A stretch of DNA of 64,000 nt from Nitrospira sp. GTDB taxonomy: Bacteria > Nitrospirota > Nitrospiria > Nitrospirales > Nitrospiraceae. This document shows, piece by piece, positions 1 through 64,000 of the stretch (positions within the stretch are counted from its first letter, which is position 1; each line of letters opens with the position of its first letter). The stretch lies in the NCBI GenBank assembly GCA_024998685.1, contig JACOEH010000012.1:1-64000 (forward strand), written 5' to 3'. Below the pieces are notes generated by a model. The model worked only from the letters and a program-made list of their open reading frames with translations, did no database searches and was not told the DNA's origin. Made by a program: the position numbers and the translations under genes.

Positions 1-1
1 G

Positions 2-55
2 AGCGAGACGGCTTGGAAGCATGCGCTCCAGCAGATCGAGAGACTCAAACTGTGA
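2..55 (+). CDS. C-terminal end of an unidentified protein (partial)
   Basis: An open frame enters from the left edge and ends at the TGA at 53-55. Only about 17 residues are visible, ending in ALQQIERLKL, which looks like a charged helix. The family cannot be identified from this. The stop lies about 50 bases before the next gene on the same strand. Confidence 0.4.
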   Translation, partial: SETAWKHALQQIERLKL

Positions 56-103
56 GTCATCATTTTCACGCCGGATTCAGGTTATACGATATGGCGAACA
101 GTC

Positions 104-442
104 TTGATTTCAGTGATGGTGATCGGCTTAGCGGGGATTGTAGGTGAAATGGTCTGGAGCGCTGATAAGGGGAAACTCCATAAAGTGGAAGTTATCGCCA
201 TGGCGATAACTTCCTCCAAAATTACGATTGAGAGAGCGGTGGAGACGGCTTTGGGAAGCATCGCAGGGCAGGCCATTGAGGCAGAATTGGAGAAGAGGGG
301 GAACAAGACTGTGTGGAATGTCGAAATCCTGACCGCTGAAGAAGCGATTATGGCGGTCTATGTCGATGCCGTTTCCGGATCGGTGATGATGACCGAGGAG
401 AAGGTGGCTAGGAAGAGGCCGGCTCAAGACAGGACATCATAA
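104..442 (+). CDS. Small exported PepSY-type domain protein
   Basis: This 112-residue protein opens with a short hydrophobic stretch (VMVIGLAGIVGEMVW) that could be a signal peptide or membrane anchor. The body follows the PepSY/propeptide pattern: ITIERAVETAL, then EAELEKRGNKTVWNVEI, then a beta segment ending AVYVDAVSGSVM. PepSY domains are usually small periplasmic or extracellular domains linked to peptidase inhibition. The first codon is TTG at 104. An in-frame ATG at 116 would also leave a usable signal segment, so the start is uncertain. It sits among other small envelope proteins. Confidence 0.7.
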   Translation: MISVMVIGLAGIVGEMVWSADKGKLHKVEVIAMAITSSKITIERAVETALGSIAGQAIEAELEKRGNKTVWNVEILTAEEAIMAVYVDAVSGSVMMTEEKVARKRPAQDRTS

Positions 443-535
443 CGCGGCCTGCTGGCCACTCGACAGAAATTGTATGTAGACGAGTGTCGTGGGCACGGTA
501 ACATTTCTAAAGAACTTCTCAAGAAGGAGGGGGCT

Positions 536-712
536 ATGCATCTGATGCTGGCAACACAGGAGCACGAGGTATTGTTGTGGGCGGTGAAGGGTACAATTTC
601 GAATCTCGGGATGGAAATCGGTTACACTGATAACCAGGCCATGGGGGAAGATTTGCAGAAGCAAAAGGAAATTCTCTTAGTGATTCATGCTCGGCTCGGA
701 TTCACGGCGTAA
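536..712 (+). CDS. Small hypothetical protein
   Basis: This is a 58-residue ORF. The frame is open from 470, but the ATG at 536 is chosen because an AAGGAGG ribosome-binding site lies just upstream. The protein begins MHLMLATQEHEVLLW and has no hydrophobic segment or known motif. It appears soluble and mixed alpha/beta. It is not recognised as a member of any family. The strong ribosome-binding site is the main support. Confidence 0.45.
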   Translation: MHLMLATQEHEVLLWAVKGTISNLGMEIGYTDNQAMGEDLQKQKEILLVIHARLGFTA

Positions 713-889
713 GGGAGCCTGTCCTTCTGCGCACGAGTGGACAGACGTCAGGAAAAGGCTGCGGATGGGGGTGAACGATGGAGCGAGCTTCGAATGACCA
801 ATATCTGAGGCACGTGCGGTATTTAGTTCCACTCAATCTGCTCGGCCATGCACAAATGGCTTTCCAGTATCTCGACGAAGGAGGATCAC

Positions 890-1288
890 ATGTCTGGGTA
901 TCTACTAGTGCTTACAATCGCTATTGGGTTTTCCTTGTCAGGCTTCACTCAATTTGTGGATAGAGGTGAATATGTGGAGGTGTCGAAGGGTGTGAAGTTG
1001 TGTTCCAATGCCACCCTGGATACCTCGAGCAGGAGGCTCGATTCGGAGAATCGCTTCTGGCGCGTCACGAGCAAAGCGCGGGCGAATGGCACGCAGGCTG
1101 TGGAGGCAATTGCCCTCGAAAGTTCATACGATCGCAAAAGCGGCGAGACCACGATCGAGGAACGCCAATACGATAATTATGCCACGTTATTTAAGAGAGT
1201 CCCGGAGCACAAGGGGATGCTGTTGATGGTCAGTCCAAGAGATGGTGAAGTTGAAGCGACCGTCGAGATTTGCAGTAAAAAGAAATAG
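890..1288 (+). CDS. Exported hypothetical protein
   Basis: This is a 132-residue protein starting at the ATG at 890, which follows an AAGGAGG site; the frame extends upstream to 848 without support. Residues 4-18 (YLLVLTIAIGFSLSG) look like a signal peptide or N-terminal anchor. The remainder is polar with two cysteines, one in KLCSNAT and one in the terminal EICSKKK, which could form a disulfide outside the cytoplasm. No family is recognised. Confidence 0.55.
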   Translation: MSGYLLVLTIAIGFSLSGFTQFVDRGEYVEVSKGVKLCSNATLDTSSRRLDSENRFWRVTSKARANGTQAVEAIALESSYDRKSGETTIEERQYDNYATLFKRVPEHKGMLLMVSPRDGEVEATVEICSKKK

Positions 1289-1549
1289 TGTCTGGCATGA
1301 CTACATGTATGCTCCTGGGCGGATTAGGTAGGTACATGCTGTGGGGTGTTTTGAGATGACTTGGAAGGCCGCATGGCTTGTTTTCCTCGATTACAGTGTA
1401 TGCAGGATGCAAGAGAAATCACCGTCTGTTTAACATTGCGTACTGATCACCAGGTATGATTCGTCCAAAAAGGTCAGCGGCGGATGTAAGTTGAAGCGAG
1501 TCATTGGTGAGTCTCCTCTTGCCTGATTGGGCGCAACTTAGGAGCGAAT

Positions 1550-1801
1550 TCAGACATGGGGTGCAATGTAGAGTCGCAAGCAATTTCCTTCAAACACTGC
1601 GCCTTCCAGGGCGACGACCGCACTCATGGCTTGCTCGCTCGAGCCCATTTCCACAAATCCATAGCCAGCCGATTTTCCACTGCATTTGTGTCGGACGACA
1701 TAAGCGCGAGTTACGATACCGTAAGTTCCGAATAGGTCGTGAAGCTGATAATCAGAAGTGGTGTCCGAGAGACCGCCGCCATACAAGATGCGTTTACTCA
1801 C
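1550..1801 (-). CDS. RRM-family RNA-binding protein
   Basis: This is a single RNA-recognition-motif protein of 83 residues, the size typical of the bacterial Rbp/glycine-rich group. RNP-2 is degenerate (RILYGGGL in place of the usual IYVGNL). RNP-1 is intact as KSAGYGFVEM, and the beta-alpha-beta order is kept (YQLHDLFGTYG, then AMSAVVALEGA). The GTG at 1801 is chosen because GAAGGG lies just upstream and it gives the canonical short N-terminus before RNP-2; the frame is also open from an ATG at 1822. Such proteins bind single-stranded RNA, often in cold or stress response. A DEAD-box helicase lies about 1 kb away on the opposite strand. Confidence 0.85.
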   Translation of the reverse strand: MSKRILYGGGLSDTTSDYQLHDLFGTYGIVTRAYVVRHKCSGKSAGYGFVEMGSSEQAMSAVVALEGAVFEGNCLRLYIAPHV

Positions 1802-1849
1802 ATCACCCTTCTTGTTGTGCAAAGCGGTCGCTCATATCGATCAAGATTA

Positions 1850-1975
1850 TTACTGATCTCGTGGTTCGAAATAGGTATAGACGAGGACGCTAACCACTCC
1901 CGTAATGTACAGCAAGGTTGCCGCAGCTAGAGGACTGTGAACGAACCATTGGACGAAATTCTGAAAGAGGGACAT
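1850..1975 (-). CDS. Small single-pass membrane protein (41 aa)
   Basis: This short ORF has an ATG at 1975 and a TAA at 1850-1852. It begins MSLFQNFVQWFVHSPLA, continues with a hydrophobic segment (AAATLLYITGVVSVLVYTYF), and ends EPRDQ. The layout is that of a one-pass micro-protein with a short charged tail. AGGAAC lies about 10 bases upstream. It is just upstream of, and co-directional with, the RRM gene. No family is recognised; coding status rests on the clean transmembrane pattern. Confidence 0.5.
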   Translation of the reverse strand: MSLFQNFVQWFVHSPLAAATLLYITGVVSVLVYTYFEPRDQ

Positions 1976-1984
1976 AGGTTTGCT

Positions 1985-2013
1985 GTTCCTATTCAGCGTT
2001 CCTATTCAGCGTT
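1985..2013. repeat. 13-bp tandem duplication
   Basis: The 13-mer GTTCCTATTCAGC occurs twice head to tail and is followed by GTT. On the minus strand each copy carries AGGAAC, so the duplication doubles a ribosome-binding-like sequence just upstream of the small membrane ORF at 1850-1975. Confidence 0.8.
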
Positions 2014-2099
2014 TAAGAGACGGCGCGGTTTACGCGTCGGTATCTGCCCAGTGGCTCAGCGGCGCTTGTTTCTAGCTTCGACAGGCTCGTGGTTCTTGC

Positions 2100-2318
2100 C
2101 TAACGACTTGCTTTCCTGAGCCGTGGCACGCAAGCGAGTATTCGGTCCAAAGCTATACCTCCCAACGACGTGACTTCTCGCCTGATAGCTTCCATGGAGG
2201 ATGTGTTATCGACCGAATTGGGATCAGTCAGCCCCAGCAGTTGCCAGCGGATCTTCGGTTTACGGGCGGACTTCTTCTTTCCTGTTCTGCGATTCTTCCA
2301 AACTGATGTGAGATTCAT
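2100..2318 (-). CDS. Small basic hypothetical protein
   Basis: This is a 72-residue protein whose ATG at 2318 follows AAAGGAG at good spacing; the frame extends upstream to 2342 without need. The N-terminal third is strongly basic (WKNRRTGKKKSARKPKIRW), suggesting nucleic-acid or ribosome contact. The rest contains EAIRREVTSLG, an apparent helix. No family is recognised. It is divergent from the helicase gene. Confidence 0.45.
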   Translation of the reverse strand: MNLTSVWKNRRTGKKKSARKPKIRWQLLGLTDPNSVDNTSSMEAIRREVTSLGGIALDRILACVPRLRKASR

Positions 2319-2841
2319 GGAGAACTCCTTTTCGTCGGGCATGAGCTCCTAGCCAGGGCATACTGACGGATGAAACCCGGTCTGCTTCGATACCGACAAC
2401 GAATTTTCTCATCTGTATGAAAGCGGGCGCCATTCATACCGAATGAGCGTCAGGACAGTGAAATTTCAAGCTGTCTCGTAGAGACCAGAGTGAGTAAGGG
2501 GAGTGAGCAGAGAGGACGCAACTTAAATGATGAGGGACTCTAACATGTGTTTCGTGAAGGAGTCAAATCTCCTCATCGGCTGATACTAAATTTAAGGTAT
2601 TTGGGGTGCAGATAGTATGATCCTCGCGTATCCATTGAAGAACAGCTTGACCTCGGGAGAGCCATGCTGTAAGGTAACACTACATTTCACTCGTGCTGGT
2701 CCGGCGAGGAGATGCTGAAACTATACGGATCTCGCGATCGCATCGCGACCAGGTCCAGTTCGGAGCAGCATCCAGCCCGGTTGTTTCTCCCATCGGTTCT
2801 CTGATCCCGTCATCATGCGATCATACTGAAAGGATAATGTA
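2319..2841. other. Intergenic region upstream of the DEAD-box helicase
   Basis: These 523 bases hold no convincing gene. They lie between the divergent small basic protein and the helicase and must contain both promoters. A 7-bp hairpin with a 3-base loop (TCGCGAT-CGC-ATCGCGA, 2732-2748) sits about 95 bases before the helicase start. A long structured leader would suit an RNA helicase regulated post-transcriptionally, but that is inference. Confidence 0.4.
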
Positions 2842-4128
2842 GTGGATACGTCTGTTCACGGAAATTTTCACGCTCTCGGCTTGTCCGAAGCACTTTTACA
2901 CGACTTGGCGGGTGTCGGATTCGCTTCACCGACTCCCATCCAAGAACGAGCCATTCCGCCTGCGCTTGCGGGCCGAGATATCATCGGATGCGCTCAAACC
3001 GGGACAGGAAAGACCGCCGCTTTCGTCATTCCAATCATCGAGCGGCTTGCTGTGTTTCCAAAAGGGCAGCCTCAGGCGTTGATCTTGGCGCCGACGCGCG
3101 AGCTCGCATTGCAGACCTTAGCGACGATCGAAAAACTCGGACGGAGCCGGCGCATTTCCGCGACCGTTATTGTGGGAGGCGCGGACATGCAAGCCCAAGT
3201 GCGAGGTTTGCGACAACGACCGGACGTCTTGGTTGCGACGCCGGGCCGTCTCCTCGATCATATGTGGAACGGCACCGTCTTGTTGTCGTCCATTAAGATG
3301 TTGGTGTTGGATGAAGCGGATCGCATGTTGGACATGGGCTTTGCCCCGCAAATCAATCAAATACTCGATGCCTTGCCGGAACGACGACAGACGCTGCTGT
3401 TTTCGGCTACCTTGCCGGCGGACTTGGCGCGGCTGATCCAAGCCAACGTGAACAACCCGGTGCGGGTGATGGTCGCGCCGTCTGCCACGACGGCCGAAGG
3501 TGTTACGCAGGCGGTGCATTACACATCTCATGGGGATAAACCTGATCTTTTGTTATCACTTTTGGGAGCTGATCAAGCGACCGCGCTGGTTTTCACCAGG
3601 ACGAAGCATCGTGCCGATCGGTTGGGGCGCTTGCTGGGTCGTGCGGGCCATCGAGTGGCTGTGCTGCATGGAGACCGGAGTCTGTCGCAGAGGCGCGCCG
3701 CACTGGAAGGTTTCAGACGCGGAGCATTCCGTGTGCTGGTGGCGACGGATATTGCCGCCCGAGGAATCGATGTTGCGAATATCGGCCATGTGATCAATTT
3801 CGATCTTCCCAATTGTCCGGAAGACTATGTGCATCGTATCGGACGCACGGCTCGGATGAAGACGACCGGTCGCGCCACAAGCTTTGTGACGGGAGAAGAC
3901 CAGCATCAACTGCGGGATATCGAGCGTCTATTGGGGCAAGCAGTCCCGCTGGCTCCTGGAAGCAAAGTTCCTTCTCCCGCGATTCCTACGACGGGCGGAG
4001 GTGCTCGCCGGGAGGGGCATCCTTCGAGGAGTCAGCTGAAACGTTCCCAAACCCACTCCTTCCGCAACGCGAGAAAGCCTCATGTCGAACCATCATCGTC
4101 TCGTGTTGCAGCGGCAATCCGTACATAA
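2842..4128 (+). CDS. rhlE: DEAD-box RNA helicase, RhlE-like
   Basis: This ATP-dependent RNA helicase of 428 residues has the complete motif set: Q motif GFASPTPIQ (26-34), Walker A AQTGTGKT (51-58), PTREL, GG, TPGR, DEAD (157-160), SAT near 188, and the C-terminal RecA lobe with ARGIDV and HRIGRTAR near 331. The core ends around residue 370. A basic, Ser/Arg-rich tail of about 60 residues follows, as in RhlE-type enzymes, and probably binds RNA. The start is a GTG. Expected roles are ribosome assembly and mRNA remodelling, often in the cold. The rhlE label is by architecture; RhlB- or CsdA-like relatives are less likely. Confidence 0.93.
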   Translation: MDTSVHGNFHALGLSEALLHDLAGVGFASPTPIQERAIPPALAGRDIIGCAQTGTGKTAAFVIPIIERLAVFPKGQPQALILAPTRELALQTLATIEKLGRSRRISATVIVGGADMQAQVRGLRQRPDVLVATPGRLLDHMWNGTVLLSSIKMLVLDEADRMLDMGFAPQINQILDALPERRQTLLFSATLPADLARLIQANVNNPVRVMVAPSATTAEGVTQAVHYTSHGDKPDLLLSLLGADQATALVFTRTKHRADRLGRLLGRAGHRVAVLHGDRSLSQRRAALEGFRRGAFRVLVATDIAARGIDVANIGHVINFDLPNCPEDYVHRIGRTARMKTTGRATSFVTGEDQHQLRDIERLLGQAVPLAPGSKVPSPAIPTTGGGARREGHPSRSQLKRSQTHSFRNARKPHVEPSSSRVAAAIRT

Positions 4129-4149
4129 AGTGTAAAAATAGTTCGCAGA

Positions 4150-4187
4150 ATCCGCCTCGTGAGATACAGTGTTCTCACGAGGCGGAT
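4150..4187 (+). promoter_or_regulatory. Long perfect hairpin overlapping the PilZ gene translation start region
   Basis: Arms at 4151-4164 and 4173-4186 are a perfect 14-bp inverted repeat (TCCGCCTCGTGAGA / TCTCACGAGGCGGA) with an 8-base loop, extended by one more A-T pair. The right arm contains GAGGCGGA, the only ribosome-binding-like sequence before the ATG at 4192. No T-run follows, so it is not a standard terminator. It may control translation of the PilZ gene or stabilise the helicase 3' end. Confidence 0.6.
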
Positions 4188-4191
4188 CTCT

Positions 4192-4572
4192 ATGCAGGCG
4201 ATTCAGCAACCAGAAGCGGCACGAAGCAAAGCCCGACGATACCACAGAGTGCGTACCTCCGTGCCATTCAGCTGTTCCCTCTCCTCGATAGAACCCAGAT
4301 GGTGGTTTCAGAAACCGGTCATTGATGTCGGGGTGGTCTATGACCTGTCGCTGTACGGTGCATGCGTGAGCACCGACGCGGCCATCAAGCCGGGCGACAA
4401 GGTTGCCCTCACACTTCGACTGACTAAAGGCACTGCTCCGGTGGAGGTGGCCGTGGCCACCGTCTGCTGGACGAACCATCAATTCTATGGACTTGCGTTC
4501 AGAACGCTCTCGCAAGCATCGTTGAGGCAGTTGGCTGAGTACATGAATGGTTCAGATATAGCGAAAGAGTAA
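4192..4572 (+). CDS. PilZ domain protein
   Basis: This 126-residue single-domain PilZ protein is predicted to bind cyclic di-GMP. The binding motifs are visible: an RxxxR-like ARRYHRVR near the N-terminus and a D/NxSxxG-type DLSLYGACV after about 50 residues. Beta strands typical of the PilZ barrel follow (KVALTLRL, VEVAVATVCW, YGLAFRTL). The ATG at 4192 is preferred over the GTG at 4159, which lies inside the hairpin. A second PilZ gene follows after 6 bases, and a GspE-type ATPase lies beyond it, which suggests c-di-GMP control of pili or secretion. Confidence 0.87.
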   Translation: MQAIQQPEAARSKARRYHRVRTSVPFSCSLSSIEPRWWFQKPVIDVGVVYDLSLYGACVSTDAAIKPGDKVALTLRLTKGTAPVEVAVATVCWTNHQFYGLAFRTLSQASLRQLAEYMNGSDIAKE

Positions 4573-4578
4573 AATAGG

Positions 4579-4977
4579 ATGGATGATGTAGGCGTCAAGG
4601 CCGGCAGTGGACAGAGTATCCCACAATTACGCAAGCATCCTCGGGTGCGTGTAGCGGCTCCATTTCCCTGTTCGTTGACCAGAGTCGGTTTGCTGAGGAA
4701 AGGGTCGGTTGAACAAGGTCTGGGAATCATCTATGACGTGTCGGCAAAAGGTGTGCGTGTCATGACGGAAGCGGTGATCACACCAGGAGATCGAATCGCC
4801 ATGAGTTTGCGATTGCCCAATCAGGCAACGTCAATGTTCATCGAAACCGCTACGGTTCGATGGGGCAAAGAACAAACCTATGGGGTAGAGTTTGAGGGAT
4901 TGTCTCTCAATGATAATCAGCATCTCCAGACTTTCATGAACCACCAGTCCGGGTCTGGCCGACCTCTTGCCGTCTAA
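4579..4977 (+). CDS. PilZ domain protein (second of a tandem pair)
   Basis: This 132-residue paralogue of the preceding gene has LRKHPRVRVAAPF matching the RxxxR region and YDVSAKGVRVMTE matching DxSxxG. The barrel strands RIAMSLRLP, FIETATVRW and YGVEFEGL follow. The two proteins are clearly related along their full length but diverged, so the duplication is old. The short spacing implies co-transcription. It is convergent with the GspE-type ATPase gene downstream. Confidence 0.87.
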   Translation: MDDVGVKAGSGQSIPQLRKHPRVRVAAPFPCSLTRVGLLRKGSVEQGLGIIYDVSAKGVRVMTEAVITPGDRIAMSLRLPNQATSMFIETATVRWGKEQTYGVEFEGLSLNDNQHLQTFMNHQSGSGRPLAV

Positions 4978-5123
4978 CCTTCCATCCCTGGAAAGTCTTC
5001 TTTTGCTACGGACCTCCTCTTCCTGTGCGCTCCTGGTTTGTCGGACCGGCCTGTCAGCACAGTCATGAGAGTGTTGAAGTCTTGGGTCGTCCGCAAATTT
5101 CTAATTACGGACCGGGAGTCGCT

Positions 5124-5141
5124 CCGGTCTGAATCGACCGG
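5124..5141 (-). terminator. Possible terminator of the GspE-type ATPase gene
   Basis: CCGGTC-GATTCA-GACCGG on the minus strand forms a 6-bp hairpin about 50 bases beyond the ATPase stop. A competing pairing uses GACCGG and CCGGTC at 5110-5129. There is no clear T-run, so support is modest. Confidence 0.3.
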
Positions 5142-5189
5142 CTGTCTGAGGTTTTGTTTGGGTGTTTTGTGTCGGGGTCAGTCGACGAA

Positions 5190-7508
5190 CTATTTGATGG
5201 CGACGGCTTTGACTTCTTTGTATGTCGTGTGGCCTTGCAAGACTTTTTGAATGCCGTCTTGGACGAGCGTCGTCATCCCTTCTGCCAAGGCGGTTTTCAG
5301 CATCTCTTCGGTGCGCGCCTTTTGTTGAACCATTCGTTTCATGGAATCCGTACCCAAGAGGAGTTCGTGCAAGGCGACCCGGCCTTTGAAGCCGGATCGG
5401 TTGCACGTTTCGCATCCCTTTCCACGAGACAACCTGAATGTATTGTCCTGTTTGATGTTGAGCTTATCCCAATACTCCTGCCCATACCCCAGTCGAAGTT
5501 CCTCATATTCCTCTTTGCTTCCGATGTATTGTTCCTTACAGTCCTTGCAGATCCTGCGGGCCAACCGTTGCGCCAGCACACCCAGCATGGCATCCGCAAA
5601 ACTGAACGGATCGCAACCCATGTCGAGCAGGCGAGTGACCGTTTCGACTGCGCTGTTAGTGTGCAGTGTGCTCAATACCAGATGGCCGGTGAGCGATGCT
5701 TCAATGCCGGTGTCGGCCGTTTCTTTATCCCGCATTTCTCCCACCATGATGACATCGGGGTCGGCTCGGAGAAATGCGCGCATCGCATTGGCGAATGTCA
5801 GGCCGATTTTGGGCTGGACTTGAACCTGACGCAGGCCGTACTGCGTAATTTCGACCGGGTCTTCGGCCGTCCATATTTTGATATCCGGAGTGTTGATGTT
5901 GCCGAGGACGGAATGCAGGGTGGTCGTCTTGCCGGAGCCCGTCGGCCCGACACAGAGAATGATGCCGTAGGGCTTTTCTGAAATCTCCTTGAGCGCTCTG
6001 AGGTTCCGTTCTGAGAATCCCATCTTGTCGAGAGGCAGCGGTTCACTCGCCGCGAGGATACGCATAACCACGTCTTCGTTATATCCGGATGTGGGAAGGG
6101 TCGCGACGCGGAGTTCGATCTCTTTCGTCTCCGAGAGCTTGAATTTGATCTTCCCATCTTGAGGCTTGCGGCGCTCGGCGATGTCCAAGCTGGCCATGAT
6201 CTTGAGTCGGGAGACGATAGCCCGCCGATAGCTCTGCGGGATCTTCATGTATTCGAAACAGTCACCGTCGACCCGGAAACGGACCAGGGTTTCGCGTTTT
6301 TCTCCATACGGCTCAATGTGAATGTCCGACGCATTTTGGCGATAGGCGTCGGCAATGATTTGGTTGGCGAGACGGACGATCGCGCTGTCGTTTTCATCCA
6401 ATCCTCCGGCGGTGGCGGAATCCTCCATCGCCTCGGCCTGTGCCTCGGTGACCAGTTCGCCGAGAATGTCGGAAACATTTTCGTCGAGCTTCCGCCCTCC
6501 GTTGTCGCTCTGTCCGGTAGCCGAGTTCAGAAATTGCGCGATGTCGCGGCGGAGACTGACGGCAAACCGAATGTTGAGGCCGGGGAACGTCCGTTTGATG
6601 TCTTGAACGCGATCAAGGTCACCGGGATCGTCGGTCAGAATCTCGATCGCCATGCGATCCCGCTTGAGCGGCATCCAATGGTTCTTTTTCAGGTAGTCGA
6701 CATTGAGGTTCTTCAACAGTTCGACATCGACGAGGGTGCGTTCACTGTATTCGATATAGGGACATTTATAGAACTGGGCGAGCGATCTGCCGATATCAAG
6801 TTTGGGAACCTTGTGTTTTTCGATCAGCAGGCTTTCCAGATCGTTCATCCCTTTTCGGGAGTCGGCGATGACCTGGTCGAGTTCATTCTGAGTGATCCGA
6901 TTGGTACTGACCAAAAGATCGAATTTCGTCGGATTCTTTTTGGATATCTTCCGGAGGTTGAAAAAGGCGATACCCAGCGCTTTGGCGATTTCGTCGACGG
7001 CTTCTTCGTCCTTTCGGGTAAACCGACTCCCGCTTTTCTTATTGAGTAGTTGGAGGACTCCCATCAGGTATTTATTGTCGGCGACGATCGGATAGGTCAG
7101 GACTTGCTTCGCCTTGAAGCCGGTGCGTTTATCGTAGGATGTGTCGTGGAGCAAAGACGGATGAATGGCATGGAGTTCGGCGACGTTGTAGGCATCGACG
7201 ATATTGACGGGGCGGAGGTATTTGGCGCAGAAGCCGGCGAGGCTCTGTTCGGTAATAGGAATGCGGACTTCTTCAACGCCGTCGATATGGGGAACTTTGG
7301 AGAAAATTTGCTTTTTTTCGGGATCGAATGCGAAAAGCGTCAGGTCTTCTGCGTCGAACAGGCTTAAGATGTCTTTATGGAGGTCGAGGAGTATTTGGTC
7401 GAGATTGCTGGCCGCATGAATCTGTGTGGTAATGCGCTTGACGTGCTCTGCATGCTCGACCTTGTGCTGCAGTTCCTGGACGTTCTGAGTCATCGGTTTG
7501 GTGTGCAT
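5190..7508 (-). CDS. GAF-domain type IV pilus/type II secretion ATPase (GspE/PilB family)
   Basis: This 772-residue protein has three parts. Residues about 20-170 form a GAF-like domain, not usual in PilB or GspE. Residues about 205-320 form a T2SSE/MshEN-like N-terminal domain, a fold that binds c-di-GMP in some members. The secretion ATPase core follows, with Walker A GPTGSGKTT, Asp box, Walker B and the His box. A zinc-binding tetracysteine appears as CKDC and CETC near the C-terminus. It would be a cytoplasmic hexameric motor that polymerises pilins or pseudopilins. No pilin, platform or secretin gene is adjacent. The two PilZ genes next door fit second-messenger control. Confidence 0.9.
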   Translation of the reverse strand: MHTKPMTQNVQELQHKVEHAEHVKRITTQIHAASNLDQILLDLHKDILSLFDAEDLTLFAFDPEKKQIFSKVPHIDGVEEVRIPITEQSLAGFCAKYLRPVNIVDAYNVAELHAIHPSLLHDTSYDKRTGFKAKQVLTYPIVADNKYLMGVLQLLNKKSGSRFTRKDEEAVDEIAKALGIAFFNLRKISKKNPTKFDLLVSTNRITQNELDQVIADSRKGMNDLESLLIEKHKVPKLDIGRSLAQFYKCPYIEYSERTLVDVELLKNLNVDYLKKNHWMPLKRDRMAIEILTDDPGDLDRVQDIKRTFPGLNIRFAVSLRRDIAQFLNSATGQSDNGGRKLDENVSDILGELVTEAQAEAMEDSATAGGLDENDSAIVRLANQIIADAYRQNASDIHIEPYGEKRETLVRFRVDGDCFEYMKIPQSYRRAIVSRLKIMASLDIAERRKPQDGKIKFKLSETKEIELRVATLPTSGYNEDVVMRILAASEPLPLDKMGFSERNLRALKEISEKPYGIILCVGPTGSGKTTTLHSVLGNINTPDIKIWTAEDPVEITQYGLRQVQVQPKIGLTFANAMRAFLRADPDVIMVGEMRDKETADTGIEASLTGHLVLSTLHTNSAVETVTRLLDMGCDPFSFADAMLGVLAQRLARRICKDCKEQYIGSKEEYEELRLGYGQEYWDKLNIKQDNTFRLSRGKGCETCNRSGFKGRVALHELLLGTDSMKRMVQQKARTEEMLKTALAEGMTTLVQDGIQKVLQGHTTYKEVKAVAIK

Positions 7509-7707
7509 CCGACCGTATTCCCCTGAGATCGAAACGTGAATGAATCAGGTTGTACACGGATCACAGGGGCCGGGCCATGAATAGGTCACCGAGATCCGAA
7601 TCGGATTTCAGTCTAACGGAATGACCCGGGAAGGCAAGGAAAAGCGATTTTCTGTCGGCCGATTCGCTAAAAATATGAGGCGGTTTTCAGTCGGAAGTTG
7701 CCGTGGA

Positions 7708-9426
7708 TCACGCGGCGGATGGATCGGCCTCAGTGGACAGTTTCCCGAGATGAGCGACAAGATCGTCGGGTGCAATGCGGGATTTGATTCCAGAGCGCCG
7801 AATCTTGAACTCTACGATGCCGTCCGCAAGCCCTTTGTCGCCGATGACGATTTGGAAGGGAGCGCCGATAAGATCGGCATCGTTGAATTTGACACCGGCG
7901 CGATCGGCACGGTCATCCCACAATACTTCAAAGTCGGCATCCATCAAATCGGTATAGAGACGCGCAGCGGCCTCGGTCGTCTTTGCTGATTGACTGACCG
8001 TCAGCAGGTGTACGTGGAATGGCGCGATGGGAAACGGCCAGATGATACCCTTCTCATCGTGATGTTGCTCAATCGCCGCAGCGGCCGTCCGACCGATCCC
8101 AATGCCGTAGCAACCCATGAGAGCGAAGCGCTCCTTGCCCTGATCATCGAGAACAGCGGCGTTCATTTTGTGGCTGTACTTGGTGCCGAGTAGGAATACC
8201 TGTCCGACTTCGATCCCTTTCGCTAGCGTGAGCATACCTGGTCCTCGCGGAGAAGGGTCGCCGGCTTGCGCATTGCGAAGATCGGCGAACTGTTCGACCG
8301 TGAAATCGCGGTCAAGATTGGCGTTCTGATAGTGGGTGTCGGATGTGTTGGCACCGATGACGACGTTTTTCATTCCCTTAATGGCGTGATCCGCCAGAAT
8401 TCGTACCTGCTGCAGGCCGACTGGTCCGGCAAATCCGGGCGGAGCCCCCGTGACATGTTGGACTGTCTCTGCGTCGGCCAACACAACATCGGTGACTTTG
8501 AGTAGCCGCGCCAATTTCACTTCGTTCGCTTCATGGTCTCCTCGGATCAGTACGGCAACGGTTTCGGTCCCTGCGCGGTACAGCAGCGTCTTTACGAGCT
8601 GACGAGGGGGAATCTGCAAAAAGGTTGTGACGTCTTCCACTGTCCGGCGCTGCGGCGTCGCGATCGGAGTCAAGGGGCGAAGGGCGGTCATATCGACCTC
8701 AGTCGAAGGAAGCACCTCCGCCCGTTCAAGATTGGCGGCGTAAGATCCCTGGTCGCTGTATGCCACCGTGGCTTCGCCGGTATCAGCCAGGACCATGAAC
8801 TCATGCGAGATATCTCCGCCGATGAGTCCCGTGTCGGCTTCTACGGCCCGAAAAGTGAGCCCGCATCGCGTAAAGATGCGGGTGTAGGCATCGTACATTT
8901 TCTGATAGGTGATCTTTGCGCCGGTCTCGTCGATGTCGAAACTATAGGCATCCTTCATGATGAATTCCCGCCCGCGCATGAGCCCAAATCTCGGTCGGAT
9001 TTCATCCCGAAATTTGGTTTGGATTTGGTAGAAATTGAGCGGGAGTTGGCGATAGGAACGCACTTCTCGCCTGAAGAGATCGGTAATGACTTCTTCATGT
9101 GTCGGGCCCAGGCAAAAATCACGCTCATGACGATCCTTGAAGCGTAAAAGCTCCTTCCCGTAGTAATCCCAGCGCGCTGTTTCTTGCCATAATTCTGCAG
9201 GGGAGGCGATCGGCATCAACAGTTCCTGCGCGCCGGCGCGGTTCATTTCCTCCCGGATGATCTGTTCGATTTTCCGGATCACACGGAGACCCAGCGGAAG
9301 ATAGGTATAGATGCCGGCTGCCACTTTCCGAATCAGTCCGGCACGCAGCATCAATCGGTGGCTGACGGTTTCCGCTTCGCCGGGATCGTCCCGTAAAGTA
9401 GGGATGAGTAACTGAGAGGATTTCAT
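7708..9426 (-). CDS. proS: Prolyl-tRNA synthetase
   Basis: This class II aminoacyl-tRNA synthetase charges tRNA-Pro. It has 572 residues, the normal length for the bacterial form with a YbaK-like editing domain inserted between motifs 2 and 3. Visible landmarks are the N-terminal MKSSQLLIPTLRDDP, motif 2 with FRDEIRPRFGLMRGREF, the editing insertion with LLYRAGTETVAVLIRGDHEANEVK split around residue 290, and motif 3 GCYGIGIGRTAAA. The start at 9426 is the conserved one; the frame extends 12 codons upstream. The gene begins 7 bases after the rseP stop, so the two are probably co-transcribed. Confidence 0.96.
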   Translation of the reverse strand: MKSSQLLIPTLRDDPGEAETVSHRLMLRAGLIRKVAAGIYTYLPLGLRVIRKIEQIIREEMNRAGAQELLMPIASPAELWQETARWDYYGKELLRFKDRHERDFCLGPTHEEVITDLFRREVRSYRQLPLNFYQIQTKFRDEIRPRFGLMRGREFIMKDAYSFDIDETGAKITYQKMYDAYTRIFTRCGLTFRAVEADTGLIGGDISHEFMVLADTGEATVAYSDQGSYAANLERAEVLPSTEVDMTALRPLTPIATPQRRTVEDVTTFLQIPPRQLVKTLLYRAGTETVAVLIRGDHEANEVKLARLLKVTDVVLADAETVQHVTGAPPGFAGPVGLQQVRILADHAIKGMKNVVIGANTSDTHYQNANLDRDFTVEQFADLRNAQAGDPSPRGPGMLTLAKGIEVGQVFLLGTKYSHKMNAAVLDDQGKERFALMGCYGIGIGRTAAAAIEQHHDEKGIIWPFPIAPFHVHLLTVSQSAKTTEAAARLYTDLMDADFEVLWDDRADRAGVKFNDADLIGAPFQIVIGDKGLADGIVEFKIRRSGIKSRIAPDDLVAHLGKLSTEADPSAA

Positions 9427-9433
9427 GAAAAGT

Positions 9434-10825
9434 TTAGCGGGAGAAGATGCGTTCCAAATCATTCCAGAAAGCGAAGATCATCACCCCGACCAATAAGACC
9501 AACCCCACTTGCTGAGCAACCTCTCGCTGTCGTTCGCCGAGCGGTTTGCGCAGAATGCCTTCAATGAGGAAAAAGAGCAAGTGGCCACCGTCGAGAATCG
9601 GGATCGGCAATAAATTAAGGACGCCGAGGTTGATGCTGAGGATGGCGATCAGGAACACGACGCTGGAGGCGCCTTGGGAAGCAGCTTCACCGGAAATGTT
9701 GGCGATCGTCAGCGGCCCGCCGATATTCTTACTTGAAATATCCCCCACAATCATTTTATAGAGGCCGATCGCGGTCAATTCGGTCCATCCCCATGTCGCT
9801 TCTAGTCCTTGATACACGGCCTCCGCCGCGTTGTCGGAGCGCATCAACGAACGTCCGGGTCCCGAGATACCGATTTTCCCCACTTCAAGAATCTGTCCGT
9901 TCACCGTCATTTTTTCACTGATCGGCGTGACGGTCAGTGCGGTCCGCTTTCCGTCTCGGAGGATATCCACTTGTAACGGTTTCTGAGGGTGTTCTCTCAC
10001 CTGGGTAGTCATCTGCGCCCAGGTATAGATGGCTTGCCCTTCTATCGCGACGACTCGATCGCCCGGCTTGAATCCGGCCAAGGAGGCGGGCGATCCATGC
10101 ATAACCGAGGTGACAAGAGGAGGCGTTTCTTCAATACCTATCGTGTAGAGCGGTTCGTCTCCATCGGCCCCATCCCCGGTAACCGGAATAGGAGTCGCTG
10201 TCAGCGTCTTCAGCTGATCGGCTCGTCGGACTTCGAGGGACACCGGCTGGCCCTTGCTCTTGGAGACGATATCCAGCAATTCCGTTTTGGTCGAGATATC
10301 TTTGCCGTTGACCTTGACGATACGGTCGCCGATTTCTATCCCTGCCATCGATGCGGGAGAATCGGGAACCAGGGCTTCGACATCGGCGCTCAAATCGCGG
10401 AACGTCGGGACAAACAACGGCGCACCAGTGGACAGCCATCCGGCGAAGATCAGATAGGCCAGAATAAAATTGAATCCAGGGCCCGCCGCCACAATAAGAA
10501 CCTTTCCCCACAAGCCTTGGTGCGAAAAGGACCGGCGACGGTCGTCGGGTGTTGTGGCTTCCGTCTCGTCCTCCCCGAACAACTTGACGTACCCGCCGAG
10601 CGGTACGGCAGAGACGAGATACTCGGTTTCGCCGACCTGGCGTCCGAATAACTTCGGACCGAAGCCGATTGAGAACTTGAGGACTTTCACACCGACCCAC
10701 CGAGCGGCGAGAAAATGGCCGAGCTCATGGAAAGCGACCAGTACGCCGAGAACCACAAGAAACCACCAAGCCTTCTGAAGGAGCAGCCACAACGTATCGG
10801 GGGACCAGGCAAGTACCGACGTCAT
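9434..10825 (-). CDS. rseP: RIP metalloprotease RseP (site-2 protease)
   Basis: This 463-residue inner-membrane zinc protease cleaves anti-sigma factors and leftover signal peptides inside the membrane. The HExxH motif is HELGH at residues 33-37, in the first transmembrane segment. The second zinc ligand motif, LDGGH, is at about 411-415. Two PDZ domains lie between them, with GIEIGDRIVKVNG and GFKPGDRVVAIEG. A C-terminal hydrophobic segment (VGLVLLVGVMIFAFW) completes the topology. It lies between dxr and proS in an arrangement common in bacteria, where dxr, rseP, cdsA and uppS are often linked. Confidence 0.95.
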   Translation of the reverse strand: MTSVLAWSPDTLWLLLQKAWWFLVVLGVLVAFHELGHFLAARWVGVKVLKFSIGFGPKLFGRQVGETEYLVSAVPLGGYVKLFGEDETEATTPDDRRRSFSHQGLWGKVLIVAAGPGFNFILAYLIFAGWLSTGAPLFVPTFRDLSADVEALVPDSPASMAGIEIGDRIVKVNGKDISTKTELLDIVSKSKGQPVSLEVRRADQLKTLTATPIPVTGDGADGDEPLYTIGIEETPPLVTSVMHGSPASLAGFKPGDRVVAIEGQAIYTWAQMTTQVREHPQKPLQVDILRDGKRTALTVTPISEKMTVNGQILEVGKIGISGPGRSLMRSDNAAEAVYQGLEATWGWTELTAIGLYKMIVGDISSKNIGGPLTIANISGEAASQGASSVVFLIAILSINLGVLNLLPIPILDGGHLLFFLIEGILRKPLGERQREVAQQVGLVLLVGVMIFAFWNDLERIFSR

Positions 10826-10891
10826 CAGGGACTCCGTGTTGCGTGTATGATTTTCTACTTTAACATTCGCAGCCTGAAATGCAAATGATCG

Positions 10892-12052
10892 TCAGCGAGA
10901 TAATGCGTGCACCAACGATTCGGCCTTTTCTCGAGCCCATCGATCGACTTCCAGCGCATCATCAAGGCAAGCAATCTCTCGAGAGGCATGAGCCTCCATC
11001 GTACTGCGGATGACCTGCGGGATTTCACTGAATCGGAGGCCATGGTTGAGGAACGCCTCGACGGCGATTTCGTTCGCCGCATTCATCGCAGCAGGCATAG
11101 TGCCGCCGATCCGAAGCGACTCGTATCCGAGATTGAGACAAGGAAAGCGATCATGGTCGGGTTTGCAAAAGGTCAATTGTCCGATCTCCGTCAAATCCAG
11201 TGAGGGGAGGTCAAGGGCCATTCTGGCGGGATGACGCATCGCATAGGAGATAGGGGTTCGCATATCCGGAAGCCCCAATTGGGCGATCATGGACCGATCT
11301 TTGTATTCTACCAGAGAGTGAATGATGCTTTCTCGATGGATCAGGACATCAATGTCGGACTCGGGAATATTGAAAAGCCAGCGGGCTTCCACAACTTCCA
11401 ATCCTTTATTCATCAATGTGGCCGAATCGATGGTGATTTTGGATCCCATCTTCCAGTTGGGATGCTGCAGGGCCCGTTCCGGTGTCACATTCAGGAGCTG
11501 CTCCAGAGGCAATGTCCAGAGGGCTCCGCCGGACGCCGTGAGGATCAATCGCCGGACATCTTCGATCCGATGTCCTTCCAACGACTGAAAGATGGCACTA
11601 TGCTCGCTATCCACCGGGACAATCCTGACACCATGCTTTCGGGCTTCATCCTGCATCAACTTGCCGGCCATCACCATCGGTTCCTTATTGGCCAGGGCAA
11701 TGTGTTTTCCGCTCCGGATGGCCGACAAGGTCGGCACGAGTCCGGCCGCTCCCACGATGGCGGAAATCACCAGTTCGGCATCCAGCTCCGATGCCACCTG
11801 GGTGATGCCTTCTTCGCCGGCCATGATCTGCACCGGGAGATCGATACACCGGTTTCGGAGCAACGCCGCAGAGGATTCCGTGGAAACCGCCACGGCTTTG
11901 GGTTTGAATTGGCGGATCTGCGTTTCGAGCTTATCGATATTATTGCCGGCCGTCAGCCCGACGACGCGGAATTCGTCGGGAAACCGTCGAACAATATCGA
12001 GCGTATTGGTTCCGATCGATCCGGTTGACCCCAGGATGATAATCGACTTCAT
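10892..12052 (-). CDS. dxr: 1-deoxy-D-xylulose 5-phosphate reductoisomerase
   Basis: This enzyme catalyses the NADPH-dependent conversion of DXP to MEP, the committed step of the non-mevalonate isoprenoid pathway. Its 386 residues match the family. The N-terminal dinucleotide fold begins ILGSTGSIGTNTLDIVR. Metal-binding and catalytic landmarks follow: PVDSEHSAIFQ, the LTASGG loop, the MGSKITIDSATLMNKGLE stretch, and NAANEIAVEAF near the C-terminus. It shares an operon with uppS and cdsA upstream and rseP downstream, joining isoprenoid supply to envelope lipid synthesis. Confidence 0.97.
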   Translation of the reverse strand: MKSIIILGSTGSIGTNTLDIVRRFPDEFRVVGLTAGNNIDKLETQIRQFKPKAVAVSTESSAALLRNRCIDLPVQIMAGEEGITQVASELDAELVISAIVGAAGLVPTLSAIRSGKHIALANKEPMVMAGKLMQDEARKHGVRIVPVDSEHSAIFQSLEGHRIEDVRRLILTASGGALWTLPLEQLLNVTPERALQHPNWKMGSKITIDSATLMNKGLEVVEARWLFNIPESDIDVLIHRESIIHSLVEYKDRSMIAQLGLPDMRTPISYAMRHPARMALDLPSLDLTEIGQLTFCKPDHDRFPCLNLGYESLRIGGTMPAAMNAANEIAVEAFLNHGLRFSEIPQVIRSTMEAHASREIACLDDALEVDRWAREKAESLVHALSR

Positions 12053-12069
12053 ATTTTCTCCTCTCCTCT

Positions 12070-12960
12070 TTATAGAGGCGGTGACAAACCGCGAACGTAG
12101 GCGACATAGTAGTAGAAGGCGGGGGCGGTGAACAAGAGACTATCGAGCCGGTCCAACATCCCGCCATGGCCGGGCAGGATTCCGCCGGAATCCTTGACCC
12201 CCGTTCGACGTTTGATCATCGATTCGAAAAGGTCTCCGAGAAGACCGGTTCCCGTCAAAAGTAGGCCAAGGATCAATGCATCGGACAGCGAGAGTTGCGA
12301 GGCAAACCACCACCGGGCCAATAATGAGGCGCCGATCGCCAGGGCGAGCCCTCCGAGTACTCCCTCGACGGTCTTCTTGGGACTGACCGACGGTAGGAGA
12401 GGGTGTTTGCCCCACAGGGTCCCGGCATAGTAGGCGCCGGTGTCAGAAGCCCATGTGACCACCGCCAAAAAGAGGACGAGGAATTCGCCGTCCGGCAAGG
12501 AACGGGTCGATACCACTGTGCTGAGGGGAAAGCCGATATACAGCGCACCGGAAAGGATAATCAGTATACCTTTCCACCGGTGATCAGTCTGACCGGATGA
12601 AACGGAAACAGCGATCGAGACCACGAGAACCGAGGCAGCCACCAGATGCGTCAAAGCGAAAGGCAAGTGATCACGAGCGACGAACAGGACAAAAACTGCA
12701 AGTCCGACTCCGACCGCGAGACGGTTGAAACGAGACTGAAAACAGATGCGATAGAACTCCACTAAAGCGATGGACCCCACCGCGATCAATAGGAGGGTCA
12801 AGGTCCAGGGAGCGAGATGGGCGATGATGACATAGACCGTCGGGATAAGGACAGCTGCCGTATAAAGACGCCGGAGATCGAACCGTCGAGTGTGTGCTGG
12901 TGGGGTGGTCACGGATATCGAACTGTGGACGATCGCTTCGGTGGTGGGTGGATGATCCAC
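12070..12960 (-). CDS. cdsA: Phosphatidate cytidylyltransferase
   Basis: This enzyme makes CDP-diacylglycerol from phosphatidate and CTP in the inner membrane. The 296-residue protein has several hydrophobic helices. The C-terminal family signature is present as KRRTGVKDSGGILPGHGGM, continuing GMLDRLDSL. The GTG start at 12960 lies 4 bases from the uppS stop. The first 25 residues are polar and poorly conserved, so the true start may be slightly internal. It belongs to the uppS-cdsA-dxr-rseP operon. Confidence 0.95.
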   Translation of the reverse strand: MDHPPTTEAIVHSSISVTTPPAHTRRFDLRRLYTAAVLIPTVYVIIAHLAPWTLTLLLIAVGSIALVEFYRICFQSRFNRLAVGVGLAVFVLFVARDHLPFALTHLVAASVLVVSIAVSVSSGQTDHRWKGILIILSGALYIGFPLSTVVSTRSLPDGEFLVLFLAVVTWASDTGAYYAGTLWGKHPLLPSVSPKKTVEGVLGGLALAIGASLLARWWFASQLSLSDALILGLLLTGTGLLGDLFESMIKRRTGVKDSGGILPGHGGMLDRLDSLLFTAPAFYYYVAYVRGLSPPL

Positions 12961-12964
12961 ACGC

Positions 12965-13750
12965 TCAGGAAGACACGGTGCTCAGCACTCGGCCGAAGCG
13001 GCGTTCCCGTCTTTGATACTCGATCAGCGCAAGCAGGAACTCACGTCGCCGAAAATCAGGCCACAAGGTCGGCGTGAAACACAACTCCGTGTAGGCCAGC
13101 TGCCAGAGGAGAAAGTTGCTGATCCTGGTTTCTCCGCTCGTCCTAATCAGTAAATCCGGATCCTGGAGCGGGTGCGTGTAGAGGTACTGCTGGATCATGG
13201 TTTCATCGATCAGGCTCGGTTGCACAGTTCCTGTCTGGACATTCTCGACCAGAGTTTTCACTGCGTCGACGATTTCCGCTCGACCGCCATAGCTGAGGGC
13301 GACGGTCAGAATCAGTTTATCGAGGTGCGCCGTTTCTTTCTCGGTCGTGCGAACCCAGTGTTGAGCCGACGGCGGGAGCAACTCATGGCGGCCAATGGCG
13401 CGGAAGCACACCCCTTGCTCGATCAAGCTGGCCCGTTCTGTAGAAAGGTAATGCTCCAGGAGTCCCATGAGCGCGCTGATTTCTTGTGTCGGACGGTTCC
13501 AATTTTCTTGCGAAAACGCATAGATGGTCAGAGCATGGATGCCGAGTTCCAGACAGAGAGAGATCATCTCTCTGACGGAATTGATGCCTTCGCGATGGCC
13601 CGCAATACGAGGAAGACCGCGGAGTTCCGCCCACCGGCCGTTGCCGTCCATAATGACCGCGACATGTTTCGGGAGCAGTTCCGGCTCCAACTTGGAGGTC
13701 AACTCGCTCTCGGACAGGTGATCGAAACTTAAAGCCGGGTGGTGTGCCAT
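12965..13750 (-). CDS. uppS: Undecaprenyl diphosphate synthase (cis-prenyltransferase)
   Basis: This enzyme condenses isopentenyl diphosphate onto farnesyl diphosphate to make the C55 carrier lipid for peptidoglycan and surface polysaccharides. Its 261 residues are typical. The active-site region VAVIMDGNGRWAELRG and GHREG is near the N-terminus. FSQENWNRP follows, and the C-terminal DLLIRTSGETRISNFLLW holds the substrate-binding arginines. It is the first gene of the minus-strand envelope operon and is divergent from tldD. Confidence 0.97.
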   Translation of the reverse strand: MAHHPALSFDHLSESELTSKLEPELLPKHVAVIMDGNGRWAELRGLPRIAGHREGINSVREMISLCLELGIHALTIYAFSQENWNRPTQEISALMGLLEHYLSTERASLIEQGVCFRAIGRHELLPPSAQHWVRTTEKETAHLDKLILTVALSYGGRAEIVDAVKTLVENVQTGTVQPSLIDETMIQQYLYTHPLQDPDLLIRTSGETRISNFLLWQLAYTELCFTPTLWPDFRRREFLLALIEYQRRERRFGRVLSTVSS

Positions 13751-13939
13751 ACGAGCGAGAGCGCCTCCTCCTGTCCAGCGCGAAAAGTGGAGAAAGTCTA
13801 CTGTCGAGGGTATGGAATGTCAAACGATAACTCGGAAACGGCTCGGAAATTCGGTCAGTGAGGATCCTCGCATTGCGACCGCTGAAATAAATGGGCTATA
13901 CTCGCCATCAGCCGACAGGGACGAGGAGGCACCCACACT

Positions 13940-15370
13940 ATGCTCGAGCCGGTCCAATTAACCCAATTCGGTGTCACCGAACTCGAAGCCCAGCATGCGC
14001 TCGATCGACTGAACGTAAGGGATGTCGATTATGCAGATCTCTATTTCGAGTCCCGCATTTCGGAATCGGTTTCGATGGAGGAAGGCATCGTCAAACGTGC
14101 TGCGAAGAGCGTGTCCCAAGGAGTCGGGGTTCGTGCGACCGCCGGCGAAAAAACAGGGTTTGCATATTCGGATGAATTGACGAAGCAGGATCTGGAGATT
14201 GCGGCCGATACGGCACGCTACATCGCCAATTCCCCTAAGGGAGATTCCCCCGTTCCCGTGCCTGTCCAACGCCGAGCGACCAGAGACCTGTATCCGGTCG
14301 AACGGGTGAAGGCCGAGGTGCCGACGGCCGATCGGGTGACGCTGTTGAATGAAATCGATGCCGAAGCCAGGCGGTACGATCCCCGCATTAAGAACGTGAT
14401 GGCTTCTTTTAACACTGAATATAAGGTTGTGGCTGTGGCGACCACTGATGGGGCGCTGGTCGCCGACATTCAACCGTTGTCCCGTCTGCAAATTACCTGT
14501 ATCGCCGAGGACCGTGACAATCGACAGGTCGGAAGCTTTGGTGGAGGCGGCCGGGTTGCGTTCGAGTATTACCGAGAGGACAATCGGCACTTGAGCTATG
14601 CGCGAGAAGCCGCGAGAGAAGCGATCCTGAACTTGTCCGCGGTGGATGCTCCGGCCGGCGTGATGCCCGTGGTGTTGGCAGGGGGATGGCCCGGTATCCT
14701 GTTGCACGAAGCGATCGGGCATGGATTGGAAGCCGACTTCAACCGGAAGAAGACATCGGCCTTTTCGAATCTGATCGGGAAACGCGTGGCGTCGGACGTT
14801 TGTACGATCGTCGATGATGGAACCCTTCCGTTTCGCCGGGGCTCGTTGAATATGGATGATGAGGGAACGCCGACCAGCTGTACCATGCTTATCGAGAAGG
14901 GCATCCTTCGCCGCTATATCACCGATAAGCTCAACGCCCGTCTCATGGGGATTCCGCTGACCGGAAACGGTCGGCGTGAGAGTTATCAAAGCGTGGTGCT
15001 TCCTCGAATGACGAATACGTTCATGCGGGCCGGTGAGTCGGACCCTCAGGATATTATCCGATCGGTGAAAAAAGGGTTGTATGCCGTCTCGTTCGGCGGT
15101 GGACAGGTTGATATCACCAACGGGAAGTTCGTGTTCTCCGCGAGCGAGGCCTACCTCATCGAGGACGGACGGATCACGTCGCCGGTGAAGGGAGCCACGT
15201 TGATCGGCAATGGGCCGGAAATCCTCACCAAGGTGTCGATGGTGGGGCACGATCTGAAGCTCGACAACGGCATTGGTACGTGTGGAAAAGATGGTCAATC
15301 GGTGCCGGTCGGGGTCGGCTTGCCGACCATCAAAATCGATGAAATTACGGTCGGCGGAACGCAAGGTTAA
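13940..15370 (+). CDS. tldD: TldD family metalloprotease subunit
   Basis: This 476-residue zinc metalloprotease subunit acts with PmbA (TldE), which is encoded next. In characterised pairs TldD carries the HExxxH zinc site, and the dimer degrades unfolded peptides and matures microcin B17. Here HEAIGH starts at residue 256, followed by GLEADFNRKKTSAFS. The N-terminal domain (DYADLYFESR, GVGVRATAG) and the C-terminal ITNGKFVFSASEAY and TLIGNG segments are standard. The divergent start region with uppS (13751-13939) should hold its promoter. Confidence 0.95.
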   Translation: MLEPVQLTQFGVTELEAQHALDRLNVRDVDYADLYFESRISESVSMEEGIVKRAAKSVSQGVGVRATAGEKTGFAYSDELTKQDLEIAADTARYIANSPKGDSPVPVPVQRRATRDLYPVERVKAEVPTADRVTLLNEIDAEARRYDPRIKNVMASFNTEYKVVAVATTDGALVADIQPLSRLQITCIAEDRDNRQVGSFGGGGRVAFEYYREDNRHLSYAREAAREAILNLSAVDAPAGVMPVVLAGGWPGILLHEAIGHGLEADFNRKKTSAFSNLIGKRVASDVCTIVDDGTLPFRRGSLNMDDEGTPTSCTMLIEKGILRRYITDKLNARLMGIPLTGNGRRESYQSVVLPRMTNTFMRAGESDPQDIIRSVKKGLYAVSFGGGQVDITNGKFVFSASEAYLIEDGRITSPVKGATLIGNGPEILTKVSMVGHDLKLDNGIGTCGKDGQSVPVGVGLPTIKIDEITVGGTQG

Positions 15371-15453
15371 GGGGCAATTATCATACGTCGTTGGTCTTCA
15401 GTCAGCGGAGAGGCTGCCCAATGACGCATGACAAATGACAGAAAAGAGCGCAC

Positions 15454-16839
15454 GTGCTTCAAGAACACCGAGGAACAGAGCCTGCCCCAATCGTCAACGG
15501 TTATACGAATCTGGCTGCCGACGTCCTCGCTCGTGCGAAAGCCTGCGGCGCGACGGAAGCCGATATCGTGGTGGCCGATGGGGAGACCCTTTCGGTCCAA
15601 GTACGAGTCGGCACAGTCGATCGATTGACGAAGGCGAGGGAGAAGCGGTTAGGACTACGTGTCTTCATCGGAAAGCGGTCCGCGACCACTTCCACGTCCG
15701 ACTTCTCACGAGAATCTCTTGAACAGCTCGTCGCGGACACCTGCACGTTGGCTCGGGCGGTGGTTGAGGATGACGTATCAGGATTGCCGGATGCGGTTCA
15801 GCTGGCCACAGAGCACCCGAGTCTCGATCTCTATGATGAGACGGTGCTCGATACGGAAACGCAGATCGATTGGGCCAAGCGCGGAGAAGCCGCGGCGTTT
15901 GCCGCCGACCCGCGCGTCACGAACTCGGAAGGTGCGGAGTTCGATTCGTCATCGGGACGAGTGGTGTTGGCGAACAGCCATGGGTTCGTCGGGTCCTACA
16001 AGAGTTCCACCTTTTCGCTGTCCGTCTCTCCCATTGCGACCGAGTCCGGAACCGGGACCATGCAGCGGGATGTGTGGTACGAGGTCCAACGTAAGTTTGC
16101 GCGGTTGCCATCCGCTGAATCGATCGGGCAAGAGGCGGCCAGGCGGGCCGTCCGCCGCCTGGGCGCGCGCAAGGTGGCGACGAAGCGAGTGCCGGTCGTG
16201 TTCGATCAAGAAACGGCCGGGAGCCTGCTGGCACACTTATGTAGTGCGATCTCCGGCTACGGTCTCTACAAGCGGGCTTCGTTTCTTCTCGACAAACTGG
16301 GCCAGACGATTGCGTCCGATTTGATGACCCTGTACGACGACGGCCGGATGGTGGGAGGTCTTGGATCTCGTCCATTTGACGGCGAAGGGTTGGCTACGCG
16401 GAAGAATACGATCGTCGAACGCGGCGTACTGAAGAGTTACCTGCTCGATACCTATTCCGGAAGGAAACTGGGGCTGCCGTCGACCGGCAACGCGTCGCGG
16501 AGCGTGGGCGAGAGTCCTTCCGTCGGCCCGACGAATTTTTATCCCGTCCCCGGGTTGAAGAGTCCGCAAGAGATTATCGGTTCCGTCAAGGGCGGACTCT
16601 ATGTCACCGAGCTGATCGGATTTGGTATCAATATGGTCACCGGCGATTATTCGCGTGGGGCCAGCGGGTTTTGGATCGAGAACGGAGAGATAGCCTATCC
16701 AGTTGAAGAAATCACCATCGCGGGGAATCTCAAACAGATGTTCAAAGATATCGAAGCGGTCGGGAATGACCTCGTGTTCCGGGGACGGATTGCGAGTCCG
16801 ACACTCAAGATTTCCGAGATGATGGTGGCCGGCAATTGA
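15454..16839 (+). CDS. pmbA: TldE/PmbA family protease partner
   Basis: This 461-residue paralogue of TldD lacks the HExxxH motif, as expected for the TldE/PmbA subunit of the heterodimer. The shared fold is clear: ADIVVADGETLSVQVRVG at the N-terminus, LGLRVFIGKRSATTSTSDFS, and the C-terminal GASGFWIENGEIAYPVEEIT. The first codon is a GTG. It lies 83 bases after tldD on the same strand, so the two probably form one transcription unit. Confidence 0.94.
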   Translation: MLQEHRGTEPAPIVNGYTNLAADVLARAKACGATEADIVVADGETLSVQVRVGTVDRLTKAREKRLGLRVFIGKRSATTSTSDFSRESLEQLVADTCTLARAVVEDDVSGLPDAVQLATEHPSLDLYDETVLDTETQIDWAKRGEAAAFAADPRVTNSEGAEFDSSSGRVVLANSHGFVGSYKSSTFSLSVSPIATESGTGTMQRDVWYEVQRKFARLPSAESIGQEAARRAVRRLGARKVATKRVPVVFDQETAGSLLAHLCSAISGYGLYKRASFLLDKLGQTIASDLMTLYDDGRMVGGLGSRPFDGEGLATRKNTIVERGVLKSYLLDTYSGRKLGLPSTGNASRSVGESPSVGPTNFYPVPGLKSPQEIIGSVKGGLYVTELIGFGINMVTGDYSRGASGFWIENGEIAYPVEEITIAGNLKQMFKDIEAVGNDLVFRGRIASPTLKISEMMVAGN

Positions 16840-16843
16840 AATA

Positions 16844-16926
16844 AGTGCTGAGTTCTGAGTTGAAGTGTAAGAACCCTCACAATGTCCCATCTGGTAGTTT
16901 AAACTCAGCACTCAGGACTCAACACT
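16844..16926. repeat. Inverted arrays of degenerate heptamers
   Basis: The right side reads as ACTCAGC-ACTCAGG-ACTCAAC-ACTCACC. The left side carries AGTGCTG-AGTTCTG-AGTTGAA in inverse sense. Arms at 16844-16860 and 16910-16926 pair at 16 of 17 positions, counting one G-U, across a loop of about 50 bases. The element follows pmbA and may act as a terminator or be an intergenic heptamer repeat. Confidence 0.65.
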
Positions 16927-16947
16927 CACCTGTGTGGGAGGTGACTC

Positions 16948-17655
16948 ATGGCTGAATCCATTCGAGAGACGACCGTTCAGTACCCGAGTGGAAAAGTGGT
17001 GACAATGCGGGCATTTGTGGCGGCTCCGCAAGCGAAGGAAAGACACCCAGCCATTATTATTGTCCAGGAATGGTTCGGGCTCACCGACCATATCAAGGAT
17101 ATTGCGAGACGGTATGCGGTAGAAGGGTATGTTGCGATCGCGCCGGACCTCTACTCACGTTTGGGACATCCCCTCACTACCGATGCAGGAGAGGCCGGGA
17201 AGTTGATGAATACCTTGAAACAGGAGGATGGGCTCAACGATCTGAAGGAAACGGTTGCCTATCTGAAATCGGCTCCGGAGGTCGATGTGACAAGGATCGG
17301 CGTCACCGGTTTCTGCATGGGAGGCTCCTATGCGCTCATGCTGCCCTGCGTCAATCCGGAGATCAAAGCGGCGGTGCCGTTCTATGGCCAAGTACCCAAT
17401 CCTGACACACCGCTCCAGAAACTGGCCTGCCCGCTGTTGTATTTCTACGGCGAGGACGATGGCTGGATTACCAAGGCGGATGTCCAGCGTCTAACAGCGG
17501 CGCTGAAGAAGTATGGGAAGGCCGGCGAGATTAAAACCTACCCCGGCGCGCCTCATGCATTTTTCCGAGACACCGATCCATCCGTGTATCGACCAGATGC
17601 GGCCAAGGATGCCTGGGCCAGAGCCAAGGCTTTCTTCAAGCAGCATCTCGGCTAG
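16948..17655 (+). CDS. Dienelactone hydrolase family protein
   Basis: This 235-residue alpha/beta hydrolase follows the carboxymethylenebutenolidase pattern. The nucleophile cysteine lies in GFCMGGSYAL, the glutamate elbow in IIVQEWFGL, the aspartate in YGEDDGWI, and the histidine in PGAPHAFF, so the catalytic triad is complete. Known members hydrolyse dienelactone in chlorocatechol breakdown, but many act on unknown esters. No aromatic degradation genes are nearby, so the substrate is unknown. GGGAGGTGA lies upstream of the ATG. It begins shortly after the heptamer repeat element. Confidence 0.9.
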   Translation: MAESIRETTVQYPSGKVVTMRAFVAAPQAKERHPAIIIVQEWFGLTDHIKDIARRYAVEGYVAIAPDLYSRLGHPLTTDAGEAGKLMNTLKQEDGLNDLKETVAYLKSAPEVDVTRIGVTGFCMGGSYALMLPCVNPEIKAAVPFYGQVPNPDTPLQKLACPLLYFYGEDDGWITKADVQRLTAALKKYGKAGEIKTYPGAPHAFFRDTDPSVYRPDAAKDAWARAKAFFKQHLG

Positions 17656-17735
17656 TTCGTTATGAAGAATGAGGGCGTCGTACAAGGACGAAGACGGAGG
17701 GCTTTTTCAATCCCCTGCGGCGGAGGGGACGAAGT

Positions 17736-18293
17736 ATGAGACCGACATGGAGCATTGTGTTGCTCGCAATCGCACTTCTTCCCGGCATCGGCGTCGCGGC
17801 CGATTTTCAGCTCACCAGCCCGACCATCAAGCATAAAGGCACCATCGGCAAGGCGCATGTCTTCAACGGATTTGGATGCAGTGGTGACAATGAATACCCT
17901 GAATTGCGCTGGACCGACGCACCGAAGGATACCAAGAGCTTCGCGGTGACGGTGTACGATCCCGATGCGCCGACCGGCAGCGGCTGGTGGCACTGGATCA
18001 TCTTCAATATCCCTCCAGATGTTACCGCGCTGGCTGCCGATGCGGGAAAGCCGGACGGTTCCGGGGCTCCGCCATTCAGCATGCAGAGCATGACGGACTT
18101 TGGGCAGCCTGGATACGGTGGACCCTGCCCTCCACCTGGACACAAGCCGCATCGCTACATCTTTACGGTATTTGCATTGAAAGTGGACCGATTGCCTCTG
18201 AAGCCTGAGGCATCCGGAGCGATGGTCGGGTACTATCTCAACCAGAATGCCCTGGCCAAGGCTTCGTTCACCGGCCTGTATAGTCGCAAATAA
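17736..18293 (+). CDS. YbhB/YbcL-type phosphatidylethanolamine-binding-like protein, exported
   Basis: This 185-residue protein has a signal peptide (WSIVLLAIALLPGIGVAA) with probable cleavage after about residue 22. The PEBP signatures DPDAPTGSGWWHWIIFNIP and GGPCPPPGHKPHRYIF are intact. These proteins have a small anion-binding pocket and are called Raf kinase inhibitor-like by fold; their bacterial function is not well known. A periplasmic location is predicted. It lies 80 bases after the dienelactone hydrolase and 21 before the next gene. Confidence 0.92.
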   Translation: MRPTWSIVLLAIALLPGIGVAADFQLTSPTIKHKGTIGKAHVFNGFGCSGDNEYPELRWTDAPKDTKSFAVTVYDPDAPTGSGWWHWIIFNIPPDVTALAADAGKPDGSGAPPFSMQSMTDFGQPGYGGPCPPPGHKPHRYIFTVFALKVDRLPLKPEASGAMVGYYLNQNALAKASFTGLYSRK

Positions 18294-18314
18294 CGACGAG
18301 TTGGAACTCACACC

Positions 18315-18770
18315 ATGCCGCTAGATGCCGAGTTGGGAAAGAAAATGCTGCAGCTGATCACGTCACGCTACGATGATCGGCATTGGCGGAAGCCGATCGA
18401 GAAAACCCTGAGCCTTCCCCACTCCGGTGTTGGCGACCCAATCCAACAGCAAATATTTATGTATCTTAAGCATGGCCTGAAGGCCTACAAATCTCGCCGA
18501 GCCGATCCCGACTCATGGATCATCGGCGGCTATGCCACGAAGGAAGTCATCAACCGGGCGAAATTCCAGCCGCAGCTCGTTGGTTCATCCATCACGAAAG
18601 ACGACGTGGCCTTCCTGGGCACCGACCCGGGAGACGATGTGACCCAGACCTGGTGGGAAGAGATGCTGGTCCAGTGGTTCGACGTGCCGGAAGAGGAGAA
18701 ACCTGCCGAAGAAGAAAGTGGCGAAGCCACAGATTCAGATTCCTCCTCGACTATCAAATCGAACGCGTAG
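18315..18770 (+). CDS. Conserved-looking hypothetical protein
   Basis: This is a soluble protein of 151 residues with no signal peptide. The core has an aromatic pattern (RYDDRHWRKPIEK, DSWIIGGYATKEVI, TQTWWEEMLVQWF) that suggests a compact alpha/beta domain. The last 25 residues are acidic and Ser-rich (EEEKPAEEESGEATDSDSSS), probably disordered. No known family is recognised. It lies 21 bases after the PEBP-like gene, so it is probably co-transcribed. Confidence 0.7.
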   Translation: MPLDAELGKKMLQLITSRYDDRHWRKPIEKTLSLPHSGVGDPIQQQIFMYLKHGLKAYKSRRADPDSWIIGGYATKEVINRAKFQPQLVGSSITKDDVAFLGTDPGDDVTQTWWEEMLVQWFDVPEEEKPAEEESGEATDSDSSSTIKSNA

Positions 18771-18798
18771 CAGGACGTGCGAGTGCGGATGACATCCG

Positions 18799-19116
18799 TT
18801 AGCCGCCTAAATCCCAAGGTTCTCGCTGAGTCAGTTTGAGCAAATCTCGCGCACCGTGCACGACGCGGAGAATCAAGACCGCATCGTGCTGCACGAGATA
18901 CACGATCCGATATCCCCGAAAAATGATCTCTCGAAGGTCGTGACGATTGAACTCGGGAACTACACGTCCGATATGGGGAGTTTCGAGGAGCATCTCTGTG
19001 GATTCAACGATGCGATCAACGAAAGTAATTGCATGAAGGATGGAATCACGCGCGATGAAGTCTTCGATATCCTGAAGATCGGCACTAGCGGTCAGCGACC
19101 AGCGGACTTGCGCCAT
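18799..19116 (-). CDS. ParE/RelE-superfamily toxin
   Basis: This 105-residue protein has the ParE/RelE fold pattern: VRWSLTASADLQDIEDFIARDS at the start, split here around two helices, LREIIFRGYRIVYLV in the middle, and LILRVVHGARDLLKL at the end. ParE toxins poison gyrase and RelE toxins cut mRNA; the sequence alone does not decide between them, though the N-terminus is more ParE-like. It overlaps the 3' end of the upstream antitoxin gene by 25 bases, typical of an antitoxin-first type II operon. Confidence 0.87.
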   Translation of the reverse strand: MAQVRWSLTASADLQDIEDFIARDSILHAITFVDRIVESTEMLLETPHIGRVVPEFNRHDLREIIFRGYRIVYLVQHDAVLILRVVHGARDLLKLTQREPWDLGG

Positions 19117-19289
19117 CGAGCAATTCTTTCTTTCAGCTCTTGATGGGAGAGAACACGTCCCTCAACGGCGTCTTGAAGACCTTTTTCCACCTGCTGCTTA
19201 AAAAATAATTCCTCCATAATCGTGCCGGTGGTCACGTCATCGGGTAGCTGTTTAATAAGCTCAAGCGCCTCAGCCTTGGCTTTTGTCAT
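19092..19289 (-). CDS. Antitoxin of a type II toxin-antitoxin pair
   Basis: This 65-residue protein is encoded just before the ParE-like toxin. It is mostly helical and charged, with LELIKQLPDDVTTGTIMEELFF followed by VLSHQELKERIARWRK. This matches the short antitoxins that pair with ParE/RelE toxins and hold a C-terminal toxin-binding helix. It probably neutralises the toxin and represses its own promoter. The leading stretch quoted is continuous over about 22 residues near positions 9-30. Confidence 0.8.
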   Translation of the reverse strand: MTKAKAEALELIKQLPDDVTTGTIMEELFFKQQVEKGLQDAVEGRVLSHQELKERIARWRKSAGR

Positions 19290-19409
19290 AGTTGCTTCCT
19301 TCCTTAGGCTTCTTTTTCGGTAAGGTTATGCCTGGAAGTAGGAAAAAGCAAGCTGACTGTGCTCTTCATCTAATCATCACGCGCCGTGGGCTGACTACTT
19401 GACTTCAGA

Positions 19410-19801
19410 TTGGCCCTTGTCTATTTCGAGTTAAGGCAACAACGGCTGAAGGACGTATCGCATGTGACCACTAAAACTCGCAAAGGCGTGACCATTCATA
19501 CGGCCGAAGAACTTGGGCGGGCTTTGAGGTTGTCCGCCGCTGACACCGCCGAAATGGAGTTTCGCTCGGAATTGACGGTGGCACTGGCAAAAATTATTCA
19601 AGCAGGACGTTTGACCCATGCTGAAATCGCCAAGCGTGCCGGAACGTCGAGAACCCGAGTGACCGCCATTGCGAACGGCAATACGCAGGTGTCGCAACCG
19701 ATGTGCTGATTCGAGTCCTGACCGCAACAGGATTCCTCATCGACCATCGAATCGAAAGCGGAGCAGGTTGTTCCAAAGCTATTCGAGCATCTCATTGGTG
19801 A
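19410..19801 (+). pseudogene. Frameshifted HTH (XRE/HigA-like) antitoxin
   Basis: The first frame encodes 99 residues ending with an XRE-type helix-turn-helix (RLTHAEIAKRAGTSRTRVTAI) and stops at 19709. In another frame the sequence continues VATDVLIRVLTATGFLID, which is how this antitoxin family normally continues after the HTH. A single lost base near 19690 explains the break. The first start codon is a TTG with weak support. No toxin gene is adjacent; an IS remnant overlaps the 3' end. Confidence 0.65.
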
Positions 19802-20001
19802 CCGCACCTATGACAGCGATGGCCTCGATGACGATCTCAAACAGGACGGCGTGAATCTCATTGCGCCGCATCGGCTCACCCGCATACTCAAGACCCAAGA
19901 TGACCGCCACCACCGACGGTATCAACGCCGCTGACTCGTCGAGCGCTTCTTTGCCTGGCTGCAAGAGAAGCGGCGGCTCCTCATTCGATGGGGAGTACTA
20001 T
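19752..20001 (+). mobile_element. IS5-type transposase C-terminal remnant
   Basis: In one frame the sequence reads LIGDRTYDSDGLDDDL, then DGVNLIAPHR, HHRRYQRR, a TGA at 19932-19934, then LVERFFAWLQEKRRLLIRW. This is the catalytic-end pattern of IS5-group DDE transposases, with the D in GDRTYDSD and the E in VERFFAWLQ. The stop probably replaces a conserved tryptophan. No upstream half or terminal inverted repeats were found, so the element is dead. Confidence 0.8.
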
Positions 20002-20099
20002 GTCTCCAACTTCCTCAGGTTTCTTCCCGGATAGATCGAAGGGGAAAAACTCGCCGCCATTCCTCTCGCTCCCTTGTAGTAGATAATGAGACGTTCAGT

Positions 20100-20317
20100 A
20101 TCGACCAGGGTGGATGCAGCTCGAAGTGCAGTGAAATAATTTGCCGAGCACGACCTCGCCAGATGGAAGATGATCACGTGCTTCGAGCCCGTGAAAAATA
20201 CGGAGCGAGCATCCGCGCAGCGGGTGAACAAAAGCACCAGGGCGTCGAAAGCTCAACATTGTAGAGCATAGCCCCACCGAGCTTCACAGCCGTGAGGACT
20301 TCGGACAGAGCATCCAT
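20100..20317 (-). pseudogene. Decayed 5' copy of the adjacent AraC-family gene
   Basis: From the ATG at 20317 the frame reads MDALSEVLTAVKLGGAMLYN and VELSTPWC, closely matching MEVLSEVLKAVKLNGALFYN and AEFSAPWC of the intact regulator at 20860-21879. After a frameshift the similarity resumes as SKHVIIFHLA against SEHVVIFHLL, then fades near 20100. The upstream sequence is duplicated too: 30 identical bases at 20335-20364 and 21897-21926, and 19 at 20401-20419 and 21962-21980. It is a truncated paralogous duplicate. Confidence 0.75.
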
Positions 20318-20591
20318 GGAAGGTTTCCACGGCGGGTACGGACGTTCGGCAAAACGCGACGGACTTCAAAACAAGTCATCGAGAGCTTGGCATGGCCCTC
20401 GTCAAGAGAACCAGACTCCCAGACAAGGCAGTTCCTCACCATCGTCTTTATAGTGAGCCACGTTGCAGCGGTGATGTGAGTGCATAGCCGCCGATCGTGG
20501 GCTCCTGATTCCATGACGGAATTTCGAGCAGCGACGCTCGTGTCCACGTTGAACAAATCTCGATGAGACAAAAGAAGGGAAGGGTACGGTC

Positions 20592-20771
20592 ATGGGCGAC
20601 ATGGTTATTTTGGTGATCTGGTTTGCATCAATCATTGCGGGGATGATACTGACGCTGTTGATGCCTGTAATGTTTGCCGACTCGTATGCGAAGGAGGCGA
20701 CCCAAGATGAACGTGCGTACGTAACTTCACGGGAAATTTTGCATGTGGAGGCGCAGAACGTGCGTTCATAG
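20592..20771 (+). CDS. Small single-pass membrane protein (59 aa)
   Basis: The ATG at 20592 follows AGAAGGGAAGG. The protein begins MGDMVILVIWFASIIAGMIL and continues TLLMPVMF, a clear transmembrane helix, followed by a polar tail with TQDERAYVTSREILHVEAQ. No family is recognised. It lies between the decayed AraC copy and the intact AraC gene, oriented toward the latter. Confidence 0.5.
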   Translation: MGDMVILVIWFASIIAGMILTLLMPVMFADSYAKEATQDERAYVTSREILHVEAQNVRS

Positions 20772-20859
20772 CTGCGGATGCTCGTGTCACGTGAATTTGG
20801 CGGCAGGGCTTTGTTACAGTGCGCGCAGGTCGGCCGCATTTCCAGCATGACGGATCTCT

Positions 20860-21879
20860 CTATCGTTTCACGCTGCGTCGGTTGCTTATCGGTGCGCGAG
20901 GGACGGACTTGTTGCGGGCGGCTCTCGATTGGCTGCGGTACCTGGCCGGCGGGAGGCCGAACTCCCGCTTGAAGGCACGGTTAAAGGACGCCTCCGATTC
21001 ATAGCCGACCTCAGCGGCGATCTGCGCGACGCTGCTGCTCGTGGATGTCAGCAACTGCGCACCAAGCCGAAGCCGCCAATGCATGAGATATGCGATGGGG
21101 GTCTCCGAGAGATAACGCTGGAACCGCTCAGCCAAGACAGAACGCGATAGGCCGACTCCTTTCGCGAGTGAGGCGATCGTCCAAGGATCAGCCGGGTTTC
21201 GATGCAGTAGAGCCAAAGCTTTCCCGACTTCCGGATCGCGGACACCGGCCAGCCATCCAATCTGTTCCGGTGGGAGCAGCGCAATGTAGCGTCGCAGCGT
21301 TTCGACGAACAACACTTCAGCCAATTTAGCCAATACGGTCTCACCACCCGGTCTCGCCGGATCAATGTTATCTACCGAATAGCGGATGGATTGTTCCAAC
21401 CATTTCCCTGACGCGTCGTCGCGAATGCTGACCTTCAACATGGGTGGCAGCCCGCCAAGGAACACTTGGCCCATCTGCGGCTCGCAGGTCATGTAGCCGC
21501 AGACGAACTTCGTAAGCTCCCCACCTCCGCCCATGCGGGACACTTTAAGACCTTGAGAGAGTACTTGGTCCAGCACTTGTCCGCGTTCTACAGGTCTGAC
21601 GGATGGACCGTTTCCCAAAATGTGTGGTTCGCCATTCGGAACGATGAGGATGTCCCCTGCGTTCAGTGGAACCAGCTCATCATCACCCTTGAGATTGGCA
21701 TAGCCGCGGCCCTCGGTCAGCAGGTGGAAAATGACCACGTGCTCGGACTTCGGCGAAAGATGCGAGGTGACACTGTGCGCGTCGATCGACTGAGCGCACC
21801 AGGGCGCTGAAAACTCCGCATTGTAAAACAGGGCTCCGTTGAGCTTCACGGCCTTGAGGACTTCGGAGAGGACTTCCAT
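20860..21879 (-). CDS. AraC-family transcriptional regulator with cupin domain
   Basis: This 339-residue protein starts at the ATG at 21879 (MEVLSEVLKAVKLNG); the frame continues 40 codons upstream but the sequence there is also present in the decayed copy's leader, so it is likely regulatory DNA. Residues 1-180 form a cupin-type sensor domain of the AraC_binding_2 kind (LNAGDILIVPNGEPH). The C-terminal 100 residues hold two helix-turn-helix motifs (TIASLAKGVGLSRSVLAERF and VAQIAAEVGYESEASFNRAF). It is divergent from the cupredoxin/polyketide synthase operon and is its most likely regulator. Confidence 0.92.
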   Translation of the reverse strand: MEVLSEVLKAVKLNGALFYNAEFSAPWCAQSIDAHSVTSHLSPKSEHVVIFHLLTEGRGYANLKGDDELVPLNAGDILIVPNGEPHILGNGPSVRPVERGQVLDQVLSQGLKVSRMGGGGELTKFVCGYMTCEPQMGQVFLGGLPPMLKVSIRDDASGKWLEQSIRYSVDNIDPARPGGETVLAKLAEVLFVETLRRYIALLPPEQIGWLAGVRDPEVGKALALLHRNPADPWTIASLAKGVGLSRSVLAERFQRYLSETPIAYLMHWRLRLGAQLLTSTSSSVAQIAAEVGYESEASFNRAFKREFGLPPARYRSQSRAARNKSVPRAPISNRRSVKR

Positions 21880-22207
21880 GCGTGTTCTTCCCGGCAGGTA
21901 CGGACGTTCGGCAAAACGCGACGGACGCCCAGGCAAGTATAGTGCAGTCTTATACATCTGAGTCAAGAGAACCAGACTCCTGGACAAGAGCCCACCCAAA
22001 GACTCGCCTTATAGTGCGACACGTAGTTGAAGCGGCGCTGCCAACCCGCTGTTGATTCGATGGCCCAAAGGAGGAACACATGTCGGTAAGATCTCTCGTA
22101 TCCGAGTAGAGAGGGCATGAGGGTCTTGGCCGAATGTCTGGAAATCATCGGCGTTCGAGCAGCGAATATCTATCGTAGGAACGGCTGGCCATTTCGGTGA
22201 AGAGCAA
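21880..22207. promoter_or_regulatory. Divergent control region between the AraC gene and the polyketide operon
   Basis: These 328 bases hold no convincing gene. Two blocks at 21897-21926 and 21962-21980 are identical to sequence upstream of the decayed AraC copy, with similar spacing (35 versus 36 bases between blocks). They may be autoregulatory operators or simply shared ancestry. Confidence 0.45.
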
Positions 22208-22729
22208 ATGAAGGACGTGGCGCCTCTTCTCACCAACTCACAAAGGCACAGAACAATGAGCATACATTGGCGAAAACATAAAACGGTCGCAGCTGCCACG
22301 TGTCGACTGATCCCCTACAAAATCGCAGTGGCAGTCTTGGGGGGCATATGGCTCCTTCAGGTTTCGGTCGTTGAGTCATTGCCCTCTGCTGCGATGACCG
22401 TTGCAGTGGAACCTGGCACAGATGGCGTGCAACGGGCAACGATCGTAATGACAAGTTATTCCTACACCCCGGACCATCTGGTGTTTCATGTGGGCAGTCC
22501 GGTTGAGTTAATACTTGAGAATCAGAGCTTGCTTGTGCCGCACAACTTTGTCTTGAACGACGCTGACGCCGACTTGCATGTAGAAGTAGATGTCGCAGGA
22601 GGCGGCAGGGCGGTCCTCCGATTTACTCCCACTCGATCCGGAACCGGCACCTTCTATTGCGATAAGCAGCTGCTCTTCTTCAAGAGCCATCGTCAACGAG
22701 GAATGGAAGGCCGGATCGATATTCAATAG
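22208..22729 (+). CDS. Membrane-anchored or exported cupredoxin-like protein
   Basis: This 173-residue protein has a hydrophobic segment (YKIAVAVLGGIWLLQVSVV) at about residues 37-55, then a cupredoxin barrel. The type 1 copper ligands are visible in order: His112 (VPHNF), Cys151 (FYCDK), His161 (KSHRQ) and Met166 (GMEG). An internal ATG at 22256 (MSIHWRKHK) is a possible better start. It would carry electrons or bind copper outside the cytoplasm. It ends 5 bases before the polyketide synthase gene, so the two are co-transcribed, an unusual pairing. Confidence 0.82.
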   Translation: MKDVAPLLTNSQRHRTMSIHWRKHKTVAAATCRLIPYKIAVAVLGGIWLLQVSVVESLPSAAMTVAVEPGTDGVQRATIVMTSYSYTPDHLVFHVGSPVELILENQSLLVPHNFVLNDADADLHVEVDVAGGGRAVLRFTPTRSGTGTFYCDKQLLFFKSHRQRGMEGRIDIQ

Positions 22730-22734
22730 GAGGA

Positions 22735-23832
22735 ATGAGCATGTTTGTCACCGGGCTAGGTACAGCCGTCCCTCCCTACCGTTACAGCCAACGTGAATGT
22801 TGGGCCGCGATGCAAGCGGCCCAGCAATTCCCTGAACTCACGGATCGTTCCCGCAGAATTCTGGAGAAAGTGCTCTGTGGCATGGACGGGATCGAGCATC
22901 GGCATTTTGCCCTCAAATCCCTGGATGAAGCGTTCGATATAAGCCCTGATGCGCTGCAGAGTCGATTCCTCCGACACGCTCCTTTCCTCGCCAGTGAAGC
23001 AGCCGAACGAGCCCTCATGGACGCCGGTTTGCGGCCTGATGCAATCGATGGTGTGATCATTTCCACCTGCACCGGGTACCTCTGCCCCGGTCTGACAAGT
23101 TATGTCGCGGAACGTATAGATTTGCGTTCCGATGTCATAGCCCTGGATTTGGTTGGGCTGGGTTGCGGGGCGGCGATCCCGAATTGGCGTGTGGCCGAAG
23201 CCCTCATCACGTCCAAACACTGTCGGCACCTTCTGGCGATCTGCGTTGAAGTCTGTAGTGCTGCGATGTACCTGGATAACGATCCGGGGGTACTCATCAG
23301 CACATGCCTGTTCGGCGATGGCGCAGGAGCTCTCGTGTTGAGCGATCAACCGAGTAATCGAGGTCCCGTGATCGAATGGAGGGCCTCCGAATCAGTCACA
23401 TGCCCCGAACAGCGAGATCTGCTCCGTTTTGAACAGCGAGGAGGTCTACTCCGCAATGTCCTGTCACGCCAGGTGCCAGACTGCGTCGGGGATTATGCGG
23501 AACAGGTGCTCCAGAAGGTCCTTGCCGCCAGCGGCGTTTCAACTGACGAGATTGCAGCGTGGATTCTGCACCCGGGGGGCCGTAAGGTCTTGGGCGCCTT
23601 AGAGAAACGACTCGGACTTGACCCGGAGGATCTCCGTTGGAGCCGATGGGTGCTGCGCGAATTCGGGAACCTGAGCAGTGCGTCCGTGTTTTTTGTTTTG
23701 CAGGCGGCCATGAAGGGGAGCGCACCGGACGGCTGGTGGTGGGTGTCATCCTTTGGCGCCGGGTTCAGCTGTCATGGCGCGTTGCTTCGTGTGAACGGAA
23801 ACCAGCGAGGGGCGATTAATCAGGAGCGGTGA
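22735..23832 (+). CDS. Type III polyketide synthase (chalcone/alkylresorcinol synthase family)
   Basis: This 365-residue homodimeric ketosynthase extends an acyl-CoA starter with malonyl-CoA without an acyl carrier protein. The catalytic triad is complete: Cys144 in DLVGLGCGAA, His279 in WILHPGGRK and Asn312 in EFGNLSSAS. AGGAGGA precedes the ATG. Bacterial relatives make alkylresorcinols, alkylpyrones or tetrahydroxynaphthalene. The following methyltransferase and flavin oxidoreductase suggest a methylated, oxidised phenolic lipid or quinone. The product cannot be read from sequence. Confidence 0.95.
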   Translation: MSMFVTGLGTAVPPYRYSQRECWAAMQAAQQFPELTDRSRRILEKVLCGMDGIEHRHFALKSLDEAFDISPDALQSRFLRHAPFLASEAAERALMDAGLRPDAIDGVIISTCTGYLCPGLTSYVAERIDLRSDVIALDLVGLGCGAAIPNWRVAEALITSKHCRHLLAICVEVCSAAMYLDNDPGVLISTCLFGDGAGALVLSDQPSNRGPVIEWRASESVTCPEQRDLLRFEQRGGLLRNVLSRQVPDCVGDYAEQVLQKVLAASGVSTDEIAAWILHPGGRKVLGALEKRLGLDPEDLRWSRWVLREFGNLSSASVFFVLQAAMKGSAPDGWWWVSSFGAGFSCHGALLRVNGNQRGAINQER

Positions 23833-23836
23833 CGTC

Positions 23837-24541
23837 ATGCTTCGTTCCGTAGAACCAGAATGGCTCGATATTCTGCCTGCTGACGATCCCAGCGCCCAGC
23901 GTTCCCGACGTGACCTCCAACGTGTGAATGCCTGGATGCGGCATCCGCAAATTCTCAGCCGCATCCTCACCCGTGTCATCCGTCCAAAGCCTTCGTTCAC
24001 CGTGATTGATTTAGGAGGCGGGGATGGGCGGTTGATGCTCCGCCTCGCGCGCGACCTCGATTGGCGTGACGTACGGCTCACCATCGTCGATCGTCAGAAT
24101 CTGATCACTCGCGAGACTCGTGAGGCGTTCGCCGCCTTGAACTGGAGCGTGGAGCCCGTCGTCGCGGATATTCGAGACTGGCTCGCTCGACCATCAAGCG
24201 ACCGAACCGATGTCATGATCGCCAATTTAGTGCTCCATCATTTCACGGATGACGAACTGGCGGCATGCTTACAGGGCATTGAGAAACGGGCCAGAGTCTT
24301 TGTGGCATGCGAGCCACGGCGTGTCCATCGGGCTATTGTGGGAGCGCGCCTGCTCTGGTTGATCGGGTGCAATACGGTCTCACTGCATGATGCATGGACA
24401 AGCGTTCGTGCAGGGTTCATGGGAATGGAATTGAGTCAACTTTGGCCGTCCGACAGCAACTGCAGCCTGCAGGAGTATGCGGCGGGGCTCTTCACGCACT
24501 GCTTCTTGGCCCAATACCAGCGGTCTGGCAATGACGTATGA
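23837..24541 (+). CDS. SAM-dependent methyltransferase (class I)
   Basis: This 234-residue protein has motif I as VIDLGGGDGRLMLRLA (about residues 55-70), an acidic strand end LTIVDRQNL, and a later motif MIANLVLHHFTDDEL. The order is that of UbiE-like and polyketide O- or C-methyltransferases. It begins 4 bases after the polyketide synthase stop and overlaps the next gene by 11 bases, so the three are translationally linked. It probably methylates the polyketide ring or hydroxyl. Confidence 0.9.
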   Translation: MLRSVEPEWLDILPADDPSAQRSRRDLQRVNAWMRHPQILSRILTRVIRPKPSFTVIDLGGGDGRLMLRLARDLDWRDVRLTIVDRQNLITRETREAFAALNWSVEPVVADIRDWLARPSSDRTDVMIANLVLHHFTDDELAACLQGIEKRARVFVACEPRRVHRAIVGARLLWLIGCNTVSLHDAWTSVRAGFMGMELSQLWPSDSNCSLQEYAAGLFTHCFLAQYQRSGNDV

Positions 24542-25772
24542 CGCCATTATTATCGGCGGAGGGCCGGCCGGCTCCACAGCCGGTCTACTGCTTGCTCGCG
24601 CGGGCTGGTCGGTTGCTCTCGTTGAGAAACAACAATTCCCAAGAGCAAAAGTGTGCGGCGAATTCGTTTCGGCGCCCAGCCTGCAGCTACTGCACGAGTT
24701 AGGCATTGATGAATCGCTGGTTCAATCCGCTGGACCGGAGGTCAGAAGTCTTGGTCTCTTCGTCGGCGGAAAGAGAGTCGTCACCGAGATGCCTCACACG
24801 CAAACTTCTGGTTATCGATTGGGGAGAGCGGTTCCACGCGAACGTCTCGATCTGCTGCTCCTCACGGAAGCCGCTAAGGCGGGCGCAGAGATCTGGCAGC
24901 CTTGGAGCCTCGTTGAGGTTTCGAAGAAGAATAACAGTTTTTATTGCACAATCCGCTCGAAAGAGTCGAGCGAGGCCGATCGGCTATCCAGCCGGCTCGT
25001 GATTGCAGCCCAGGGATCTTGTGGCCATCGTTCACCACTTCAGCAGGGGGAGCTGTCGCCTCGGGCTTCCGACCTCTTCGCCTTTAAGGCCCGTTTCCGA
25101 AATTGCGACCTTTCGCCGGATTTGATGCCCTTAGTTATGTTTCCAGGCGGGTATGGCGGAATGGTGTATACCGATCAGAACCGAACCAGTTTCTCCTTCT
25201 GCATCCGAAGAAATATTCTGGAGCAATGTCGGCATCGTTGGCCAAACCGGAAAGCAGCGGAGGCGGCTTTCGCATACATTCGACAGTCGAGCGCAGTGGT
25301 GAGTCAGGTCTTTGCACAGGCCTCCCTTGACGGGCAATGGTACTCCATCGGACCACTCCGCCCAGGAGTTCGGACTTGCGGTTGTGGAGGGATCTTCTTT
25401 GTCGGCAATGCGGCCGGTGAAGCGCATCCTATCATTGCAGACGGCATCAACATGGCCATCCAGTCTGCATGGATCCTGTGCCAATTTCTTGTCAGGACGA
25501 CACCGTCCGAAATGGAGGACCAAACTCTTGCAATCATAAGTCGCCTGTATGCCAAACAATGGATGAGAGAGTTCGGACCGAGAATTCGCAGCGGATCGTT
25601 GTTCGCCACGATTGCCATGAGTTCGAAGAACATGTGGGGAGGATTTCTCTGTGAACGCCTTCCTCGACTTCTCAAGCTTGGGGCAATTCTTTCTGGAAAG
25701 ACCCGTTCAATCATCACCCCGATGAATTCGCTTCCACACTTTTCTTGCGTCCAACCGGGTGAAATTGGATGA
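24531..25772 (+). CDS. FAD-dependent oxidoreductase, geranylgeranyl reductase/monooxygenase family
   Basis: This 413-residue flavoprotein begins MTYDAIIIGGGPAGSTAGLL, with the Rossmann GxGxxG motif. VEKQQFPRAKVCGEFVS follows the pattern of the geranylgeranyl reductase family. The second FAD motif appears as GNAAGEAHPIIADGINMA. The ATG at 24531 is preferred to the earlier frame opening at 24477 because it removes a spurious N-terminus. Such enzymes hydroxylate aromatic rings or reduce isoprenoids; here oxidation of a phenolic polyketide is most likely. It is the last gene of the operon. Confidence 0.92.
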   Translation: MTYDAIIIGGGPAGSTAGLLLARAGWSVALVEKQQFPRAKVCGEFVSAPSLQLLHELGIDESLVQSAGPEVRSLGLFVGGKRVVTEMPHTQTSGYRLGRAVPRERLDLLLLTEAAKAGAEIWQPWSLVEVSKKNNSFYCTIRSKESSEADRLSSRLVIAAQGSCGHRSPLQQGELSPRASDLFAFKARFRNCDLSPDLMPLVMFPGGYGGMVYTDQNRTSFSFCIRRNILEQCRHRWPNRKAAEAAFAYIRQSSAVVSQVFAQASLDGQWYSIGPLRPGVRTCGCGGIFFVGNAAGEAHPIIADGINMAIQSAWILCQFLVRTTPSEMEDQTLAIISRLYAKQWMREFGPRIRSGSLFATIAMSSKNMWGGFLCERLPRLLKLGAILSGKTRSIITPMNSLPHFSCVQPGEIG

Positions 25773-25876
25773 AGAAGCAACTATTACCAGTAACGGGAGA
25801 AGGTTCATGTCGTGCAATGGTCGATGCACGGCGTGCGCTCCGTCGGTCCTTAAAACAGGCGGAGAAAGGAAGGTGA
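25769..25876 (+). pseudogene. Antitoxin 3'-end fragment (duplicated)
   Basis: This 35-codon ORF overlaps the oxidoreductase stop by 4 bases. Its end, RALRRSLKQAEKG, matches SLRRSLKQAEKG of the YefM-like antitoxin 400 bases downstream, and the DNA similarity continues a little past the stop. It is a duplicated fragment, not a functional gene, though it could be translated by coupling. Confidence 0.65.
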
Positions 25877-25922
25877 GTGAGCCACAGTACAGGGTTTGGT
25901 TGAGCGAATTGAAACGGAAATG

Positions 25923-26009
25923 CTAGCCGAACAGATCCATCTGTGCCAGCCGGCGGAGTTCAATATTCGAGACTGGTACGGCTGGGGGTACTGTCTGCGA
26001 AGCTTGCTG
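25923..26009 (-). pseudogene. C-terminal fragment of uracil-DNA glycosylase (duplicated)
   Basis: On the minus strand one frame reads SNIELRRLAQMDLFG followed by a stop, matching NIESPQPTQMDLFS at the end of the glycosylase at 26693-27349. The fragment is upstream of the toxin-antitoxin module while the intact gene is downstream, so the module is bracketed by the same glycosylase end. Confidence 0.7.
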
Positions 26010-26065
26010 GCCAAAACTCACACGAGCCATTATAATGGCCATTAATAAAGCTGGTGGAGGTTCAC

Positions 26066-26344
26066 ATGCCGCAAGTTGATGAGTTTGTCTCGGTCAGTGA
26101 GGCCAAGAATAAGCTGTTGGATCTGATCAGGCGGATGAAACACAAGCAAGAGATCGTCGCAATTACGCGCGATGGCGTTCCTTCGGCTGTGCTTTTGAGT
26201 ATGGATCAGTTTGAGGGCCTCATGGAGACGATCGAGATTCTGAGCGATCAGAAGTCGATGCGCTCGTTACGCCGGTCCTTGAAACAGGCGGAGAAAGGAC
26301 AGTGGGTGAGCCATGATGCGGTGTTTGGCCGCGAGAATCGGTAA
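26066..26344 (+). CDS. YefM/Phd-family antitoxin
   Basis: This 92-residue protein starts at the ATG at 26066, which has GGAGG six bases upstream; the frame is open four codons earlier. The Phd/YefM N-terminal DNA-binding fold is visible as FVSVSEAKNKLLDLIRRM, then IVAITRDGVPSAVLLSMDQF. The C-terminal helix (RSLRRSLKQAEKGQW) would wrap the toxin. It is expected to repress its own operon. The RelE-like reading frame follows directly. Confidence 0.9.
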   Translation: MPQVDEFVSVSEAKNKLLDLIRRMKHKQEIVAITRDGVPSAVLLSMDQFEGLMETIEILSDQKSMRSLRRSLKQAEKGQWVSHDAVFGRENR

Positions 26345-26634
26345 AGGCCTATCGGGCTCGGTATACCCCGGAGGCAGCTGAGCGAATCCGTAAGTTTCCT
26401 CCACAAGTTAAGCGGGAAATCAAAGAAGACATCAGAGAACTACTGCTCTCTCCACTTGCGGGTCATTCTCTTCAGTTTGAACTCGCCGGACTTCGATCCT
26501 ATCGCATCCGGACGTATCGAGTTATTTACCGCATTCATGATGATGAGTCATGTCTTGATATCGTCTTTGTGGGTCCACACCGTAATGTGTATGAAGAACT
26601 AAGGACCTTGCTGCTTGCAAGAAGGGAGAACTGA
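26341..26634 (+). pseudogene. RelE-like toxin frame without a normal start codon
   Basis: The frame overlaps the antitoxin stop and encodes a full-length RelE-type toxin: KAYRARYTPEAAERIRK, VKREIKEDIRELLLSPL, LRSYRIRTYRVIYRI and DIVFVGPHRNVYEEL. There is no ATG, GTG or TTG in frame before the core; the frame opens at 26317 after a TGA and the expected start position holds GTA. Unless a rare codon is used, the toxin is silenced while its coding sequence stays intact. Confidence 0.75.
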
Positions 26635-26692
26635 GTAGCCAGCATTGGCTTGAAACGTGTATGGGCAGCAGGTGGAGGACTTGAAGCAGCAG

Positions 26693-27349
26693 CTAGCTGA
26701 ACAAATCCATCTGTGTCGGCTGGGGGGATTCAATATTCAAGGCTGGTGTGGCTGGGGTAGGGGCTTTGCTGGTCGGCTCAGCCGGTTTGGAATGGCGGTC
26801 GAGAAATTCTTTCAGCTTCCTGAAATCATCTTTCAGCGTTTCAAGCAGGTTGCCCTGATGAAGGGCAGCTGCTGGGTGCAGCAAGGGGAAGATGACGAAA
26901 TCTTTCATGTAAAAGGCTTGCGCTTTCACTTTGGTGATGCCGACTTTGCGTTCCAGTAACGTCTGAGTAGCCCAGTTCCCCAAAGTACAGACCAGTTTCG
27001 GTCGAATCAGCTGAATCTGCTGCATCAGGAACGGTTTGCAGGTTTCCACTTCGTCTTGTTCTGGATCCCGATTGTTCGGCGGACGGCACTTGATGACGTT
27101 CGCAATGTAAATTTGATCGCGCGAGAGCCCTGCCGAGGCCAGCAGGTCGTTCAAAAGCTTCCCTGCCGCTCCAACAAACGGCTCGCCCTTCTGATCTTCA
27201 TTGAATCCTGGCGCTTCGCCCACAAACATGATACTGGCATGAGGATTCCCGACGCCGAAGACGACTTGGCTGCGGCCCAGCTTGGCCAGCTTGCAGCGCT
27301 CGCAATTGACGAGGGATTGAGCGAGGTCTTGGAGAGGAGTGAGCGTCAT
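26693..27349 (-). CDS. Uracil-DNA glycosylase, family 4 (iron-sulfur)
   Basis: This 218-residue enzyme removes uracil from DNA to start base-excision repair. Motif 1 is GEAPGFNEDQKG and motif 2 is LLHPAAAL. Four cysteines fit the [4Fe-4S] cluster of family 4: Cys16 and Cys19 (NCERCK) plus those in IKCRPP and ETCKPF. The last 30 residues are Pro/Ala-rich and end QPTQMDLFS, resembling sliding-clamp binding peptides (QxxxDLF). That tail is the part duplicated at 25923-26009. Confidence 0.93.
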   Translation of the reverse strand: MTLTPLQDLAQSLVNCERCKLAKLGRSQVVFGVGNPHASIMFVGEAPGFNEDQKGEPFVGAAGKLLNDLLASAGLSRDQIYIANVIKCRPPNNRDPEQDEVETCKPFLMQQIQLIRPKLVCTLGNWATQTLLERKVGITKVKAQAFYMKDFVIFPLLHPAAALHQGNLLETLKDDFRKLKEFLDRHSKPAEPTSKAPTPATPALNIESPQPTQMDLFS

Positions 27350-27445
27350 GAGTTGAGAGACTATGAAAATGGTGACGATATCTTAGGAATGGTGAGTCCG
27401 GATGTCAATCCAGATAAGTCAGGACGGAAGGTGGAACAGGTGGCT

Positions 27446-28066
27446 ATGAAGTTCATGCGGACGGTAAGCCTATTGGTGGCAACGATCCCGGCATCGGCCA
27501 CTGCGGCTTCTGTGGAATTGGCAGCGTTCGCAGATAAACCCTTTTGTGAAAAGGTGATAGCGTTGTTCGGAGAGCAACTCGATCTCAATGCTGAGTTGTC
27601 GAAGACGGTGCAGTGGGAGGCGGTCCAGCTAAAAGGGCAAGGACCACCGACGCGGCGTTGCTCGAGCTTCGATAGGACCAGAATGGATCTCGACAACGAT
27701 GGGCAAGAGGACCTGGTAGTGAAGGCCACCTTCTGCCTGAAAGGCGCCCCAGGCGACAGTCTCTATGTGTTTCCCGCCGACAGTACAGTGCTTGACCAGG
27801 CAAGCTGGCAAGACCTGAGTCTACTGTTGGCGACCCCCAATAAATTTGAACGAACCGGCGGAACCTATCCCATGGCAGCGCTCCGGATTGATAAGGCCTC
27901 AATTCCTCCAATACTGAGGACGTCCTTTTCACTTCAACCGTTCTTGATTGATGATCAGTCCTATATTGGCCTGACGGATACCAGGCGAGAGTGGATGGTC
28001 ATCGCAAAGTATCGAGGCGGCGAGCGATTTGAGGAGCTTTGCTATCTGCGCGCAGGAAAGTTTTAG
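27446..28066 (+). CDS. Exported hypothetical protein
   Basis: This 206-residue protein starts at the ATG at 27446; the frame runs far upstream only as a shadow of the glycosylase. Residues 1-20 (MKFMRTVSLLVATIPASATA) form a signal peptide. The mature part has a calcium-loop-like DLDNDGQEDLVV as in FG-GAP or VCBS-type proteins, three cysteines in the first two thirds and a fourth in LCYLRAGKF. A periplasmic or surface protein is predicted; the function is unknown. Confidence 0.7.
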   Translation: MKFMRTVSLLVATIPASATAASVELAAFADKPFCEKVIALFGEQLDLNAELSKTVQWEAVQLKGQGPPTRRCSSFDRTRMDLDNDGQEDLVVKATFCLKGAPGDSLYVFPADSTVLDQASWQDLSLLLATPNKFERTGGTYPMAALRIDKASIPPILRTSFSLQPFLIDDQSYIGLTDTRREWMVIAKYRGGERFEELCYLRAGKF

Positions 28067-28405
28067 CTACCTCACCTGTATCCTTTGCATCGAGACCTGT
28101 ATCCTTTTTTGCATCGAGTTAGGCCGCCCCGCATCGAGTATCATTCCTGACACGACCAGCGCACTGTATCAAAGCGAAACAGTACGTCGGTACTTACTGC
28201 TGTTGCCAAAAGAGCAATCTTAGACAACTCAATCGGTTAGCAAGCAGAGTGTCAGTCAATGATGATCACGATGGTTGCCACACATAGCGGGTATGGGCAA
28301 TGCATCAAGGACCATCCGAAAAAAATCTGCTGTCCAGCAATAAGAAGAGTGTATGTTGCGTGGCAGCGGCACGCGCAGGGCAGATCAAGCGGAGTGGTGT
28401 TCATC
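28067..28405. other. Intergenic region upstream of the sigma-54 regulator
   Basis: No convincing gene is seen; the regulator's frame opens at 28259 but the first 49 codons look non-coding. A 22-24-base direct repeat (ACCTGTATCCTTT with GCATCGAG) occurs twice at 28074-28118, and GCATCGAG appears a third time near 28130. Confidence 0.45.
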
Positions 28406-29953
28406 ATGCGGCGTTTCACCGTAGAGCACCAAGATATCTGCAACCATGATACGGACGCTGGAGGAGCCGACTCCCCATGGAAAGTCGTGCTTTGGGAATC
28501 CCAAACTACCCGACTACGGCTCATCGAACGCGTGGTAACGAATTGCGGTGCTCGTCCCTATTGCGTCGAGCAACTGGAGGAGATGGAAAAGGCGGCGCAT
28601 TCGTCCTGTTGCGCTGCGGTGGTCGCACTTGGAATGTACCGGACAGACGATACGTTGGCCTCAAAAACCGTGGGTTGTTTGAAGCGGGCGGGATTGCCCG
28701 TCATCGCTCATGAAGGGGGCGCTCGTTCTTGGTCCGTCGGATTAAGGTGCCGAGCTTTGCTGGCCGGCGCATCGTGGGTCCTCGACAGTGAAGAAACCGA
28801 TTTTGAGATGGAGTTACAGCGGATTCTGACCAGTGTCCTCAGGCAGAAGGCATGTGAAGTCGTGGGAAAAGAGCATACTCACGCACTCATGAAAACCTTC
28901 GGCATTGAGGGAGAAAGCCATGCGATAGAGGAAGCATTTCGACAGGCTGTGCGGGTCGCGAGTTTCAGTGATTTAGCCGTGCTGATCACCGGAGAGTCCG
29001 GAACGGGGAAGGAACTCATGGCACGCGCCGTTCACCGACTTGACCCAAAACGACGGACCGGTCCTTTCGTGCCGATTAATTGCGGAGCACTCAGCCCGGG
29101 TCTGGTTGAAAGCGAGTTGTTCGGTCACAGCAGAGGAGCCTTTACGGGTGCAGATCGGGATCGAAAAGGATTGGTGCGTGCGGCAGAGGGGGGCGTGCTC
29201 TTCTTGGACGAGATCGGAGAGCTTGGAAGTGACGTACAGGTCAAGCTTCTTCGGGTGCTGCAAGATCGACGAGTGATGGCGGTCGGCACTGATCGTGACA
29301 TGGGCGTGGATCTCCGAGTCATCGCGGCCACGAATCGTAATCTGGAATTGATGATGCAAGGGGGACAGTTCAGGGAAGATTTGTTTTACCGATTGAACAT
29401 GCTTTCGATTCATCTTCCACCGCTACGGGAACGAGTGGCCGACCTCGAACCGTTGATCGGTAATTGTTTGATGAAGTATCGATCGGCTGCGAGATCAAGG
29501 ATCTCTTCGATCGATCGTGACTTCCTTGAAGCACTGGCCCAATTAGACTTTCCGGGTAATGTGAGGCAACTCGAAAACATCGTCCGACGCGCCCTCGTCA
29601 ATAAAGCAGATGATACACCGCTAAGCTTAAGTGATCTCTCTCCGGAGATATGGCGACAGCTCTGTGAGCAAAAACCGGAGAGTATTGAACAATCGACCCT
29701 CGACTCCCACGTGACTCCCGCGCGTGCCGATATGCCGCCTTGGCTCTCCGATTCTGTGGCGAGTCTCTGGACGCAATCGAGTCCGAAGGAATGGACCCTT
29801 GCGCGCGTGGTGGGGCATTGCGAACGGACGCTGGTAGAAGCGGCGTTGAGACATGCGCGGGGGAATCATTCGCAGGCCGCACGAGCGTTAGGAATCACTC
29901 CTCGCACGTTGTACAACAAACTGAAGAAGCACCATCTCCTCCAGAGAACGTAG
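28406..29953 (+). CDS. Sigma-54-dependent transcriptional activator with degenerate receiver domain
   Basis: This 515-residue protein has three domains. Residues about 20-155 look like a receiver domain ([19 protein letters not shown]), but the usual phosphoacceptor aspartate is not evident. The AAA+ domain carries Walker A GESGTGKE at about 196 and the sigma-54 contact loop GAFTGA at 244-249, plus [11 protein letters not shown] Fis-type helix-turn-helix ([20 protein letters not shown]) ends the protein. It should remodel sigma-54 polymerase at a -24/-12 promoter. It stands directly upstream of the unusual gene cluster and is its best candidate regulator. The start is uncertain. Confidence 0.92.
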
Positions 29954-30075
29954 CCCGGTTCCCTTCCGAACATTCTGCTGCACACGCCGGTGTGCCTCGA
30001 CAGCGGCCACTCCATCGGGCTCGCCCCACGGTATCTCCGTATCCTACCTGTCGCACAATATGGAAACGATATTCC

Positions 30076-30106
30076 GGGTCGGAGCCGACCCTTTCCGGAA
30101 AGGGTC
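30076..30106 (+). promoter_or_regulatory. Two mutually exclusive hairpins (attenuator-like)
   Basis: GGGTCGG-AG-CCGACCC (30076-30091) and the perfect 20-base palindrome GACCCTTTCCGGAAAGGGTC (30087-30106) share the GACCC segment, so only one can form in RNA. A T/C-rich run (TTCTTCACTTCTCC) follows. The layout suits a terminator/anti-terminator, or the palindrome could be a protein-binding operator. It lies between the sigma-54 activator and the cluster. Confidence 0.5.
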
Positions 30107-30160
30107 TTCTTCACTTCTCCTCTTCGAACCATCTCTTCAGGCGCCGGGTCGCGCAACACC

Positions 30161-30493
30161 ATGTTTTTTAATCAAGGAGCGCTTACGAGCGGTTTAATGA
30201 CCGTGGCATGTCGGCTGCTAGATGTTTTGATAGAGGATGAGAAGATTGTGGCTACCGAAGAGTTCCATTTTTTAATGAATCGGTTCGTACGCTTCAAGGT
30301 GAGTGACGTCACCATCCCTGGTCCGCAAGTGGTCGTCACTGAGCTGTATGGAGGGGACATCCTGCAAGGGAAGGTCGTTGATATTACGGAGGGTGGGACG
30401 CAGGAGCAGGCGTTCATTGTTGTGAAAGTGGAAGCCATGAAGGACTTTCTCATTCTTCCCGCAGAAAAAGTGATCGGCATGGCGGACCAATGA
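30161..30493 (+). CDS. Small beta-rich hypothetical protein, first of the unusual cluster
   Basis: This protein has 110 residues from the ATG at 30161, or 98 from the ATG at 30197; neither has a well-spaced ribosome-binding site. Alternating hydrophobic strands (VRFKVSDVTIP, QVVVTELYGGDILQGKVVDI, AFIVVKVEAMKDFLILP) suggest a small barrel. No signal peptide or family is recognised. It precedes the transglutaminase-fold gene by a short gap. Confidence 0.6.
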   Translation: MFFNQGALTSGLMTVACRLLDVLIEDEKIVATEEFHFLMNRFVRFKVSDVTIPGPQVVVTELYGGDILQGKVVDITEGGTQEQAFIVVKVEAMKDFLILPAEKVIGMADQ

Positions 30494-30529
30494 GCGAATC
30501 GTCGCATGGAGATCGTGAGGGAGCGACAC

Positions 30530-31633
30530 GTGGATCAAACGATGAGTGGTACGAAATCAAGTGAGTCGTGTCGATGCAACACCATACCTCGTTTGTCGTA
30601 TGCGAATCTCAAGTTGAGTAGAAAGCATGTTCCGCCCATGCAGCGATATACATCGGCGCCGCTCAGCGCGCCGCGGATCACTCTCGGTCATATCCCAACT
30701 GGTTGGCGTGGTACGGAACAAACGGTTGAGCATGTACAGGCACTGATTCGAGCCGGCGCGAAAGATTTTTATGTTCGGCAAAAGGCCATCGACATTTTGT
30801 TGGAGAAGCACGTCAAGCCCAAGGACTACCTGGCCGAAATCAACGCTCTTCTCGAATGGGTCCAACAGCATATTCGTTATACCAAGGACACCTATCAGGT
30901 GGAGGTGCTCCATTCCGCGAGACGCATGCTTGAGTTACGAGCCGGTGACTGCGACGACATGACCATCCTGTTGGGGGCAATGGTGGAGGCAATCGGTCAC
31001 CCAGTGCAGCTGGTCCTGAGCGGACCAGACCCACTCAGGCAGGACCTGTTTACTCATATTTATCTAGAGGTGTTTCACAAAGGCCGTTGGATTCCGTTGG
31101 ACGCCACCATGCCCTATCCGATGGGCTGGGCGCCCAAGACACCGGTGAAAAAAATCATCCCGATCAAGAGGAGGTCCACCATGATGGCTGAGGACATGGA
31201 ATTACAAGGCATCAGCGCTGCCGGGGCAGTTCCGGATTGGCTGAAGGGATTGATCAGGACGGTGCGGAGAGAGGCCCTGCAACCCAAAGACGCACGAATA
31301 AAGTCCTTGTGGGATTTGCTGCGGCAACGTCAATTGCTGCATCGAAGCCGATGGCTCAAGGCAGTGCTGCAGCGTATGTGGAGTAGAGGACTGTCCGCGC
31401 GGCCCCATCCGCGCACTGCGCGCCGGATCGTGAAGAGATTGCGACGGTGGGGCGTCTTGCCGCCGAGGTCAGTGGGTGCAACGGCGTATCGCCCGGCAGG
31501 CGCTCGCCCCGTCACACGAGCTGCTGTTCAGGCGGTTCGACCGGTGGCGCTCAAACCAGTCGCGTCGTTGCGGCCTGCAACCATGCAGCCGGTCCGACCA
31601 GTGCAGATGCAACCGGCGGGAGCAAAGCGATAG
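30530..31633 (+). CDS. Transglutaminase-fold cysteine enzyme with long basic tail
   Basis: This 367-residue protein has a transglutaminase-like core with Cys141 (AGDCDDMT), His176 (FTHIYLEVF) and Asp191 (PLDATMP), so the triad is complete. Such cores act as peptidases, amidases or protein cross-linkers. After about residue 200 there is a segment with EDMELQGISAAG, resembling the repeats of the acidic protein downstream, then an Arg-rich helical tail and a Pro/Val repeat (ARPVTRAAVQAVRPVALKPV). GTG 30530 is chosen for its AGGGAG site; 30506 (ATG) is possible. No signal peptide is seen. It is probably the cluster's processing or cross-linking enzyme. Confidence 0.85.
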   Translation: MDQTMSGTKSSESCRCNTIPRLSYANLKLSRKHVPPMQRYTSAPLSAPRITLGHIPTGWRGTEQTVEHVQALIRAGAKDFYVRQKAIDILLEKHVKPKDYLAEINALLEWVQQHIRYTKDTYQVEVLHSARRMLELRAGDCDDMTILLGAMVEAIGHPVQLVLSGPDPLRQDLFTHIYLEVFHKGRWIPLDATMPYPMGWAPKTPVKKIIPIKRRSTMMAEDMELQGISAAGAVPDWLKGLIRTVRREALQPKDARIKSLWDLLRQRQLLHRSRWLKAVLQRMWSRGLSARPHPRTARRIVKRLRRWGVLPPRSVGATAYRPAGARPVTRAAVQAVRPVALKPVASLRPATMQPVRPVQMQPAGAKR

Positions 31634-31637
31634 GGAA

Positions 31638-32006
31638 ATGAGTTGTCGATGCGAAACATGTTCCCATGGCGATAGCGTTCATAACGGATCGCTGATGAGG
31701 CACACCGACATGGTCATGCCGACTCAACATATGCAGCAAGGGATGAGGCTCTACCGTGCGTTTCATCAATTTGGACCGGCTCACGTCGTGAAAGTTCATC
31801 ATTCCAGAGTCATCCCGCCGGTCGTGGTGGAACTCGGCGAATTGGTGGGGCTGATGTATCGCTCCGATAAAGGACAACCAGGTCAACCTCTAACCTACAT
31901 TCACCGAATGGAGGATCCACCGCGTCTGGTCAGTAACATTGAAGGAACGCAACTGTATATCGTGGGGGGCAGTTACCGTGTCACTCCGCGAGGGATCGAA
32001 GGCTAG
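31638..32006 (+). CDS. Small Cys-rich hypothetical protein
   Basis: This 122-residue protein begins MSCRCETCSHGD, a possible metal-binding CxCxxC. Segments HVVKVHHSRVIPPVVVELGELVGLMY follow, split over about residues 50-75, and the end (LYIVGGSYRVTPRGIEG) looks like a beta domain. The ATG lies 5 bases after the transglutaminase stop with GGGAA before it. A later start at 31694 cannot be excluded. No family is recognised. Confidence 0.6.
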   Translation: MSCRCETCSHGDSVHNGSLMRHTDMVMPTQHMQQGMRLYRAFHQFGPAHVVKVHHSRVIPPVVVELGELVGLMYRSDKGQPGQPLTYIHRMEDPPRLVSNIEGTQLYIVGGSYRVTPRGIEG

Positions 32007-32073
32007 AGCGATCGAAATTCATATTGAGCAACTTGCATATGGCTGATTCGCCTATACAAGCAGAGGGAACGAC

Positions 32074-32388
32074 ATGGAAAAGAATCAACAGCTCGGATTG
32101 GATGAGTTGATGATCGTGAACCCCAGTGCATCGGGGGAAGAGGCCATGTTTCTTGGCGAAGACGGCACGTTGTATCAGATGCAGAGTCTTGGAAAAAGCA
32201 CAGGGCAAGGAATGGGGCAATACTTTCTGAGCGGGGACGGTTCGCTCTATCAAGTACAGGATTCCGAAGCCGGCAGTTCAGCTGAGCCGGCCAAAAATTC
32301 AGGAGAAGGTCTGAGACAAGAGGAAGGCCGTGGGATCGGCCGATATTTCCTCGGGTCGGACGGGATGTTGTACGAGGTTGTCAGGTAG
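32074..32388 (+). CDS. DGxLYQ-repeat protein (short)
   Basis: This 104-residue acidic protein is built of three similar segments: MFLGEDGTLYQMQSLG, YFLSGDGSLYQVQDSE and YFLGSDGMLYEVV. They are separated by Gly/Ser/Glu-rich linkers (STGQGMGQ, EEGRGIGR). GAGGGAAC precedes the ATG. The same [DG]xLYQ unit occurs three times in the longer protein at 33068, so the two are related and may interact. No signal peptide or known domain is visible. Confidence 0.75.
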   Translation: MEKNQQLGLDELMIVNPSASGEEAMFLGEDGTLYQMQSLGKSTGQGMGQYFLSGDGSLYQVQDSEAGSSAEPAKNSGEGLRQEEGRGIGRYFLGSDGMLYEVVR

Positions 32389-32419
32389 GCGTTCATTGGT
32401 ACGAATAAAGGAGGCTGTT

Positions 32420-33040
32420 ATGGCGAAGGTGCAAGGTGTGAAAGAAAAACTGCATTCCCCGCTCTACGATGCGTTCTTCGTGAAGCAAGAAGGCTCAAAA
32501 AAGTTCACAGATTTTATGACCGATCCACGAGTAATTCGCTTTTTCGTCGATATTCAGAACAAAACCAGGTTGGAAACGAACCTGCAAGCTTCCGGCGTTC
32601 TGCCCAGCTTGAATACATTCGAGGCGCGTGCCTTGCGCGTGGTGGTTTCAAACCTACGTTTCGAGGAGCCCACGGCTGGGGCGCCGAGAGGCGCGCTCAA
32701 TGAAAGTGCAATTTTGGCGGACCTTATCTACAACTCTGTGACTTCATTGATTGTGGGGGAAAAGATAATGATCGAGATGCCGACCTTCTGGTTTCCATCC
32801 GGCGCCGGTGTCAGTCCAGGCCTCACTGTCTCCAACCACGGCGAACCTGATCCAACTGCGACATTCCGCTTCGCCGAGCCTGTGTATATCGAACCACAGC
32901 AGGCCTTCCGAGTAGAGATGGCATTCCCTCAGGGAGTACCAGGAGTAACTCCACCAGAAACCGAAAAGTTGGCCCACGTAACCGGTCCACTTCGTATCTG
33001 GGTCGTACTGGATGGCTACCTGACGCGTGATGTCCAGTAA
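32420..33040 (+). CDS. Beta-rich structural-type protein 1
   Basis: This 206-residue protein has its ATG preceded by AAAGGAGG. It lacks a signal peptide and is strand-rich in the second half: LIVGEKIMIEMPTFWFP, then YIEPQQAFRVEMAFP, then LRIWVVLDGYLTRDV at the end. The pattern xxPxxxFRVEM followed by xxVxLxGY is shared with the protein at 34153, so both may have one fold, such as a jelly-roll-like sandwich. Strong ribosome-binding sites suggest high expression. I suspect an abundant structural subunit, but no known capsid or coat family is recognised. Confidence 0.75.
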   Translation: MAKVQGVKEKLHSPLYDAFFVKQEGSKKFTDFMTDPRVIRFFVDIQNKTRLETNLQASGVLPSLNTFEARALRVVVSNLRFEEPTAGAPRGALNESAILADLIYNSVTSLIVGEKIMIEMPTFWFPSGAGVSPGLTVSNHGEPDPTATFRFAEPVYIEPQQAFRVEMAFPQGVPGVTPPETEKLAHVTGPLRIWVVLDGYLTRDVQ

Positions 33041-33067
33041 CCGGCGGAAACATAAAGGAGGCGAACC

Positions 33068-34057
33068 ATGCAGTACTTGAGCGAAGACCAAGTGAACCAG
33101 ATGATGGGCGTCGGCTACCTCGGCGAGGTGCGGCAGGGGCCGGATGGGAATCTCTATCAATATGTGCAGGGGGTGGATGGTTTGGGAAACCCCATCGGCG
33201 GCTTCTGGAGTAGATTGAAGCGGTTTGCTCGTGGGGTAGTCCGCAAGGCGCTGCCCATAGCCCAACAATTTGCCCCGTTTATTCCCGGAGGTGCTACGGC
33301 GCTTACAGCAGTGACTCCATTTCTCAAACAGGCCGGAGTCGCCGGGCAAGAGGGTCTCGGCGCACTCTATCAAGCGCCGGACGGCAGCCTGTACCAGCAG
33401 GTCCAGGGCTTAGCCGAAGACGAGGAGCTCCGGGGGCTGGGAGAAGACGAGGTCACCCAGATGATGGGCATCGGTTATCTCGGCGAGGTGCGTCAGGGGC
33501 CGGATGGGAATCTGTATCAATATGTGCAGGGGGTGGATGGTCTGGGAAACCCCATCGGCGGCTTCTGGAGCAGGTTGAAGCGTGTTGCTCGCGGGGTAGT
33601 TCGCAAGGCGCTGCCCATAGCCCAACGATTTGCGCCTTTTATTCCCGGGGGCGCTGCGGCGCTTACAGTTGCAACTCCATTCCTGAAACAGGCCGGCGTT
33701 GCGGGCTATCAAGGTCTGGACGAAGACGATGAGCTTCGAGGTCTCGCCGAAGATGAAGAACTGCGAGGTCTGGACGAAGACGAAGAGTTGCGAGGAATCG
33801 ATGAAGACGAAGAGCTACGCGGACTTTCAGAAGACGAGGAATTGCGCGGCCTGGATGCGGACGACGAGCTACAGGGCCTTGCCGAAGATGAAGATCTGCG
33901 TGGCGTTGGAGAAGACCAGGATATGCAAGGATTCGACGGTTATATACGGCGGGACGGCATGAATGGACTGGAAGCTTTCGTGCCGCAGGAACCTCCGCAG
34001 ACGCGTTGGCATGTGGCTTCCGCCCAGCCGCCGGAGGTGTGGAAACCACTGTGGTAA
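33068..34057 (+). CDS. Tandemly duplicated DGxLYQ protein with acidic nonapeptide repeats
   Basis: This 329-residue protein consists of two near-identical blocks of 120 residues followed by a repeat tail. Each block has GYLGEVRQGPDGNLYQYVQG, a basic amphipathic stretch (WSRLKRFARGVVRKALP), and a hydrophobic segment (FIPGGATALTAVTPFLKQAG) that could enter or bind a membrane. The tail has eight units of GLxEDEELR type, strongly acidic. The C-terminus ends PPEVWKPLW. The ATG is preceded by AAAGGAGG. It could be a scaffold, spacer or membrane-active component. No family is recognised. Confidence 0.8.
   Translation: MQYLSEDQVNQMMGVGYLGEVRQGPDGNLYQYVQGVDGLGNPIGGFWSRLKRFARGVVRKALPIAQQFAPFIPGGATALTAVTPFLKQAGVAGQEGLGALYQAPDGSLYQQVQGLAEDEELRGLGEDEVTQMMGIGYLGEVRQGPDGNLYQYVQGVDGLGNPIGGFWSRLKRVARGVVRKALPIAQRFAPFIPGGAAALTVATPFLKQAGVAGYQGLDEDDELRGLAEDEELRGLDEDEELRGIDEDEELRGLSEDEELRGLDADDELQGLAEDEDLRGVGEDQDMQGFDGYIRRDGMNGLEAFVPQEPPQTRWHVASAQPPEVWKPLW
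33086..33720 (+). repeat. 360-bp-period tandem duplication
   Basis: ATGATGGGC at 33101 and ATGATGGGC at 33461 mark equivalent points exactly 360 bases apart. Long stretches (for example GGGCCGGATGGGAATCT and GGGGGTGGATGG) are identical between copies, and substitutions are few and mostly silent. The duplication is therefore recent or homogenised. Confidence 0.85.
33713..33928 (+). repeat. Eight 27-bp units coding for acidic nonapeptides
   Basis: Units read GLDEDDELR, GLAEDEELR, GLDEDEELR, GIDEDEELR, GLSEDEELR, GLDADDELQ, GLAEDEDLR and GVGEDQDMQ. Synonymous codons vary between units, so the amino-acid pattern seems selected. An isolated unit (GLAEDEELR) also lies between the two large blocks. 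Confidence 0.85.
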
Positions 34058-34152
34058 GCCGAGCGACAAGATTTCCTATCCTGCATCTCAGGAACGCGCT
34101 CCGTCGTTGGACATGCGATGCCATGATGCAGAGGGAGTAGGAGGTACTGACG

Positions 34153-34782
34153 ATGCGATTTGGATTGAGTCAAGACCAGCAACAGGTCCCCACGCGATCA
34201 GCGCCGGACATGACGCCGCCGACTGCATCGCCAACGACCAAAGAGATTCCCTACGATTATGTGGCCAAATTCACATTGAAAGGACAACGCGGCAATCGTG
34301 TGCAGGATGTGATCAACATCAGTATCGAAGGCGCATTCATCGCAACGGCCATCGGCTATAGCTTTATCCCCGCGAAGTTACAGACGTTGACGACGGGAGT
34401 TACAGGTGTGCTCAGCGCATCAGCGAATGACAGCTTGGGCCTATTGCTCAACAGTCTGCTGGCACTGGAACAAAACGACCCTCGGATGCTTGCTCAATGC
34501 GTGCTCGTGAAACTCTGCGGGATCGACTTCAAGTACAGCATCGTCGATAGCGGCAGCGGCCGTGAGTTGCAAAATCAGCCGATTCATAATATCGCGGGAC
34601 TCGGTGAGGCAACCGGTGAGCGGCCCTTCCGGCCTTTGGCCAAACCGATGCTGTTCATGCCTCGCTCGACCATTCGGCTCGAAATTGAGGAGATCTCGGA
34701 AGGGCCGGTTTACGCCAATGCGGAACTGTTCATCGTGTTGCACGGCTACAAGATACTGGGCTTCGGGACGGGGATGTCATGA
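34153..34782 (+). CDS. Beta-rich structural-type protein 2
   Basis: This 209-residue protein has a strong AGGAGG site upstream. The N-terminus MRFGLSQDQQQVPTRS resembles the tagged leaders downstream only loosely. The core has YVAKFTLKGQRGNRVQDVI, LFMPRSTIRLEIEEIS and AELFIVLHGYKILGFG. The last two match the arrangement in the protein at 32420, suggesting a common fold and perhaps a hetero-oligomer. No signal peptide is present. It overlaps the next gene by 4 bases (ATGA). Confidence 0.75.
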   Translation: MRFGLSQDQQQVPTRSAPDMTPPTASPTTKEIPYDYVAKFTLKGQRGNRVQDVINISIEGAFIATAIGYSFIPAKLQTLTTGVTGVLSASANDSLGLLLNSLLALEQNDPRMLAQCVLVKLCGIDFKYSIVDSGSGRELQNQPIHNIAGLGEATGERPFRPLAKPMLFMPRSTIRLEIEEISEGPVYANAELFIVLHGYKILGFGTGMS

Positions 34783-35276
34783 ACGGCAACCATGCGTGCG
34801 ATGTTCATCGAGACGCTAGTTATTCCAATGTATGCCAGGTCTGCGGCGTTCCCATGGATGCCGGCTATTTCGATGTCGCCAGTATCAAGGACGCGCCCAA
34901 GAAAGTAGGAGATGAAGTCGAGCTTGCGCGATACGAGCTGAACCCCCAGTATTGCGGCACATTGCTGTATTTCATGCAATATGCAGAGGATTCTGTCACG
35001 ACGAAGCAAGTAATATCCCACACACCCGGTTATCAATGGGTGATTCTCTGTAACAATCAGCCCCGCGCCCCGTACCTACCCACAGAACTGATCTTAAATC
35101 CATGGGGTGCGAATGCCCTTCGTATCGAATTGAGATTGGAAGAGGGCTGCACGTTGCGGTTCGTCGTGAGAAGAGTCGCGACTACCGTGTCGCCGGAATT
35201 GTCGCAAGTCGGAGGCCGGCTCCTCGGTCGAACTTGGTACAACACGATCTATGGAGGAACGCCGAATCGATTATGA
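34779..35276 (+). CDS. Cys/His-containing beta-sandwich-like protein
   Basis: This 165-residue protein starts with CDVHRDASYSNVCQVCG, a possible zinc knuckle (C/H/C/C). A strand-rich domain follows: YQWVILCNNQP, TELILNPWGANALRIEL and CTLRFVVRRVATTV. It is translationally coupled to the preceding structural-type gene. The position suggests a linker or vertex component; this is inference and no family is recognised. Confidence 0.7.
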   Translation: MNGNHACDVHRDASYSNVCQVCGVPMDAGYFDVASIKDAPKKVGDEVELARYELNPQYCGTLLYFMQYAEDSVTTKQVISHTPGYQWVILCNNQPRAPYLPTELILNPWGANALRIELRLEEGCTLRFVVRRVATTVSPELSQVGGRLLGRTWYNTIYGGTPNRL

Positions 35277-35368
35277 GCCATATGTGCAAAGGAAGAAGGT
35301 CCCCGCTATACCCACCAAAGCAAGGAAGGTGACGCATATTCTGGATTACCAAGTGGAAGGAGAACACC

Positions 35369-35923
35369 ATGTATCTAAGAACAAAGGGAGGGTTGGGATG
35401 GGACCTGGAGCCAAGATTGGCTCCACCACCCTTTAATCAAGTTATGGCCGAGCCGATTCCCATCGGCTACTTGGGTAGGCTCAACGAGCAGATGGGAAAT
35501 GCCAAGGAATCCTGTGAGGCCCGATATAAAGTCGAATACTTTCAACCGGGCAGTGAGACGTTTACCAGAGTAATTGAGAAAGATATCCAGGATATTTGGA
35601 AAAATATGTTTGGTTTGCTTCGACGCAAACTAAGGGGGAAGAAGATAGACATAAAAAAAGACGTAATACTGACCATTATTACTAAAGGTTATATGGATGT
35701 GTCCGGCGACGTAGCGGAAAAACGCGAAGCTCTTGACGCTTTTCGTGCATTCGCGGTGTTGGAAGCGCTTCACCGCCAGGCATTATTGAAAAATATTCCT
35801 CGTAAAAATATAGAATATGATTACTCGGGTAAAGGTCAACGCCTACCTAGAAATCGGAAATCTGGTAAGAACCGTATGGTCGACGTTTGCATACGGTGGG
35901 ATATTAAACCGCAAACACCGTGA
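35369..35923 (+). CDS. Leader-tagged protein with OmpA-like C-terminal region
   Basis: This 184-residue protein starts with the cluster leader in the form MYLRTKGGLGWDLEPRL, with AAGGAG before the ATG. The C-terminal half resembles OmpA/MotB peptidoglycan-binding domains: VILTIITKGYMDVSGD, EALDAFRAFAVLEALHR, then KNIEYDYSGKGQRLPR and GKNRMVDVCI, where KNRxVDV mimics the NRRVEI signature. The characteristic second aspartate is not obvious, so binding may be lost. No signal peptide is seen. It is the first of the leader-tagged series. Confidence 0.65.
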   Translation: MYLRTKGGLGWDLEPRLAPPPFNQVMAEPIPIGYLGRLNEQMGNAKESCEARYKVEYFQPGSETFTRVIEKDIQDIWKNMFGLLRRKLRGKKIDIKKDVILTIITKGYMDVSGDVAEKREALDAFRAFAVLEALHRQALLKNIPRKNIEYDYSGKGQRLPRNRKSGKNRMVDVCIRWDIKPQTP

Positions 35924-36105
35924 CCTAGCCTATTGATCATGAGTGTCTCATGCCCGTTAGGTTCGTGCTTAGCGACGAGATAGGCTGCCGGGTTGCAAAC
36001 TGAAGGGTAATAATATGCGCTTTCGGATACCTGTGTTCCAGGCGCATCGGAATCATGTTCACGTGGCGAGGTAGTTGCCAAGTTAGACGTCAAAGGAGGC
36101 TCGAC

Positions 36106-36819
36106 ATGTACGTGACTGCCAGACAAGGGTTGGAGCAAGCCCCGATGCTGGGTCAGCACTCTCTGAAGCACCTGCCAGACTGGATGAGACTCTACCTGAA
36201 TAATGTTGACGCGAATTACCGATCCTACACATGGCTGTTTTTTATTTTCTTGGCACATCCCACCCCCCACTCGGTCAGCACATTGAGATCGTTGGGAGAT
36301 AAGATCGCGTTCGATCTGCGCGGCGTTCCCCTTTTTTGGTGGGGCGAGCTCCGCGAAGAACTAAACCGGATCCGGGTCCGCCGTCAGATGGAAGACAAAG
36401 ACTTCGCACGACTGCTTTCAAAGTATTTTCGGCTTTTTCAAGAGGTTGATAAGAGATTTAAGACATTCAAACGGGAAGATCTGAAGCCCTTTCTGATTGA
36501 GGTATTACTGGCTAGCGGCCGGATCAAGAATGTGCCGGGCAGTGATCCCAAAAATTGGGCGGGACCCTTCCTTCACACTGGCGGTCCCTCGTTGAACCTA
36601 GGAAAACGCTTCGTCAGGGAGAAGTTGCCTCCGGAGCTGTCCAAACGACTCACCGAAAGCCCATGGTATGTCCAAGAAGTCATCTACGCGCACTTGGCAA
36701 GGTCGCTCTGGGTCATGGCGAACGCTTTTCAATTCGAAAATGCCGCCTTCCGAAAAGAGGTTGAGAGGGAGGAGAAAGCTAGGACTACGCGAGTGATCGA
36801 GAAAACAAAGAGTGAATAG
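36106..36819 (+). CDS. Leader-tagged family A protein, member 1
   Basis: This 237-residue protein has the leader MYVTARQGLEQAPMLGQ, with AAAGGAGG upstream. It aligns with the proteins at 37657 and 39418. Shared landmarks are WLFFIFLAHP (LLIV in the others), FARLLSKYFRLFQEV, LKPFLIEVLLASG, then FVREKLPPELSKRL and a charged C-terminal helix (REEKARTTRVIEK). The fold appears alpha-helical. No enzymatic motif or signal peptide is visible. It is the most diverged of the three. Confidence 0.7.
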   Translation: MYVTARQGLEQAPMLGQHSLKHLPDWMRLYLNNVDANYRSYTWLFFIFLAHPTPHSVSTLRSLGDKIAFDLRGVPLFWWGELREELNRIRVRRQMEDKDFARLLSKYFRLFQEVDKRFKTFKREDLKPFLIEVLLASGRIKNVPGSDPKNWAGPFLHTGGPSLNLGKRFVREKLPPELSKRLTESPWYVQEVIYAHLARSLWVMANAFQFENAAFRKEVEREEKARTTRVIEKTKSE

Positions 36820-36856
36820 GGGAAGCCCGGCACGATGTGATTGAAGAGGATTCACC

Positions 36857-37192
36857 ATGTACATGTCGGTAGGTCTAGGACAGCCGCAGACCCAATCGGA
36901 TTGTTCCGGATGGGAGAAAGACCCGGAAAGCTTTAGCCGAGTCATCGCCAAACACCATATACGCACGGAGCTGGGACAGTCACTTAACGTTAAAAGGATG
37001 AGTCGGGTCACTCAGACAGCGTGGCGAATAGAATTCCCCAATGATATTGCGGTTTATGTAACCCTTGCGAAAGTTCCAGATTTCGTCGTCGCCGCACGCT
37101 GGTACCCGAAGCCGGCGGGGAAATCCCGCTTCTATACATATTCCTGCACAAGCGATGGCCAGGTGGTGTTCACGGAGCGTCAGAGGCCGTAA
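36857..37192 (+). CDS. Leader-tagged family C protein, member 1
   Basis: This 111-residue protein has the leader MYMSVGLGQPQTQSDCSGWE. The remainder looks like a small alpha/beta domain (WRIEFPNDIAVYVTLAKVP, FVVAARWYP, FYTYSCTSDGQVVF). The truncated ORF at 38403 begins MYLPTTLGQPQGQGSCSGWE and is clearly a relative that shares the leader and the CSGWE that follows it. No known family is recognised. Confidence 0.65.
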   Translation: MYMSVGLGQPQTQSDCSGWEKDPESFSRVIAKHHIRTELGQSLNVKRMSRVTQTAWRIEFPNDIAVYVTLAKVPDFVVAARWYPKPAGKSRFYTYSCTSDGQVVFTERQRP

Positions 37193-37225
37193 ACAGACTC
37201 CGATATCAGGCGGAGGACGAATATC

Positions 37226-37622
37226 ATGTATCTTGAAACTGGCTTAGGGCAACCTTCCAAACGGCGACGGAAAAGACCATTCATATCGCCACCGAGAGTC
37301 GTTCCGGCAGATGACCTATTTCGAGCAGAAATGCTGTGGCGTTTGAAAGTTCCATTCAGAAGAGACCTTGAGGCCTTTCGTCAGGAAGTGGCGAAGGCAA
37401 TTGGGGCGGCATGTTATTAAGGATGCAAGCGATATAACAAAGGTAGATGATTGGATATTAAAGCGCGAGGAGAATGAGCAGCGCCTTAACACCATACATC
37501 ATGATCTACTGAAACTCGCCAAGAAAGAATCCGACATCGTTATAGTCCGCACCAGATATACCTTTCTTAGAGGCGTTGACACGGTGATCTCTACAGTGGA
37601 AATCGTAAGGGCGGAGTACTGA
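37226..37622 (+). pseudogene. Leader-tagged family B protein, member 1, frameshifted
   Basis: The first frame (to 37420) reads MYLETGLGQPSKRRRKR, then LKVPFRRDLEAFRQEVAKAIG. The match to the protein at 40135 (IPFRKDFRAFRQELSRAIG) then moves to the +1 frame, which runs to 37622 (WILKREENEQRLNTIHHDLL and the strand-rich IVIVRTRYTFLRGVD). One inserted base near 37400-37415, within a G-rich run, would explain it. It may be a pseudogene, a +1 frameshift, or an assembly error. Confidence 0.65.
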
Positions 37623-37656
37623 CGGTGGGCAGCGTTCCACGGTAAAGAAGGTTTTT

Positions 37657-38355
37657 ATGTATATAAATACGGGCGCAGAATCAGTGCAGATTCCCATGGT
37701 GCACGGGTCCGTTTCCGGCACACTCGGCGAAGACGTCGATTCGAAGAAGATTATTAATGACTTTCTCAATCAAGTCCGCCGGAACCCCCAAAGTTTCAAG
37801 AAGCTCCTCTTGATTGTCGCTTTGCACCCCATGCCCGATGACAGCCGTATCGGGGAGAAGCAGACTTTTACATTGGGTAAAGAGACTCGATATCTTGTTG
37901 ATGAGATCCTGATGTCGGGACTATCAACGGCGTTTGTCGTAACTGTGCTTAAGCGGTACAGCGATGCCAACTTCAGTCGGCAAATCAAAGATGAGGCGCA
38001 TCTCCAGATTAAGATGATTCTCGCTACTCAGAATTTGAATAAAACGGTGCTTCAACCATTTTTGTATGACCCATTATTATTGCCAATGTCTGGCGGGGGG
38101 CTGCCCTACAAGGAACTTTCCAGGTTAGCCCGACATTTCGCGCAACATATGTTGCCGGGGGATCTTGTGCAACGGATCATGAATAGCGATGCCTCCGAGG
38201 CGCACTTTGCCCATCTTGGGAGTTATCTCCGCAGCCACGCTGAGACGTTGCAAAAAAAGGATCCCCACTTCAAACGCCAAGTAGAGATAGCACGCAAGTG
38301 GCAGCGAGAACTGGAACAAAGGAGAAAACAGCAGGGAACAAAGAAAGCCCCATGA
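37657..38355 (+). CDS. Leader-tagged family A protein, member 2
   Basis: This 232-residue protein has the leader MYINTGAESVQIPMVHGS, the least typical of the set. It shares with the 39418 protein the order: GTLGE, FLNQVRRNPQSFKKLLLIVA, FSRQIKDEAHLQIKMIL, LQPFLYDPLLLP, FAQHMLPGDLVQRIMNS, AHFAHLGSYL, and a basic C-terminal helix. The fold appears helical and without transmembrane segments. The function is unknown. Confidence 0.7.
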   Translation: MYINTGAESVQIPMVHGSVSGTLGEDVDSKKIINDFLNQVRRNPQSFKKLLLIVALHPMPDDSRIGEKQTFTLGKETRYLVDEILMSGLSTAFVVTVLKRYSDANFSRQIKDEAHLQIKMILATQNLNKTVLQPFLYDPLLLPMSGGGLPYKELSRLARHFAQHMLPGDLVQRIMNSDASEAHFAHLGSYLRSHAETLQKKDPHFKRQVEIARKWQRELEQRRKQQGTKKAP

Positions 38356-38402
38356 TTCGGACATGAAGCACTCGGTGGCAGAGAGATGGGAGAAGATTCG
38401 CC

Positions 38403-38516
38403 ATGTATCTGCCGACAACTCTGGGACAACCGCAAGGCCAAGGAAGCTGCTCAGGGTGGGAGCGCTACGCGGAACGCTGGTTTTCAGCAATTCGCAAGCA
38501 GGCCCAAAAAATGTAG
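38403..38516 (+). pseudogene. Leader-tagged family C protein, member 2, truncated to 37 residues
   Basis: This ORF reads MYLPTTLGQPQGQGSCSGWE, then RYAERWFSAIRKQAQKM and a stop. The first 20 residues parallel those of the protein at 36857; the remainder does not. The next leader-tagged gene begins 17 bases later. It may be the scar of a cassette replacement, or a free leader peptide that is still translated (GAAGATTCGCC precedes the ATG). Confidence 0.55.
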
Positions 38517-38532
38517 CGAGGAGGTTGCGCAC

Positions 38533-39240
38533 GTGTATCAGGCAGTTTGCATCAATCATGTGGATGGGCTCGGTGCTGCACTCGGATCTCAGCTAGGGCA
38601 ACCGGGTTCCGTCCTAGTCGATGTTCCTGTGCACCACGTCGAGTGTTCCGCGATCGGGTTGGCCGATCTGACCGACTGGACGCAATTCAACTGGACCTGC
38701 GCTGCGATCAAGGCCGATCTCAAACAAGACGCTGCAGCTGCTGCGGCTATGGCAAAGACCGCATCGTTATTCATCGAACATCCGACCCCTGGCCAACTGG
38801 CGGCGTTCGTTGAGGTCTTTGGCTCCCGACCCGAAAGCCTCGTTCCGGGGACCCGGTTCATCATCGGCAAAGTGATCAAAACGAGGTTCGACGGCGTCTT
38901 TAAGCTGCTCGATTCCGGCGGGCTGCTGTATTCGCTCGGGCTGCCGGCGCGCGCGGGCGGACCGGAGCCGGCTGATCGGCTCGGCTACCAGTTCAAGGCA
39001 AAAGCGGGGCAGTTGTGGATCGCGCTTGGTCGCAGTCATTTCACTGAACCGTTCCGCGATCAACGGGCGTCCAACGTACTCGCGGCGACGATGTTGGCTG
39101 CGTATGGCGAGTGGGTCAAGCGGTCGTCGGCAGCACCGCCGATCAACAACGTTTTCTGCTACCTCAAGTTCGTCTATCGCGCCTGGGGTGGTTTGGAAGC
39201 GCCGCTGTGGGTGCTGGACCACTGCTCCGTGAGCGTCTAA
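38533..39240 (+). CDS. Leader-tagged singleton protein
   Basis: This 235-residue protein starts at the GTG at 38533, which has GAGGAGG 8 bases upstream; the frame extends to 38386 without support. The start reads (M)YQAVCINHVDGLGAALGSQ followed by LGQPGSVL, so the LGQP tag appears at about residue 20 rather than 8. The body has FGSRPESLVPGTRFIIGKV, FDGVFKLLDSGG, and GYQFKAKAGQLWIALGRSHF. GC content looks higher than its neighbours. No family is recognised. Confidence 0.65.
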   Translation: MYQAVCINHVDGLGAALGSQLGQPGSVLVDVPVHHVECSAIGLADLTDWTQFNWTCAAIKADLKQDAAAAAAMAKTASLFIEHPTPGQLAAFVEVFGSRPESLVPGTRFIIGKVIKTRFDGVFKLLDSGGLLYSLGLPARAGGPEPADRLGYQFKAKAGQLWIALGRSHFTEPFRDQRASNVLAATMLAAYGEWVKRSSAAPPINNVFCYLKFVYRAWGGLEAPLWVLDHCSVSV

Positions 39241-39417
39241 CGTTCGTTCGGACTGGTCCGGACTTGAACTTACCGCGTGAGGCTTTTGCCCGGAAGTGCT
39301 GATCGGAGGATATAGGGAAGACCGGAATGAATATTTGGCCGACCGGCTGACGAAAGAGCTTATGTAGGTTCCAATAGATTGTCGTGAGATTGTCGTGGAT
39401 CAAGCGGGAGGACCACC

Positions 39418-40077
39418 ATGTACCTGAGAACAGCAGAAGGGTTAGGGCAAGTCCCAATGCGATACAACCCTTTTGCCGGCACACTGGGTGAACCCCCACT
39501 TCCGCCCGAGATTCAGAAGTTCCTCGCTAGAGTAAAAGGGAATCCCCAGAACTATGAAGCGGTTCTTTTGATCGTCCACTTTCACGAAGAACCGTTTATA
39601 AGCGATCGATTGAGGAGGGCCTTTTCGGCAAGCTTTGAAAACGACGCAAAAGATCCGCTTGAAGAAGCCAAAGCGATCCAGGGGGCAGTGACTCAGGCGT
39701 TGGAAGGCATCTACAAAAAGCATCTACGGGATAACCGTTTCAGTCAGCTCGTTAAGAAAGAGCAGCAACTTATCTCGGAGGTTGTCAAGGCTTTCCAGAA
39801 ACGCATCAAAGAATTGGAAACCAAAGGATGGTTAGAGCCGCTTCTGATCGATGCGTTGCTGGCCGACGACCCCCTTGGTCTACCCGCGGTCGGAAGGGCA
39901 TTTGTCCTTTCTAGTTTGCCAGATGAGATTGCTGAAGAGGTTCTTAACAGCAGGGTGCCGGAAACGCATTATATGAGGTTAGGGAAAGTCCTCCTCTTGA
40001 TGGCAGAGCAGCGAAAAAACGCTAATCCTGTTTTCAAAGAACGCATCGAAAAAGAGCGGAAAAAGCGAGGGCAATAG
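39418..40077 (+). CDS. Leader-tagged family A protein, member 3
   Basis: This 219-residue protein has the leader MYLRTAEGLGQVPMRYNPF, preceded by GGGAGGACC. It is the closest relative of the protein at 37657: GTLGEPPLPPEIQKFLARV, NPQNYEAVLLIVHFHE, FSQLVKKEQQLISEVVKAF, LEPLLIDALLADDPLGLP, SLPDEIAEEVLNSRVPETHY and a Lys/Arg-rich terminal helix. The fold appears helical with no enzymatic motif. It lies 177 bases after the previous gene. Confidence 0.7.
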   Translation: MYLRTAEGLGQVPMRYNPFAGTLGEPPLPPEIQKFLARVKGNPQNYEAVLLIVHFHEEPFISDRLRRAFSASFENDAKDPLEEAKAIQGAVTQALEGIYKKHLRDNRFSQLVKKEQQLISEVVKAFQKRIKELETKGWLEPLLIDALLADDPLGLPAVGRAFVLSSLPDEIAEEVLNSRVPETHYMRLGKVLLLMAEQRKNANPVFKERIEKERKKRGQ

Positions 40078-40134
40078 AAGACATATCTTGGATCGGCGAC
40101 ACCGACTCAAGATTACCAAAACAAGGATGGCACC

Positions 40135-40503
40135 ATGTATCTTGAGACCGGCTTGGGACAGCCATTCAAACAGCGATCTCCCTATAAGCCTGACCTAAGA
40201 AACGTAACTGCGCATTGGACTGTCCAAATACCGTTTAGAAAAGATTTTCGGGCCTTTCGTCAGGAGCTCAGCCGCGCGATTGGATGGCCACACTCAGGGG
40301 GCCTTCTTCGCGATGAAACCGACAAGAAATATTTTGACGGGTACCTGCAGGACGATCTTCTCAAGGCCATGCATAATCGACTGCTGAAGCGCAAATCCCC
40401 CAAACTCAAAGCAGATGATGTGGTTAAGGTGAACGTTGATATCACATTCAAGAGTATGGATTACACGAACCTGGCGGAAATTGCTGTGAAGGAACAAAGA
40501 TAA
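40135..40503 (+). CDS. Leader-tagged family B protein, member 2 (intact)
   Basis: This 122-residue protein has the leader MYLETGLGQPFKQRSPYK, nearly the same as the frameshifted relative at 37226. The body has WTVQIPFRKDFRAFRQEL, LLKAMHNRLLKRKSP and VVKVNVDITFKSMDY, then EIAVKEQR. It looks like a small alpha/beta domain with two strands flanking helices. No known family is recognised. A short tetranucleotide repeat follows its stop. Confidence 0.65.
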   Translation: MYLETGLGQPFKQRSPYKPDLRNVTAHWTVQIPFRKDFRAFRQELSRAIGWPHSGGLLRDETDKKYFDGYLQDDLLKAMHNRLLKRKSPKLKADDVVKVNVDITFKSMDYTNLAEIAVKEQR

Positions 40504-40510
40504 GCCTTAT

Positions 40511-40532
40511 ATCTATCTATCTATCTATCTAT
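40511..40532 (+). repeat. Tetranucleotide microsatellite, ATCT x 5.5
   Basis: Five and a half perfect ATCT units lie just after the family B stop. Such repeats can slip and cause phase variation. It precedes an ORF with a decayed leader and the tail-fibre-like gene. A 36-codon ORF with a hydrophobic stretch begins at 40531, but it has no ribosome-binding site. Confidence 0.8.
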
Positions 40533-40565
40533 GATCGTAAACCGTCAGCGTCTCAACCTCGGTTT

Positions 40566-40778
40566 ATGGAACAACCCGTTACCTCGCGGCCTGCTTTACG
40601 CAATTCTTATTGCTGTGATCGAGTTGTTAGCGATTTCTTGAGACGTGGAGGAGCCGACAGTGAATATGGTTGGGCACATGAAGGGTTGGGACAATCGATT
40701 GCTGATGCACTCTCCAAAAAAGCTCAGGCACCTTTCATTGTTGCCGCAACATACCAACTTATAGGAGAAATACGATGA
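40566..40778 (+). pseudogene. Decayed leader-tagged ORF coupled to the fibre-like gene
   Basis: The frame contains EYGWAHEGLGQSIADALS, which mimics a leader (MYxxxxEGLGQ) whose ATG has become GAA. GGAGGAG lies at the expected distance upstream. Downstream residues are SKKAQAPFIVAATYQL, and the stop overlaps the next ATG by 4 bases. Translation could still begin upstream at 40566, but without a good site. It may persist for coupling. Confidence 0.5.
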
Positions 40779-41329
40779 CTACTATTTCCACTCAATCAAA
40801 TGATGGTGGCCTCGTTATCACGTCGAATGACGGCAAGCTCAATTCTCAATCTGCGGTCCTGGAGGTGAGTGCTACCAACGAGGACTATAACCAACCCGTG
40901 CTGCGTATCAAACAAGCAGGTACACATGGAGGGGCGGCCTCGATCCGGATCGATGACCCGAATCCCGACATCGAGTTTGTCGAGACGGGCCTAACGGGTC
41001 CTGATCCCAACGCCGGGAAGTTCGAGATTGCCGTTCAGGCGGACCAACTCCAGATCAACGGCCGCAAAGCCGATGTCGGCCCCAACAAAGGCTTTGAGAC
41101 CATTATCGTGTTCACGCGGCCCGCAGCGGGCGGCAATATCGGTATCGGATTTCCCGAAGCCAACTACAAAAAGTTTGCAGGAGGAAAGGGTGTCATTGTG
41201 ATCGCGAATGCCTCTGTCGCTCCTTCCCCGCAGAAGAAGATCGCCGGCGCGGGCATCTTGTTTGTTCAGGATGGGGCGCTCAAGTATATGGGTTCTAAGG
41301 GAACGGTGACGGAGATCGCGCCGGCCTAG
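40775..41329 (+). CDS. Tail-fibre/receptor-binding-like protein
   Basis: This 184-residue, Gly/Asp-rich, strand-repeating protein has no signal peptide. The middle (LRIKQAGTHGGAASIRIDDP) and especially the end (GAGILFVQDGALKYMGSKGT, then VTEIAPA) resemble C-termini of phage tail-fibre and minor tail proteins, where GGGVLYVxxGALKYxGSxGT is common. It is probably a trimeric beta-structure exposed at a particle tip or surface. It is translationally coupled to the decayed ORF before it and followed by the peptidase gene. Confidence 0.7.
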   Translation: MTTISTQSNDGGLVITSNDGKLNSQSAVLEVSATNEDYNQPVLRIKQAGTHGGAASIRIDDPNPDIEFVETGLTGPDPNAGKFEIAVQADQLQINGRKADVGPNKGFETIIVFTRPAAGGNIGIGFPEANYKKFAGGKGVIVIANASVAPSPQKKIAGAGILFVQDGALKYMGSKGTVTEIAPA

Positions 41330-41409
41330 CAGTTATCAGCCGCTCCTTCGCCTCGACGAAGGAGCACTCTGACAGACTCAGTCGCCTTCTGCAGAAAAGG
41401 AGATTGACG

Positions 41410-42984
41410 ATGAGCCGCAAAACAAGACAGGCTCGCTCAAAAGTTCCGTCTCGCGCTCGACGAGCCTCTCACTTCATTTGGCCCCTCGGCAAGAGTCCCA
41501 CCACGCCGGATGAGATGAACACGTCCTACGGTCCGCGTATCGACGCGGATCGCTGGGATTTTCATGACGGCATCGATTTGCCTGCTCCCGTCGGTACAGC
41601 GGTCCATGCCATGGCGGACGGCACGGTGCATCGCGCCGGGCCGGCGGATCAGGTTTTCGGCTCAACCCATGTTCGTCTCAAAGTCGTCGATCCGACGGAT
41701 GGGCAGGATGACCTGTTTCTTGTTTATCTCCATCTCGACAGTATCGCCGAGGGTGTGATTCCCGGTGTCCAGGTGAACCAAGGCGATGTGCTTGGTGCGG
41801 TGGGGCAGGAGGATGCAGAGTATCCACATCTTCATTTCGAGTTTCGGAAAGGCGGTCCCGAAGAAGTCCACAGCGTGCATCCGCTGCGTTATCTGGATTA
41901 CTTGAATACGGCGAATTTCACGCGGCTCCGTTTGGATCGCTGTAATTTCTCCAGCGACGACGGCGACAAGCGACTGGTGAGGCTTCGTTTTGACGTCGTG
42001 GACCGCCGAGAGGGTGATGTGAAGGGCGTGGATGTGGAATTGAAGCGCGTCGGCGGCGAGCCTCAGAAGCTTCACGTTGACTTCGATGACCGAGAGACCA
42101 TTGTGAGCGATAAGGGCGACCAACATGCCTTCAAGAATGGAATCGCTGTGGAAGGTTACCAGAAATCCAACCTGAAGGGAGAGGGATTGAAGGCTCTACG
42201 TTATGGCGTGCTGATCAAGGATATTGCTCCGGAATTCGAACGTGTGAAGCTCAATGTGCTGGATGCCAGGAATGAGAACCAGAAGAGCGCCGAATTTCCT
42301 TTGCCGAAACTGAGAACCGGCCAGAAGCCCATCAATAGTCGCGCCGGTTTTGAAGAAAGAGAATCGTTTCCGCCTCGAGGTTGGGAACTCAGCATACGGT
42401 CCGGGAATATCTGCCGGCCGGATGAACGCGCCAAGCTTACAGATGCGCGCGGATTACTCTGTCAAGACCTCGGTAGCACGCGAGGACCTCTGATTCGCGC
42501 AGGGCTGCGCTTTGCCTTGCCCATCGACCGTGCTGTTCGTCCCATGTCCTGGCGCCTAAAGGCCGACATTAAGCCCGCAGAATTGCAAATGGGAAAGGGA
42601 TTGGTGATGCATCCGTTGGTCTTCTTGGCAGGCAACGAGATCGTCGCCGCCGCTTGCCTGCGGAAGGTCGTCAGCGGAGAACTCTTTGCAGGCGTCATGA
42701 TTCGCAGCAAGGACGGATTCTTCAGGGAGCGAATCAACAAGGGCGAGAAGGGAAAGATTTCCATGGACGGCCCGATCGGATGGGAGGTTGAGCTGCCCAG
42801 AATAGGCACCAGACAGACGACGGCCCTATTACGGCTCAACGACGAGATAGTGGCTCGCATCAACGGCGATACGACGAGGGTCGAGCCTGATGCCGCCTGT
42901 GTGGGTATTGTGCATCGGCACAGCGGATTACAGATCACGCTCCATGTTGATCAATTGCTCCTGACGGAGCGCCGTGATAGATGA
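41410..42984 (+). CDS. M23-family peptidase with large C-terminal extension
   Basis: This 524-residue protein starts at the ATG at 41410 with AAAGGAG upstream. A basic N-terminus (MSRKTRQARSKVPSRARRAS) without a signal peptide precedes the lysostaphin-like domain. The zinc ligands are present: His52 and Asp56 (HDGID) and His140/His142 (PHLHF). M23 enzymes cut peptidoglycan cross-bridges. After residue 160 there is a long beta-rich region of unknown type, ending with a possible concanavalin-like fold (LQITLHVDQLLLTE). As the last gene of the cluster it could open the cell wall for release or entry. Confidence 0.85.
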   Translation: MSRKTRQARSKVPSRARRASHFIWPLGKSPTTPDEMNTSYGPRIDADRWDFHDGIDLPAPVGTAVHAMADGTVHRAGPADQVFGSTHVRLKVVDPTDGQDDLFLVYLHLDSIAEGVIPGVQVNQGDVLGAVGQEDAEYPHLHFEFRKGGPEEVHSVHPLRYLDYLNTANFTRLRLDRCNFSSDDGDKRLVRLRFDVVDRREGDVKGVDVELKRVGGEPQKLHVDFDDRETIVSDKGDQHAFKNGIAVEGYQKSNLKGEGLKALRYGVLIKDIAPEFERVKLNVLDARNENQKSAEFPLPKLRTGQKPINSRAGFEERESFPPRGWELSIRSGNICRPDERAKLTDARGLLCQDLGSTRGPLIRAGLRFALPIDRAVRPMSWRLKADIKPAELQMGKGLVMHPLVFLAGNEIVAAACLRKVVSGELFAGVMIRSKDGFFRERINKGEKGKISMDGPIGWEVELPRIGTRQTTALLRLNDEIVARINGDTTRVEPDAACVGIVHRHSGLQITLHVDQLLLTERRDR

Positions 42985-43080
42985 AAAGAGCCGGTGCAGC
43001 GGCACGAAAAATGAAGATTCTCGAACAATATCTCTGCGGCGAACGGTTTTGGGCATTCGTGCCATGAAGGCATTTCCGCA

Positions 43081-44397
43081 TCAAGCCGAGTGGTCCGTGA
43101 TGAGCTCCGCACAGCGACGGGCGCTGACGAGCGCACTCTCCAGATTGGTCGGCCATCCGGTGTCGGTCCATGCCCCGGCGACGAGCAAATTCTGAATGGG
43201 GCTCTGTTGAATCGGCCGCAGGCGCACGACACCGGGCATAAGCGACAGGGCGGCGTGGTGCTCTCGAAAGACTGATCGAACGGTTACCTCCTTCCTGGCC
43301 GTTTCTGAGAACAATTCGCATATCTCGGTCAGCGCGGCATCGACCACCTGATCCTTGTTCAACTCGATGAGCTCGTTTCCGACGGCGGATAGTCGATACT
43401 CGATCTCGCCTGAGCCGAGCGATGTGCTGGTGATCTGATGGAATGGTCGGCCCGATTGGAGAAGCAGCCGAGGCCGTTGCTTCATGGTCGGGCCGGTCAA
43501 TTGAATCACGATCTCGCTCAAACTTTTGAGCTCGGTGATCTGTGCGAAATAGGCGTAGCGTGTCAGCAGCCGTTCCGGCAGCAGCTGCAATAGATTTTGG
43601 TAGGATAGCGCAATGACGTACCGATCGGCCCGCAGCCTGGTGTCGTCATGAAGCCGGACTTCGCTCACGCCGGTCTGTCCAAAGCGAAGGGTAGGCCGAT
43701 GGGCCAGGGAAACGATCCGCACATGAGCCCGATGGAGTGTCTGTTTCATGGGAATGATGAACCGATGGTCGATGGAACCGGCCAGAAGTGTGAGCCTCGC
43801 GTCCGACGCATCTCGAAGAAACACGGTTGAAAGCAGGTGAACGAAGGTTGCGGCGGAGAGACGCGCCAGCGCGTTGCCGGTCAACCATTGGACGAGCGGA
43901 TCCCAAATTCGTTCTCTGGCTTCGTGACTTTGTCCGGTAGCCGTCAGCCATTCATCCGCAGTCCGGTTCTCCAAATCCGCCGGGAGGGTTTGGGCCTGTT
44001 CCCAAATTTGCTCGACATGGGAGAAGAGTCTCCACCGATCCTGCCACGAAAGGCCGTGGAAACTGAAGAGGCTCATCATCCACTGCAAGGCTCCGGGGAG
44101 GCGGGCTGGCTGATAGGGGAAGATTCGCCCGTTGGGCAGCCGAAATCCCAGTGGAATCGTTCGATCGGCTTCCGAAGGCCATTCTCCACCGAGCGCACAA
44201 AGGATCCGCCTCGTCTCATGATGGCATCCCAGAACGATCGGCGCGAGTTGGGACGCATCGGTCCGGAACCCATCGAGCCAGTCAGCATGATCGAGCAAGG
44301 TGATCCGGTAACCCTGTCGATGAAGATGGTATGCGGTTGTGAGACCGGCCAGGCCGGCACCGAGAACAAGGACGCTGTGTGAAGATGGCTCGGTCAC
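43081..44397 (-). CDS. hpnE: Hydroxysqualene dehydroxylase (squalene-associated FAD-dependent desaturase)
   Basis: This 438-residue flavoprotein removes the hydroxyl from hydroxysqualene to give squalene, the precursor of hopanoids. The FAD-binding start is VLVLGAGLAGLTTAYHL; the C-terminal NLLVAGAWTDTGWPTNLESA is the family signature. A GTG at 44397 overlaps the hpnD stop by 4 bases and is preferred to the TTG at 44418. It pairs with hpnD in the HpnC/D/E pathway; hpnC is not in this window. Confidence 0.9.
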   Translation of the reverse strand: MTEPSSHSVLVLGAGLAGLTTAYHLHRQGYRITLLDHADWLDGFRTDASQLAPIVLGCHHETRRILCALGGEWPSEADRTIPLGFRLPNGRIFPYQPARLPGALQWMMSLFSFHGLSWQDRWRLFSHVEQIWEQAQTLPADLENRTADEWLTATGQSHEARERIWDPLVQWLTGNALARLSAATFVHLLSTVFLRDASDARLTLLAGSIDHRFIIPMKQTLHRAHVRIVSLAHRPTLRFGQTGVSEVRLHDDTRLRADRYVIALSYQNLLQLLPERLLTRYAYFAQITELKSLSEIVIQLTGPTMKQRPRLLLQSGRPFHQITSTSLGSGEIEYRLSAVGNELIELNKDQVVDAALTEICELFSETARKEVTVRSVFREHHAALSLMPGVVRLRPIQQSPIQNLLVAGAWTDTGWPTNLESALVSARRCAELITDHSA

Positions 44398-45254
44398 GAG
44401 AATCGGGAGCGGAGCCAAACACGTAGAGCAATAATCATTCGTTGGATGGTGGTGAGACTGATACGCGGTCCGAAGACCTGATAGTTCGATTGTTCGATCC
44501 GTTCCAAAATCCGACTGTAAACACCACGCATGATTTCTGCCACGGTCAGCGCGCGACGTTCCTGAGGCGATAGTCCCATGAGGGCCGCATCGGCCCGCTT
44601 GTAATAATGGTGCGCTCGGGAGGCCTCATATTCCATCAATGCGCGGAACTCCGGAGAATAGCTTCGATTAAATATGGCTTTTTCAGAATGATTCCACTTC
44701 CGCAAGTCGTCCAACGGCAGATAAATTCGACTTTCGGCGGCGTCTGTTCCGACATCGCGGAGGATGTTTGTCAGTTGGAAGGCCATGCCGAGCGCGACTG
44801 CATAATCTTGTGCGCGTGCCGATGTGACACCGAATATATGTAAACAGATGAGCCCCACCACGGAGGCGACGCGATAGCAATAAAGGGACAGCTCATCGAA
44901 CGTGACATACCGATTGTTGAACAGGTCCATCTCGACGCCTTTGATCAATTCCTCGAAATACGCCTTCGGAATACCCAAGGCCTTCACATGGCAGGCGAGG
45001 CTCACCATGATGGGAGTGGTCGGGGTGCCTGAATACACCGCTTCCAGCTCCTCACGCCAATGCTTGAGTTCGTCTTTCGGGTTGCTCCCGACGGTCGGTT
45101 CATCAACGGCACTGTCGACGGCCTTGCAGAAGGCATAGACCGTGTACATGGCGTCGCGTTTGGCCTTGGGAAGGAACAGGAACGAATAGTAAAAGTTACT
45201 GCCGCTCTTCTTTGTGTAGGCCGTGCAGTAGGCTTGCGCTTCAGAGACCGTCAT
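44394..45254 (-). CDS. hpnD: Presqualene diphosphate synthase
   Basis: This 286-residue head-to-head prenyl synthase joins two farnesyl diphosphates. The Asp-rich motifs are AVDSAVDEP and LTNILRDVGTDAAE, and YCYRVASVVGLICLHIFG is typical of the squalene/phytoene synthase family. It overlaps hpnE by 4 bases and its own start overlaps the upstream cobalamin-binding gene by 4 bases. It supplies hopanoid synthesis for outer-membrane ordering. Confidence 0.92.
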   Translation of the reverse strand: MTVSEAQAYCTAYTKKSGSNFYYSFLFLPKAKRDAMYTVYAFCKAVDSAVDEPTVGSNPKDELKHWREELEAVYSGTPTTPIMVSLACHVKALGIPKAYFEELIKGVEMDLFNNRYVTFDELSLYCYRVASVVGLICLHIFGVTSARAQDYAVALGMAFQLTNILRDVGTDAAESRIYLPLDDLRKWNHSEKAIFNRSYSPEFRALMEYEASRAHHYYKRADAALMGLSPQERRALTVAEIMRGVYSRILERIEQSNYQVFGPRISLTTIQRMIIALRVWLRSRFS

Positions 45255-46189
45255 GGCGTGCAGCCCGTGGTGAGTGTCGTGGCTTCAAGTTTGATCGCTT
45301 TGGTCGGATCGATAGGATGGTCGGGTGTCGGGTGCAGAATAGCCGCAAGCAGCTCTACGCCGTCGACGAGTCGTGGACCAGGGCGGCTGAAGAGGGATGA
45401 CGCATCGACGACGTAAAGCTCCGTCCGTCGGCAAACTTGCCGCCATGCGCCACCGGCTTGTCCGACGTGCCTGAGCTCATTGACCGTGCGTTCGACGGAG
45501 TACCCGCAGGGCATCACAAGGATCACATCGGGTCGAGCGGCCTCCACAGCGTGCCACGTCGTTTCATGCGACGGGTCATTCTGAGATCCAAGGACGTCGC
45601 GACCACCGGCCAGCTCAACCATTTCCGGAACCCAGTGGCCTGCGACATAGAGAGGATCCAGCCATTCGAGACACACCACGCGGGGGCGCGATGATGTCCT
45701 GCTGATCTCTGTGCGCACGTGGTCTACTCGACGACGAAGCTCCTTGGTGAGTGCCCGTCCTTTCGCGAGGACGTCTGCCGCATCGGCGATACGTTCGATA
45801 TCATGGATCATATCGTCCAATGTCGTTGGGCTGAGTGTGAGTACCTCGGGTCGATGCTGAAGTGATTCAATCGCGCGTGTGAGCTGGTCCGGCGTGATCG
45901 AACAGACGTGACACAGGTCTTGTGTCAGAATAAGATTCGGACGAGCTCGGTAAAAGGCGTCCTCGTTCAGCCGGTAGAGCCGCTGTCCTGACGCAACCAG
46001 TTCTTTGACCTGCCTGTCGAGTTCCCTGCCGGATTCTCCGTCCTTTCCGACGAGGGGTTCGATCATGACGGGAATGTGCCGAATCGAGGCAGGAAAGTCG
46101 CATTCGTGGCTGATGCCGACCAGTCGGTCGGCCAAATCCAGCGCGGCGACCACTTCCGTTGCTCCGGGGATGAGTGAGCAGATTCTCAT
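45251..46189 (-). CDS. Cobalamin-binding/BtuF-like substrate-binding protein
   Basis: This 312-residue protein has the helical-backbone binding-protein fold: MRICSLIPGATEVVAAL, LVGISHECDFP, PNLILTQDLCHVCS, and RPDVILVMPCGYSVE. It lacks a signal peptide, like the cytoplasmic BtuF-like group often annotated as cobalamin-binding proteins. It could be a cytosolic metal or corrinoid binder. The overlap with hpnD is positional; no functional link is known. Confidence 0.85.
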   Translation of the reverse strand: MRICSLIPGATEVVAALDLADRLVGISHECDFPASIRHIPVMIEPLVGKDGESGRELDRQVKELVASGQRLYRLNEDAFYRARPNLILTQDLCHVCSITPDQLTRAIESLQHRPEVLTLSPTTLDDMIHDIERIADAADVLAKGRALTKELRRRVDHVRTEISRTSSRPRVVCLEWLDPLYVAGHWVPEMVELAGGRDVLGSQNDPSHETTWHAVEAARPDVILVMPCGYSVERTVNELRHVGQAGGAWRQVCRRTELYVVDASSLFSRPGPRLVDGVELLAAILHPTPDHPIDPTKAIKLEATTLTTGCTP

Positions 46190-46201
46190 CTGTGATATCG
46201 C

Positions 46202-46885
46202 TTATGCCGGCCACAAGCGGGTGCGCACATCCTTGAGACGCGTTTCGCCTAAACTATAACTGATTGCATCGGCCTCGTGAAGATCCTGTACGGTGTGCGT
46301 ATTGGCTACCGCCAAGACCTTCATTCCCGCTGATCGTGCAGCCCGGATGCCGGGACGGGAATCTTCGATAGCCAAGCAGGCATCCGGAGGGATCGGAGCA
46401 GCGGGATGCCGACGGTTTAATCCAGCCAGGGCCTGCAGAAACGGTTCCGGATTCGGTTTGCCGCGCGTCACATCCTCCGCGCTGGTAATGTGACCGAACG
46501 CTTTTCGGATTCCGATTTGTTCCAGCACCAACTCGATCTCGGCGCGCAAGGCACCCGAGGCGATGGCAATGGGATAGGTGGCCGCGGCATCTTCAATGAA
46601 TTCCTTGACACCCGGAAAAATCACCAGGTGATCCTTGATCGAGGTCAAATAGGCGGCGGCTTTTTTCGCCATCAACTCTTCGATAAGCGATGGAGAGAGC
46701 GGGTGTTGATTGATGCGTAGCGCTTCCAGAATACATCCATGATCATCGAAGCCGAGATAGTCGGCGTAATAGTCTGTTTCGGTCAAAATGATCTCGATGT
46801 CCGCCAGTGTCCGGCGCAGACTTTCAAAGTGAAGCGGCTCGGTGTCGGCGATGACACCGTCGAAGTCGAAGATTACGGCCTGCAT
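46202..46885 (-). CDS. HAD-family phosphatase (beta-phosphoglucomutase/phosphoglycolate phosphatase-like)
   Basis: This 227-residue protein starts MQAVIFDFDGVIADTEPLHF, with the nucleophile Asp in DFDGVIADTE. Motif II is IASGA, and motifs III and IV are RGKPNPEPFLQAL and CLAIEDSRPGIRAA. The ATG at 46885 gives the canonical N-terminus; the frame opens at 46942. The substrate is unknown. It lies 12 bases from the cobalamin-binding gene and is probably co-transcribed. Confidence 0.9.
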   Translation of the reverse strand: MQAVIFDFDGVIADTEPLHFESLRRTLADIEIILTETDYYADYLGFDDHGCILEALRINQHPLSPSLIEELMAKKAAAYLTSIKDHLVIFPGVKEFIEDAAATYPIAIASGALRAEIELVLEQIGIRKAFGHITSAEDVTRGKPNPEPFLQALAGLNRRHPAAPIPPDACLAIEDSRPGIRAARSAGMKVLAVANTHTVQDLHEADAISYSLGETRLKDVRTRLWPA

Positions 46886-46946
46886 GGATTCCTGAGGGTC
46901 GTGATGTCTCACCCATATGATGGTGGCGCAAACGGGCGGCATTATA

Positions 46947-46983
46947 GCACAGAGGGCGGCGATCGTATCGCCGCCCTCTGTGC
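46947..46983 (-). terminator. Strong perfect hairpin after the SH3-like gene
   Basis: Arms GCACAGAGGGCGGCGA (46947-46962) and TCGCCGCCCTCTGTGC (46968-46983) form a 16-bp stem with a 5-base loop, 26 bases beyond the stop of the gene at 47009. No T-run follows. TATAAT directly abuts it at 46941-46946 on the minus strand and could be the -10 box for the HAD gene. Confidence 0.7.
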
Positions 46984-47008
46984 CTGGTGAGTGTGTGCAA
47001 ACAGGCGA

Positions 47009-47779
47009 TCAAGGCATCGATCTCAGCTGCTTCTCAGCCAGCCAACCTTTCGTGCCGAAGTCACTGCGGACTGAATAGACCCATTCGCCGGCCTGCAGAT
47101 CGCCGTCGAGAATCGTGAAAGCGGTTCCCGGTGGAATGGCCGGTCCCGATTTTGTCCCTTCTGGATCTTGAGCCAGAAGCACTTTTGCCCCAGGATTCGT
47201 TGGATCCGCGAGTACGCTGACTCGTTGTCCTTCGCTGAACAGCGGAGTCGGTGAAGCGGTGTTCGATATAGGGGGGGCCGGAGCCGGCGAGGCTTGTATC
47301 GAATTGGAGGCCATCGGTGTCGGCTGGGTCGATGGGGGTGCAGGAACGGGAGCCGGTGTCGGCGCTGCAGTCTGCGGCACCTCGACCGGTGCCGCAGGAG
47401 GTGGAGTCGACGCAGCGGTTTGAGGTTGAGTCGCCGGGACAGGCGGCACCGGTTTCGAGGGAGCCGATTTTCGTGCAATCGGCGGCGGTGGTTGTGGAGC
47501 CGGCGATTCGCCGAGAAGCGGCCCGACATACTCCATGATCATCTCCGGCTCCATCGCGACATAGGCTCCGACGCCGATCACGATCAGCACAAGTACCCAC
47601 AGAAGAGGGCGTCTACTCGATTTCTTAGGCGGCTTCATGGGCGAAGGTGATCGAATGGTGGTCGTCTGTTCCAACTCCTCTTCCGTGAATTCCAGATCCG
47701 GTTCCGGTTGACGAGCAAAAAATAGGCTCCAATTCAGAGGACTGCCGACGAACGACGGACCCCAAACGGTAGCAAACAT
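47009..47779 (-). CDS. Membrane-anchored proline-rich SH3-like protein
   Basis: This 256-residue protein has a cytosolic acidic stretch (EFTEEELEQTTT), a single transmembrane helix (PLLWVLVLIVIGVGAYVA, about residues 58-75), a Pro/Ala-rich spacer of about 90 residues, and a bacterial-SH3-like domain (VSVLADPTNPGAKVLLAQ to GWLAEKQLRSMP). The ATG at 47779 has GGAGG upstream. The SH3-like domain would be periplasmic, perhaps contacting peptidoglycan. Confidence 0.75.
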   Translation of the reverse strand: MFATVWGPSFVGSPLNWSLFFARQPEPDLEFTEEELEQTTTIRSPSPMKPPKKSSRRPLLWVLVLIVIGVGAYVAMEPEMIMEYVGPLLGESPAPQPPPPIARKSAPSKPVPPVPATQPQTAASTPPPAAPVEVPQTAAPTPAPVPAPPSTQPTPMASNSIQASPAPAPPISNTASPTPLFSEGQRVSVLADPTNPGAKVLLAQDPEGTKSGPAIPPGTAFTILDGDLQAGEWVYSVRSDFGTKGWLAEKQLRSMP

Positions 47780-48031
47780 CGAGCACCTCCCTCCAGCGGA
47801 CAGCATCGTACAATGTACAATCTGAAAAAGTACTTATCACCAAGCCTGGGGGCTGTCAATTGAGTGTAAAGATTCAGCCAAGCCGATCTTGATACGATCG
47901 GCGACGCACGGGGCTGTACATGAGACCAAGACGGTGTCGGACTGAGTTCGTGGATTAATAAGAAGGCGAAGTTCACTCGCACCTCTTGCATGTCTGTGAA
48001 AGCGGCAGGCACAATGCGGCGGTCGACGATC

Positions 48032-48445
48032 ATGAAGTCCTACCGAGAAGAACTCTGGTTTGAAACAAAGACCAGACGAGCCTATATCAATATCACGCCC
48101 CGCATCGAGGCAGTGGTGAGAAAGAGCGGGATACGGGAAGGCCTCGTCCTGGTGAACGCGATGCACATCACGGCCAGTGTGTACATCAATGATGATGAGC
48201 CCGGCCTGTTGCAAGACTACGACGATTTCTTGGAACGGCTTGCTCCTCAAGAGGCGGTGTATCGGCATAACGACACCGGCGAGGACAATGGCGACGCTCA
48301 TCTGAAGCGACAAGTGATGGGGCGAGAAGTCGTCGTCGCCCTCACAGAGGGAAAGCTGGACTTCGGTCCTTGGGAGCGAATTTTTTACGGCGAATTCGAC
48401 GGACGTCGTCGCAAGCGGGTTCTCGTGAAGATTATCGGTGAATAG
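48032..48445 (+). CDS. yjbQ: YjbQ family protein (UPF0047)
   Basis: This 137-residue protein has the full family pattern: [45 protein letters not shown], and [20 protein letters not shown]. Members show thiamine phosphate synthase-like activity in complementation tests, but the physiological role is unclear. The ATG at 48032 is chosen over 47990 because the family begins near [10 protein letters not shown]. Confidence 0.92.
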
Positions 48446-48522
48446 GACGGTGCGCCGATCATGTGCGGGGCGAGCGCGGATAATCGTTCTGAGGCTTGCA
48501 TGGGTAGGAAAAGTTTGGCAAC

Positions 48523-49575
48523 ATGCATTTTGAGTTATCGAGTCGTCAGCAGGGAGCCTTGATGTTAGGCTGGTCTCGTCCCGATCCACTCACGCGGGAT
48601 CTCATTCATCTCATCAATGCCCGTCGCCACGATCATGGCGACACCGATGATGCGATCGACACCTTGCAGGCGTTTCTCGAGCAAGGACGGGAACACGATC
48701 TACTGACCGTACTGGCGGCGCTCGACGAAGAAATGGCCGAATGGCTGTTCGATCTGGTCGCCGAGGCGAGCTGCACGTTGCTGCTGGACGGACCGAACGA
48801 CGAAAAGCCCGCTTACGCCACGATGGCGGCCCTGGAGCTTCCACTGCAGGCGAACTTAACCGCCCCTCTCAAGCTGAAGATCGATCCGATCGCCACGGCC
48901 GATCTCCTGCAAAAGTATCTCCAGCTTTCTGCTGGAACAGTGGTTCGGGTCGAGTCGCGCCTCTTGACGGATGCCACCTTGGAAATGTTGAATCTCCAAT
49001 TGTTCCACGACCACCTTGTGACGGTCGCAGATTCCCGGCGTGCCCAATCCGTGGCGGCACGGTTGCTTCCTCCGGTCGAAAATACCGCGTTTCTCCTATT
49101 TGAGCTGATCGGCGCTCCGGATCCAGGTTTGCCGGATACATGGGAGGATCGACAGCGCCGTGAGATTCTCGAAGGGCTGGTGAAACAATGTCCGGAGCTG
49201 GCGTGTGCGCCGGATACGATTGAGGCGCCGGTGTTCGCCGCGTATGCCATGTTCGATGCGCAGAATGCGGTACGTCTCCATCATCTTGCCGATGAGACCG
49301 CCGCGGTATGGAGGGAACTGGATCCGCTGGTGAGGTCCCGTACGATCGTCCATCTCCATACACAATGCGGAAATGGAGTCTATATGCCCGTGTGGACCGA
49401 CCTGTTCGATCCGGAACTTCCCGATGACCACGGTCCGGTTTGGACCTCTCCCGATGTCTGGGTCTTCACCGCCGATCTGCCGATTGAATGGCCGGGTGAG
49501 ATGTTGACCAATCGGTTATTGGCGGAAGGTTGTACCAGATTCGAGAATCATATCGTCGAAACCCCGGACAACTGA
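48523..49575 (+). CDS. Hypothetical protein with two similar halves
   Basis: This 350-residue acidic soluble protein has no signal peptide. The first part is helical (DTLQAFLEQGREHDLLTVLA, EEMAEWLFDLVAEA). Two stretches, LELPLQANLTAPLKLKIDP and FAAYAMFDAQNAVRLHHLADE, have mixed alpha/beta character. The C-terminal region is Trp/Pro-rich (GPVWTSPDVWVFTADLP). I do not recognise the family. It follows yjbQ by 77 bases. Confidence 0.7.
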   Translation: MHFELSSRQQGALMLGWSRPDPLTRDLIHLINARRHDHGDTDDAIDTLQAFLEQGREHDLLTVLAALDEEMAEWLFDLVAEASCTLLLDGPNDEKPAYATMAALELPLQANLTAPLKLKIDPIATADLLQKYLQLSAGTVVRVESRLLTDATLEMLNLQLFHDHLVTVADSRRAQSVAARLLPPVENTAFLLFELIGAPDPGLPDTWEDRQRREILEGLVKQCPELACAPDTIEAPVFAAYAMFDAQNAVRLHHLADETAAVWRELDPLVRSRTIVHLHTQCGNGVYMPVWTDLFDPELPDDHGPVWTSPDVWVFTADLPIEWPGEMLTNRLLAEGCTRFENHIVETPDN

Positions 49576-49701
49576 TTCCGGCCGCTCCTGTCTGCTCTTC
49601 TTCGTGCCTCTTTCGAACCTGTCTGTTCGGTCGCCGGGTCGGTTTTGCGCAAAACTTCCGTTTCGGTGATTTTCCTGCAGCTTTATTTTATTCTCACCGT
49701 G

Positions 49702-50307
49702 ATGAAAACGACTTACACCCGATCCGGAAAAGCTGTCACGAACTCCATCTCAGTGGTGGGATTGATCTTCGTCTGGACCATCATCTGGGCGAATTTTCCA
49801 CCGAAGGAAGAACTCTTCTCGGCGCAATCGGCTTCATCGAGCGGTGACACGCAGCGCATACCTGAACTCGATCTCACGATCCCGGGCGTGGTCAACCGGT
49901 CTGCCGAAAACTCGGCGGGGACGGCAAACTCGTCGTCTGGGGCTACTCTTGGCGGGTTATCTGTCCCGCGCGACAGGCGCGCCAAGGAAATCGCGGAAGT
50001 GAAGTGCGAGGCCGAAGTCCAGCAGTACTGCCCCGATTCCTTGGAGGGTGAAGATCGGCGGCGTTGCGTGGTGCAGCGCCTCAAGCGATTGGATGCGCCC
50101 TGTCAACAGATCGTGCAACAACGGCTGGTACGCTGGCGGGAAGCTGAAGAATATAAGCATGCCTGCATCGAAGATATGAAGCGGGTCTGCCTGACCGTAC
50201 AGCCCGGTGATGGGCGCATTCTGCAATGTTTGCAGGAACACGAGCAGGAACTCTCAGAAGGTTGCTATCAAAGCCTACCCAAAGGTCGCCTTCATCTCCG
50301 AAACTAA
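49702..50307 (+). CDS. Membrane-anchored Cys-rich repeat protein
   Basis: This 201-residue protein has an N-terminal hydrophobic segment (SISVVGLIFVWTIIW), a low-complexity Ser/Thr/Gly spacer, and a helical domain with six cysteines: VKCEAEVQQYCPDS, RRCVVQRL, APCQQIV, HACIEDMKRVCLTV and LQCLQEH. The pattern resembles the cysteine-rich repeats of Golgi apparatus protein 1, also found in bacteria. It is likely periplasmic and disulfide-bonded. The start could be earlier at 49645. Confidence 0.75.
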   Translation: MKTTYTRSGKAVTNSISVVGLIFVWTIIWANFPPKEELFSAQSASSSGDTQRIPELDLTIPGVVNRSAENSAGTANSSSGATLGGLSVPRDRRAKEIAEVKCEAEVQQYCPDSLEGEDRRRCVVQRLKRLDAPCQQIVQQRLVRWREAEEYKHACIEDMKRVCLTVQPGDGRILQCLQEHEQELSEGCYQSLPKGRLHLRN

Positions 50308-50454
50308 AGATCTGTGTATCTGGCGCGCCGGCCGCACAGCTTTGCTTGCGGTGCTTTCGACTGCCTGTGTGAGGCGATTCACAGACGGCGATCAAAAATT
50401 CGGTTAGCATCGAACCTTCTCGTGGAGAATTGAGAGACGGAGCACTGATAGTAT

Positions 50455-51852
50455 CTAGGCGGCCAACTCTTCGAGACAGGACCGGAGTTCCATGGCGAAT
50501 TCGCCGGCGCGGCGATAGCGGTGAACCGGGTCTTTGTGCAACGCTCGATCCAGGATATTCTTTAGGGTAGGAGGGAGATCGGGTCTGATCGCTTTTGCGC
50601 TGAGATGCGGTGTGTGGGCAATGGCAAACAGCAATGCCGAGACGTTGTCCGCTGTAAAGGGCGGACGACCGGTCAAAAGCTCGAACATCACGACGGCAAG
50701 CGAAAAAATATCGGATCGCCCATCCACCTTCTTTCCGGCGATCTGTTCGGGGGACATGTACGTGGGAGTTCCCAGCACGATATTTGTCTGAGTTTTCGAC
50801 GACGTCGCCATCTTGGCGATGCCGAAATCCATGATCTTGACGATCCCATCGGTGGTCAGCATGATGTTCGCCGGTTTGATGTCGCGATGCACAACGCCCT
50901 GCTGGTGGGCATAGTCCATCGCTTCGGCGACGGTCGCCAATATGGGAAGCAGCTTTTCCAGCGGCAGGAGATTCGGTTTCCGTGACCACTGTTTGAGCGT
51001 GGTGCCCTGAAGCACTTCCATGGCGATGTAGCCGAGGTCGTCTTCTTCACCGGCGTCGAAGATCGTGACAATATTGGGATGAGACAATCGTCCGGTGGAT
51101 TCGGCCTCCTGAAAGAACCGAGCCTTCACTTCCTGCAGTTTATCGCGATCATCGATCTCGTCGAACCGCATGGTTTTGATCGCCACGAATCGCTGGATCG
51201 TCGGATCTTTTCCGAGATACACCACTCCCATTGAGCCTCGTCCCAATTCCTTCAACACCTTGTACCGACCGAGCGTGCTGGGTGGACCGTTTTGTGTGGT
51301 GGGAATGTGCGCGGCGGTATCGGACCGGCCGCGTTCTCGTTCCAGGTCGATTTCATCGGTATCGTCGGCCGGCGCTCCAGGTTCTTCACGTCGAGACGAT
51401 CCCGCAGGATTCGCGAAAAAACGGTGAAGGGCATCGAGATGCAGAAGCCACGTGGCGGTGATCCAGAATCCGATCAGCATCAATGCTGCAGCATAGGTCA
51501 GGGTATAGCGGGTGGGTCCCACACGGTCCACAAGCGAAAGCCCGTCAATATGGAGAGCTTTATCCATGACGATCAGAATGAACAGGATCGTGACTGGAAG
51601 AACCAGTTGTCGCAGAAACGAGAATCCTCGTCCGTTATCCGGCATCTGTCGGAATGCGCGGAGCGAAAGGAGGCAGAGAGCGACCAGGCTTGTTCCTTCA
51701 ACGATGAGGTGAAGGGTTTGGAAACCGGTCAGGCCGAACAGCGTGAGGGGAAACGACTGCGCCTCCGGCAATTTGCTCAGTCCGGGACCGGCAAAGAGGG
51801 CGACAAATGCGACAAGCACATATTGAAGGGTCCAGCTCGGCGCGTTGATCAT
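50455..51852 (-). CDS. Membrane Ser/Thr protein kinase
   Basis: This 465-residue protein has an N-terminal membrane part with about four helices (LQYVLVAFVALFAGPG through LMLIGFWITATWLLHL) and a Hanks-type kinase domain. Kinase motifs are LGRGSMGVVYL (glycine loop), VAIKTM (lysine), HRDIKPANI (catalytic loop), DFGIAK and SPEQIAG. Unusually the membrane part comes first and no extracellular sensor domain follows. A start at 51906 is possible; 51852 gives MINAPSWTLQ. Confidence 0.92.
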   Translation of the reverse strand: MINAPSWTLQYVLVAFVALFAGPGLSKLPEAQSFPLTLFGLTGFQTLHLIVEGTSLVALCLLSLRAFRQMPDNGRGFSFLRQLVLPVTILFILIVMDKALHIDGLSLVDRVGPTRYTLTYAAALMLIGFWITATWLLHLDALHRFFANPAGSSRREEPGAPADDTDEIDLERERGRSDTAAHIPTTQNGPPSTLGRYKVLKELGRGSMGVVYLGKDPTIQRFVAIKTMRFDEIDDRDKLQEVKARFFQEAESTGRLSHPNIVTIFDAGEEDDLGYIAMEVLQGTTLKQWSRKPNLLPLEKLLPILATVAEAMDYAHQQGVVHRDIKPANIMLTTDGIVKIMDFGIAKMATSSKTQTNIVLGTPTYMSPEQIAGKKVDGRSDIFSLAVVMFELLTGRPPFTADNVSALLFAIAHTPHLSAKAIRPDLPPTLKNILDRALHKDPVHRYRRAGEFAMELRSCLEELAA

Positions 51853-51938
51853 GGGGTGACGAAATCTGAAGATAACAGAGTCTAACGGATACCGAAGAGG
51901 AGTCAATAAATTGGAAAAAATATGCGGATACGACAGCG

Positions 51939-52787
51939 CTAGAGTCGTCCGGCGGCTTCCTTCATCTTGGGAAGCAACGATGTCGGAATGTGCAACGTGC
52001 CCTTGCCGATGCCGACGTCGATGTCGGGTTTCGTGAGGCCATGAAAGTCGCTTCCGCCGGTGACCAACAGACCGAGTTGTTGGGCCAGGCTGAGGTATTC
52101 TCGAGTCTGTCGCGCCGCATGTGTACTATAGTAAACCTCTACACCGTCGAGTCCGTCGGCTTTGAGCTGTCGAACCAGATCGATCAGCGGCTGCTCTGTG
52201 ACCTTGACCCATGTCGGATGAGCGAGGACGGCGAGTCCGCGAGCGGCTTTGATCCAGCGAATGGCTTCGGCAGGGCTCGGGAGCTCGCGAGGAACATAGG
52301 CCGGTTTCCCTTCGGCAAGAAACCGATCGAAGGCTTCTTTGGCGGAAGCGACGACGCGTTTGTCCATTAAGACACGGGCGATGTGCGGTCTGCCGACGGA
52401 GTCGCTGCCCGCGAGTGCGCGGACTTCGTCATACGTGATGTCGATTCCCAGGATCTGTAATCGTTCGATGATCAGTGGATTCCGGCGATGACGAGCGTTT
52501 CGCAATGTCTTCAGACGCTCGGACAAAGCGAAGTCCTCCCAATCAAGAAAGTAGCCAAGGATATGTAGCTCTGCGCCGCCGGCGGTCGAGCTAATCTCCA
52601 CCCCCGGTATGACCTCGATTCCACATTCTTGTCCTGCCGCAACGGCTTCAGTGACACCGGTCATGATGTCGTGATCGGTGATGGCTAAAGCCGTCACGCC
52701 GGCTTGGTGTGCCAGACCAATAATCTCCGTGGGCGTACAACTCCCATCAGAGTGAGTGGTGTGGAGATGAAGGTCTAAGCGGCTCAT
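51939..52787 (-). CDS. PHP-domain phosphoesterase
   Basis: This 282-residue protein has the PHP metal-binding motifs: DLHLHTTHSDGSCTPTE at the start, ITDHDIMTG, GVEISS, ILGYFLDW, LAHPTW and the terminal GSDFHG. It resembles the YciV/RNase AM group, which hydrolyses 3',5'-nucleoside bisphosphates or trims RNA 5' ends. It overlaps the upstream FolB fusion gene by 4 bases and is probably co-transcribed. Confidence 0.92.
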   Translation of the reverse strand: MSRLDLHLHTTHSDGSCTPTEIIGLAHQAGVTALAITDHDIMTGVTEAVAAGQECGIEVIPGVEISSTAGGAELHILGYFLDWEDFALSERLKTLRNARHRRNPLIIERLQILGIDITYDEVRALAGSDSVGRPHIARVLMDKRVVASAKEAFDRFLAEGKPAYVPRELPSPAEAIRWIKAARGLAVLAHPTWVKVTEQPLIDLVRQLKADGLDGVEVYYSTHAARQTREYLSLAQQLGLLVTGGSDFHGLTKPDIDVGIGKGTLHIPTSLLPKMKEAAGRL

Positions 52788-53728
52788 GTGAATGATCCTA
52801 GGGGCGTGGGTTTCTGAGCCACGAGTTGCGCCGTGTAAACCGATTCCGAAGATCGGTTTCCTTCGTGGAGCCCTTCGTCATAATGGAGAATGCGGAAGCC
52901 GGGTGTGAGGTTCAACAGTTCACCATGCGCAAGGCAAAACTCCCGACGCTTCGGATGCCGGCACTGCACATGGTTATCGATGGTGAAGGTCTCATACAGC
53001 AAGACCCCGCCGGGCTTCAACGCGTCGATGAGATGGGGGAAGAGCGGTCGATGCAAGTAGAAGAAGATGAGGATGGCATCGTATGTTTCATGCCCGAGAT
53101 TCGGCTCCTGCGTCGGCTGTTCCAGATCAAGCACTCGAGATTTGATGCCGGTGAGGTGTCGCGCCCGGACATTGGCAGAAAGTTGCGCGAGGGCTTGCTC
53201 ATCGCGATCGACGGCTTCGACCTGGTAGCCCAGCGAGGCGAGGAACAGCGTATGACGGCCGCTGCCGGAAGCCACATCGAGGACCTTCCCTTTCGGAAGG
53301 CGATGAAGTTGTTGGAAGAGAAACGAAGCCGGTGGCGGATCTGCACGGAGAACCTGCTGTGTGAACCTTGTACGTTCAATGCAGATACCGACGGATCTGG
53401 TTACGAAGGAAATCGGGGGATGCAGCTTCCGCAGCCACAGCGTGATACGATCGATCGGGAACTCATCGAACAGAGTCATCAAGAGTCGTTCCGCCAGCGT
53501 TTCCAGCAGCTGAAACTCCCGAGCGGTTCCGATGTCGATGACACGCTGAGCCACTTTCGCGTAGTCGATCGTGTGAACAAGATCATCGGACAATCCTGCC
53601 GCCTCCAGTCGACAGTCCAATTCCAAATCGACGGCGAGAGATTGAGGGCGAGCGCGTTCATCGGGCGTCACGCCGCAGCGGGCGCGGAACTCCAACTGCT
53701 TGATGACGATATGTCCACCCATGTCCAC
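52784..53728 (-). CDS. Dihydroneopterin aldolase (FolB) fused to a SAM methyltransferase
   Basis: This 314-residue two-domain protein has residues about 6-118 as FolB: LEFRARCGVTPDERARPQ, TIDYAKVAQRV, LLETLAERLL and LRKLHPPISF, the standard active-site pattern. Residues about 130-310 are a class I methyltransferase with GKVLDVASGSGRHTLFLASL (motif I) and ALKPGGVLLYETFT. FolB makes 6-hydroxymethyl-dihydropterin in folate synthesis. The methyltransferase resembles the tellurite-resistance/TehB-like group. The fusion is in one frame with no gap. Confidence 0.9.
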   Translation of the reverse strand: MDMGGHIVIKQLEFRARCGVTPDERARPQSLAVDLELDCRLEAAGLSDDLVHTIDYAKVAQRVIDIGTAREFQLLETLAERLLMTLFDEFPIDRITLWLRKLHPPISFVTRSVGICIERTRFTQQVLRADPPPASFLFQQLHRLPKGKVLDVASGSGRHTLFLASLGYQVEAVDRDEQALAQLSANVRARHLTGIKSRVLDLEQPTQEPNLGHETYDAILIFFYLHRPLFPHLIDALKPGGVLLYETFTIDNHVQCRHPKRREFCLAHGELLNLTPGFRILHYDEGLHEGNRSSESVYTAQLVAQKPTPLGSFT

Positions 53729-53808
53729 ATTGTCGGAGATGGGATTTCAGGCTGTCAAGCGAGGAAGGGAGATGGCATGTGAGGCGACGGATGCGCCGTG
53801 TACAACGG

Positions 53809-55359
53809 TTAGAGGAAGTAACGGCTCGTGTCGAATTTGTACTCCATATTGTCGATCAGCCGGACGATGCTGTGACGGTACGCGCCGGCGTCGTCTTTTT
53901 CGGTCAAGTCCAACTCGGGGCCGTTATCGACGGGAGTACTCTGTGCATCGGTAATGACTTTGACGACCGGACGTTCGCTCTCGGTCTTATCGGCGGCAGG
54001 CTTGAGCACGACGGCGAATTCATCGGAGTCGAGGACCACCAAGCTTCCGATCGGAATGATTCCCACACAATTGACGAAGAGTTTAAGCAGGGTCGCGTCG
54101 AAACTTCTTCCGGATTTCGTAAGCATCATATTCAGCACTTTCGAGGGCGACATCGGCTCCCGGCGGTAGACGCGGGAAGACGTCATGGCATCGTAACAAT
54201 CGGCGATCGTGAGAATGCGCCCCGTCAAAGAAAGTTTCCACGGTGTTTCCAATTTGGGATAGCCCGAATAGTCCAAGTTCATATGGTGTTCAAAGGATGC
54301 TGCGGCCATGCGGGCCGGAAGGTTGGTGATGCCGCGTAACTGCGCGAGACCCAAGACTCCTTCAGTAGGGTGGTTGCGCATCATCGTCCATTCGTCTTCT
54401 GTAAACTCACCGGGTTTATTCAGGACTTCAAGAGGAATGGTCGACTTTCCCATGTCGTGAAACAACGCGGCCAGGCCGAGATCGGCCAGCTCGACTTTCG
54501 GATAGCCGGCCCTGTTTGCAAGAGCGATGGAGAGCAGTGAGACGTTGACGGAGTGATTGTGTGTGTATTGATCGTGACAGCGAAGGGTCGTGAGGCCCAA
54601 CATGATCGGCTCGTCCTGCATCATCAAATCGACGATATTCTGAATGGCCCGTTTCGCCTGCTTAAAGTTCAACGCTTTGCCGTCTCGGGACGACTGAACC
54701 AGGTTGCCGACCACGTCGGCGGCTTTACCATACGCGGCTTTCGAACGGGCTTTGTGCCGAACCCTCGAATCTACGTTCTCCGCAAGATGTTCTTTCAGGT
54801 TGAGGAGTCGAGGGTCCTTCAGTTCGATGCCGGCCACGGCTAGGTTCTTCAATTCCTGTCGAAAGTCTTCGATCGACTTTGTTGTCGGGTCAAGACCGAC
54901 GAAGAGATGGGCGAACTCCCGAAGGTCCTTGGAAGAAACCGATGAGGAAAAGGTCAACCCGCCGATCCGCCACTTTTTCAAGGCGTCAAGAATGCTTGAG
55001 ACGACCAGCATTTGTTGCGCCGTCACTTTCAGATGGTTTTCACCGAGGAAGAGGAAATCGTCCTGCACCCACAAGGTGACCGGTTGGTCGTGGGAAAGGG
55101 TTTCAATGAGGGTCAACATCGTTTCGACGGGTTTGTCGAGAGCGGCGTTGGCCCGGCCATGGATCTTCGACGTTTTAATCAGCGTATTCAACTGTGTGAT
55201 GAGTTGAAATCCCAGCATCACCAACTGCTGGTCGAGGATGTCTCCGGCTTCCGACCCTTGGCCGATCTTCTGCGACAGCGACTTTTCGTGTGTCAGAATC
55301 GGCTGCATCATATCTTCGTCGGGCGGATTTTGCAGAGACTGTGACCGGCGTTCCTTCAT
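53809..55359 (-). CDS. HD-GYP domain protein
   Basis: This 516-residue protein has an N-terminal domain (about 45-165) of unknown type and an HD-GYP domain in the second half: DLGLAALFHDMGKSTIP (HD), NHPTEG, and HHMNLDYSGYPK (HHxxxDxSGYP). HD-GYP enzymes break down c-di-GMP. The N-terminal domain resembles that of the HEAT protein encoded just upstream. It matches the PilZ/GspE theme of second-messenger control elsewhere in the window. Confidence 0.9.
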   Translation of the reverse strand: MKERRSQSLQNPPDEDMMQPILTHEKSLSQKIGQGSEAGDILDQQLVMLGFQLITQLNTLIKTSKIHGRANAALDKPVETMLTLIETLSHDQPVTLWVQDDFLFLGENHLKVTAQQMLVVSSILDALKKWRIGGLTFSSSVSSKDLREFAHLFVGLDPTTKSIEDFRQELKNLAVAGIELKDPRLLNLKEHLAENVDSRVRHKARSKAAYGKAADVVGNLVQSSRDGKALNFKQAKRAIQNIVDLMMQDEPIMLGLTTLRCHDQYTHNHSVNVSLLSIALANRAGYPKVELADLGLAALFHDMGKSTIPLEVLNKPGEFTEDEWTMMRNHPTEGVLGLAQLRGITNLPARMAAASFEHHMNLDYSGYPKLETPWKLSLTGRILTIADCYDAMTSSRVYRREPMSPSKVLNMMLTKSGRSFDATLLKLFVNCVGIIPIGSLVVLDSDEFAVVLKPAADKTESERPVVKVITDAQSTPVDNGPELDLTEKDDAGAYRHSIVRLIDNMEYKFDTSRYFL

Positions 55360-55369
55360 GATGAGCTTC

Positions 55370-57169
55370 CTAGTGCGTTGTGCCGGTGGAGGGGCCGCCG
55401 CGTTGTAGCCGTTGAGCTTGCGACAATGCCGCGGCGCACGCTTGACGAACCGCGGCGCTTCCCTTTTGGGCCCCTACGGAGAGAGCCGCGATGGCGGCAG
55501 GGCTGGCGAGCTTTCCGAGCGTTTCAGCTCCAATGACCGCCAGCTCTTCTTTTTTCCTCCGATTCGTCCAGGCCCATTCGGTCATCAGGCGTTGCCAATA
55601 GGGAACTGCTTCGTCGCCGCATGTGGCGCGGACAGCATGAAAGACCGCTCGGCGCTCACTGATGGGGCGATCCATGAACCCTTCTTCCGACAAAAGCGGA
55701 GACCACAGCGAGAAGGGAACAGTATACTGGCCGGACATGAGCAGCTTGAGAGCGGCAAAACGGACCCCTTCATCTTCATCGGTCGAGAGGGAGAGGAGTT
55801 TTGTGCCGTTGCCGTTGGGTCGGAACAGGCCGAGGGCACGGATCACTTCTCGACGAACCTGCGCGTCGGGATACCGGATCAATTTTTCGACCGGTTCGGC
55901 GAACTTGAGGTTATTCCACTTGATCAAGATCAAAAGCAGATTGCGAACATACGCGGGCCTCCGATCCGATAATCCTCGCAACAAGGGATCGGGGTGATCT
56001 TTTCCCAAGACCGTCAGGGCCTCCGACACAATGGCTTGGTGGACCGGTGATGTGATGTTCGCAAGAAGTGAACAGAGCGAGGAGACGGCATCTGTTTTCA
56101 TCAGAGACAAAATGGTGGACAGTCCTTTCACATCGGCGTTGGGATTTCGGTTGAGGTAGACTTCGATCATCTTCACCCGTTCCACGCGGCCGAGTCCATT
56201 GAGGAGAGAGGCCAGCTGTTGCTTGTGTTCCTCTCCCAAATCAGGCCGTACGGCATCCGTTTCGTGGAGGAGACTTAAGACGTTCTCCAACACTGTCCAT
56301 TTGCCTTCACGAAGAAGGGATTCCACGACGTTGCTCCACAGATTGAAGAGCTTCGTCAGCAAGACCGAGGATTGTTCCGACGCGAGGATCGCGGTCAGCA
56401 TGTCCAGGATGTACATGAGACCATCCTGTTTCCGCTCAGCCTCGATTTCTTGCGCCAAGACGGCAAGCTCTTCTTCCGTGACCTCATAACCTGCCAGTCC
56501 CGATTGGAAACGACTTTTGGCGTTTCCAGAACTTCCGCCCTCTGGATCGGTTCCCGCGCCACCTCGCTTTTTGCGTTCCCGCTCCTGATCCAACAATTCT
56601 CTGAGCGTCGAATCCGACGAACTCATGCTTCCATCGATGCGGACAAAGCCGTCGTTCCCTGCGGAAAATTTTGAGAGTTCCTCGGCGGTCACGAGCGTGA
56701 TCGTCGACAGATTCCGAGACCAAAGGCGCGTGACGATATCATCGTCGTCCTCATTTGTGTCGGCGTCGCTCCATAAGGAAATGAGGAAGAACGACAGATC
56801 CTCTTGTGTGAGGCCTTGGTGTAGGACCAGCTCTCGGATGCCGTCGGCATACAGCTTGAACGCTATACTCTCGCTTCCTCCCTCCTTTTCTGCCTGGTAC
56901 ACGACAGAGTCTTTGCACAGCAATTCAGAACGTTGAACCAGGAAAGCCAATCGTGAATGAACCGCGAGATGATGGGTCAATTCTTCAAACAGCTGCTGCG
57001 TAAACTTTTGAGCAACGGGATTCGTTGAGCCGTACGTCCGGTTCGATTTGGCCGTTTTATCCAAGAGTTTGAGGACACGTTTGACGGAGACGATCTCAGG
57101 GTCTTCAGCAGTGCGAGCGGCGACTGCGGCGGCCATCATTTCTTGAGCCGTTTTGAGGTCCGTCGTCAT
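55370..57169 (-). CDS. HEAT-repeat-like protein
   Basis: This 599-residue protein has no signal peptide. Residues about 30-150 resemble the N-terminus of the HD-GYP protein. The C-terminal 300 residues form helical HEAT-like repeats (VEKLIRYPDAQVRREVIRAL, TDEDEGVRFAALKLL, LGKLASPAAIAALSVGAQ). It lies 10 bases from the HD-GYP gene and is likely co-transcribed. It could be a scaffold for that phosphodiesterase. Confidence 0.85.
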   Translation of the reverse strand: MTTDLKTAQEMMAAAVAARTAEDPEIVSVKRVLKLLDKTAKSNRTYGSTNPVAQKFTQQLFEELTHHLAVHSRLAFLVQRSELLCKDSVVYQAEKEGGSESIAFKLYADGIRELVLHQGLTQEDLSFFLISLWSDADTNEDDDDIVTRLWSRNLSTITLVTAEELSKFSAGNDGFVRIDGSMSSSDSTLRELLDQERERKKRGGAGTDPEGGSSGNAKSRFQSGLAGYEVTEEELAVLAQEIEAERKQDGLMYILDMLTAILASEQSSVLLTKLFNLWSNVVESLLREGKWTVLENVLSLLHETDAVRPDLGEEHKQQLASLLNGLGRVERVKMIEVYLNRNPNADVKGLSTILSLMKTDAVSSLCSLLANITSPVHQAIVSEALTVLGKDHPDPLLRGLSDRRPAYVRNLLLILIKWNNLKFAEPVEKLIRYPDAQVRREVIRALGLFRPNGNGTKLLSLSTDEDEGVRFAALKLLMSGQYTVPFSLWSPLLSEEGFMDRPISERRAVFHAVRATCGDEAVPYWQRLMTEWAWTNRRKKEELAVIGAETLGKLASPAAIAALSVGAQKGSAAVRQACAAALSQAQRLQRGGPSTGTTH

Positions 57170-57302
57170 ACGTAAGACCTACCGGCAGATTTCAGCTTCG
57201 TCAAGGAAATCGCGGTTCTTTACAGTCGTTCGGCTCCGGACACGTGCTTGATCCGCGGCTTGTTTGTCACGAGAGGCATCGGTAGAATCGAGCCGCAATG
57301 CT

Positions 57303-57941
57303 ATGAGTAGAACTCCACTCGTCATATGTTTCGGCGACAGCCTGACGGCAGGGTTTCAGTCGCCGACTAGAGACAATCCGACCGGACGAGAGACTCCATA
57401 TGGGCAGTTTCTCCAATCCTATTTGAGTGATGTTGTCGAAGTTCGCACCAGTGGGATCTGTGGTGAATTGACGGGCGAAATGATCGTGCGATTCCAGCGC
57501 GATGTGTTGGATCATCAACCCGGCTATGTGCCGATTCTGGGAGGAACTAACGATCTGAGGTGGAACGCGTCACCGTCAGAAATCATGTGTAACCTGACCA
57601 TGATGTACGAACGGACGCTCGCGATAGGAGGCGTGCCTCTTCCGGTGACGGTTCCTTCGATACGAGTAGAGGATGGTTCGGATGGCACGATCAGTCAAGA
57701 GTGGATCGCCGAGCATCTAGACCGCCGAAGCGGATTGAACAGGCTTATCCAAAATTACGCTGACTCAAAAGGCCTCGCCTACGTCGATCTGTTTGCCGCC
57801 ACTGTGGATCCTCAGAGCGGGCAATTGGCAGAACTGTTCTCGAACGATGGGATTCATCTGACGACCGCCGGGTATCGTCTATTTGCCGAGCAGGTCGCAC
57901 ATGTCCTGAAGCCGGTGTTGAGGCCAGACAGGCAATCATGA
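57303..57941 (+). CDS. SGNH-type esterase/lysophospholipase
   Basis: This 212-residue protein begins MSRTPLVICFGDSLTAGFQS, with the GDSL nucleophile block. The oxyanion Gly and Asn are in GGTNDL, and the Asp-His pair in DGIHLTTAGY. The ATG at 57303 is preferred; the frame opens at 57264. No signal peptide is seen. It overlaps the thioredoxin-like gene by 4 bases. The substrate is unknown. Confidence 0.92.
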   Translation: MSRTPLVICFGDSLTAGFQSPTRDNPTGRETPYGQFLQSYLSDVVEVRTSGICGELTGEMIVRFQRDVLDHQPGYVPILGGTNDLRWNASPSEIMCNLTMMYERTLAIGGVPLPVTVPSIRVEDGSDGTISQEWIAEHLDRRSGLNRLIQNYADSKGLAYVDLFAATVDPQSGQLAELFSNDGIHLTTAGYRLFAEQVAHVLKPVLRPDRQS

Positions 57942-58261
57942 GTTCCATGCTCCAAGCCGTCACTGACCGTGAGTTTGATAGGGTGATCGAAACAAGCACG
58001 GTCCCGGTGTTGGTGGAATTTTGGAAACCAGGCTGCGGTCATTGCCGAGTTTTGATGAAGGAATTGGAACAGTTGCGGCATGAATGGGGTGAACGGGTGC
58101 TCATCCTGACAATGAATGTCGATGAGGAGTTTCAGATCTCCGCTGAGTTGGAAGTCTCATCGCTTCCCGCCCTGGCGTTGTATCGATCCGGTGAATTTGT
58201 GAAATTTATCGGAGGGCTCGGGAAAAAGAATGAAATCGTGAAGCAGATTGAGTGCGAGTGA
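57938..58261 (+). CDS. Thioredoxin-like protein
   Basis: This 107-residue protein has the fold order of thioredoxin: VPVLVEFWKPGCGHCRVLMK with active site CGHC rather than CGPC, then LTMNVDEE, and the cis-Pro loop SSLPALALY. The His in the motif makes it more oxidising in character, as in PDI or DsbA active sites. It is cytoplasmic by sequence and is coupled to the esterase upstream by a 4-base overlap. Confidence 0.9.
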   Translation: MSSMLQAVTDREFDRVIETSTVPVLVEFWKPGCGHCRVLMKELEQLRHEWGERVLILTMNVDEEFQISAELEVSSLPALALYRSGEFVKFIGGLGKKNEIVKQIECE

Positions 58262-58357
58262 ATTCCCTGACGCAACAGGCTCACGAGACCCCTCATGAGC
58301 CTGTTGCCGGTCAAACACCATCCGCACTATTGTGGGTAGTCCCTTTCCCTCAGCCTC

Positions 58358-60220
58358 CTATAGGCTTTTGAGAAACTCAATCAGGTCAAGCCGTTCCTGA
58401 TGACTGAGCGCTCGTCCAATGACGCCGTTTCCGGTGGGCGCGCTCCTGAATTCGTGACCAGTGTTGAGATTGCCGGGGATCGACGTATCGAGCCGGAAGG
58501 TGCCGTCTGCACATTCGGTGCGATACCCCATTTTCGTCGGATCATATTCACGATCGCCCAAGCAGAAGATTACCGGGCGTTCCTCAACCGGCGACAATAA
58601 GGCATACAGAGTCGGCACCGACCCATTATGGAGAAAGGGTGCGGTCGCCCAAATTCCGTTGAGAGGCCTGGCCTTATAGATTGTTTTGGTCTGGAGGAGA
58701 TTCGGCCGGTACCCGTTCATTTGGTCGCGGTCGGCGGGCGCAATGTGATGCTCGTCGTACCAGGCTGTGGTTGCCTTATCGACAACTGTTGCGAGCGCGT
58801 TCCCAAACGTTCCCTCGATGAGTGTTCCATTGTCCTTGGGCGTTCCAGGAATACCGAGATACGGGGGAAGAGTGATCCGCCGTTCGCCCAAAATCTTCGC
58901 TTGACCTGAGTCTGTCCCAATCTCCGCAACCGGGATTTCGACCAGATCAAGATAGCGCTCACCGGCCTCATTTGGCGCCTGCCAGCGTGTATCGGTCCAG
59001 AAGGAAGTTTCATTCACCGGCGCGAGATGGCAGCTTTGACACAACTCCCGGTACAGGGCGCGACCGCGATCCTTGTGCCCTTGGTCGATGCTGCCCAGAA
59101 TATCTTCCGGCCACACCGGTGAGCGGAGGCCCTTGAAGCCGGGCGTGCCGGAATGCGGATTCTTGCCGGCCAGCAATTGCTCGATCTCATGTAATTCCTG
59201 AACTCCGACTGCAGACTTGTAGAGCGGCCGTGTGGGATTGACGAGATTAATTTTGGCGCCGACACCAAGCGCTTCACCAGCGTTGCGGAACATCGGCTGC
59301 ATAATGGATGCATCATATTCGACCCATGTAAACCAATAGGTATCCCAAATATGTGGGTAATTCACCGGAGCATTGTTACCTGTCAGATTGACCTTGGCCT
59401 CAAACCCCGGAGCCCCCAGCAGATTAGTAAAGAACACCTGCGTCCCGATTCGATTGATCGCGTCCAGGCGGGCAAACCCTTCTTCGACATTCTGATCGGC
59501 CACGGTATCGGTGATCGTCTTCACCTGTCGGATTCGGGCAAGCAGGGCCTTCAGCTTCCCTTGTAGCTGAGCAGCGCGATCCGTCGTATAGGCCTCACCC
59601 AGGACTCGTTTGGCAAATCGCTCAAATCGACCCGGTACGGTGTCTGTCTGAGTGAGTGCCAACTCGAGCGCATTGCGAAACTTGCCGAGGTCGGTAATGG
59701 CAGGCGCCCCATCAATGCGGAGACTGGTGCCCCGGTACTCGATCTGCCCCGTATGACAGGCGGCACAGGTAAATCCAATTTGATCGGGCTGCATCTCGCC
59801 GGTGACAGGATCTTGCGAAGCGGGCAACTTACTGAACCCGACCGGCAAACCGTCCGGGTTGCCGTAAAACGTAAGGTGTTTGTCTTGGGACCCAGCACCG
59901 CTTCCTACCTGTTTGGGACTGGGGATGAAGCCATACCGCCGCAGGTATTCCGAATCCGAGAGAAGGCTGGGAGTGCTCAGCGGAGAAAGTTCAGGTTGCT
60001 CGAGTGCCAAAAACCAGGTGTAGGGAACTGGCAAAGTGGAGGTGCCTTGCGAGACATGGTGAAACCAGAACCGTTCGTCGTCCGACCAGTTTTGCTCGAG
60101 CCACCGGGTTTGCTTCACCGGAGGATTGTGGGGAATGCCGGGCACAAACAGGGTGGGCATGGAACAACCGGTGATCGACACGAGTGTGAACACGATGAGT
60201 AACAGCGAATTCGTTTTCAT
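58358..60220 (-). CDS. Di-haem cytochrome c lipoprotein (RoxA/cytochrome c peroxidase-like)
   Basis: This 620-residue protein is a probable lipoprotein (LVSITGCS, lipobox cysteine near residue 18). Two haem c sites are present: CAACH at 152-156 and CQSCH at 394-398. The overall length and spacing fit the RoxA-like di-haem group rather than classical peroxidases (about 330 residues). The ATG at 60220 has GAGGAG upstream. It is predicted to be periplasmic. The substrate is unknown; no polymer-degradation genes adjoin. Confidence 0.85.
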   Translation of the reverse strand: MKTNSLLLIVFTLVSITGCSMPTLFVPGIPHNPPVKQTRWLEQNWSDDERFWFHHVSQGTSTLPVPYTWFLALEQPELSPLSTPSLLSDSEYLRRYGFIPSPKQVGSGAGSQDKHLTFYGNPDGLPVGFSKLPASQDPVTGEMQPDQIGFTCAACHTGQIEYRGTSLRIDGAPAITDLGKFRNALELALTQTDTVPGRFERFAKRVLGEAYTTDRAAQLQGKLKALLARIRQVKTITDTVADQNVEEGFARLDAINRIGTQVFFTNLLGAPGFEAKVNLTGNNAPVNYPHIWDTYWFTWVEYDASIMQPMFRNAGEALGVGAKINLVNPTRPLYKSAVGVQELHEIEQLLAGKNPHSGTPGFKGLRSPVWPEDILGSIDQGHKDRGRALYRELCQSCHLAPVNETSFWTDTRWQAPNEAGERYLDLVEIPVAEIGTDSGQAKILGERRITLPPYLGIPGTPKDNGTLIEGTFGNALATVVDKATTAWYDEHHIAPADRDQMNGYRPNLLQTKTIYKARPLNGIWATAPFLHNGSVPTLYALLSPVEERPVIFCLGDREYDPTKMGYRTECADGTFRLDTSIPGNLNTGHEFRSAPTGNGVIGRALSHQERLDLIEFLKSL

Positions 60221-60598
60221 ACTGGCTCCTCTTTGAACAGGCATGACGCTTTTTTCTTATGATCTAGATTAGGGCAAGGTTGTGCCACGGGCCATTTTAG
60301 AAGAAAGCGATTCGGATTTCAAAGTATTGTAACCATCTCGTGAGAAAGAATATGTAGAGGAGGTGAATCCATTCCGATCACCAGCGTGTCCCGATACGGG
60401 TTTGGTGAATTGTTTTTGCACTGTTGTGTGCAGTGCCGAATGCCTTGGTATGCGGAGCACCTAAGGTTGAGACCGAGGGGCGACATCCGTCTTGTGAATG
60501 CGACATGCCGCGCCGCCAGCGTATCGGGTAGATCCGGAATCTCCTTCTGGACCGATTCGCTGTATGTGGTATTAGGACGTTAACGTTTCTTGCCTTAG
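60221..60598. other. Intergenic region between cytochrome and toxin genes
   Basis: No convincing gene is present; a 65-codon plus-strand frame at 60386 has a composition unlike a protein. A 10-base palindrome ACGTTAACGT lies at 60577-60586. The cytochrome promoter should lie at the left end. Confidence 0.4.
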
Positions 60599-60919
60599 CT
60601 ACGCTCCGATCTGAACGAGTGATCTTGGCTGCAACATCGTAAGCGCCTTCTCAAGGTGCGGCACAAGGGGAAGAAGAGCCTGAAGCTCATTGGAGTGTGC
60701 CATGAGCACGACTACCGCGATGGGAAGGGTTGCCATATTCTGTTGGTAAGGCAGGTTTCGATCAACTGTGATGAATGCATCGAACTCCGCAGCCGCCAGT
60801 GTCAACAGCGCCCCGTTCTTCACACCGCTCCAACCCATTTCAACGACGGTTTTAATGGAATGTGCGGGCAGTGACCGGCGAAGACGATAGGGTACCGATT
60901 CGTCAAGCAGCAGGCGCAT
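60599..60919 (-). CDS. DUF5615 (PIN-like) toxin component
   Basis: This 106-residue protein starts MRLLLDESVPYRLRRSL; the first aspartate is the conserved acidic residue of the PIN-like fold. FDAFITVDRNLPYQQN is the second signature. Such proteins are probable RNases paired with DUF433 antitoxins. The ATG at 60919 is used, giving a 17-base overlap with the DUF433 gene. Confidence 0.88.
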   Translation of the reverse strand: MRLLLDESVPYRLRRSLPAHSIKTVVEMGWSGVKNGALLTLAAAEFDAFITVDRNLPYQQNMATLPIAVVVLMAHSNELQALLPLVPHLEKALTMLQPRSLVQIGA

Positions 60920-61121
60920 GAGCGAAAAGACGCTCCTTCGCTGCTTCAAGCACGGCTACGGCCACTTCACGAGAGACCGAGGGGAAGTCCTTCAGAAACT
61001 CTTCTAAAGACGAGCTGCCTTCCAGATAATCGAACAGAGTCTGAACCAGCACACGTGTTCCTTTGAAGCACAGTGCGCCGCTCATGATGTCCGGGTCACG
61101 ACTCAGATATTGGCTTTCCAT
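60903..61121 (-). CDS. DUF433 antitoxin
   Basis: This 72-residue DUF433 protein has YLSRDPDIMSGALCFKGTRV, then LFDYLEGSSSLEEFLKDFP and REVAVAVLEAAKERLF, a compact helical DNA-binding fold. It is encoded directly before, and overlapping, the DUF5615 gene, as is usual for this toxin-antitoxin pair. Confidence 0.88.
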   Translation of the reverse strand: MESQYLSRDPDIMSGALCFKGTRVLVQTLFDYLEGSSSLEEFLKDFPSVSREVAVAVLEAAKERLFAHAPAA

Positions 61122-61236
61122 GGGATCTCCGCATAACTGAAAGGCAAGTCTACCGGTACGAGCGACATAAGTCCATATCGGGAAGATGGTTGCGGCGGGA
61201 TGGGGGTTGAGTGGAGTCAGCCGTCACCGGGCTTTC

Positions 61237-62784
61237 TTATAGCACCCGCCAGGCGCGGCCGTCGTTTTGGATCAATCGATCCGCTTCGACCGGTCCCCAT
61301 GTCCCGGCTTGGTATTCGGGCAGCCACCGTTGTCCCGACTTGTCCCACGCTTCGAGGATCTGAGTGATCCACGCCCAGGACGCCTCCACGGCATCGCGCC
61401 GCATGAAGCGGGACGCGTCTCCCGCCATCACGTCGAGCAGAAGGCGTTCGTAGGCCTCCGGGGACGGTCGACCAAACACTTCTCCGTACTTGAAATTCAT
61501 TTCAACCGGATGGGTCTGGGTGCGGGTGCCTGGGACTCGCGAGACGATGCGGAGTGAGAGCCCTTCTTCAGGCTGAATTTTCAACGCTAAAACGTTTGGA
61601 GCTTGAGGCGTCTGTCCACCGGCGTTGAAGAGAATCTGGGGAATCTCTTTGAATTGAACGGCGACTTCGCTGGCCCGTAGCGGCAACGCTTTTCCTGTCC
61701 GTAAATAGAAAGGGACACCGGACCACCGCCAGTTTTCGACGAAACATTTCACGGCGACGTAGGTTTCAGTGGTGGAGTTCGGCTTCACGCCCTTTTCGCG
61801 GCGATAGCCCGGAACCGGCGTGCCATGGGCCGTCCCCTCCGTGTATTGCGCCCGCACGGTGAACTTTTCCACATCCTTGGCGGTGATGGGACGCAAGCAG
61901 CGAAGCACTTCCATCTTGGCGTTTCGCACCACGTCGGGGTCGAGCGAGTACGGCGGTTCCATGGCGACCAAGCACAACAATTGAAGCAAATGATTCTGGA
62001 TCATGTCCCGTAGTGCGCCGGCTTCTTCATAGTAAGTCGCTCTGGTTCCCACGCCTTCGGCTTCGCTGACAGTGATCTGGACGTGGTCGACGTATTTGTA
62101 GTTCCAGATCGGTTCGAAAATGCTGTTGGCGAATCGGACAACCATCAAATTCTGAACCGTCTCTTTGCCCAGATAATGATCAATCCTGAAAATCTGCGAT
62201 TCATCGAAGACGCGGCCTGTCACTTCATTGATGGCCTGCGCGGAAGCCAGGTCGCGCCCAACGGGTTTTTCCACGATGATGCGGGTATAGGGAGAACGAG
62301 CCCCAGGCGTTCCTGCCAGACCGGAACGAGACAAGCCTTCACAGGCAGACGTGAAGGAGCTGGGGGGAATGCTCAAATAGAAAATGCGATTGCCGGGCAG
62401 TCGGAAGTTTCGTTCGAGTTCCTCGACTCGCTCTTTCAAATGCACATAGGTCTGAGGATCGTCATTCCCACCTGCCAGGTAGAACAGGTGCTGAGAAAAG
62501 CCGCTCCACGTCTCTTCAATCAAGTCCTGCCGCGAATGTTTGATCACGCCGTCGCGGACGGCCGACCGGAATTCTTCATCGCTCATTGGGGTGCGGCCCA
62601 GGCCGAGCACGACGTAGTTCGGCGGCAGCAATCCGTCGAGCAGCAAATTATAGAGGGCGGGAATGAGGCGTCTGCGGGCCAAGTCTCCGGAGCCGCCGAA
62701 AATCACCAGCGTACAAGGTTCGATGGGTGTCAATGGTTCATGGGCCGGACTGATATCGATCCGTTGACTATTCGTTTGGGCCAT
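61237..62784 (-). CDS. zwf: Glucose-6-phosphate dehydrogenase
   Basis: This enzyme oxidises glucose 6-phosphate to 6-phosphogluconolactone and reduces NADP. Its 515 residues are typical. Coenzyme motif VIFGGSGDLARRRLIPAL and the catalytic RIDHYLGKETVQNLMVVRF are intact (the latter about 21 residues around 198-218). EKPVGRDL is the third landmark. Together with the downstream-adjacent gnd it supplies the oxidative branch of the pentose phosphate pathway. Confidence 0.97.
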   Translation of the reverse strand: MAQTNSQRIDISPAHEPLTPIEPCTLVIFGGSGDLARRRLIPALYNLLLDGLLPPNYVVLGLGRTPMSDEEFRSAVRDGVIKHSRQDLIEETWSGFSQHLFYLAGGNDDPQTYVHLKERVEELERNFRLPGNRIFYLSIPPSSFTSACEGLSRSGLAGTPGARSPYTRIIVEKPVGRDLASAQAINEVTGRVFDESQIFRIDHYLGKETVQNLMVVRFANSIFEPIWNYKYVDHVQITVSEAEGVGTRATYYEEAGALRDMIQNHLLQLLCLVAMEPPYSLDPDVVRNAKMEVLRCLRPITAKDVEKFTVRAQYTEGTAHGTPVPGYRREKGVKPNSTTETYVAVKCFVENWRWSGVPFYLRTGKALPLRASEVAVQFKEIPQILFNAGGQTPQAPNVLALKIQPEEGLSLRIVSRVPGTRTQTHPVEMNFKYGEVFGRPSPEAYERLLLDVMAGDASRFMRRDAVEASWAWITQILEAWDKSGQRWLPEYQAGTWGPVEADRLIQNDGRAWRVL

Positions 62785-62863
62785 CAGCGTCTCCCTAGCA
62801 GCATGTTGAGAAGGTCCACCGGCGTCGAAGTGCTTTCAACAGCATGTGTGTGATGCCGGGCTG

Positions 62864-63757
62864 TCATCGCCGGACGGCGTGACCACCGAAGGCATTCCGC
62901 AGGGCCGCCAGCATTTTTTCGGCAAACGATTCATCCTGCCGCGATCGAAACCGTGTGAAGAGCGCCGTCGTGAGGGTGGGAACCGGCACGTCCTTCTCTA
63001 TCGCATCGGCGATCATCCAGCGGCCTTCACCGGAATCTTGCACGTACCCTTTCAGTTTTTCCAACTTCTGATCGTCTTTGAGCGCGCTCGCGGCCAGCTC
63101 CAAAAGCCAGGATCGGACGACACTTCCGTGCATCCACAAATCGGCCACGCGCGCAAGATCGAGCTTGTACTCGCTCTTCGACATCAACTCAAATCCTTCG
63201 GCATAGGCTTGCATCATGCTGTACTCGATGCCGTTGTGTACCATTTTTACATAGTGTCCGGCACCGACCGCGCCGACATGGGCCCAGCCGTTTTCGGGCG
63301 CCAGAGTCTTCAACGCCGGTTCAAGCCGTTTGACGGCTGCCTCTTCTCCGCCGACCATGAGGCAATAGCCGACTTTCAGTCCCCAGATCCCTCCGCTGGT
63401 CCCCGCATCGACATAATGGATACCTTTTTTCTTCAACTCGCCGGCACGCCGCACATCGTCGTGAAATCTCGTGTTTCCGCCGTCCACGATGATGTCGCCT
63501 GCTTGCAGGAATGCCGCCACGGCCTGGATGGTTTCTTCGGTCGGGGCTCCGGAAGGAACCATCACCCACACGACACGCGGGACACTCAACTTTCCGACGA
63601 GATCGGAGAGGGACGAAGAACCGACACAGCCTTGGCTCTCAGCCTGTTTGATCAACTCGTCGGATCGATCATACACCACTACGCGATGTTGGTCGCGCCG
63701 AAGGCGTGTCACCATATTCATTCCCATCTTACCGAGGCCGATGAATCCCAGTTCCAT
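62864..63757 (-). CDS. gnd: 6-phosphogluconate dehydrogenase (decarboxylating, short NAD-type)
   Basis: This enzyme converts 6-phosphogluconate to ribulose 5-phosphate. At 297 residues it is the short GndA/YqeC form, not the 470-residue form. MELGFIGLGKMGMNMVTRL opens the Rossmann domain, DGGNTRFHDD and DAGTSGGIWGL bind substrate, and GHYVKMVHNGIEYSMMQA holds the catalytic Lys. The start at 63757 is conserved; the frame opens 10 codons earlier. zwf follows 79 bases downstream. Confidence 0.96.
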   Translation of the reverse strand: MELGFIGLGKMGMNMVTRLRRDQHRVVVYDRSDELIKQAESQGCVGSSSLSDLVGKLSVPRVVWVMVPSGAPTEETIQAVAAFLQAGDIIVDGGNTRFHDDVRRAGELKKKGIHYVDAGTSGGIWGLKVGYCLMVGGEEAAVKRLEPALKTLAPENGWAHVGAVGAGHYVKMVHNGIEYSMMQAYAEGFELMSKSEYKLDLARVADLWMHGSVVRSWLLELAASALKDDQKLEKLKGYVQDSGEGRWMIADAIEKDVPVPTLTTALFTRFRSRQDESFAEKMLAALRNAFGGHAVRR

Positions 63758-63892
63758 AAGAGCGCTCCTTGGTTTGTCGCCGGTCACAGCCGATGCGGTG
63801 TCCGTCGATCGATCTATAGGCTGGTGCGGCGGCTCCTCTCACGTTTGTGCGAATCACGTCCCTACGCAGAGGCAGCCGCTTGAATGCTCCGG

Positions 63893-64000
63893 TCAGTCGA
63901 TACGAGCAGGATTCGGGACATCCTTAAAAAGGAGATCGGCAAATTGCCGGCCAAAATTGAGCCGATCGGTCAAGGTGGTGGACGTTAAGAATTGTCCGGC
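63893..64000 (-). CDS. C-terminal end of an unidentified protein (partial)
   Basis: A minus-strand frame enters from the right edge and ends at the TGA at 63893-63895. The 35 visible residues include FLTSTTLTDRLNFGRQFADL and LLFKDVPNPARID. It lies upstream of gnd on the same strand and may belong to the same operon. The family cannot be named from this fragment. Confidence 0.45.
   Translation of the reverse strand, partial: AGQFLTSTTLTDRLNFGRQFADLLFKDVPNPARID

Follow-up and report, generated by a model that had tools for sequence, protein, structure and literature searches.

A constant gene block around a transglutaminase-fold enzyme of Nitrospira, and its possible relation to a tailless-virus shell with tagged cargo

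The transglutaminase (TGase)-fold enzyme described here lies in a 64,000-nucleotide stretch of a Nitrospira sp. contig (the window), within a row of forward-strand genes (Table 1). The row runs from a sigma-54 activator through a, the TGase, b, c, d, e, f, g and h to o, to q and the M23 peptidase r, with decayed genes interspersed among the leader-tagged genes h to o. It comprises a constant block, enzyme-b-c-d-e-f-g, followed by swappable genes that carry an MY[ILV]... leader at their N-termini. The flanking open reading frames (ORFs), as read, are ordinary chromosomal genes, uracil-DNA glycosylase-like upstream and carotenoid/hopanoid-type downstream. Of the window proteins that were searched, only the activator, the TGase and the peptidase have convincing matches in Pfam, NCBIfam or PHROG. 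Elsewhere in the window, at 22735-25772, chalcone/stilbene-synthase-like, methyltransferase-like and FAD oxidoreductase-like genes stand in a row that by eye resembles a small type III polyketide cluster.

Table 1. Features of the block and of the cassette that follows it, in window coordinates.
Feature	Position	Strand	Basis or remark
Sigma-54-dependent activator, AAA+ domain and C-terminal helix-turn-helix	28259..29953	+	NCBIfam; upstream of block
Putative sigma-54-like -24/-12 promoter, TGGCATGTCGGCTGC	30204..30218	+	consensus match only
a, small conserved protein, start uncertain	30242..30493	+	homologues in Nitrospira, Vicinamibacteria and Verrucomicrobia loci
TGase-fold enzyme, triad C141/H176/D191, basic Pro/Arg-rich tail	30530..31633	+	Pfam; alignment of 25 relatives
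b, small conserved protein (...QLYIVGGxYRVTxRGIEG)	31638..32006	+	after enzyme in most loci
c, [DN]E[LV]MIVNP protein with LGEDGTLYQ modules	32074..32388	+	HMM
d, predicted single jelly-roll, capsid-like	32420..33040	+	AF2 model, fold searches, 19-sequence alignment
e, scaffold or minor-shell candidate	33068..34057	+	sequence, homologues
f, predicted jelly roll	34153..34782	+	AF2 model, fold searches
g, conserved protein with CxxC, last of constant block	34779..35276	+	in all loci whose contig reaches g
h, candidate cargo, leader MYLRTKGGLGWD, without Gln	35369..35923	+	leader comparison
i, candidate cargo, leader MYVTARQGLEQAPMLGQ	36106..36819	+	paralogue of l and n
j, candidate cargo, leader MYMSVGLGQP	36857..37192	+	leader comparison
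k, candidate cargo, leader MYLETGLGQP, shorter than o	37226..37420	+	remainder out of frame (37368-37622)
l, candidate cargo, leader MYINTGAESVQIP	37657..38355	+	leader comparison
Decayed candidate cargo, intact leader MYLPTTLGQP, 37 codons then stop	38403..38516	+	
n, candidate cargo, leader MYLRTAEGLGQVPM	39418..40077	+	comparison with G258 relative
o, candidate cargo, leader MYLETGLGQP	40135..40503	+	leader comparison
p, leaderless remnant of a large candidate cargo gene (543 aa in G258)	40566..40778	+	
q, conserved Nitrospira protein closing the cassette	40775..41329	+	comparison with relatives
r, M23 peptidase with C-terminal extension, start uncertain	41404..42984	+	PF01551, E 5.2e-18

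The enzyme gene has a GTG start and encodes 367 residues. Its product matches Pfam Transglut_core (PF01841) with an E-value of 1.8e-10 and 41.5 bits, against a curated cut-off of 23. The transglutaminase fold and complete Cys-His-Asp triad that an earlier note on this DNA had read from the letters are thus borne out, the triad at Cys141, His176 and Asp191 in the numbering of that note, and the protein looks like an active enzyme by its sequence. Specifically, C141 and D191 show no variation among 25 aligned relatives, and H176 is kept in at least 90% of them; the row that lacks it is L018, a distant viral sequence. The enzyme shares its fold, triad and GDC(D/E) motif with the Transglutaminase-like superfamily, within which it forms a separate subfamily tied to its own gene block. 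The repeat-like EDMELQG, also pointed out earlier, is present, with DMELQG at residue 222; however, neither this motif nor the C-terminal tail is conserved among the other family TGases of the 25-relative alignment, and we rejected it as a conserved TGase feature. The sequences L039-L068, which matched over short stretches and are apparently generic bacterial TGases, were set aside.

A scan with the TGase alignment over 84,980 species, with one genome per species, returned 19 close family members. Their hosts are Nitrospira, Methylococcaceae, Caldilineales, Mycolicibacterium vaccae, Streptomyces atriruber, KSB1, Calditrichaceae, a gammaproteobacterial MAG, Acidobacteria/Vicinamibacteria/Bryobacteraceae and Verrucomicrobia, and the block as a whole is found in about eight phyla (Nitrospirota, Methylococcales, Chloroflexota, Actinomycetota, KSB1/Calditrichota, Acidobacteriota and Verrucomicrobiota). 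All loci on sufficiently long contigs have the order TGase, (b, c), d, (e), f, g; b was not found at the Mycolicibacterium and Streptomyces loci. Pairwise identities of the TGase correlate with those of d, f and g (r of 0.54, 0.60 and 0.80, with none of 2000 permutations as high), and so these genes travel as a unit. A search with g in 251 Methylococcales genomes found three besides the one at its centre, and all three carry the TGase and the whole block; one of them, G518, is probably the same genome as L025, since the two have contigs of equal length and give the same scores. Nothing beyond the centre was found in 337 genomes from the phylum of the Verrucomicrobia locus or in 394 genomes from the class of the Mycolicibacterium locus, which argues for a rare and patchy system. 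A cultured carrier of the block is Methylomonas methanica NCIMB 11130 (L027). Among 59 sampled close relatives of the window's genome, the enzyme gene occurs only in that genome itself and in G030, of the same genus.

The activator is most similar in NCBIfam to an RtcR-like family (318 bits, under the cut-off of that equivalog), and an activator was also matched in L021-L023, L025, L027, L031, L032 and L035-L038, where L022 and L023 are the contigs of G258 and G030. Sites resembling the putative promoter also immediately precede the block in G030, G258, L021, L027, G502, G456 and L037. Sigma-54-like sites occur about 0.06 times per kb per strand in the window; a broad -24/-12 pattern was at chance level, and it took a stricter score for the site near the start of the block to stand out. 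Of the small proteins, c has a motif that recurs in repeat-rich proteins of KSB1, Calditrichaceae and Verrucomicrobia. Protein e contains two GNLYQYVQGVDGLGNP plus amphipathic modules and nine acidic heptads of the D/E-rich ELRG/ELQG kind (DEELRGL, DDELQGL and others), which are similar to the enzyme's DMELQG and match no other window ORF of at least 80 aa. Two basic amphipathic stretches of e (FWSRLKRFARGVVRKALPIAQ...) recall membrane-active minor capsid peptides. Additionally, f is present as two or three domains or copies in KSB1, Calditrichaceae, Acidobacteria and Verrucomicrobia.

All seven leader-tagged genes of the window start with M-Y-[ILVM]. Of the 87 window ORFs of at least 150 aa, just four start with MY, three from the cassette and an unrelated one on the minus strand, and this rarity means that the start recurs on the cassette genes more often than by chance. 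From related loci, 44 leader-bearing genes were gathered by seeking MY-type starts beside the block; Tyr stands at position 2 in 42 of them, a share that is partly built in by this way of collecting, and most starts read M-Y-[ILV], often with GLG or a variant of it further on. In two pairs the leader is better conserved than what follows it: n and its G258 relative (G258_2) share 85% identity over the first 26 residues and 29% over the rest, and between k and o the leader is 78% and the body 42% identical. In the remaining pairs leader and body are equally conserved, or the leader is the less conserved part. The bodies change from locus to locus. In G030 the flanks and core are about 80% identical to the window, and the whole interval from g to q consists of unrelated proteins with leaders of the same type (MYIKTDGGLGLAPM, MYIRTGGDLGRLS, MYLRYAHGLGRAAA, MYIDGLQSN). 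G258, of the same family and another genus, has the block at a different chromosomal place, with a cassette partly shared with the window. Domains recognised among the cassette proteins elsewhere are Amidase_2, VanY, Trypsin_2, beta-lactamase-like, M35-like and DUF2515; the VanY protein sits in a cargo position but without an MY leader. Decayed regions lie at 37226-37622 (where k is apparently frameshifted), 38403-39240 and 40566-40778 of the window. Such decay suggests a rapid turnover of the cassette, or else errors of assembly.

The earlier note had proposed that the enzyme might join an LGQ glutamine offered by every leader to lysines in the cargo tails. Most window leaders do have LGQ; h (MYLRTKGGLGWD) and l (MYINTGAESVQIPM) do not, and the i leader (MYVTARQGLEQAPMLGQ) has it only at residues 15-17. 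Across the related loci LGQ is present in 12 of the 44 leaders and absent from 32, a count that the choice of leaders by their MY starts does not affect. In orthologous leaders the glutamine is replaced by Leu (L021 MYIKTDGGLGQAPM, GLGQAPMLDG, versus G030 MYIKTDGGLGLAPM, GLGLAPMLDG) or by Asp (window o MYLETGLGQPFK, TGLGQPF, versus G258 MYLQTDLGDGVFK, TDLGDGV), and the clusters concerned retain the catalytic triad. On the acceptor side, the expected Lys-rich ends are found in the paralogues i, l and n, with 4-5 Lys in the last 25 residues, and less so in h, j, k and o, with 1-3. The unfavourable Gln-Pro pairs that the note itself had flagged are indeed seen in j, k and o. We therefore reject the leader LGQ as a conserved acyl donor, and a link between leader glutamines and Lys-rich tails appears highly improbable. 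The other option raised with it, cleavage of the leader, may occur; no invariant scissile motif was found among the leaders. These results shift the focus away from the leader glutamine. The leader itself may be a tag for sorting, and the enzyme may have its substrates among the predicted shell proteins.

Among phage proteins, the TGase matches gp34 of Salisaeta icosahedral phage 1 (SSIP-1) best, at 27% identity over 146 residues with an E-value of 2e-7. By this sequence match the two proteins are related; gp34 is annotated as a structural protein and has the same triad. SSIP-1 is a membrane-containing icosahedral phage that encodes two types of capsid protein (PMC6356626; PMC5332951). TGases 40% identical to the enzyme, with a C-terminal hydrophobic segment, are encoded on the viral contigs L016 and L017. 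These are IMG/VR contigs of about 35 kb, and no relatives of SSIP-1 genes were detected in the rest of their gene content.

The AlphaFold models of d and f are mostly beta with middling confidence (pLDDT of 75 and 70), and both proteins are predicted to adopt jelly-roll folds. The two best PDB entries for d are the capsids of SPV1 and SH1 (Foldseek E-values of 0.003 and 0.02). In VIA-align, d gave Z scores of 6.9 with SPV1 (rmsd 3.8, 137 aligned), about 6.6 with peptidylglycine monooxygenase (PHM), 6.2 with HHIV-2 and 5.7 with P23-77 VP17, and f gave 8.8 with PHM, 8.7 with SPV1 (rmsd 3.8, 125 aligned), 8.6 with satellite panicum mosaic virus and 7.1 with HCIV-1. As PHM scores equally, these values by themselves would not settle whether the modelled folds are capsids. 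Among the BFVD viral models, d matches I1ZBH9 best (211 aa, E 3.7e-6), and the accession that follows it in number, I1ZBI0 (256 aa), is on the hit list too. The two are probably SSIP-1 gp46 and gp47, whose genes directly follow each other and whose lengths, 211 and 256 aa, are exactly the same. A profile of d run against the SSIP-1 proteins also found gp46 best, weakly, at 2.2 bits (EPVxIEPQQxFRVE versus DPLHLEPQESWTLD), a score reached by none of 300 shuffles of gp46 itself but by 92 pooled shuffles. Sequence comparison of d, f and g with SSIP-1 or with PDB capsids found nothing significant, and it is the structure models that point there. Taken together, the gp34 match of the enzyme and the probable gp46 match of d mean that two separate genes of the block lead to SSIP-1.

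Neither d nor f was found in 50,697 phage records or in IMG/VR, and d was not found in 72,556 plasmids. The clusters of 10 of the 12 loci contain no Walker-A motif, and in the other two it occurs only in short ORFs that overlap core genes; no replication gene was recognised in the ORFs read. These absences from phage, IMG/VR and plasmid sets, together with the lack of informative PHROG matches and of a convincing packaging ATPase, rule out an ordinary prophage. The missing ATPase also fits a reading in which there is no particle at all, and the block encodes sigma-54-regulated cellular jelly-roll enzymes or surface proteins that are sorted by an N-terminal tag. PHM, a cellular jelly-roll enzyme, matches f and d as well as the capsids do, and jelly-roll capsid proteins have known homologues in cells (PMC8812541). 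However, the enzyme and d, encoded by separate genes, both point to SSIP-1, and the best PDB matches of d are capsids of tailless viruses. We consider such a reading unlikely.

With moderate confidence, we instead favour a host-encoded particle system with a shell and tagged cargo, akin to tailless phages with an internal membrane such as SSIP-1. The enzyme would be one of its core parts, catalytically intact and probably with a role in maturation. In this system the sigma-54 activator would switch the block on, the jelly-roll shell would be built from d and f and perhaps g, and c and e would serve as repeat or scaffold proteins. The genes after g would supply exchangeable cargo, for which the MY[ILV]...(G)LG leader may act as a loading or docking tag; that a scaffold or shell is apparently combined with leader-tagged cargo in the enzyme's own cluster agrees with what the earlier note had supposed. 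More broadly, and at somewhat less than an even chance, a domesticated tailless-virus shell spread over about eight phyla may load, and probably deliver, tag-bearing enzymes with a TGase-fold maturation enzyme built in, its lineage being other than the tailed-phage one of encapsulins, most gene transfer agents and tailocins. No route of export was identified. If true, cells would have a second way of making protein carriers out of virus shells, one that starts from membrane-containing icosahedral viruses; the tag could serve to load foreign enzymes into such shells, and the TGase-fold proteins of tailless phages would gain a first context. If the jelly rolls form no shells, the claim reduces to a new conserved gene block with an unexplained function.

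Within the favoured particle system, the most likely substrates of the enzyme are proteins of the particle itself, acted on while it assembles. Proteases are common among bacterial TGase-fold proteins, and on this ground our first guess for the reaction is that of a cysteine peptidase or amidase of maturation, with cross-linking ranked second and outward action on a target envelope third. As to cross-linking, a true transglutaminase might join shell proteins or fix cargo through glutamines outside the leaders. Protein d ends in TR(D/G)VQ (ERDVQ once; 33023-33040 in the window) with Gln as the last residue before the stop in all 19 sequences, from many phyla, and by its sequence conservation this residue would be a better candidate than the leaders; Q140 of f is invariant, the triad is conserved, and the ELQG/ELRG motif is common to the window TGase and e. 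On the other hand, DMELQG and the C-terminal tail vary among the family TGases, no acceptor Lys was identified, the invariant residues may be purely structural, and SSIP-1 gp45 and gp46 lack a terminal Gln. Cross-linking of this kind has a small share of the probability.

Alternatively, the particle may be as proposed, with the enzyme facing outward as a particle-borne amidase or peptidase that acts on the envelope of a target cell. The annotation of the phage homologue gp34 as a structural protein, the several cell-wall hydrolases among the cargos and the M23 peptidase of the Nitrospira clusters agree with such a role. Yet the non-phage versions of the enzyme lack the C-terminal hydrophobic segment of L016 and L017, and the enzyme is leaderless, its gene grouped with those for assembly rather than with the cargo, which leaves an outward role rather improbable.

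The literature searched, which lay outside most subscription papers, contains no description of such a block. SSIP-1 (JN880423) is close to it in having a TGase-fold structural protein with the triad, gp34, and a probable best viral structural match of d, gp46. It differs in being a free virus with a 43.8 kb genome, whereas the block has no recognised replication or packaging gene, has leader-bearing cargo genes added, and encodes d, f and g without significant sequence similarity to the phage. The vertical single jelly-roll viruses (SH1, HHIV-2, HCIV-1 and P23-77) and SPV1 have, as the block does, two different small jelly-roll genes near each other; the likeness is at the level of the fold, with middling Z scores, and the block is chromosomal and without an ATPase. 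In encapsulins, a chromosomally encoded shell of virus type sequesters cargo enzymes (PMC8987985), and the cargo is loaded through a short targeting peptide (PMC7925596). Encapsulins are the nearest known kind by working principle. They have the HK97 fold, in contrast to the predicted jelly rolls, several candidate shell genes, N-terminal tag and accessory enzyme of the block, and d, f and g gave no encapsulin match in Pfam or NCBIfam.

Extracellular contractile injection systems and polymorphic toxin systems combine a constant machinery with variable effector-like enzymes. The block shares this layout, but no tail, sheath or spike gene was recognised in it. A known anti-phage defence system was rejected, as 10 proteins gave no match to the PADLOC defence models. 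Two minor observations concern the variable end of the clusters: SAM-methyltransferase-like genes lie near the cargo cassettes in L075 (6295-7098; KSB1) and, on the reverse strand, in L076 (Calditrichaceae), and L021 has a tandem second copy of q and r at 18918-21098, which may be a duplication or an assembly artefact.

Follow-up and report, generated by a model that had tools for sequence, protein, structure and literature searches.

A Nitrospira gene cluster with predicted jelly-roll proteins and a slot of exchangeable genes sharing a short N-terminal leader

In a 64,000-nt stretch of DNA from Nitrospira sp. (JACOEH010000012.1; hereafter the window), nine genes encode proteins that start with M or V followed by Y, most of them with GLG soon after. 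What could such a short leader do, and to what kind of system do the genes that carry it belong? A sequence-only reading had compared the leader either with N-terminal cargo tags of compartments and injection particles or with precursor leaders read by a processing enzyme.

An array of genes with a common leader

All nine starts are preceded by a purine-rich, Shine-Dalgarno-like stretch. In the whole genome of this organism, the pattern MY[LIVMF]xT...LGQ has five matches, four of them within the array, while the reversed-pattern control has none. The previously noticed array of nine leader-bearing genes is therefore real. A Y at position 2 is found in 7 of 146 long ORFs of the same loci. The array consists of the following candidate cargo genes:

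35369..35923, + strand, tagged cargo MYLRTKGGLG; C-terminal half OmpA-type-like (by eye)
36106..36819, + strand, tagged cargo MYVTARQGLEQ, body type A
36857..37192, + strand, tagged cargo MYMSVGLGQP, body type B
37226..37420, + strand, tagged cargo MYLETGLGQP, body type C, interrupted
37657..38355, + strand, tagged cargo MYINTGAESV, body type A, 78% identical to the copy in the relative G258
38403..38516, + strand, truncated tagged gene MYLPTTLGQP, remnant of body type B
38533..39240, + strand, tagged cargo VYQAVCINHVDGLG with GTG start, GC-rich body of no known family
39418..40077, + strand, tagged cargo MYLRTAEGLGQ, body type A
40135..40503, + strand, tagged cargo MYLETGLGQP, body type C
40566..40778, + strand, relic of a beta-lactamase-like cargo body, homologous to the G258 gene at 17705

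The array holds five body families. The bodies had been thought to differ throughout, but several are paralogues: type A comprises the genes at 36106, 37657 and 39418 (28-34% identity), type B those at 36857 and 38403, and type C those at 37226 and 40135. Two of the nine genes are broken. The gene at 37226 stops after 64 codons, with the remaining body in another frame (37368-37622), and the gene at 38403 ends after 37 codons. The MYINTGAESV protein lacks the early GLG and carries GTLGE at residues 21-25. For the YQAVC gene, the start is most likely the GTG at 38533, behind GAGGAGG. The sequence EYGWAHEGLGQ, formerly taken for a decayed leader, aligns inside the beta-lactamase-like cargo gene of G258 (DHGYAWVHEGLGQSITDELSKK) and thus represents what is left of a lost body. 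A sequence search of solved structures with three cargo proteins gave nothing useful.

Cargo genes that have a counterpart in G258, or that the relatives G030 and G421 have in common, give dN/dS values from 0.09 to 0.46, with near-saturated dS in two of the pairs; the gene at 36857 gives 0.09 against G258 at a dS near saturation. Because of these ratios, the ORFs of the array look translated and their proteins are seen to be under selection.

The leader is portable and confined to one slot

We compared the corresponding position in related genomes. In G030, it holds M35-like, beta-lactamase-like, Amidase_2 plus Golvesin_C and PG-binding-like proteins, all of them leader-bearing. The same leader is found in G421 on M35-like, OmpA-like and beta-lactamase-like proteins and one protein of no known family, and in G258 on DUF2515, types A, B and C and a beta-lactamase-like protein. 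Over this slot in four Nitrospiraceae genomes, the leader precedes no fewer than nine body families that seem unrelated to one another. A strict form of the tag matches 11 times in 42 kb of slot and not once outside it, neither in 217 kb of the same strand nor in 259 kb of the opposite strand (476 kb), and this restriction holds in whole-genome scans as well. Related starts lie 3′ of the core genes in other phyla: MYISQDQTGIGQ in Caldilineales, (M/V)AYLRISGPSNGLG in Terriglobia and MPYFHQPTPFAGLG in Verrucomicrobia.

The GC3 of the leaders is below that of their own bodies (difference 0.133 vs 0.028 in control genes, p 0.0014), as expected if foreign bodies had been joined onto a resident tag. 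Relatives of the amidase body are ordinary amidases that lack the tag and come mostly from Streptomyces; no relative of the M35-like body was found among plasmids. Taken together, the comparisons give good support to the portability of the tag, in line with the idea from which we started.

Intact tagged proteins are 109-540 aa long, and several contain enzyme domains. Within the first 40 residues of 29 tagged or candidate proteins, the maximum 12-residue Kyte-Doolittle mean is 1.36, indicating that the leader lacks the hydrophobic core of a Sec signal, as had been stated before.

The slot belongs to a conserved, island-like cluster

Leader matches cluster beside transglutaminase, DGxLYQ and fibre-like genes also in other genomes, an association that had been anticipated. 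In the window, the genes around the slot are:

28259..29953, + strand, sigma-54-dependent activator (AAA and HTH_8), first cluster gene; Pfam Sigma54_activat 1.7e-64, orthologues in the same place
29990..30493, + strand, small protein conserved across related loci
30506..31633, + strand, transglutaminase-like protein; Pfam Transglut_core 1.8e-10
31638..32006, + strand, small core protein (MSCRCETC...RGIEG) within the listed ORF 31476-32006; orthologues in all phyla
32074..32388, + strand, small core protein with FLGEDGTLYQ repeats; orthologues in G258, G421 and L025
32420..33040, + strand, core shell-like protein 1, predicted single jelly roll from a structure model
33068..34057, + strand, core LYQ/GLG-repeat protein, hydrophobic segment in two copies
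34153..34782, + strand, core shell-like protein 2, predicted jelly roll from a structure model
34779..35276, + strand, core protein 3, last conserved gene ahead of the cargo slot
40775..41329, + strand, fibre-like conserved protein of no family, closing the slot; 80-87% identity in relatives
41404..42984, + strand, M23 peptidase protein, last cluster gene; Pfam Peptidase_M23 5.2e-18

The small gene at 29990..30493 probably starts near 30227, since its conserved part comprises approximately the C-terminal 85 residues. In nine Nitrospira genomes without the cluster, the flanking genes lie within ~1.1 kb of each other, whereas they are 15.7 kb apart here. The insertion is thus island-like, and because the flanking genes nearly adjoin in those genomes, we regard 28259-42984 as one functional unit.

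Five Nitrospiraceae genomes carry this cluster of a sigma-54 activator, a transglutaminase, LYQ-repeat proteins, three conserved beta proteins and an M23 peptidase; identity of core genes to the relatives G030, G421 and G258 is mostly 65-88%. Related clusters are present in Chloroflexota, Acidobacteriota, Verrucomicrobiota and one gammaproteobacterium, so that the cluster is found in at least five bacterial phyla. Core gene order is the same across phyla, the core is under purifying selection, and the fibre-like and M23 genes travel with it. The activator is kept in the Nitrospiraceae, Acidobacteriota and Verrucomicrobiota clusters. The sigma-54 promoter pattern gives no signal in the window (10 matches vs 15.8 expected).

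PHROGs, NCBIfam and PADLOC provided no usable family for the core proteins; the sole PADLOC match is to the generic activator domain in the first cluster gene. Searches of the open-access literature retrieved no description of such a cluster.

Predicted folds point to tailless viruses

The transglutaminase-like protein matches gp34 of Salisaeta icosahedral phage 1 (SSIP-1) by tblastn (26.7% over 146 aa, E 2e-7) and by profile search (E 4e-12). By this similarity, it is a distant relative of a phage structural protein.

The structure models of shell-like proteins 1 and 2 are both beta sandwiches; they come from shallow alignments and have modest confidence (mean pLDDT 65 and 68). The structural matches of protein 1 are mostly viral jelly-roll capsids. 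In BFVD, its only match below 1e-3 is I1ZBH9 (E 1e-4), which we infer to be SSIP-1 gp46 because the lengths of I1ZBH9 and the consecutive accession I1ZBI0 equal those of gp46 and gp47 (211 and 256 aa). Consistently, gp46 ranks first when the protein 1 profile is compared to the SSIP-1 proteins, at a weak and not significant E of 0.38; protein 2 has no match there. Protein 2, which in Acidobacteriota and Verrucomicrobiota exists as a fused duplicate, resembles the capsid proteins of SPV1 (Z 8.4), SH1 (7.9) and P23-77 VP17 (7.6), and its best PDB match is the cellular jelly roll PHM (Z 8.9). No match of either model reached E 1e-3 in the PDB structure search, and neither protein matched a family in the family databases searched.

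By the searches used, no virus of IMG/VR and the phage set encodes shell-like protein 1 or 2; tblastn found nothing for protein 1 in phages and plasmids, and nothing for protein 2 in phages. Since no virus searched encodes these proteins, a viral descent of the cluster would rest on the predicted folds and one enzyme.

A proposed particle with tagged cargo, and its alternatives

Based on these observations, we propose that the core genes encode a protein particle that descends from, or has a common origin with, the single-jelly-roll capsid shell of a tailless icosahedral virus. The genes at 35369-40503 would be its exchangeable cargo. Enzymes with nothing else in common would be recruited to the particle by a packaging tag, [M/V]Y[LIVM]xT followed by GLG within ~15 residues, which might mimic the Y-x-x-GLG repeats found in the LYQ core proteins or pair with them. 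Once released, the particle could deliver to other cells enzymes that attach to or cleave cell walls and proteins, with the fibre-like and M23 proteins helping delivery. The sequences show a conserved core, exchangeable bodies, a constant tag, selection on the proteins and an island-like insertion; that a particle forms, is loaded by way of the tag and is exported, and what it targets, is inferred. We give a virus-derived shell with tag-loaded enzymes, probably aimed at cell walls, about an even chance. No immunity genes were recognised beside the cargo, where several genes are of no known family, which weakens a reading of the system as a weapon.

The main alternative, unlikely in our view yet deserving weight, is that the tag directs proteins to secretion or surface attachment by a route not known, and that the core forms a fibre, sheet or surface layer instead of a closed particle. 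Amidase, OmpA-like, M35-like and beta-lactamase-like cargo would suit the envelope or the outside, yet has no hydrophobic signal core, and jelly rolls are common outside capsids, as the PHM match of protein 2 illustrates. However, protein 1 matches mostly viral capsids, and the transglutaminase a structural protein from the same kind of phage.

Likeness to SSIP-1 gp34 and probably gp46, and the discrete island, would also fit a tailless-phage provirus, either degenerate or a satellite, with the tagged genes as accessory genes. We consider this improbable: the Walker A motif [AG]x4GK[ST] is absent from forward ORFs of at least 100 aa in eight clusters, leaving no candidate for an FtsK/HerA-type packaging ATPase; SPV1 also lacks one (PMC8812541). 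Moreover, Pfam recognised no integration or replication gene among the window genes, several of which are of no known family, the scans of viral contigs gave no match, and selection and conserved order across phyla speak against decay of the core.

Different enzymes sharing a short N-terminal peptide beside shell-like genes could likewise indicate an intracellular nanocompartment that works like an encapsulin with a jelly-roll shell. This is quite improbable as well, since the cargo enzymes have no common pathway, their classes act on cell walls and extracellular proteins, and the cluster travels with fibre-like and M23 genes. The other parallel drawn earlier, a precursor leader recognised by a processing enzyme, could appeal to the GLG motif after a variable start and to the papain-fold transglutaminase-like protein encoded nearby, but can practically be dismissed, as the bodies are mostly long and in several cases recognisable as enzymes, the transglutaminase is similar to a structural protein of a phage, and no RiPP enzyme is found among the window genes; of the suggested parallels, the cargo tag is the one that fits.

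Relation to known systems

In extracellular contractile injection systems such as the Photorhabdus virulence cassette, an N-terminal signal selects the cargo loaded into a phage-derived particle (PMC11495950). Like these systems, the cluster has exchangeable genes beside a conserved core, but no sheath, tube, baseplate or AAA loader was recognised, and its tag is short (Y2...GLG). Sheath, tube and baseplate families are missing from the Pfam, PHROGs and NCBIfam results for the cluster proteins; the only tail-labelled match is a weak PHROG hit of one cargo protein (E 0.0023). Polymorphic toxin systems also combine a constant N-terminus with variable C-terminal bodies, as seen here. The tag, in contrast, comprises ~10-25 residues instead of a large trafficking domain, and no immunity partner was recognised.

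Encapsulins resemble the proposed system in routing cargo by a short peptide to a virus-like shell. Encapsulin shells have the HK97 fold, whereas the shell-like proteins are predicted beta sandwiches, and the cargo does not consist of redox or storage enzymes.

Comparable in predicted shell architecture are SSIP-1 and the tailless phages with two single-jelly-roll major capsid proteins (P23-77 and SH1, Helvetiavirae-type): the cluster likewise encodes two predicted jelly-roll proteins, a likeness of medium confidence. Unlike these phages, it is chromosomal, kept across phyla and equipped with a slot of tagged enzymes, and it has no recognised packaging ATPase candidate or replication genes.

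To our knowledge, phage-derived protein-delivery machines known so far are mostly contractile tails, and known virus-derived compartments have the HK97 fold. If our proposal is true, a jelly-roll particle of tailless-virus type would be a third route beside these two. That at least five phyla possess a cellular single-jelly-roll particle which takes up exchangeable wall-acting enzymes via a Y...GLG tag, a kind undescribed for tailless-virus shells, falls just short of an even chance in our estimate. A short portable tag could be of use for loading chosen proteins. With the transglutaminase related to the structural protein gp34 and gp46 as the probable best viral fold match of shell-like protein 1, the cluster shares one or two structural families with the tailless phage SSIP-1.

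Architecture and distribution of the cluster

The cluster at 28259-42984 is an island with a conserved core, in which a constant tag precedes swapped bodies. Here, "tag" or "leader" denotes a short N-terminal segment starting [M/V]Y with GLG soon after, "body" the rest of the cargo protein, and "slot" the exchangeable tagged genes.

Genes of the cluster and its flanks
26693-27349, glycosylase-like gene (left flank)
28259-29953, sigma-54 activator
30506-31633, transglutaminase-like protein
32074-32388, small FLGEDGTLYQ protein
32420-33040, core protein 1
33068-34057, LYQ/GLG-repeat protein
34153-34782, core protein 2 (shell-like)
34779-35276, core protein 3
35369-40503, array of tagged genes
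40775-41329, fibre-like protein
41404-42984, M23 peptidase protein
43081-44418, oxidase-like gene (right flank)

The flanking genes are 15.7 kb apart in the window and 0.1-1.1 kb apart in nine cluster-free Nitrospira genomes, identifying the cluster as a discrete island. The related Nitrospiraceae genomes G030 and G421 carry it between the same neighbors; in G258, which belongs to another genus, neither was found within the 34 kb read. Few genomes carry it: 4 of 79 in the genus and 2 of 396 in a phylum sample. The AAA and HTH part of the activator resembles RtcR/PspF-type regulators (PADLOC), and its N-terminal 180 residues matched no family.

The tagged array and its exchangeable content

Nine [M/V]Y starts, each preceded by a purine-rich stretch resembling a ribosome-binding site, make up the array; among 146 long ORFs from these loci, 7 have tyrosine as their second residue. 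The pattern MY[LIVMF]xT...LGQ occurs five times in the entire genome, four of them inside the array. The sequence-only reading had counted EYGWAHEGLGQ (40566-40778) as a tenth, decayed leader. This is instead the relic of a cargo body, because an intact relative in G258 contains the sequence inside a beta-lactamase-like protein, which itself begins MYIYD. That reading had also taken all bodies to be different: five families are indeed present in the window, but three of them are paralogue groups.

Body families in the window
Type A, at 36106, 37657 and 39418, paralogues
Type B, at 36857 and 38403 (truncated), paralogues
Type C, at 37226 (interrupted) and 40135, paralogues
35369 and 38533, one further family each

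Cargo pairs common to other genomes show dN/dS values of 0.09-0.46 (two pairs near dS saturation); this purifying selection argues for the array ORFs being translated genes. A short TATC tandem run (40509-40532), a possible slippage or recombination site, directly follows the last tagged gene.

Core genes on either side of the array mostly share 65-88% identity among the window, G030, G421 and G258, and the content between core protein 3 and the fibre-like gene varies from genome to genome.

Slot contents in related genomes
G030: Aspzincin M35-like (E 1.9e-6, just below the Pfam cut-off), beta-lactamase-like, Amidase_2 with Golvesin_C, weak peptidoglycan-binding match
G421: M35-like, OmpA-like (weak, E 0.007), one unknown, beta-lactamase-like
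G258: DUF2515, type A (twice), type B, type C, beta-lactamase-like

All these genes start [M/V]Y, in most cases with GLG, GLA or DLG soon after. In G421, a tandem duplication covers the fibre-like gene together with the first part of the M23 gene (L015, 16325-19590). In G258, a protein that begins MTVFVSYAREQQSIAEEISLALSGRG and looks TIR-like by eye is flanked on either side by a copy of the fibre-like and M23 genes (L010 and L011, 21397-22152).

Confinement and composition of the tag

A mechanical scan for a ribosome site followed by [M/V]Y[LIVMFQ]...G[LI]G gave 11 matches in 42 kb of slot sequence and none elsewhere, neither in 217 kb on the same strand nor in 259 kb on the opposite one, so the leader is linked to the cluster rather than scattered. 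Across four whole genomes, 8 of 11 matches fell in slots, and the remaining three do not read GLG. Leader codons vary between genes, indicating that the peptide, not the DNA, stays similar. Third-position GC is 0.133 lower in leaders than in bodies, against a difference of 0.028 for control genes (p 0.0014); this is consistent with incoming bodies having been attached to a resident tag.

The window's LYQ core protein contains five internal Y...GLG motifs, some of them overlapping, versus 0.15 in shuffled sequences, and the small FLGEDGTLYQ protein has similar ones. Two MY-starting proteins from different phyla (L029, 18899-20014; L010, 13444-14667) have a common N-terminal region (RRWISTCVMSRTRV / MKWIATCVQSRTKV) and diverge beyond it, suggesting that a second portable domain exists, longer than the tag.

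Related clusters in other phyla

Core protein 1 was used to search 84,980 species genomes. Clusters related to the one in the window were recovered from Methylotetracoccus, Caldilineales, two Acidobacteriota and two Verrucomicrobiota; several core genes recur in them in unchanged order. Genes after the core begin with related leaders in Caldilineales (MYISQDQTGIGQP), Terriglobia ((M/V)AYLRISGPSNGLG) and Verrucomicrobia (MPYFHQPTPFAGLG), the tag being looser than in Nitrospiraceae; the Methylotetracoccus contig stops short of the slot. The Caldilineales cluster encodes core protein 1 as two adjacent paralogues (L025, 3945-5353).

Among the cluster proteins tested, only the regulator, the transglutaminase, the M23 domains and some cargo bodies matched curated families. 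No description of such a cluster was found in the open-access papers searched.

Shell-like proteins and a proposed function

Core proteins 1 and 2, modeled from 10 and 11 sequences (pTM 0.66 and 0.56), are both predicted to be beta sandwiches. In the PDB, the core protein 1 model matched chiefly viral capsids of the jelly-roll type, SH1 and SPV1 among them, at E values above 0.001. Its sole BFVD match below 0.001 was I1ZBH9 (E 1e-4). This entry (211 residues) and the consecutive accession I1ZBI0 (256 residues), which is in the same list, agree in length with gp46 and gp47 of Salisaeta icosahedral phage 1 and, judging by these lengths and accessions, are probably those proteins. Published studies class this phage with those tailless membrane phages that have two major capsid proteins, both of the vertical single-barrel type (PMC4958249, PMC6356626). 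Independently of the core protein 1 fold, the sequence of the transglutaminase-like protein matches gp34 of this phage, which carries a structural-protein annotation (tblastn E 2e-7, profile E 4e-12). For the core protein 2 model, the capsid proteins of SPV1, SH1 and P23-77 scored Z 7.6-8.4, a level similar to that of the cellular jelly roll PHM (8.9). No packaging ATPase motif was found in the clusters, and no relative of core proteins 1 and 2 in the viral contigs and phage records scanned.

The cluster is best read as encoding a tailless-virus-type shell that carries tagged enzymes; we infer its assembly, cargo loading, release and target. The leader may imitate or bind the internal Y...GLG motifs of the LYQ core proteins. 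Those cargo domains that can be recognized have cell walls or proteins as substrates or binding partners, the leaders lack a Sec-type hydrophobic core, as already noted from the sequence, and the M23 peptidase and fibre-like protein travel with the cargo. Delivery outside the cell is therefore more likely than an internal compartment.

Related transglutaminases are encoded on an IMG/VR contig (L018, 9935-10474) and a 48.8 kb Persicobacter plasmid (L020, 14773-16872), which may itself be a relative of the tailless phages.
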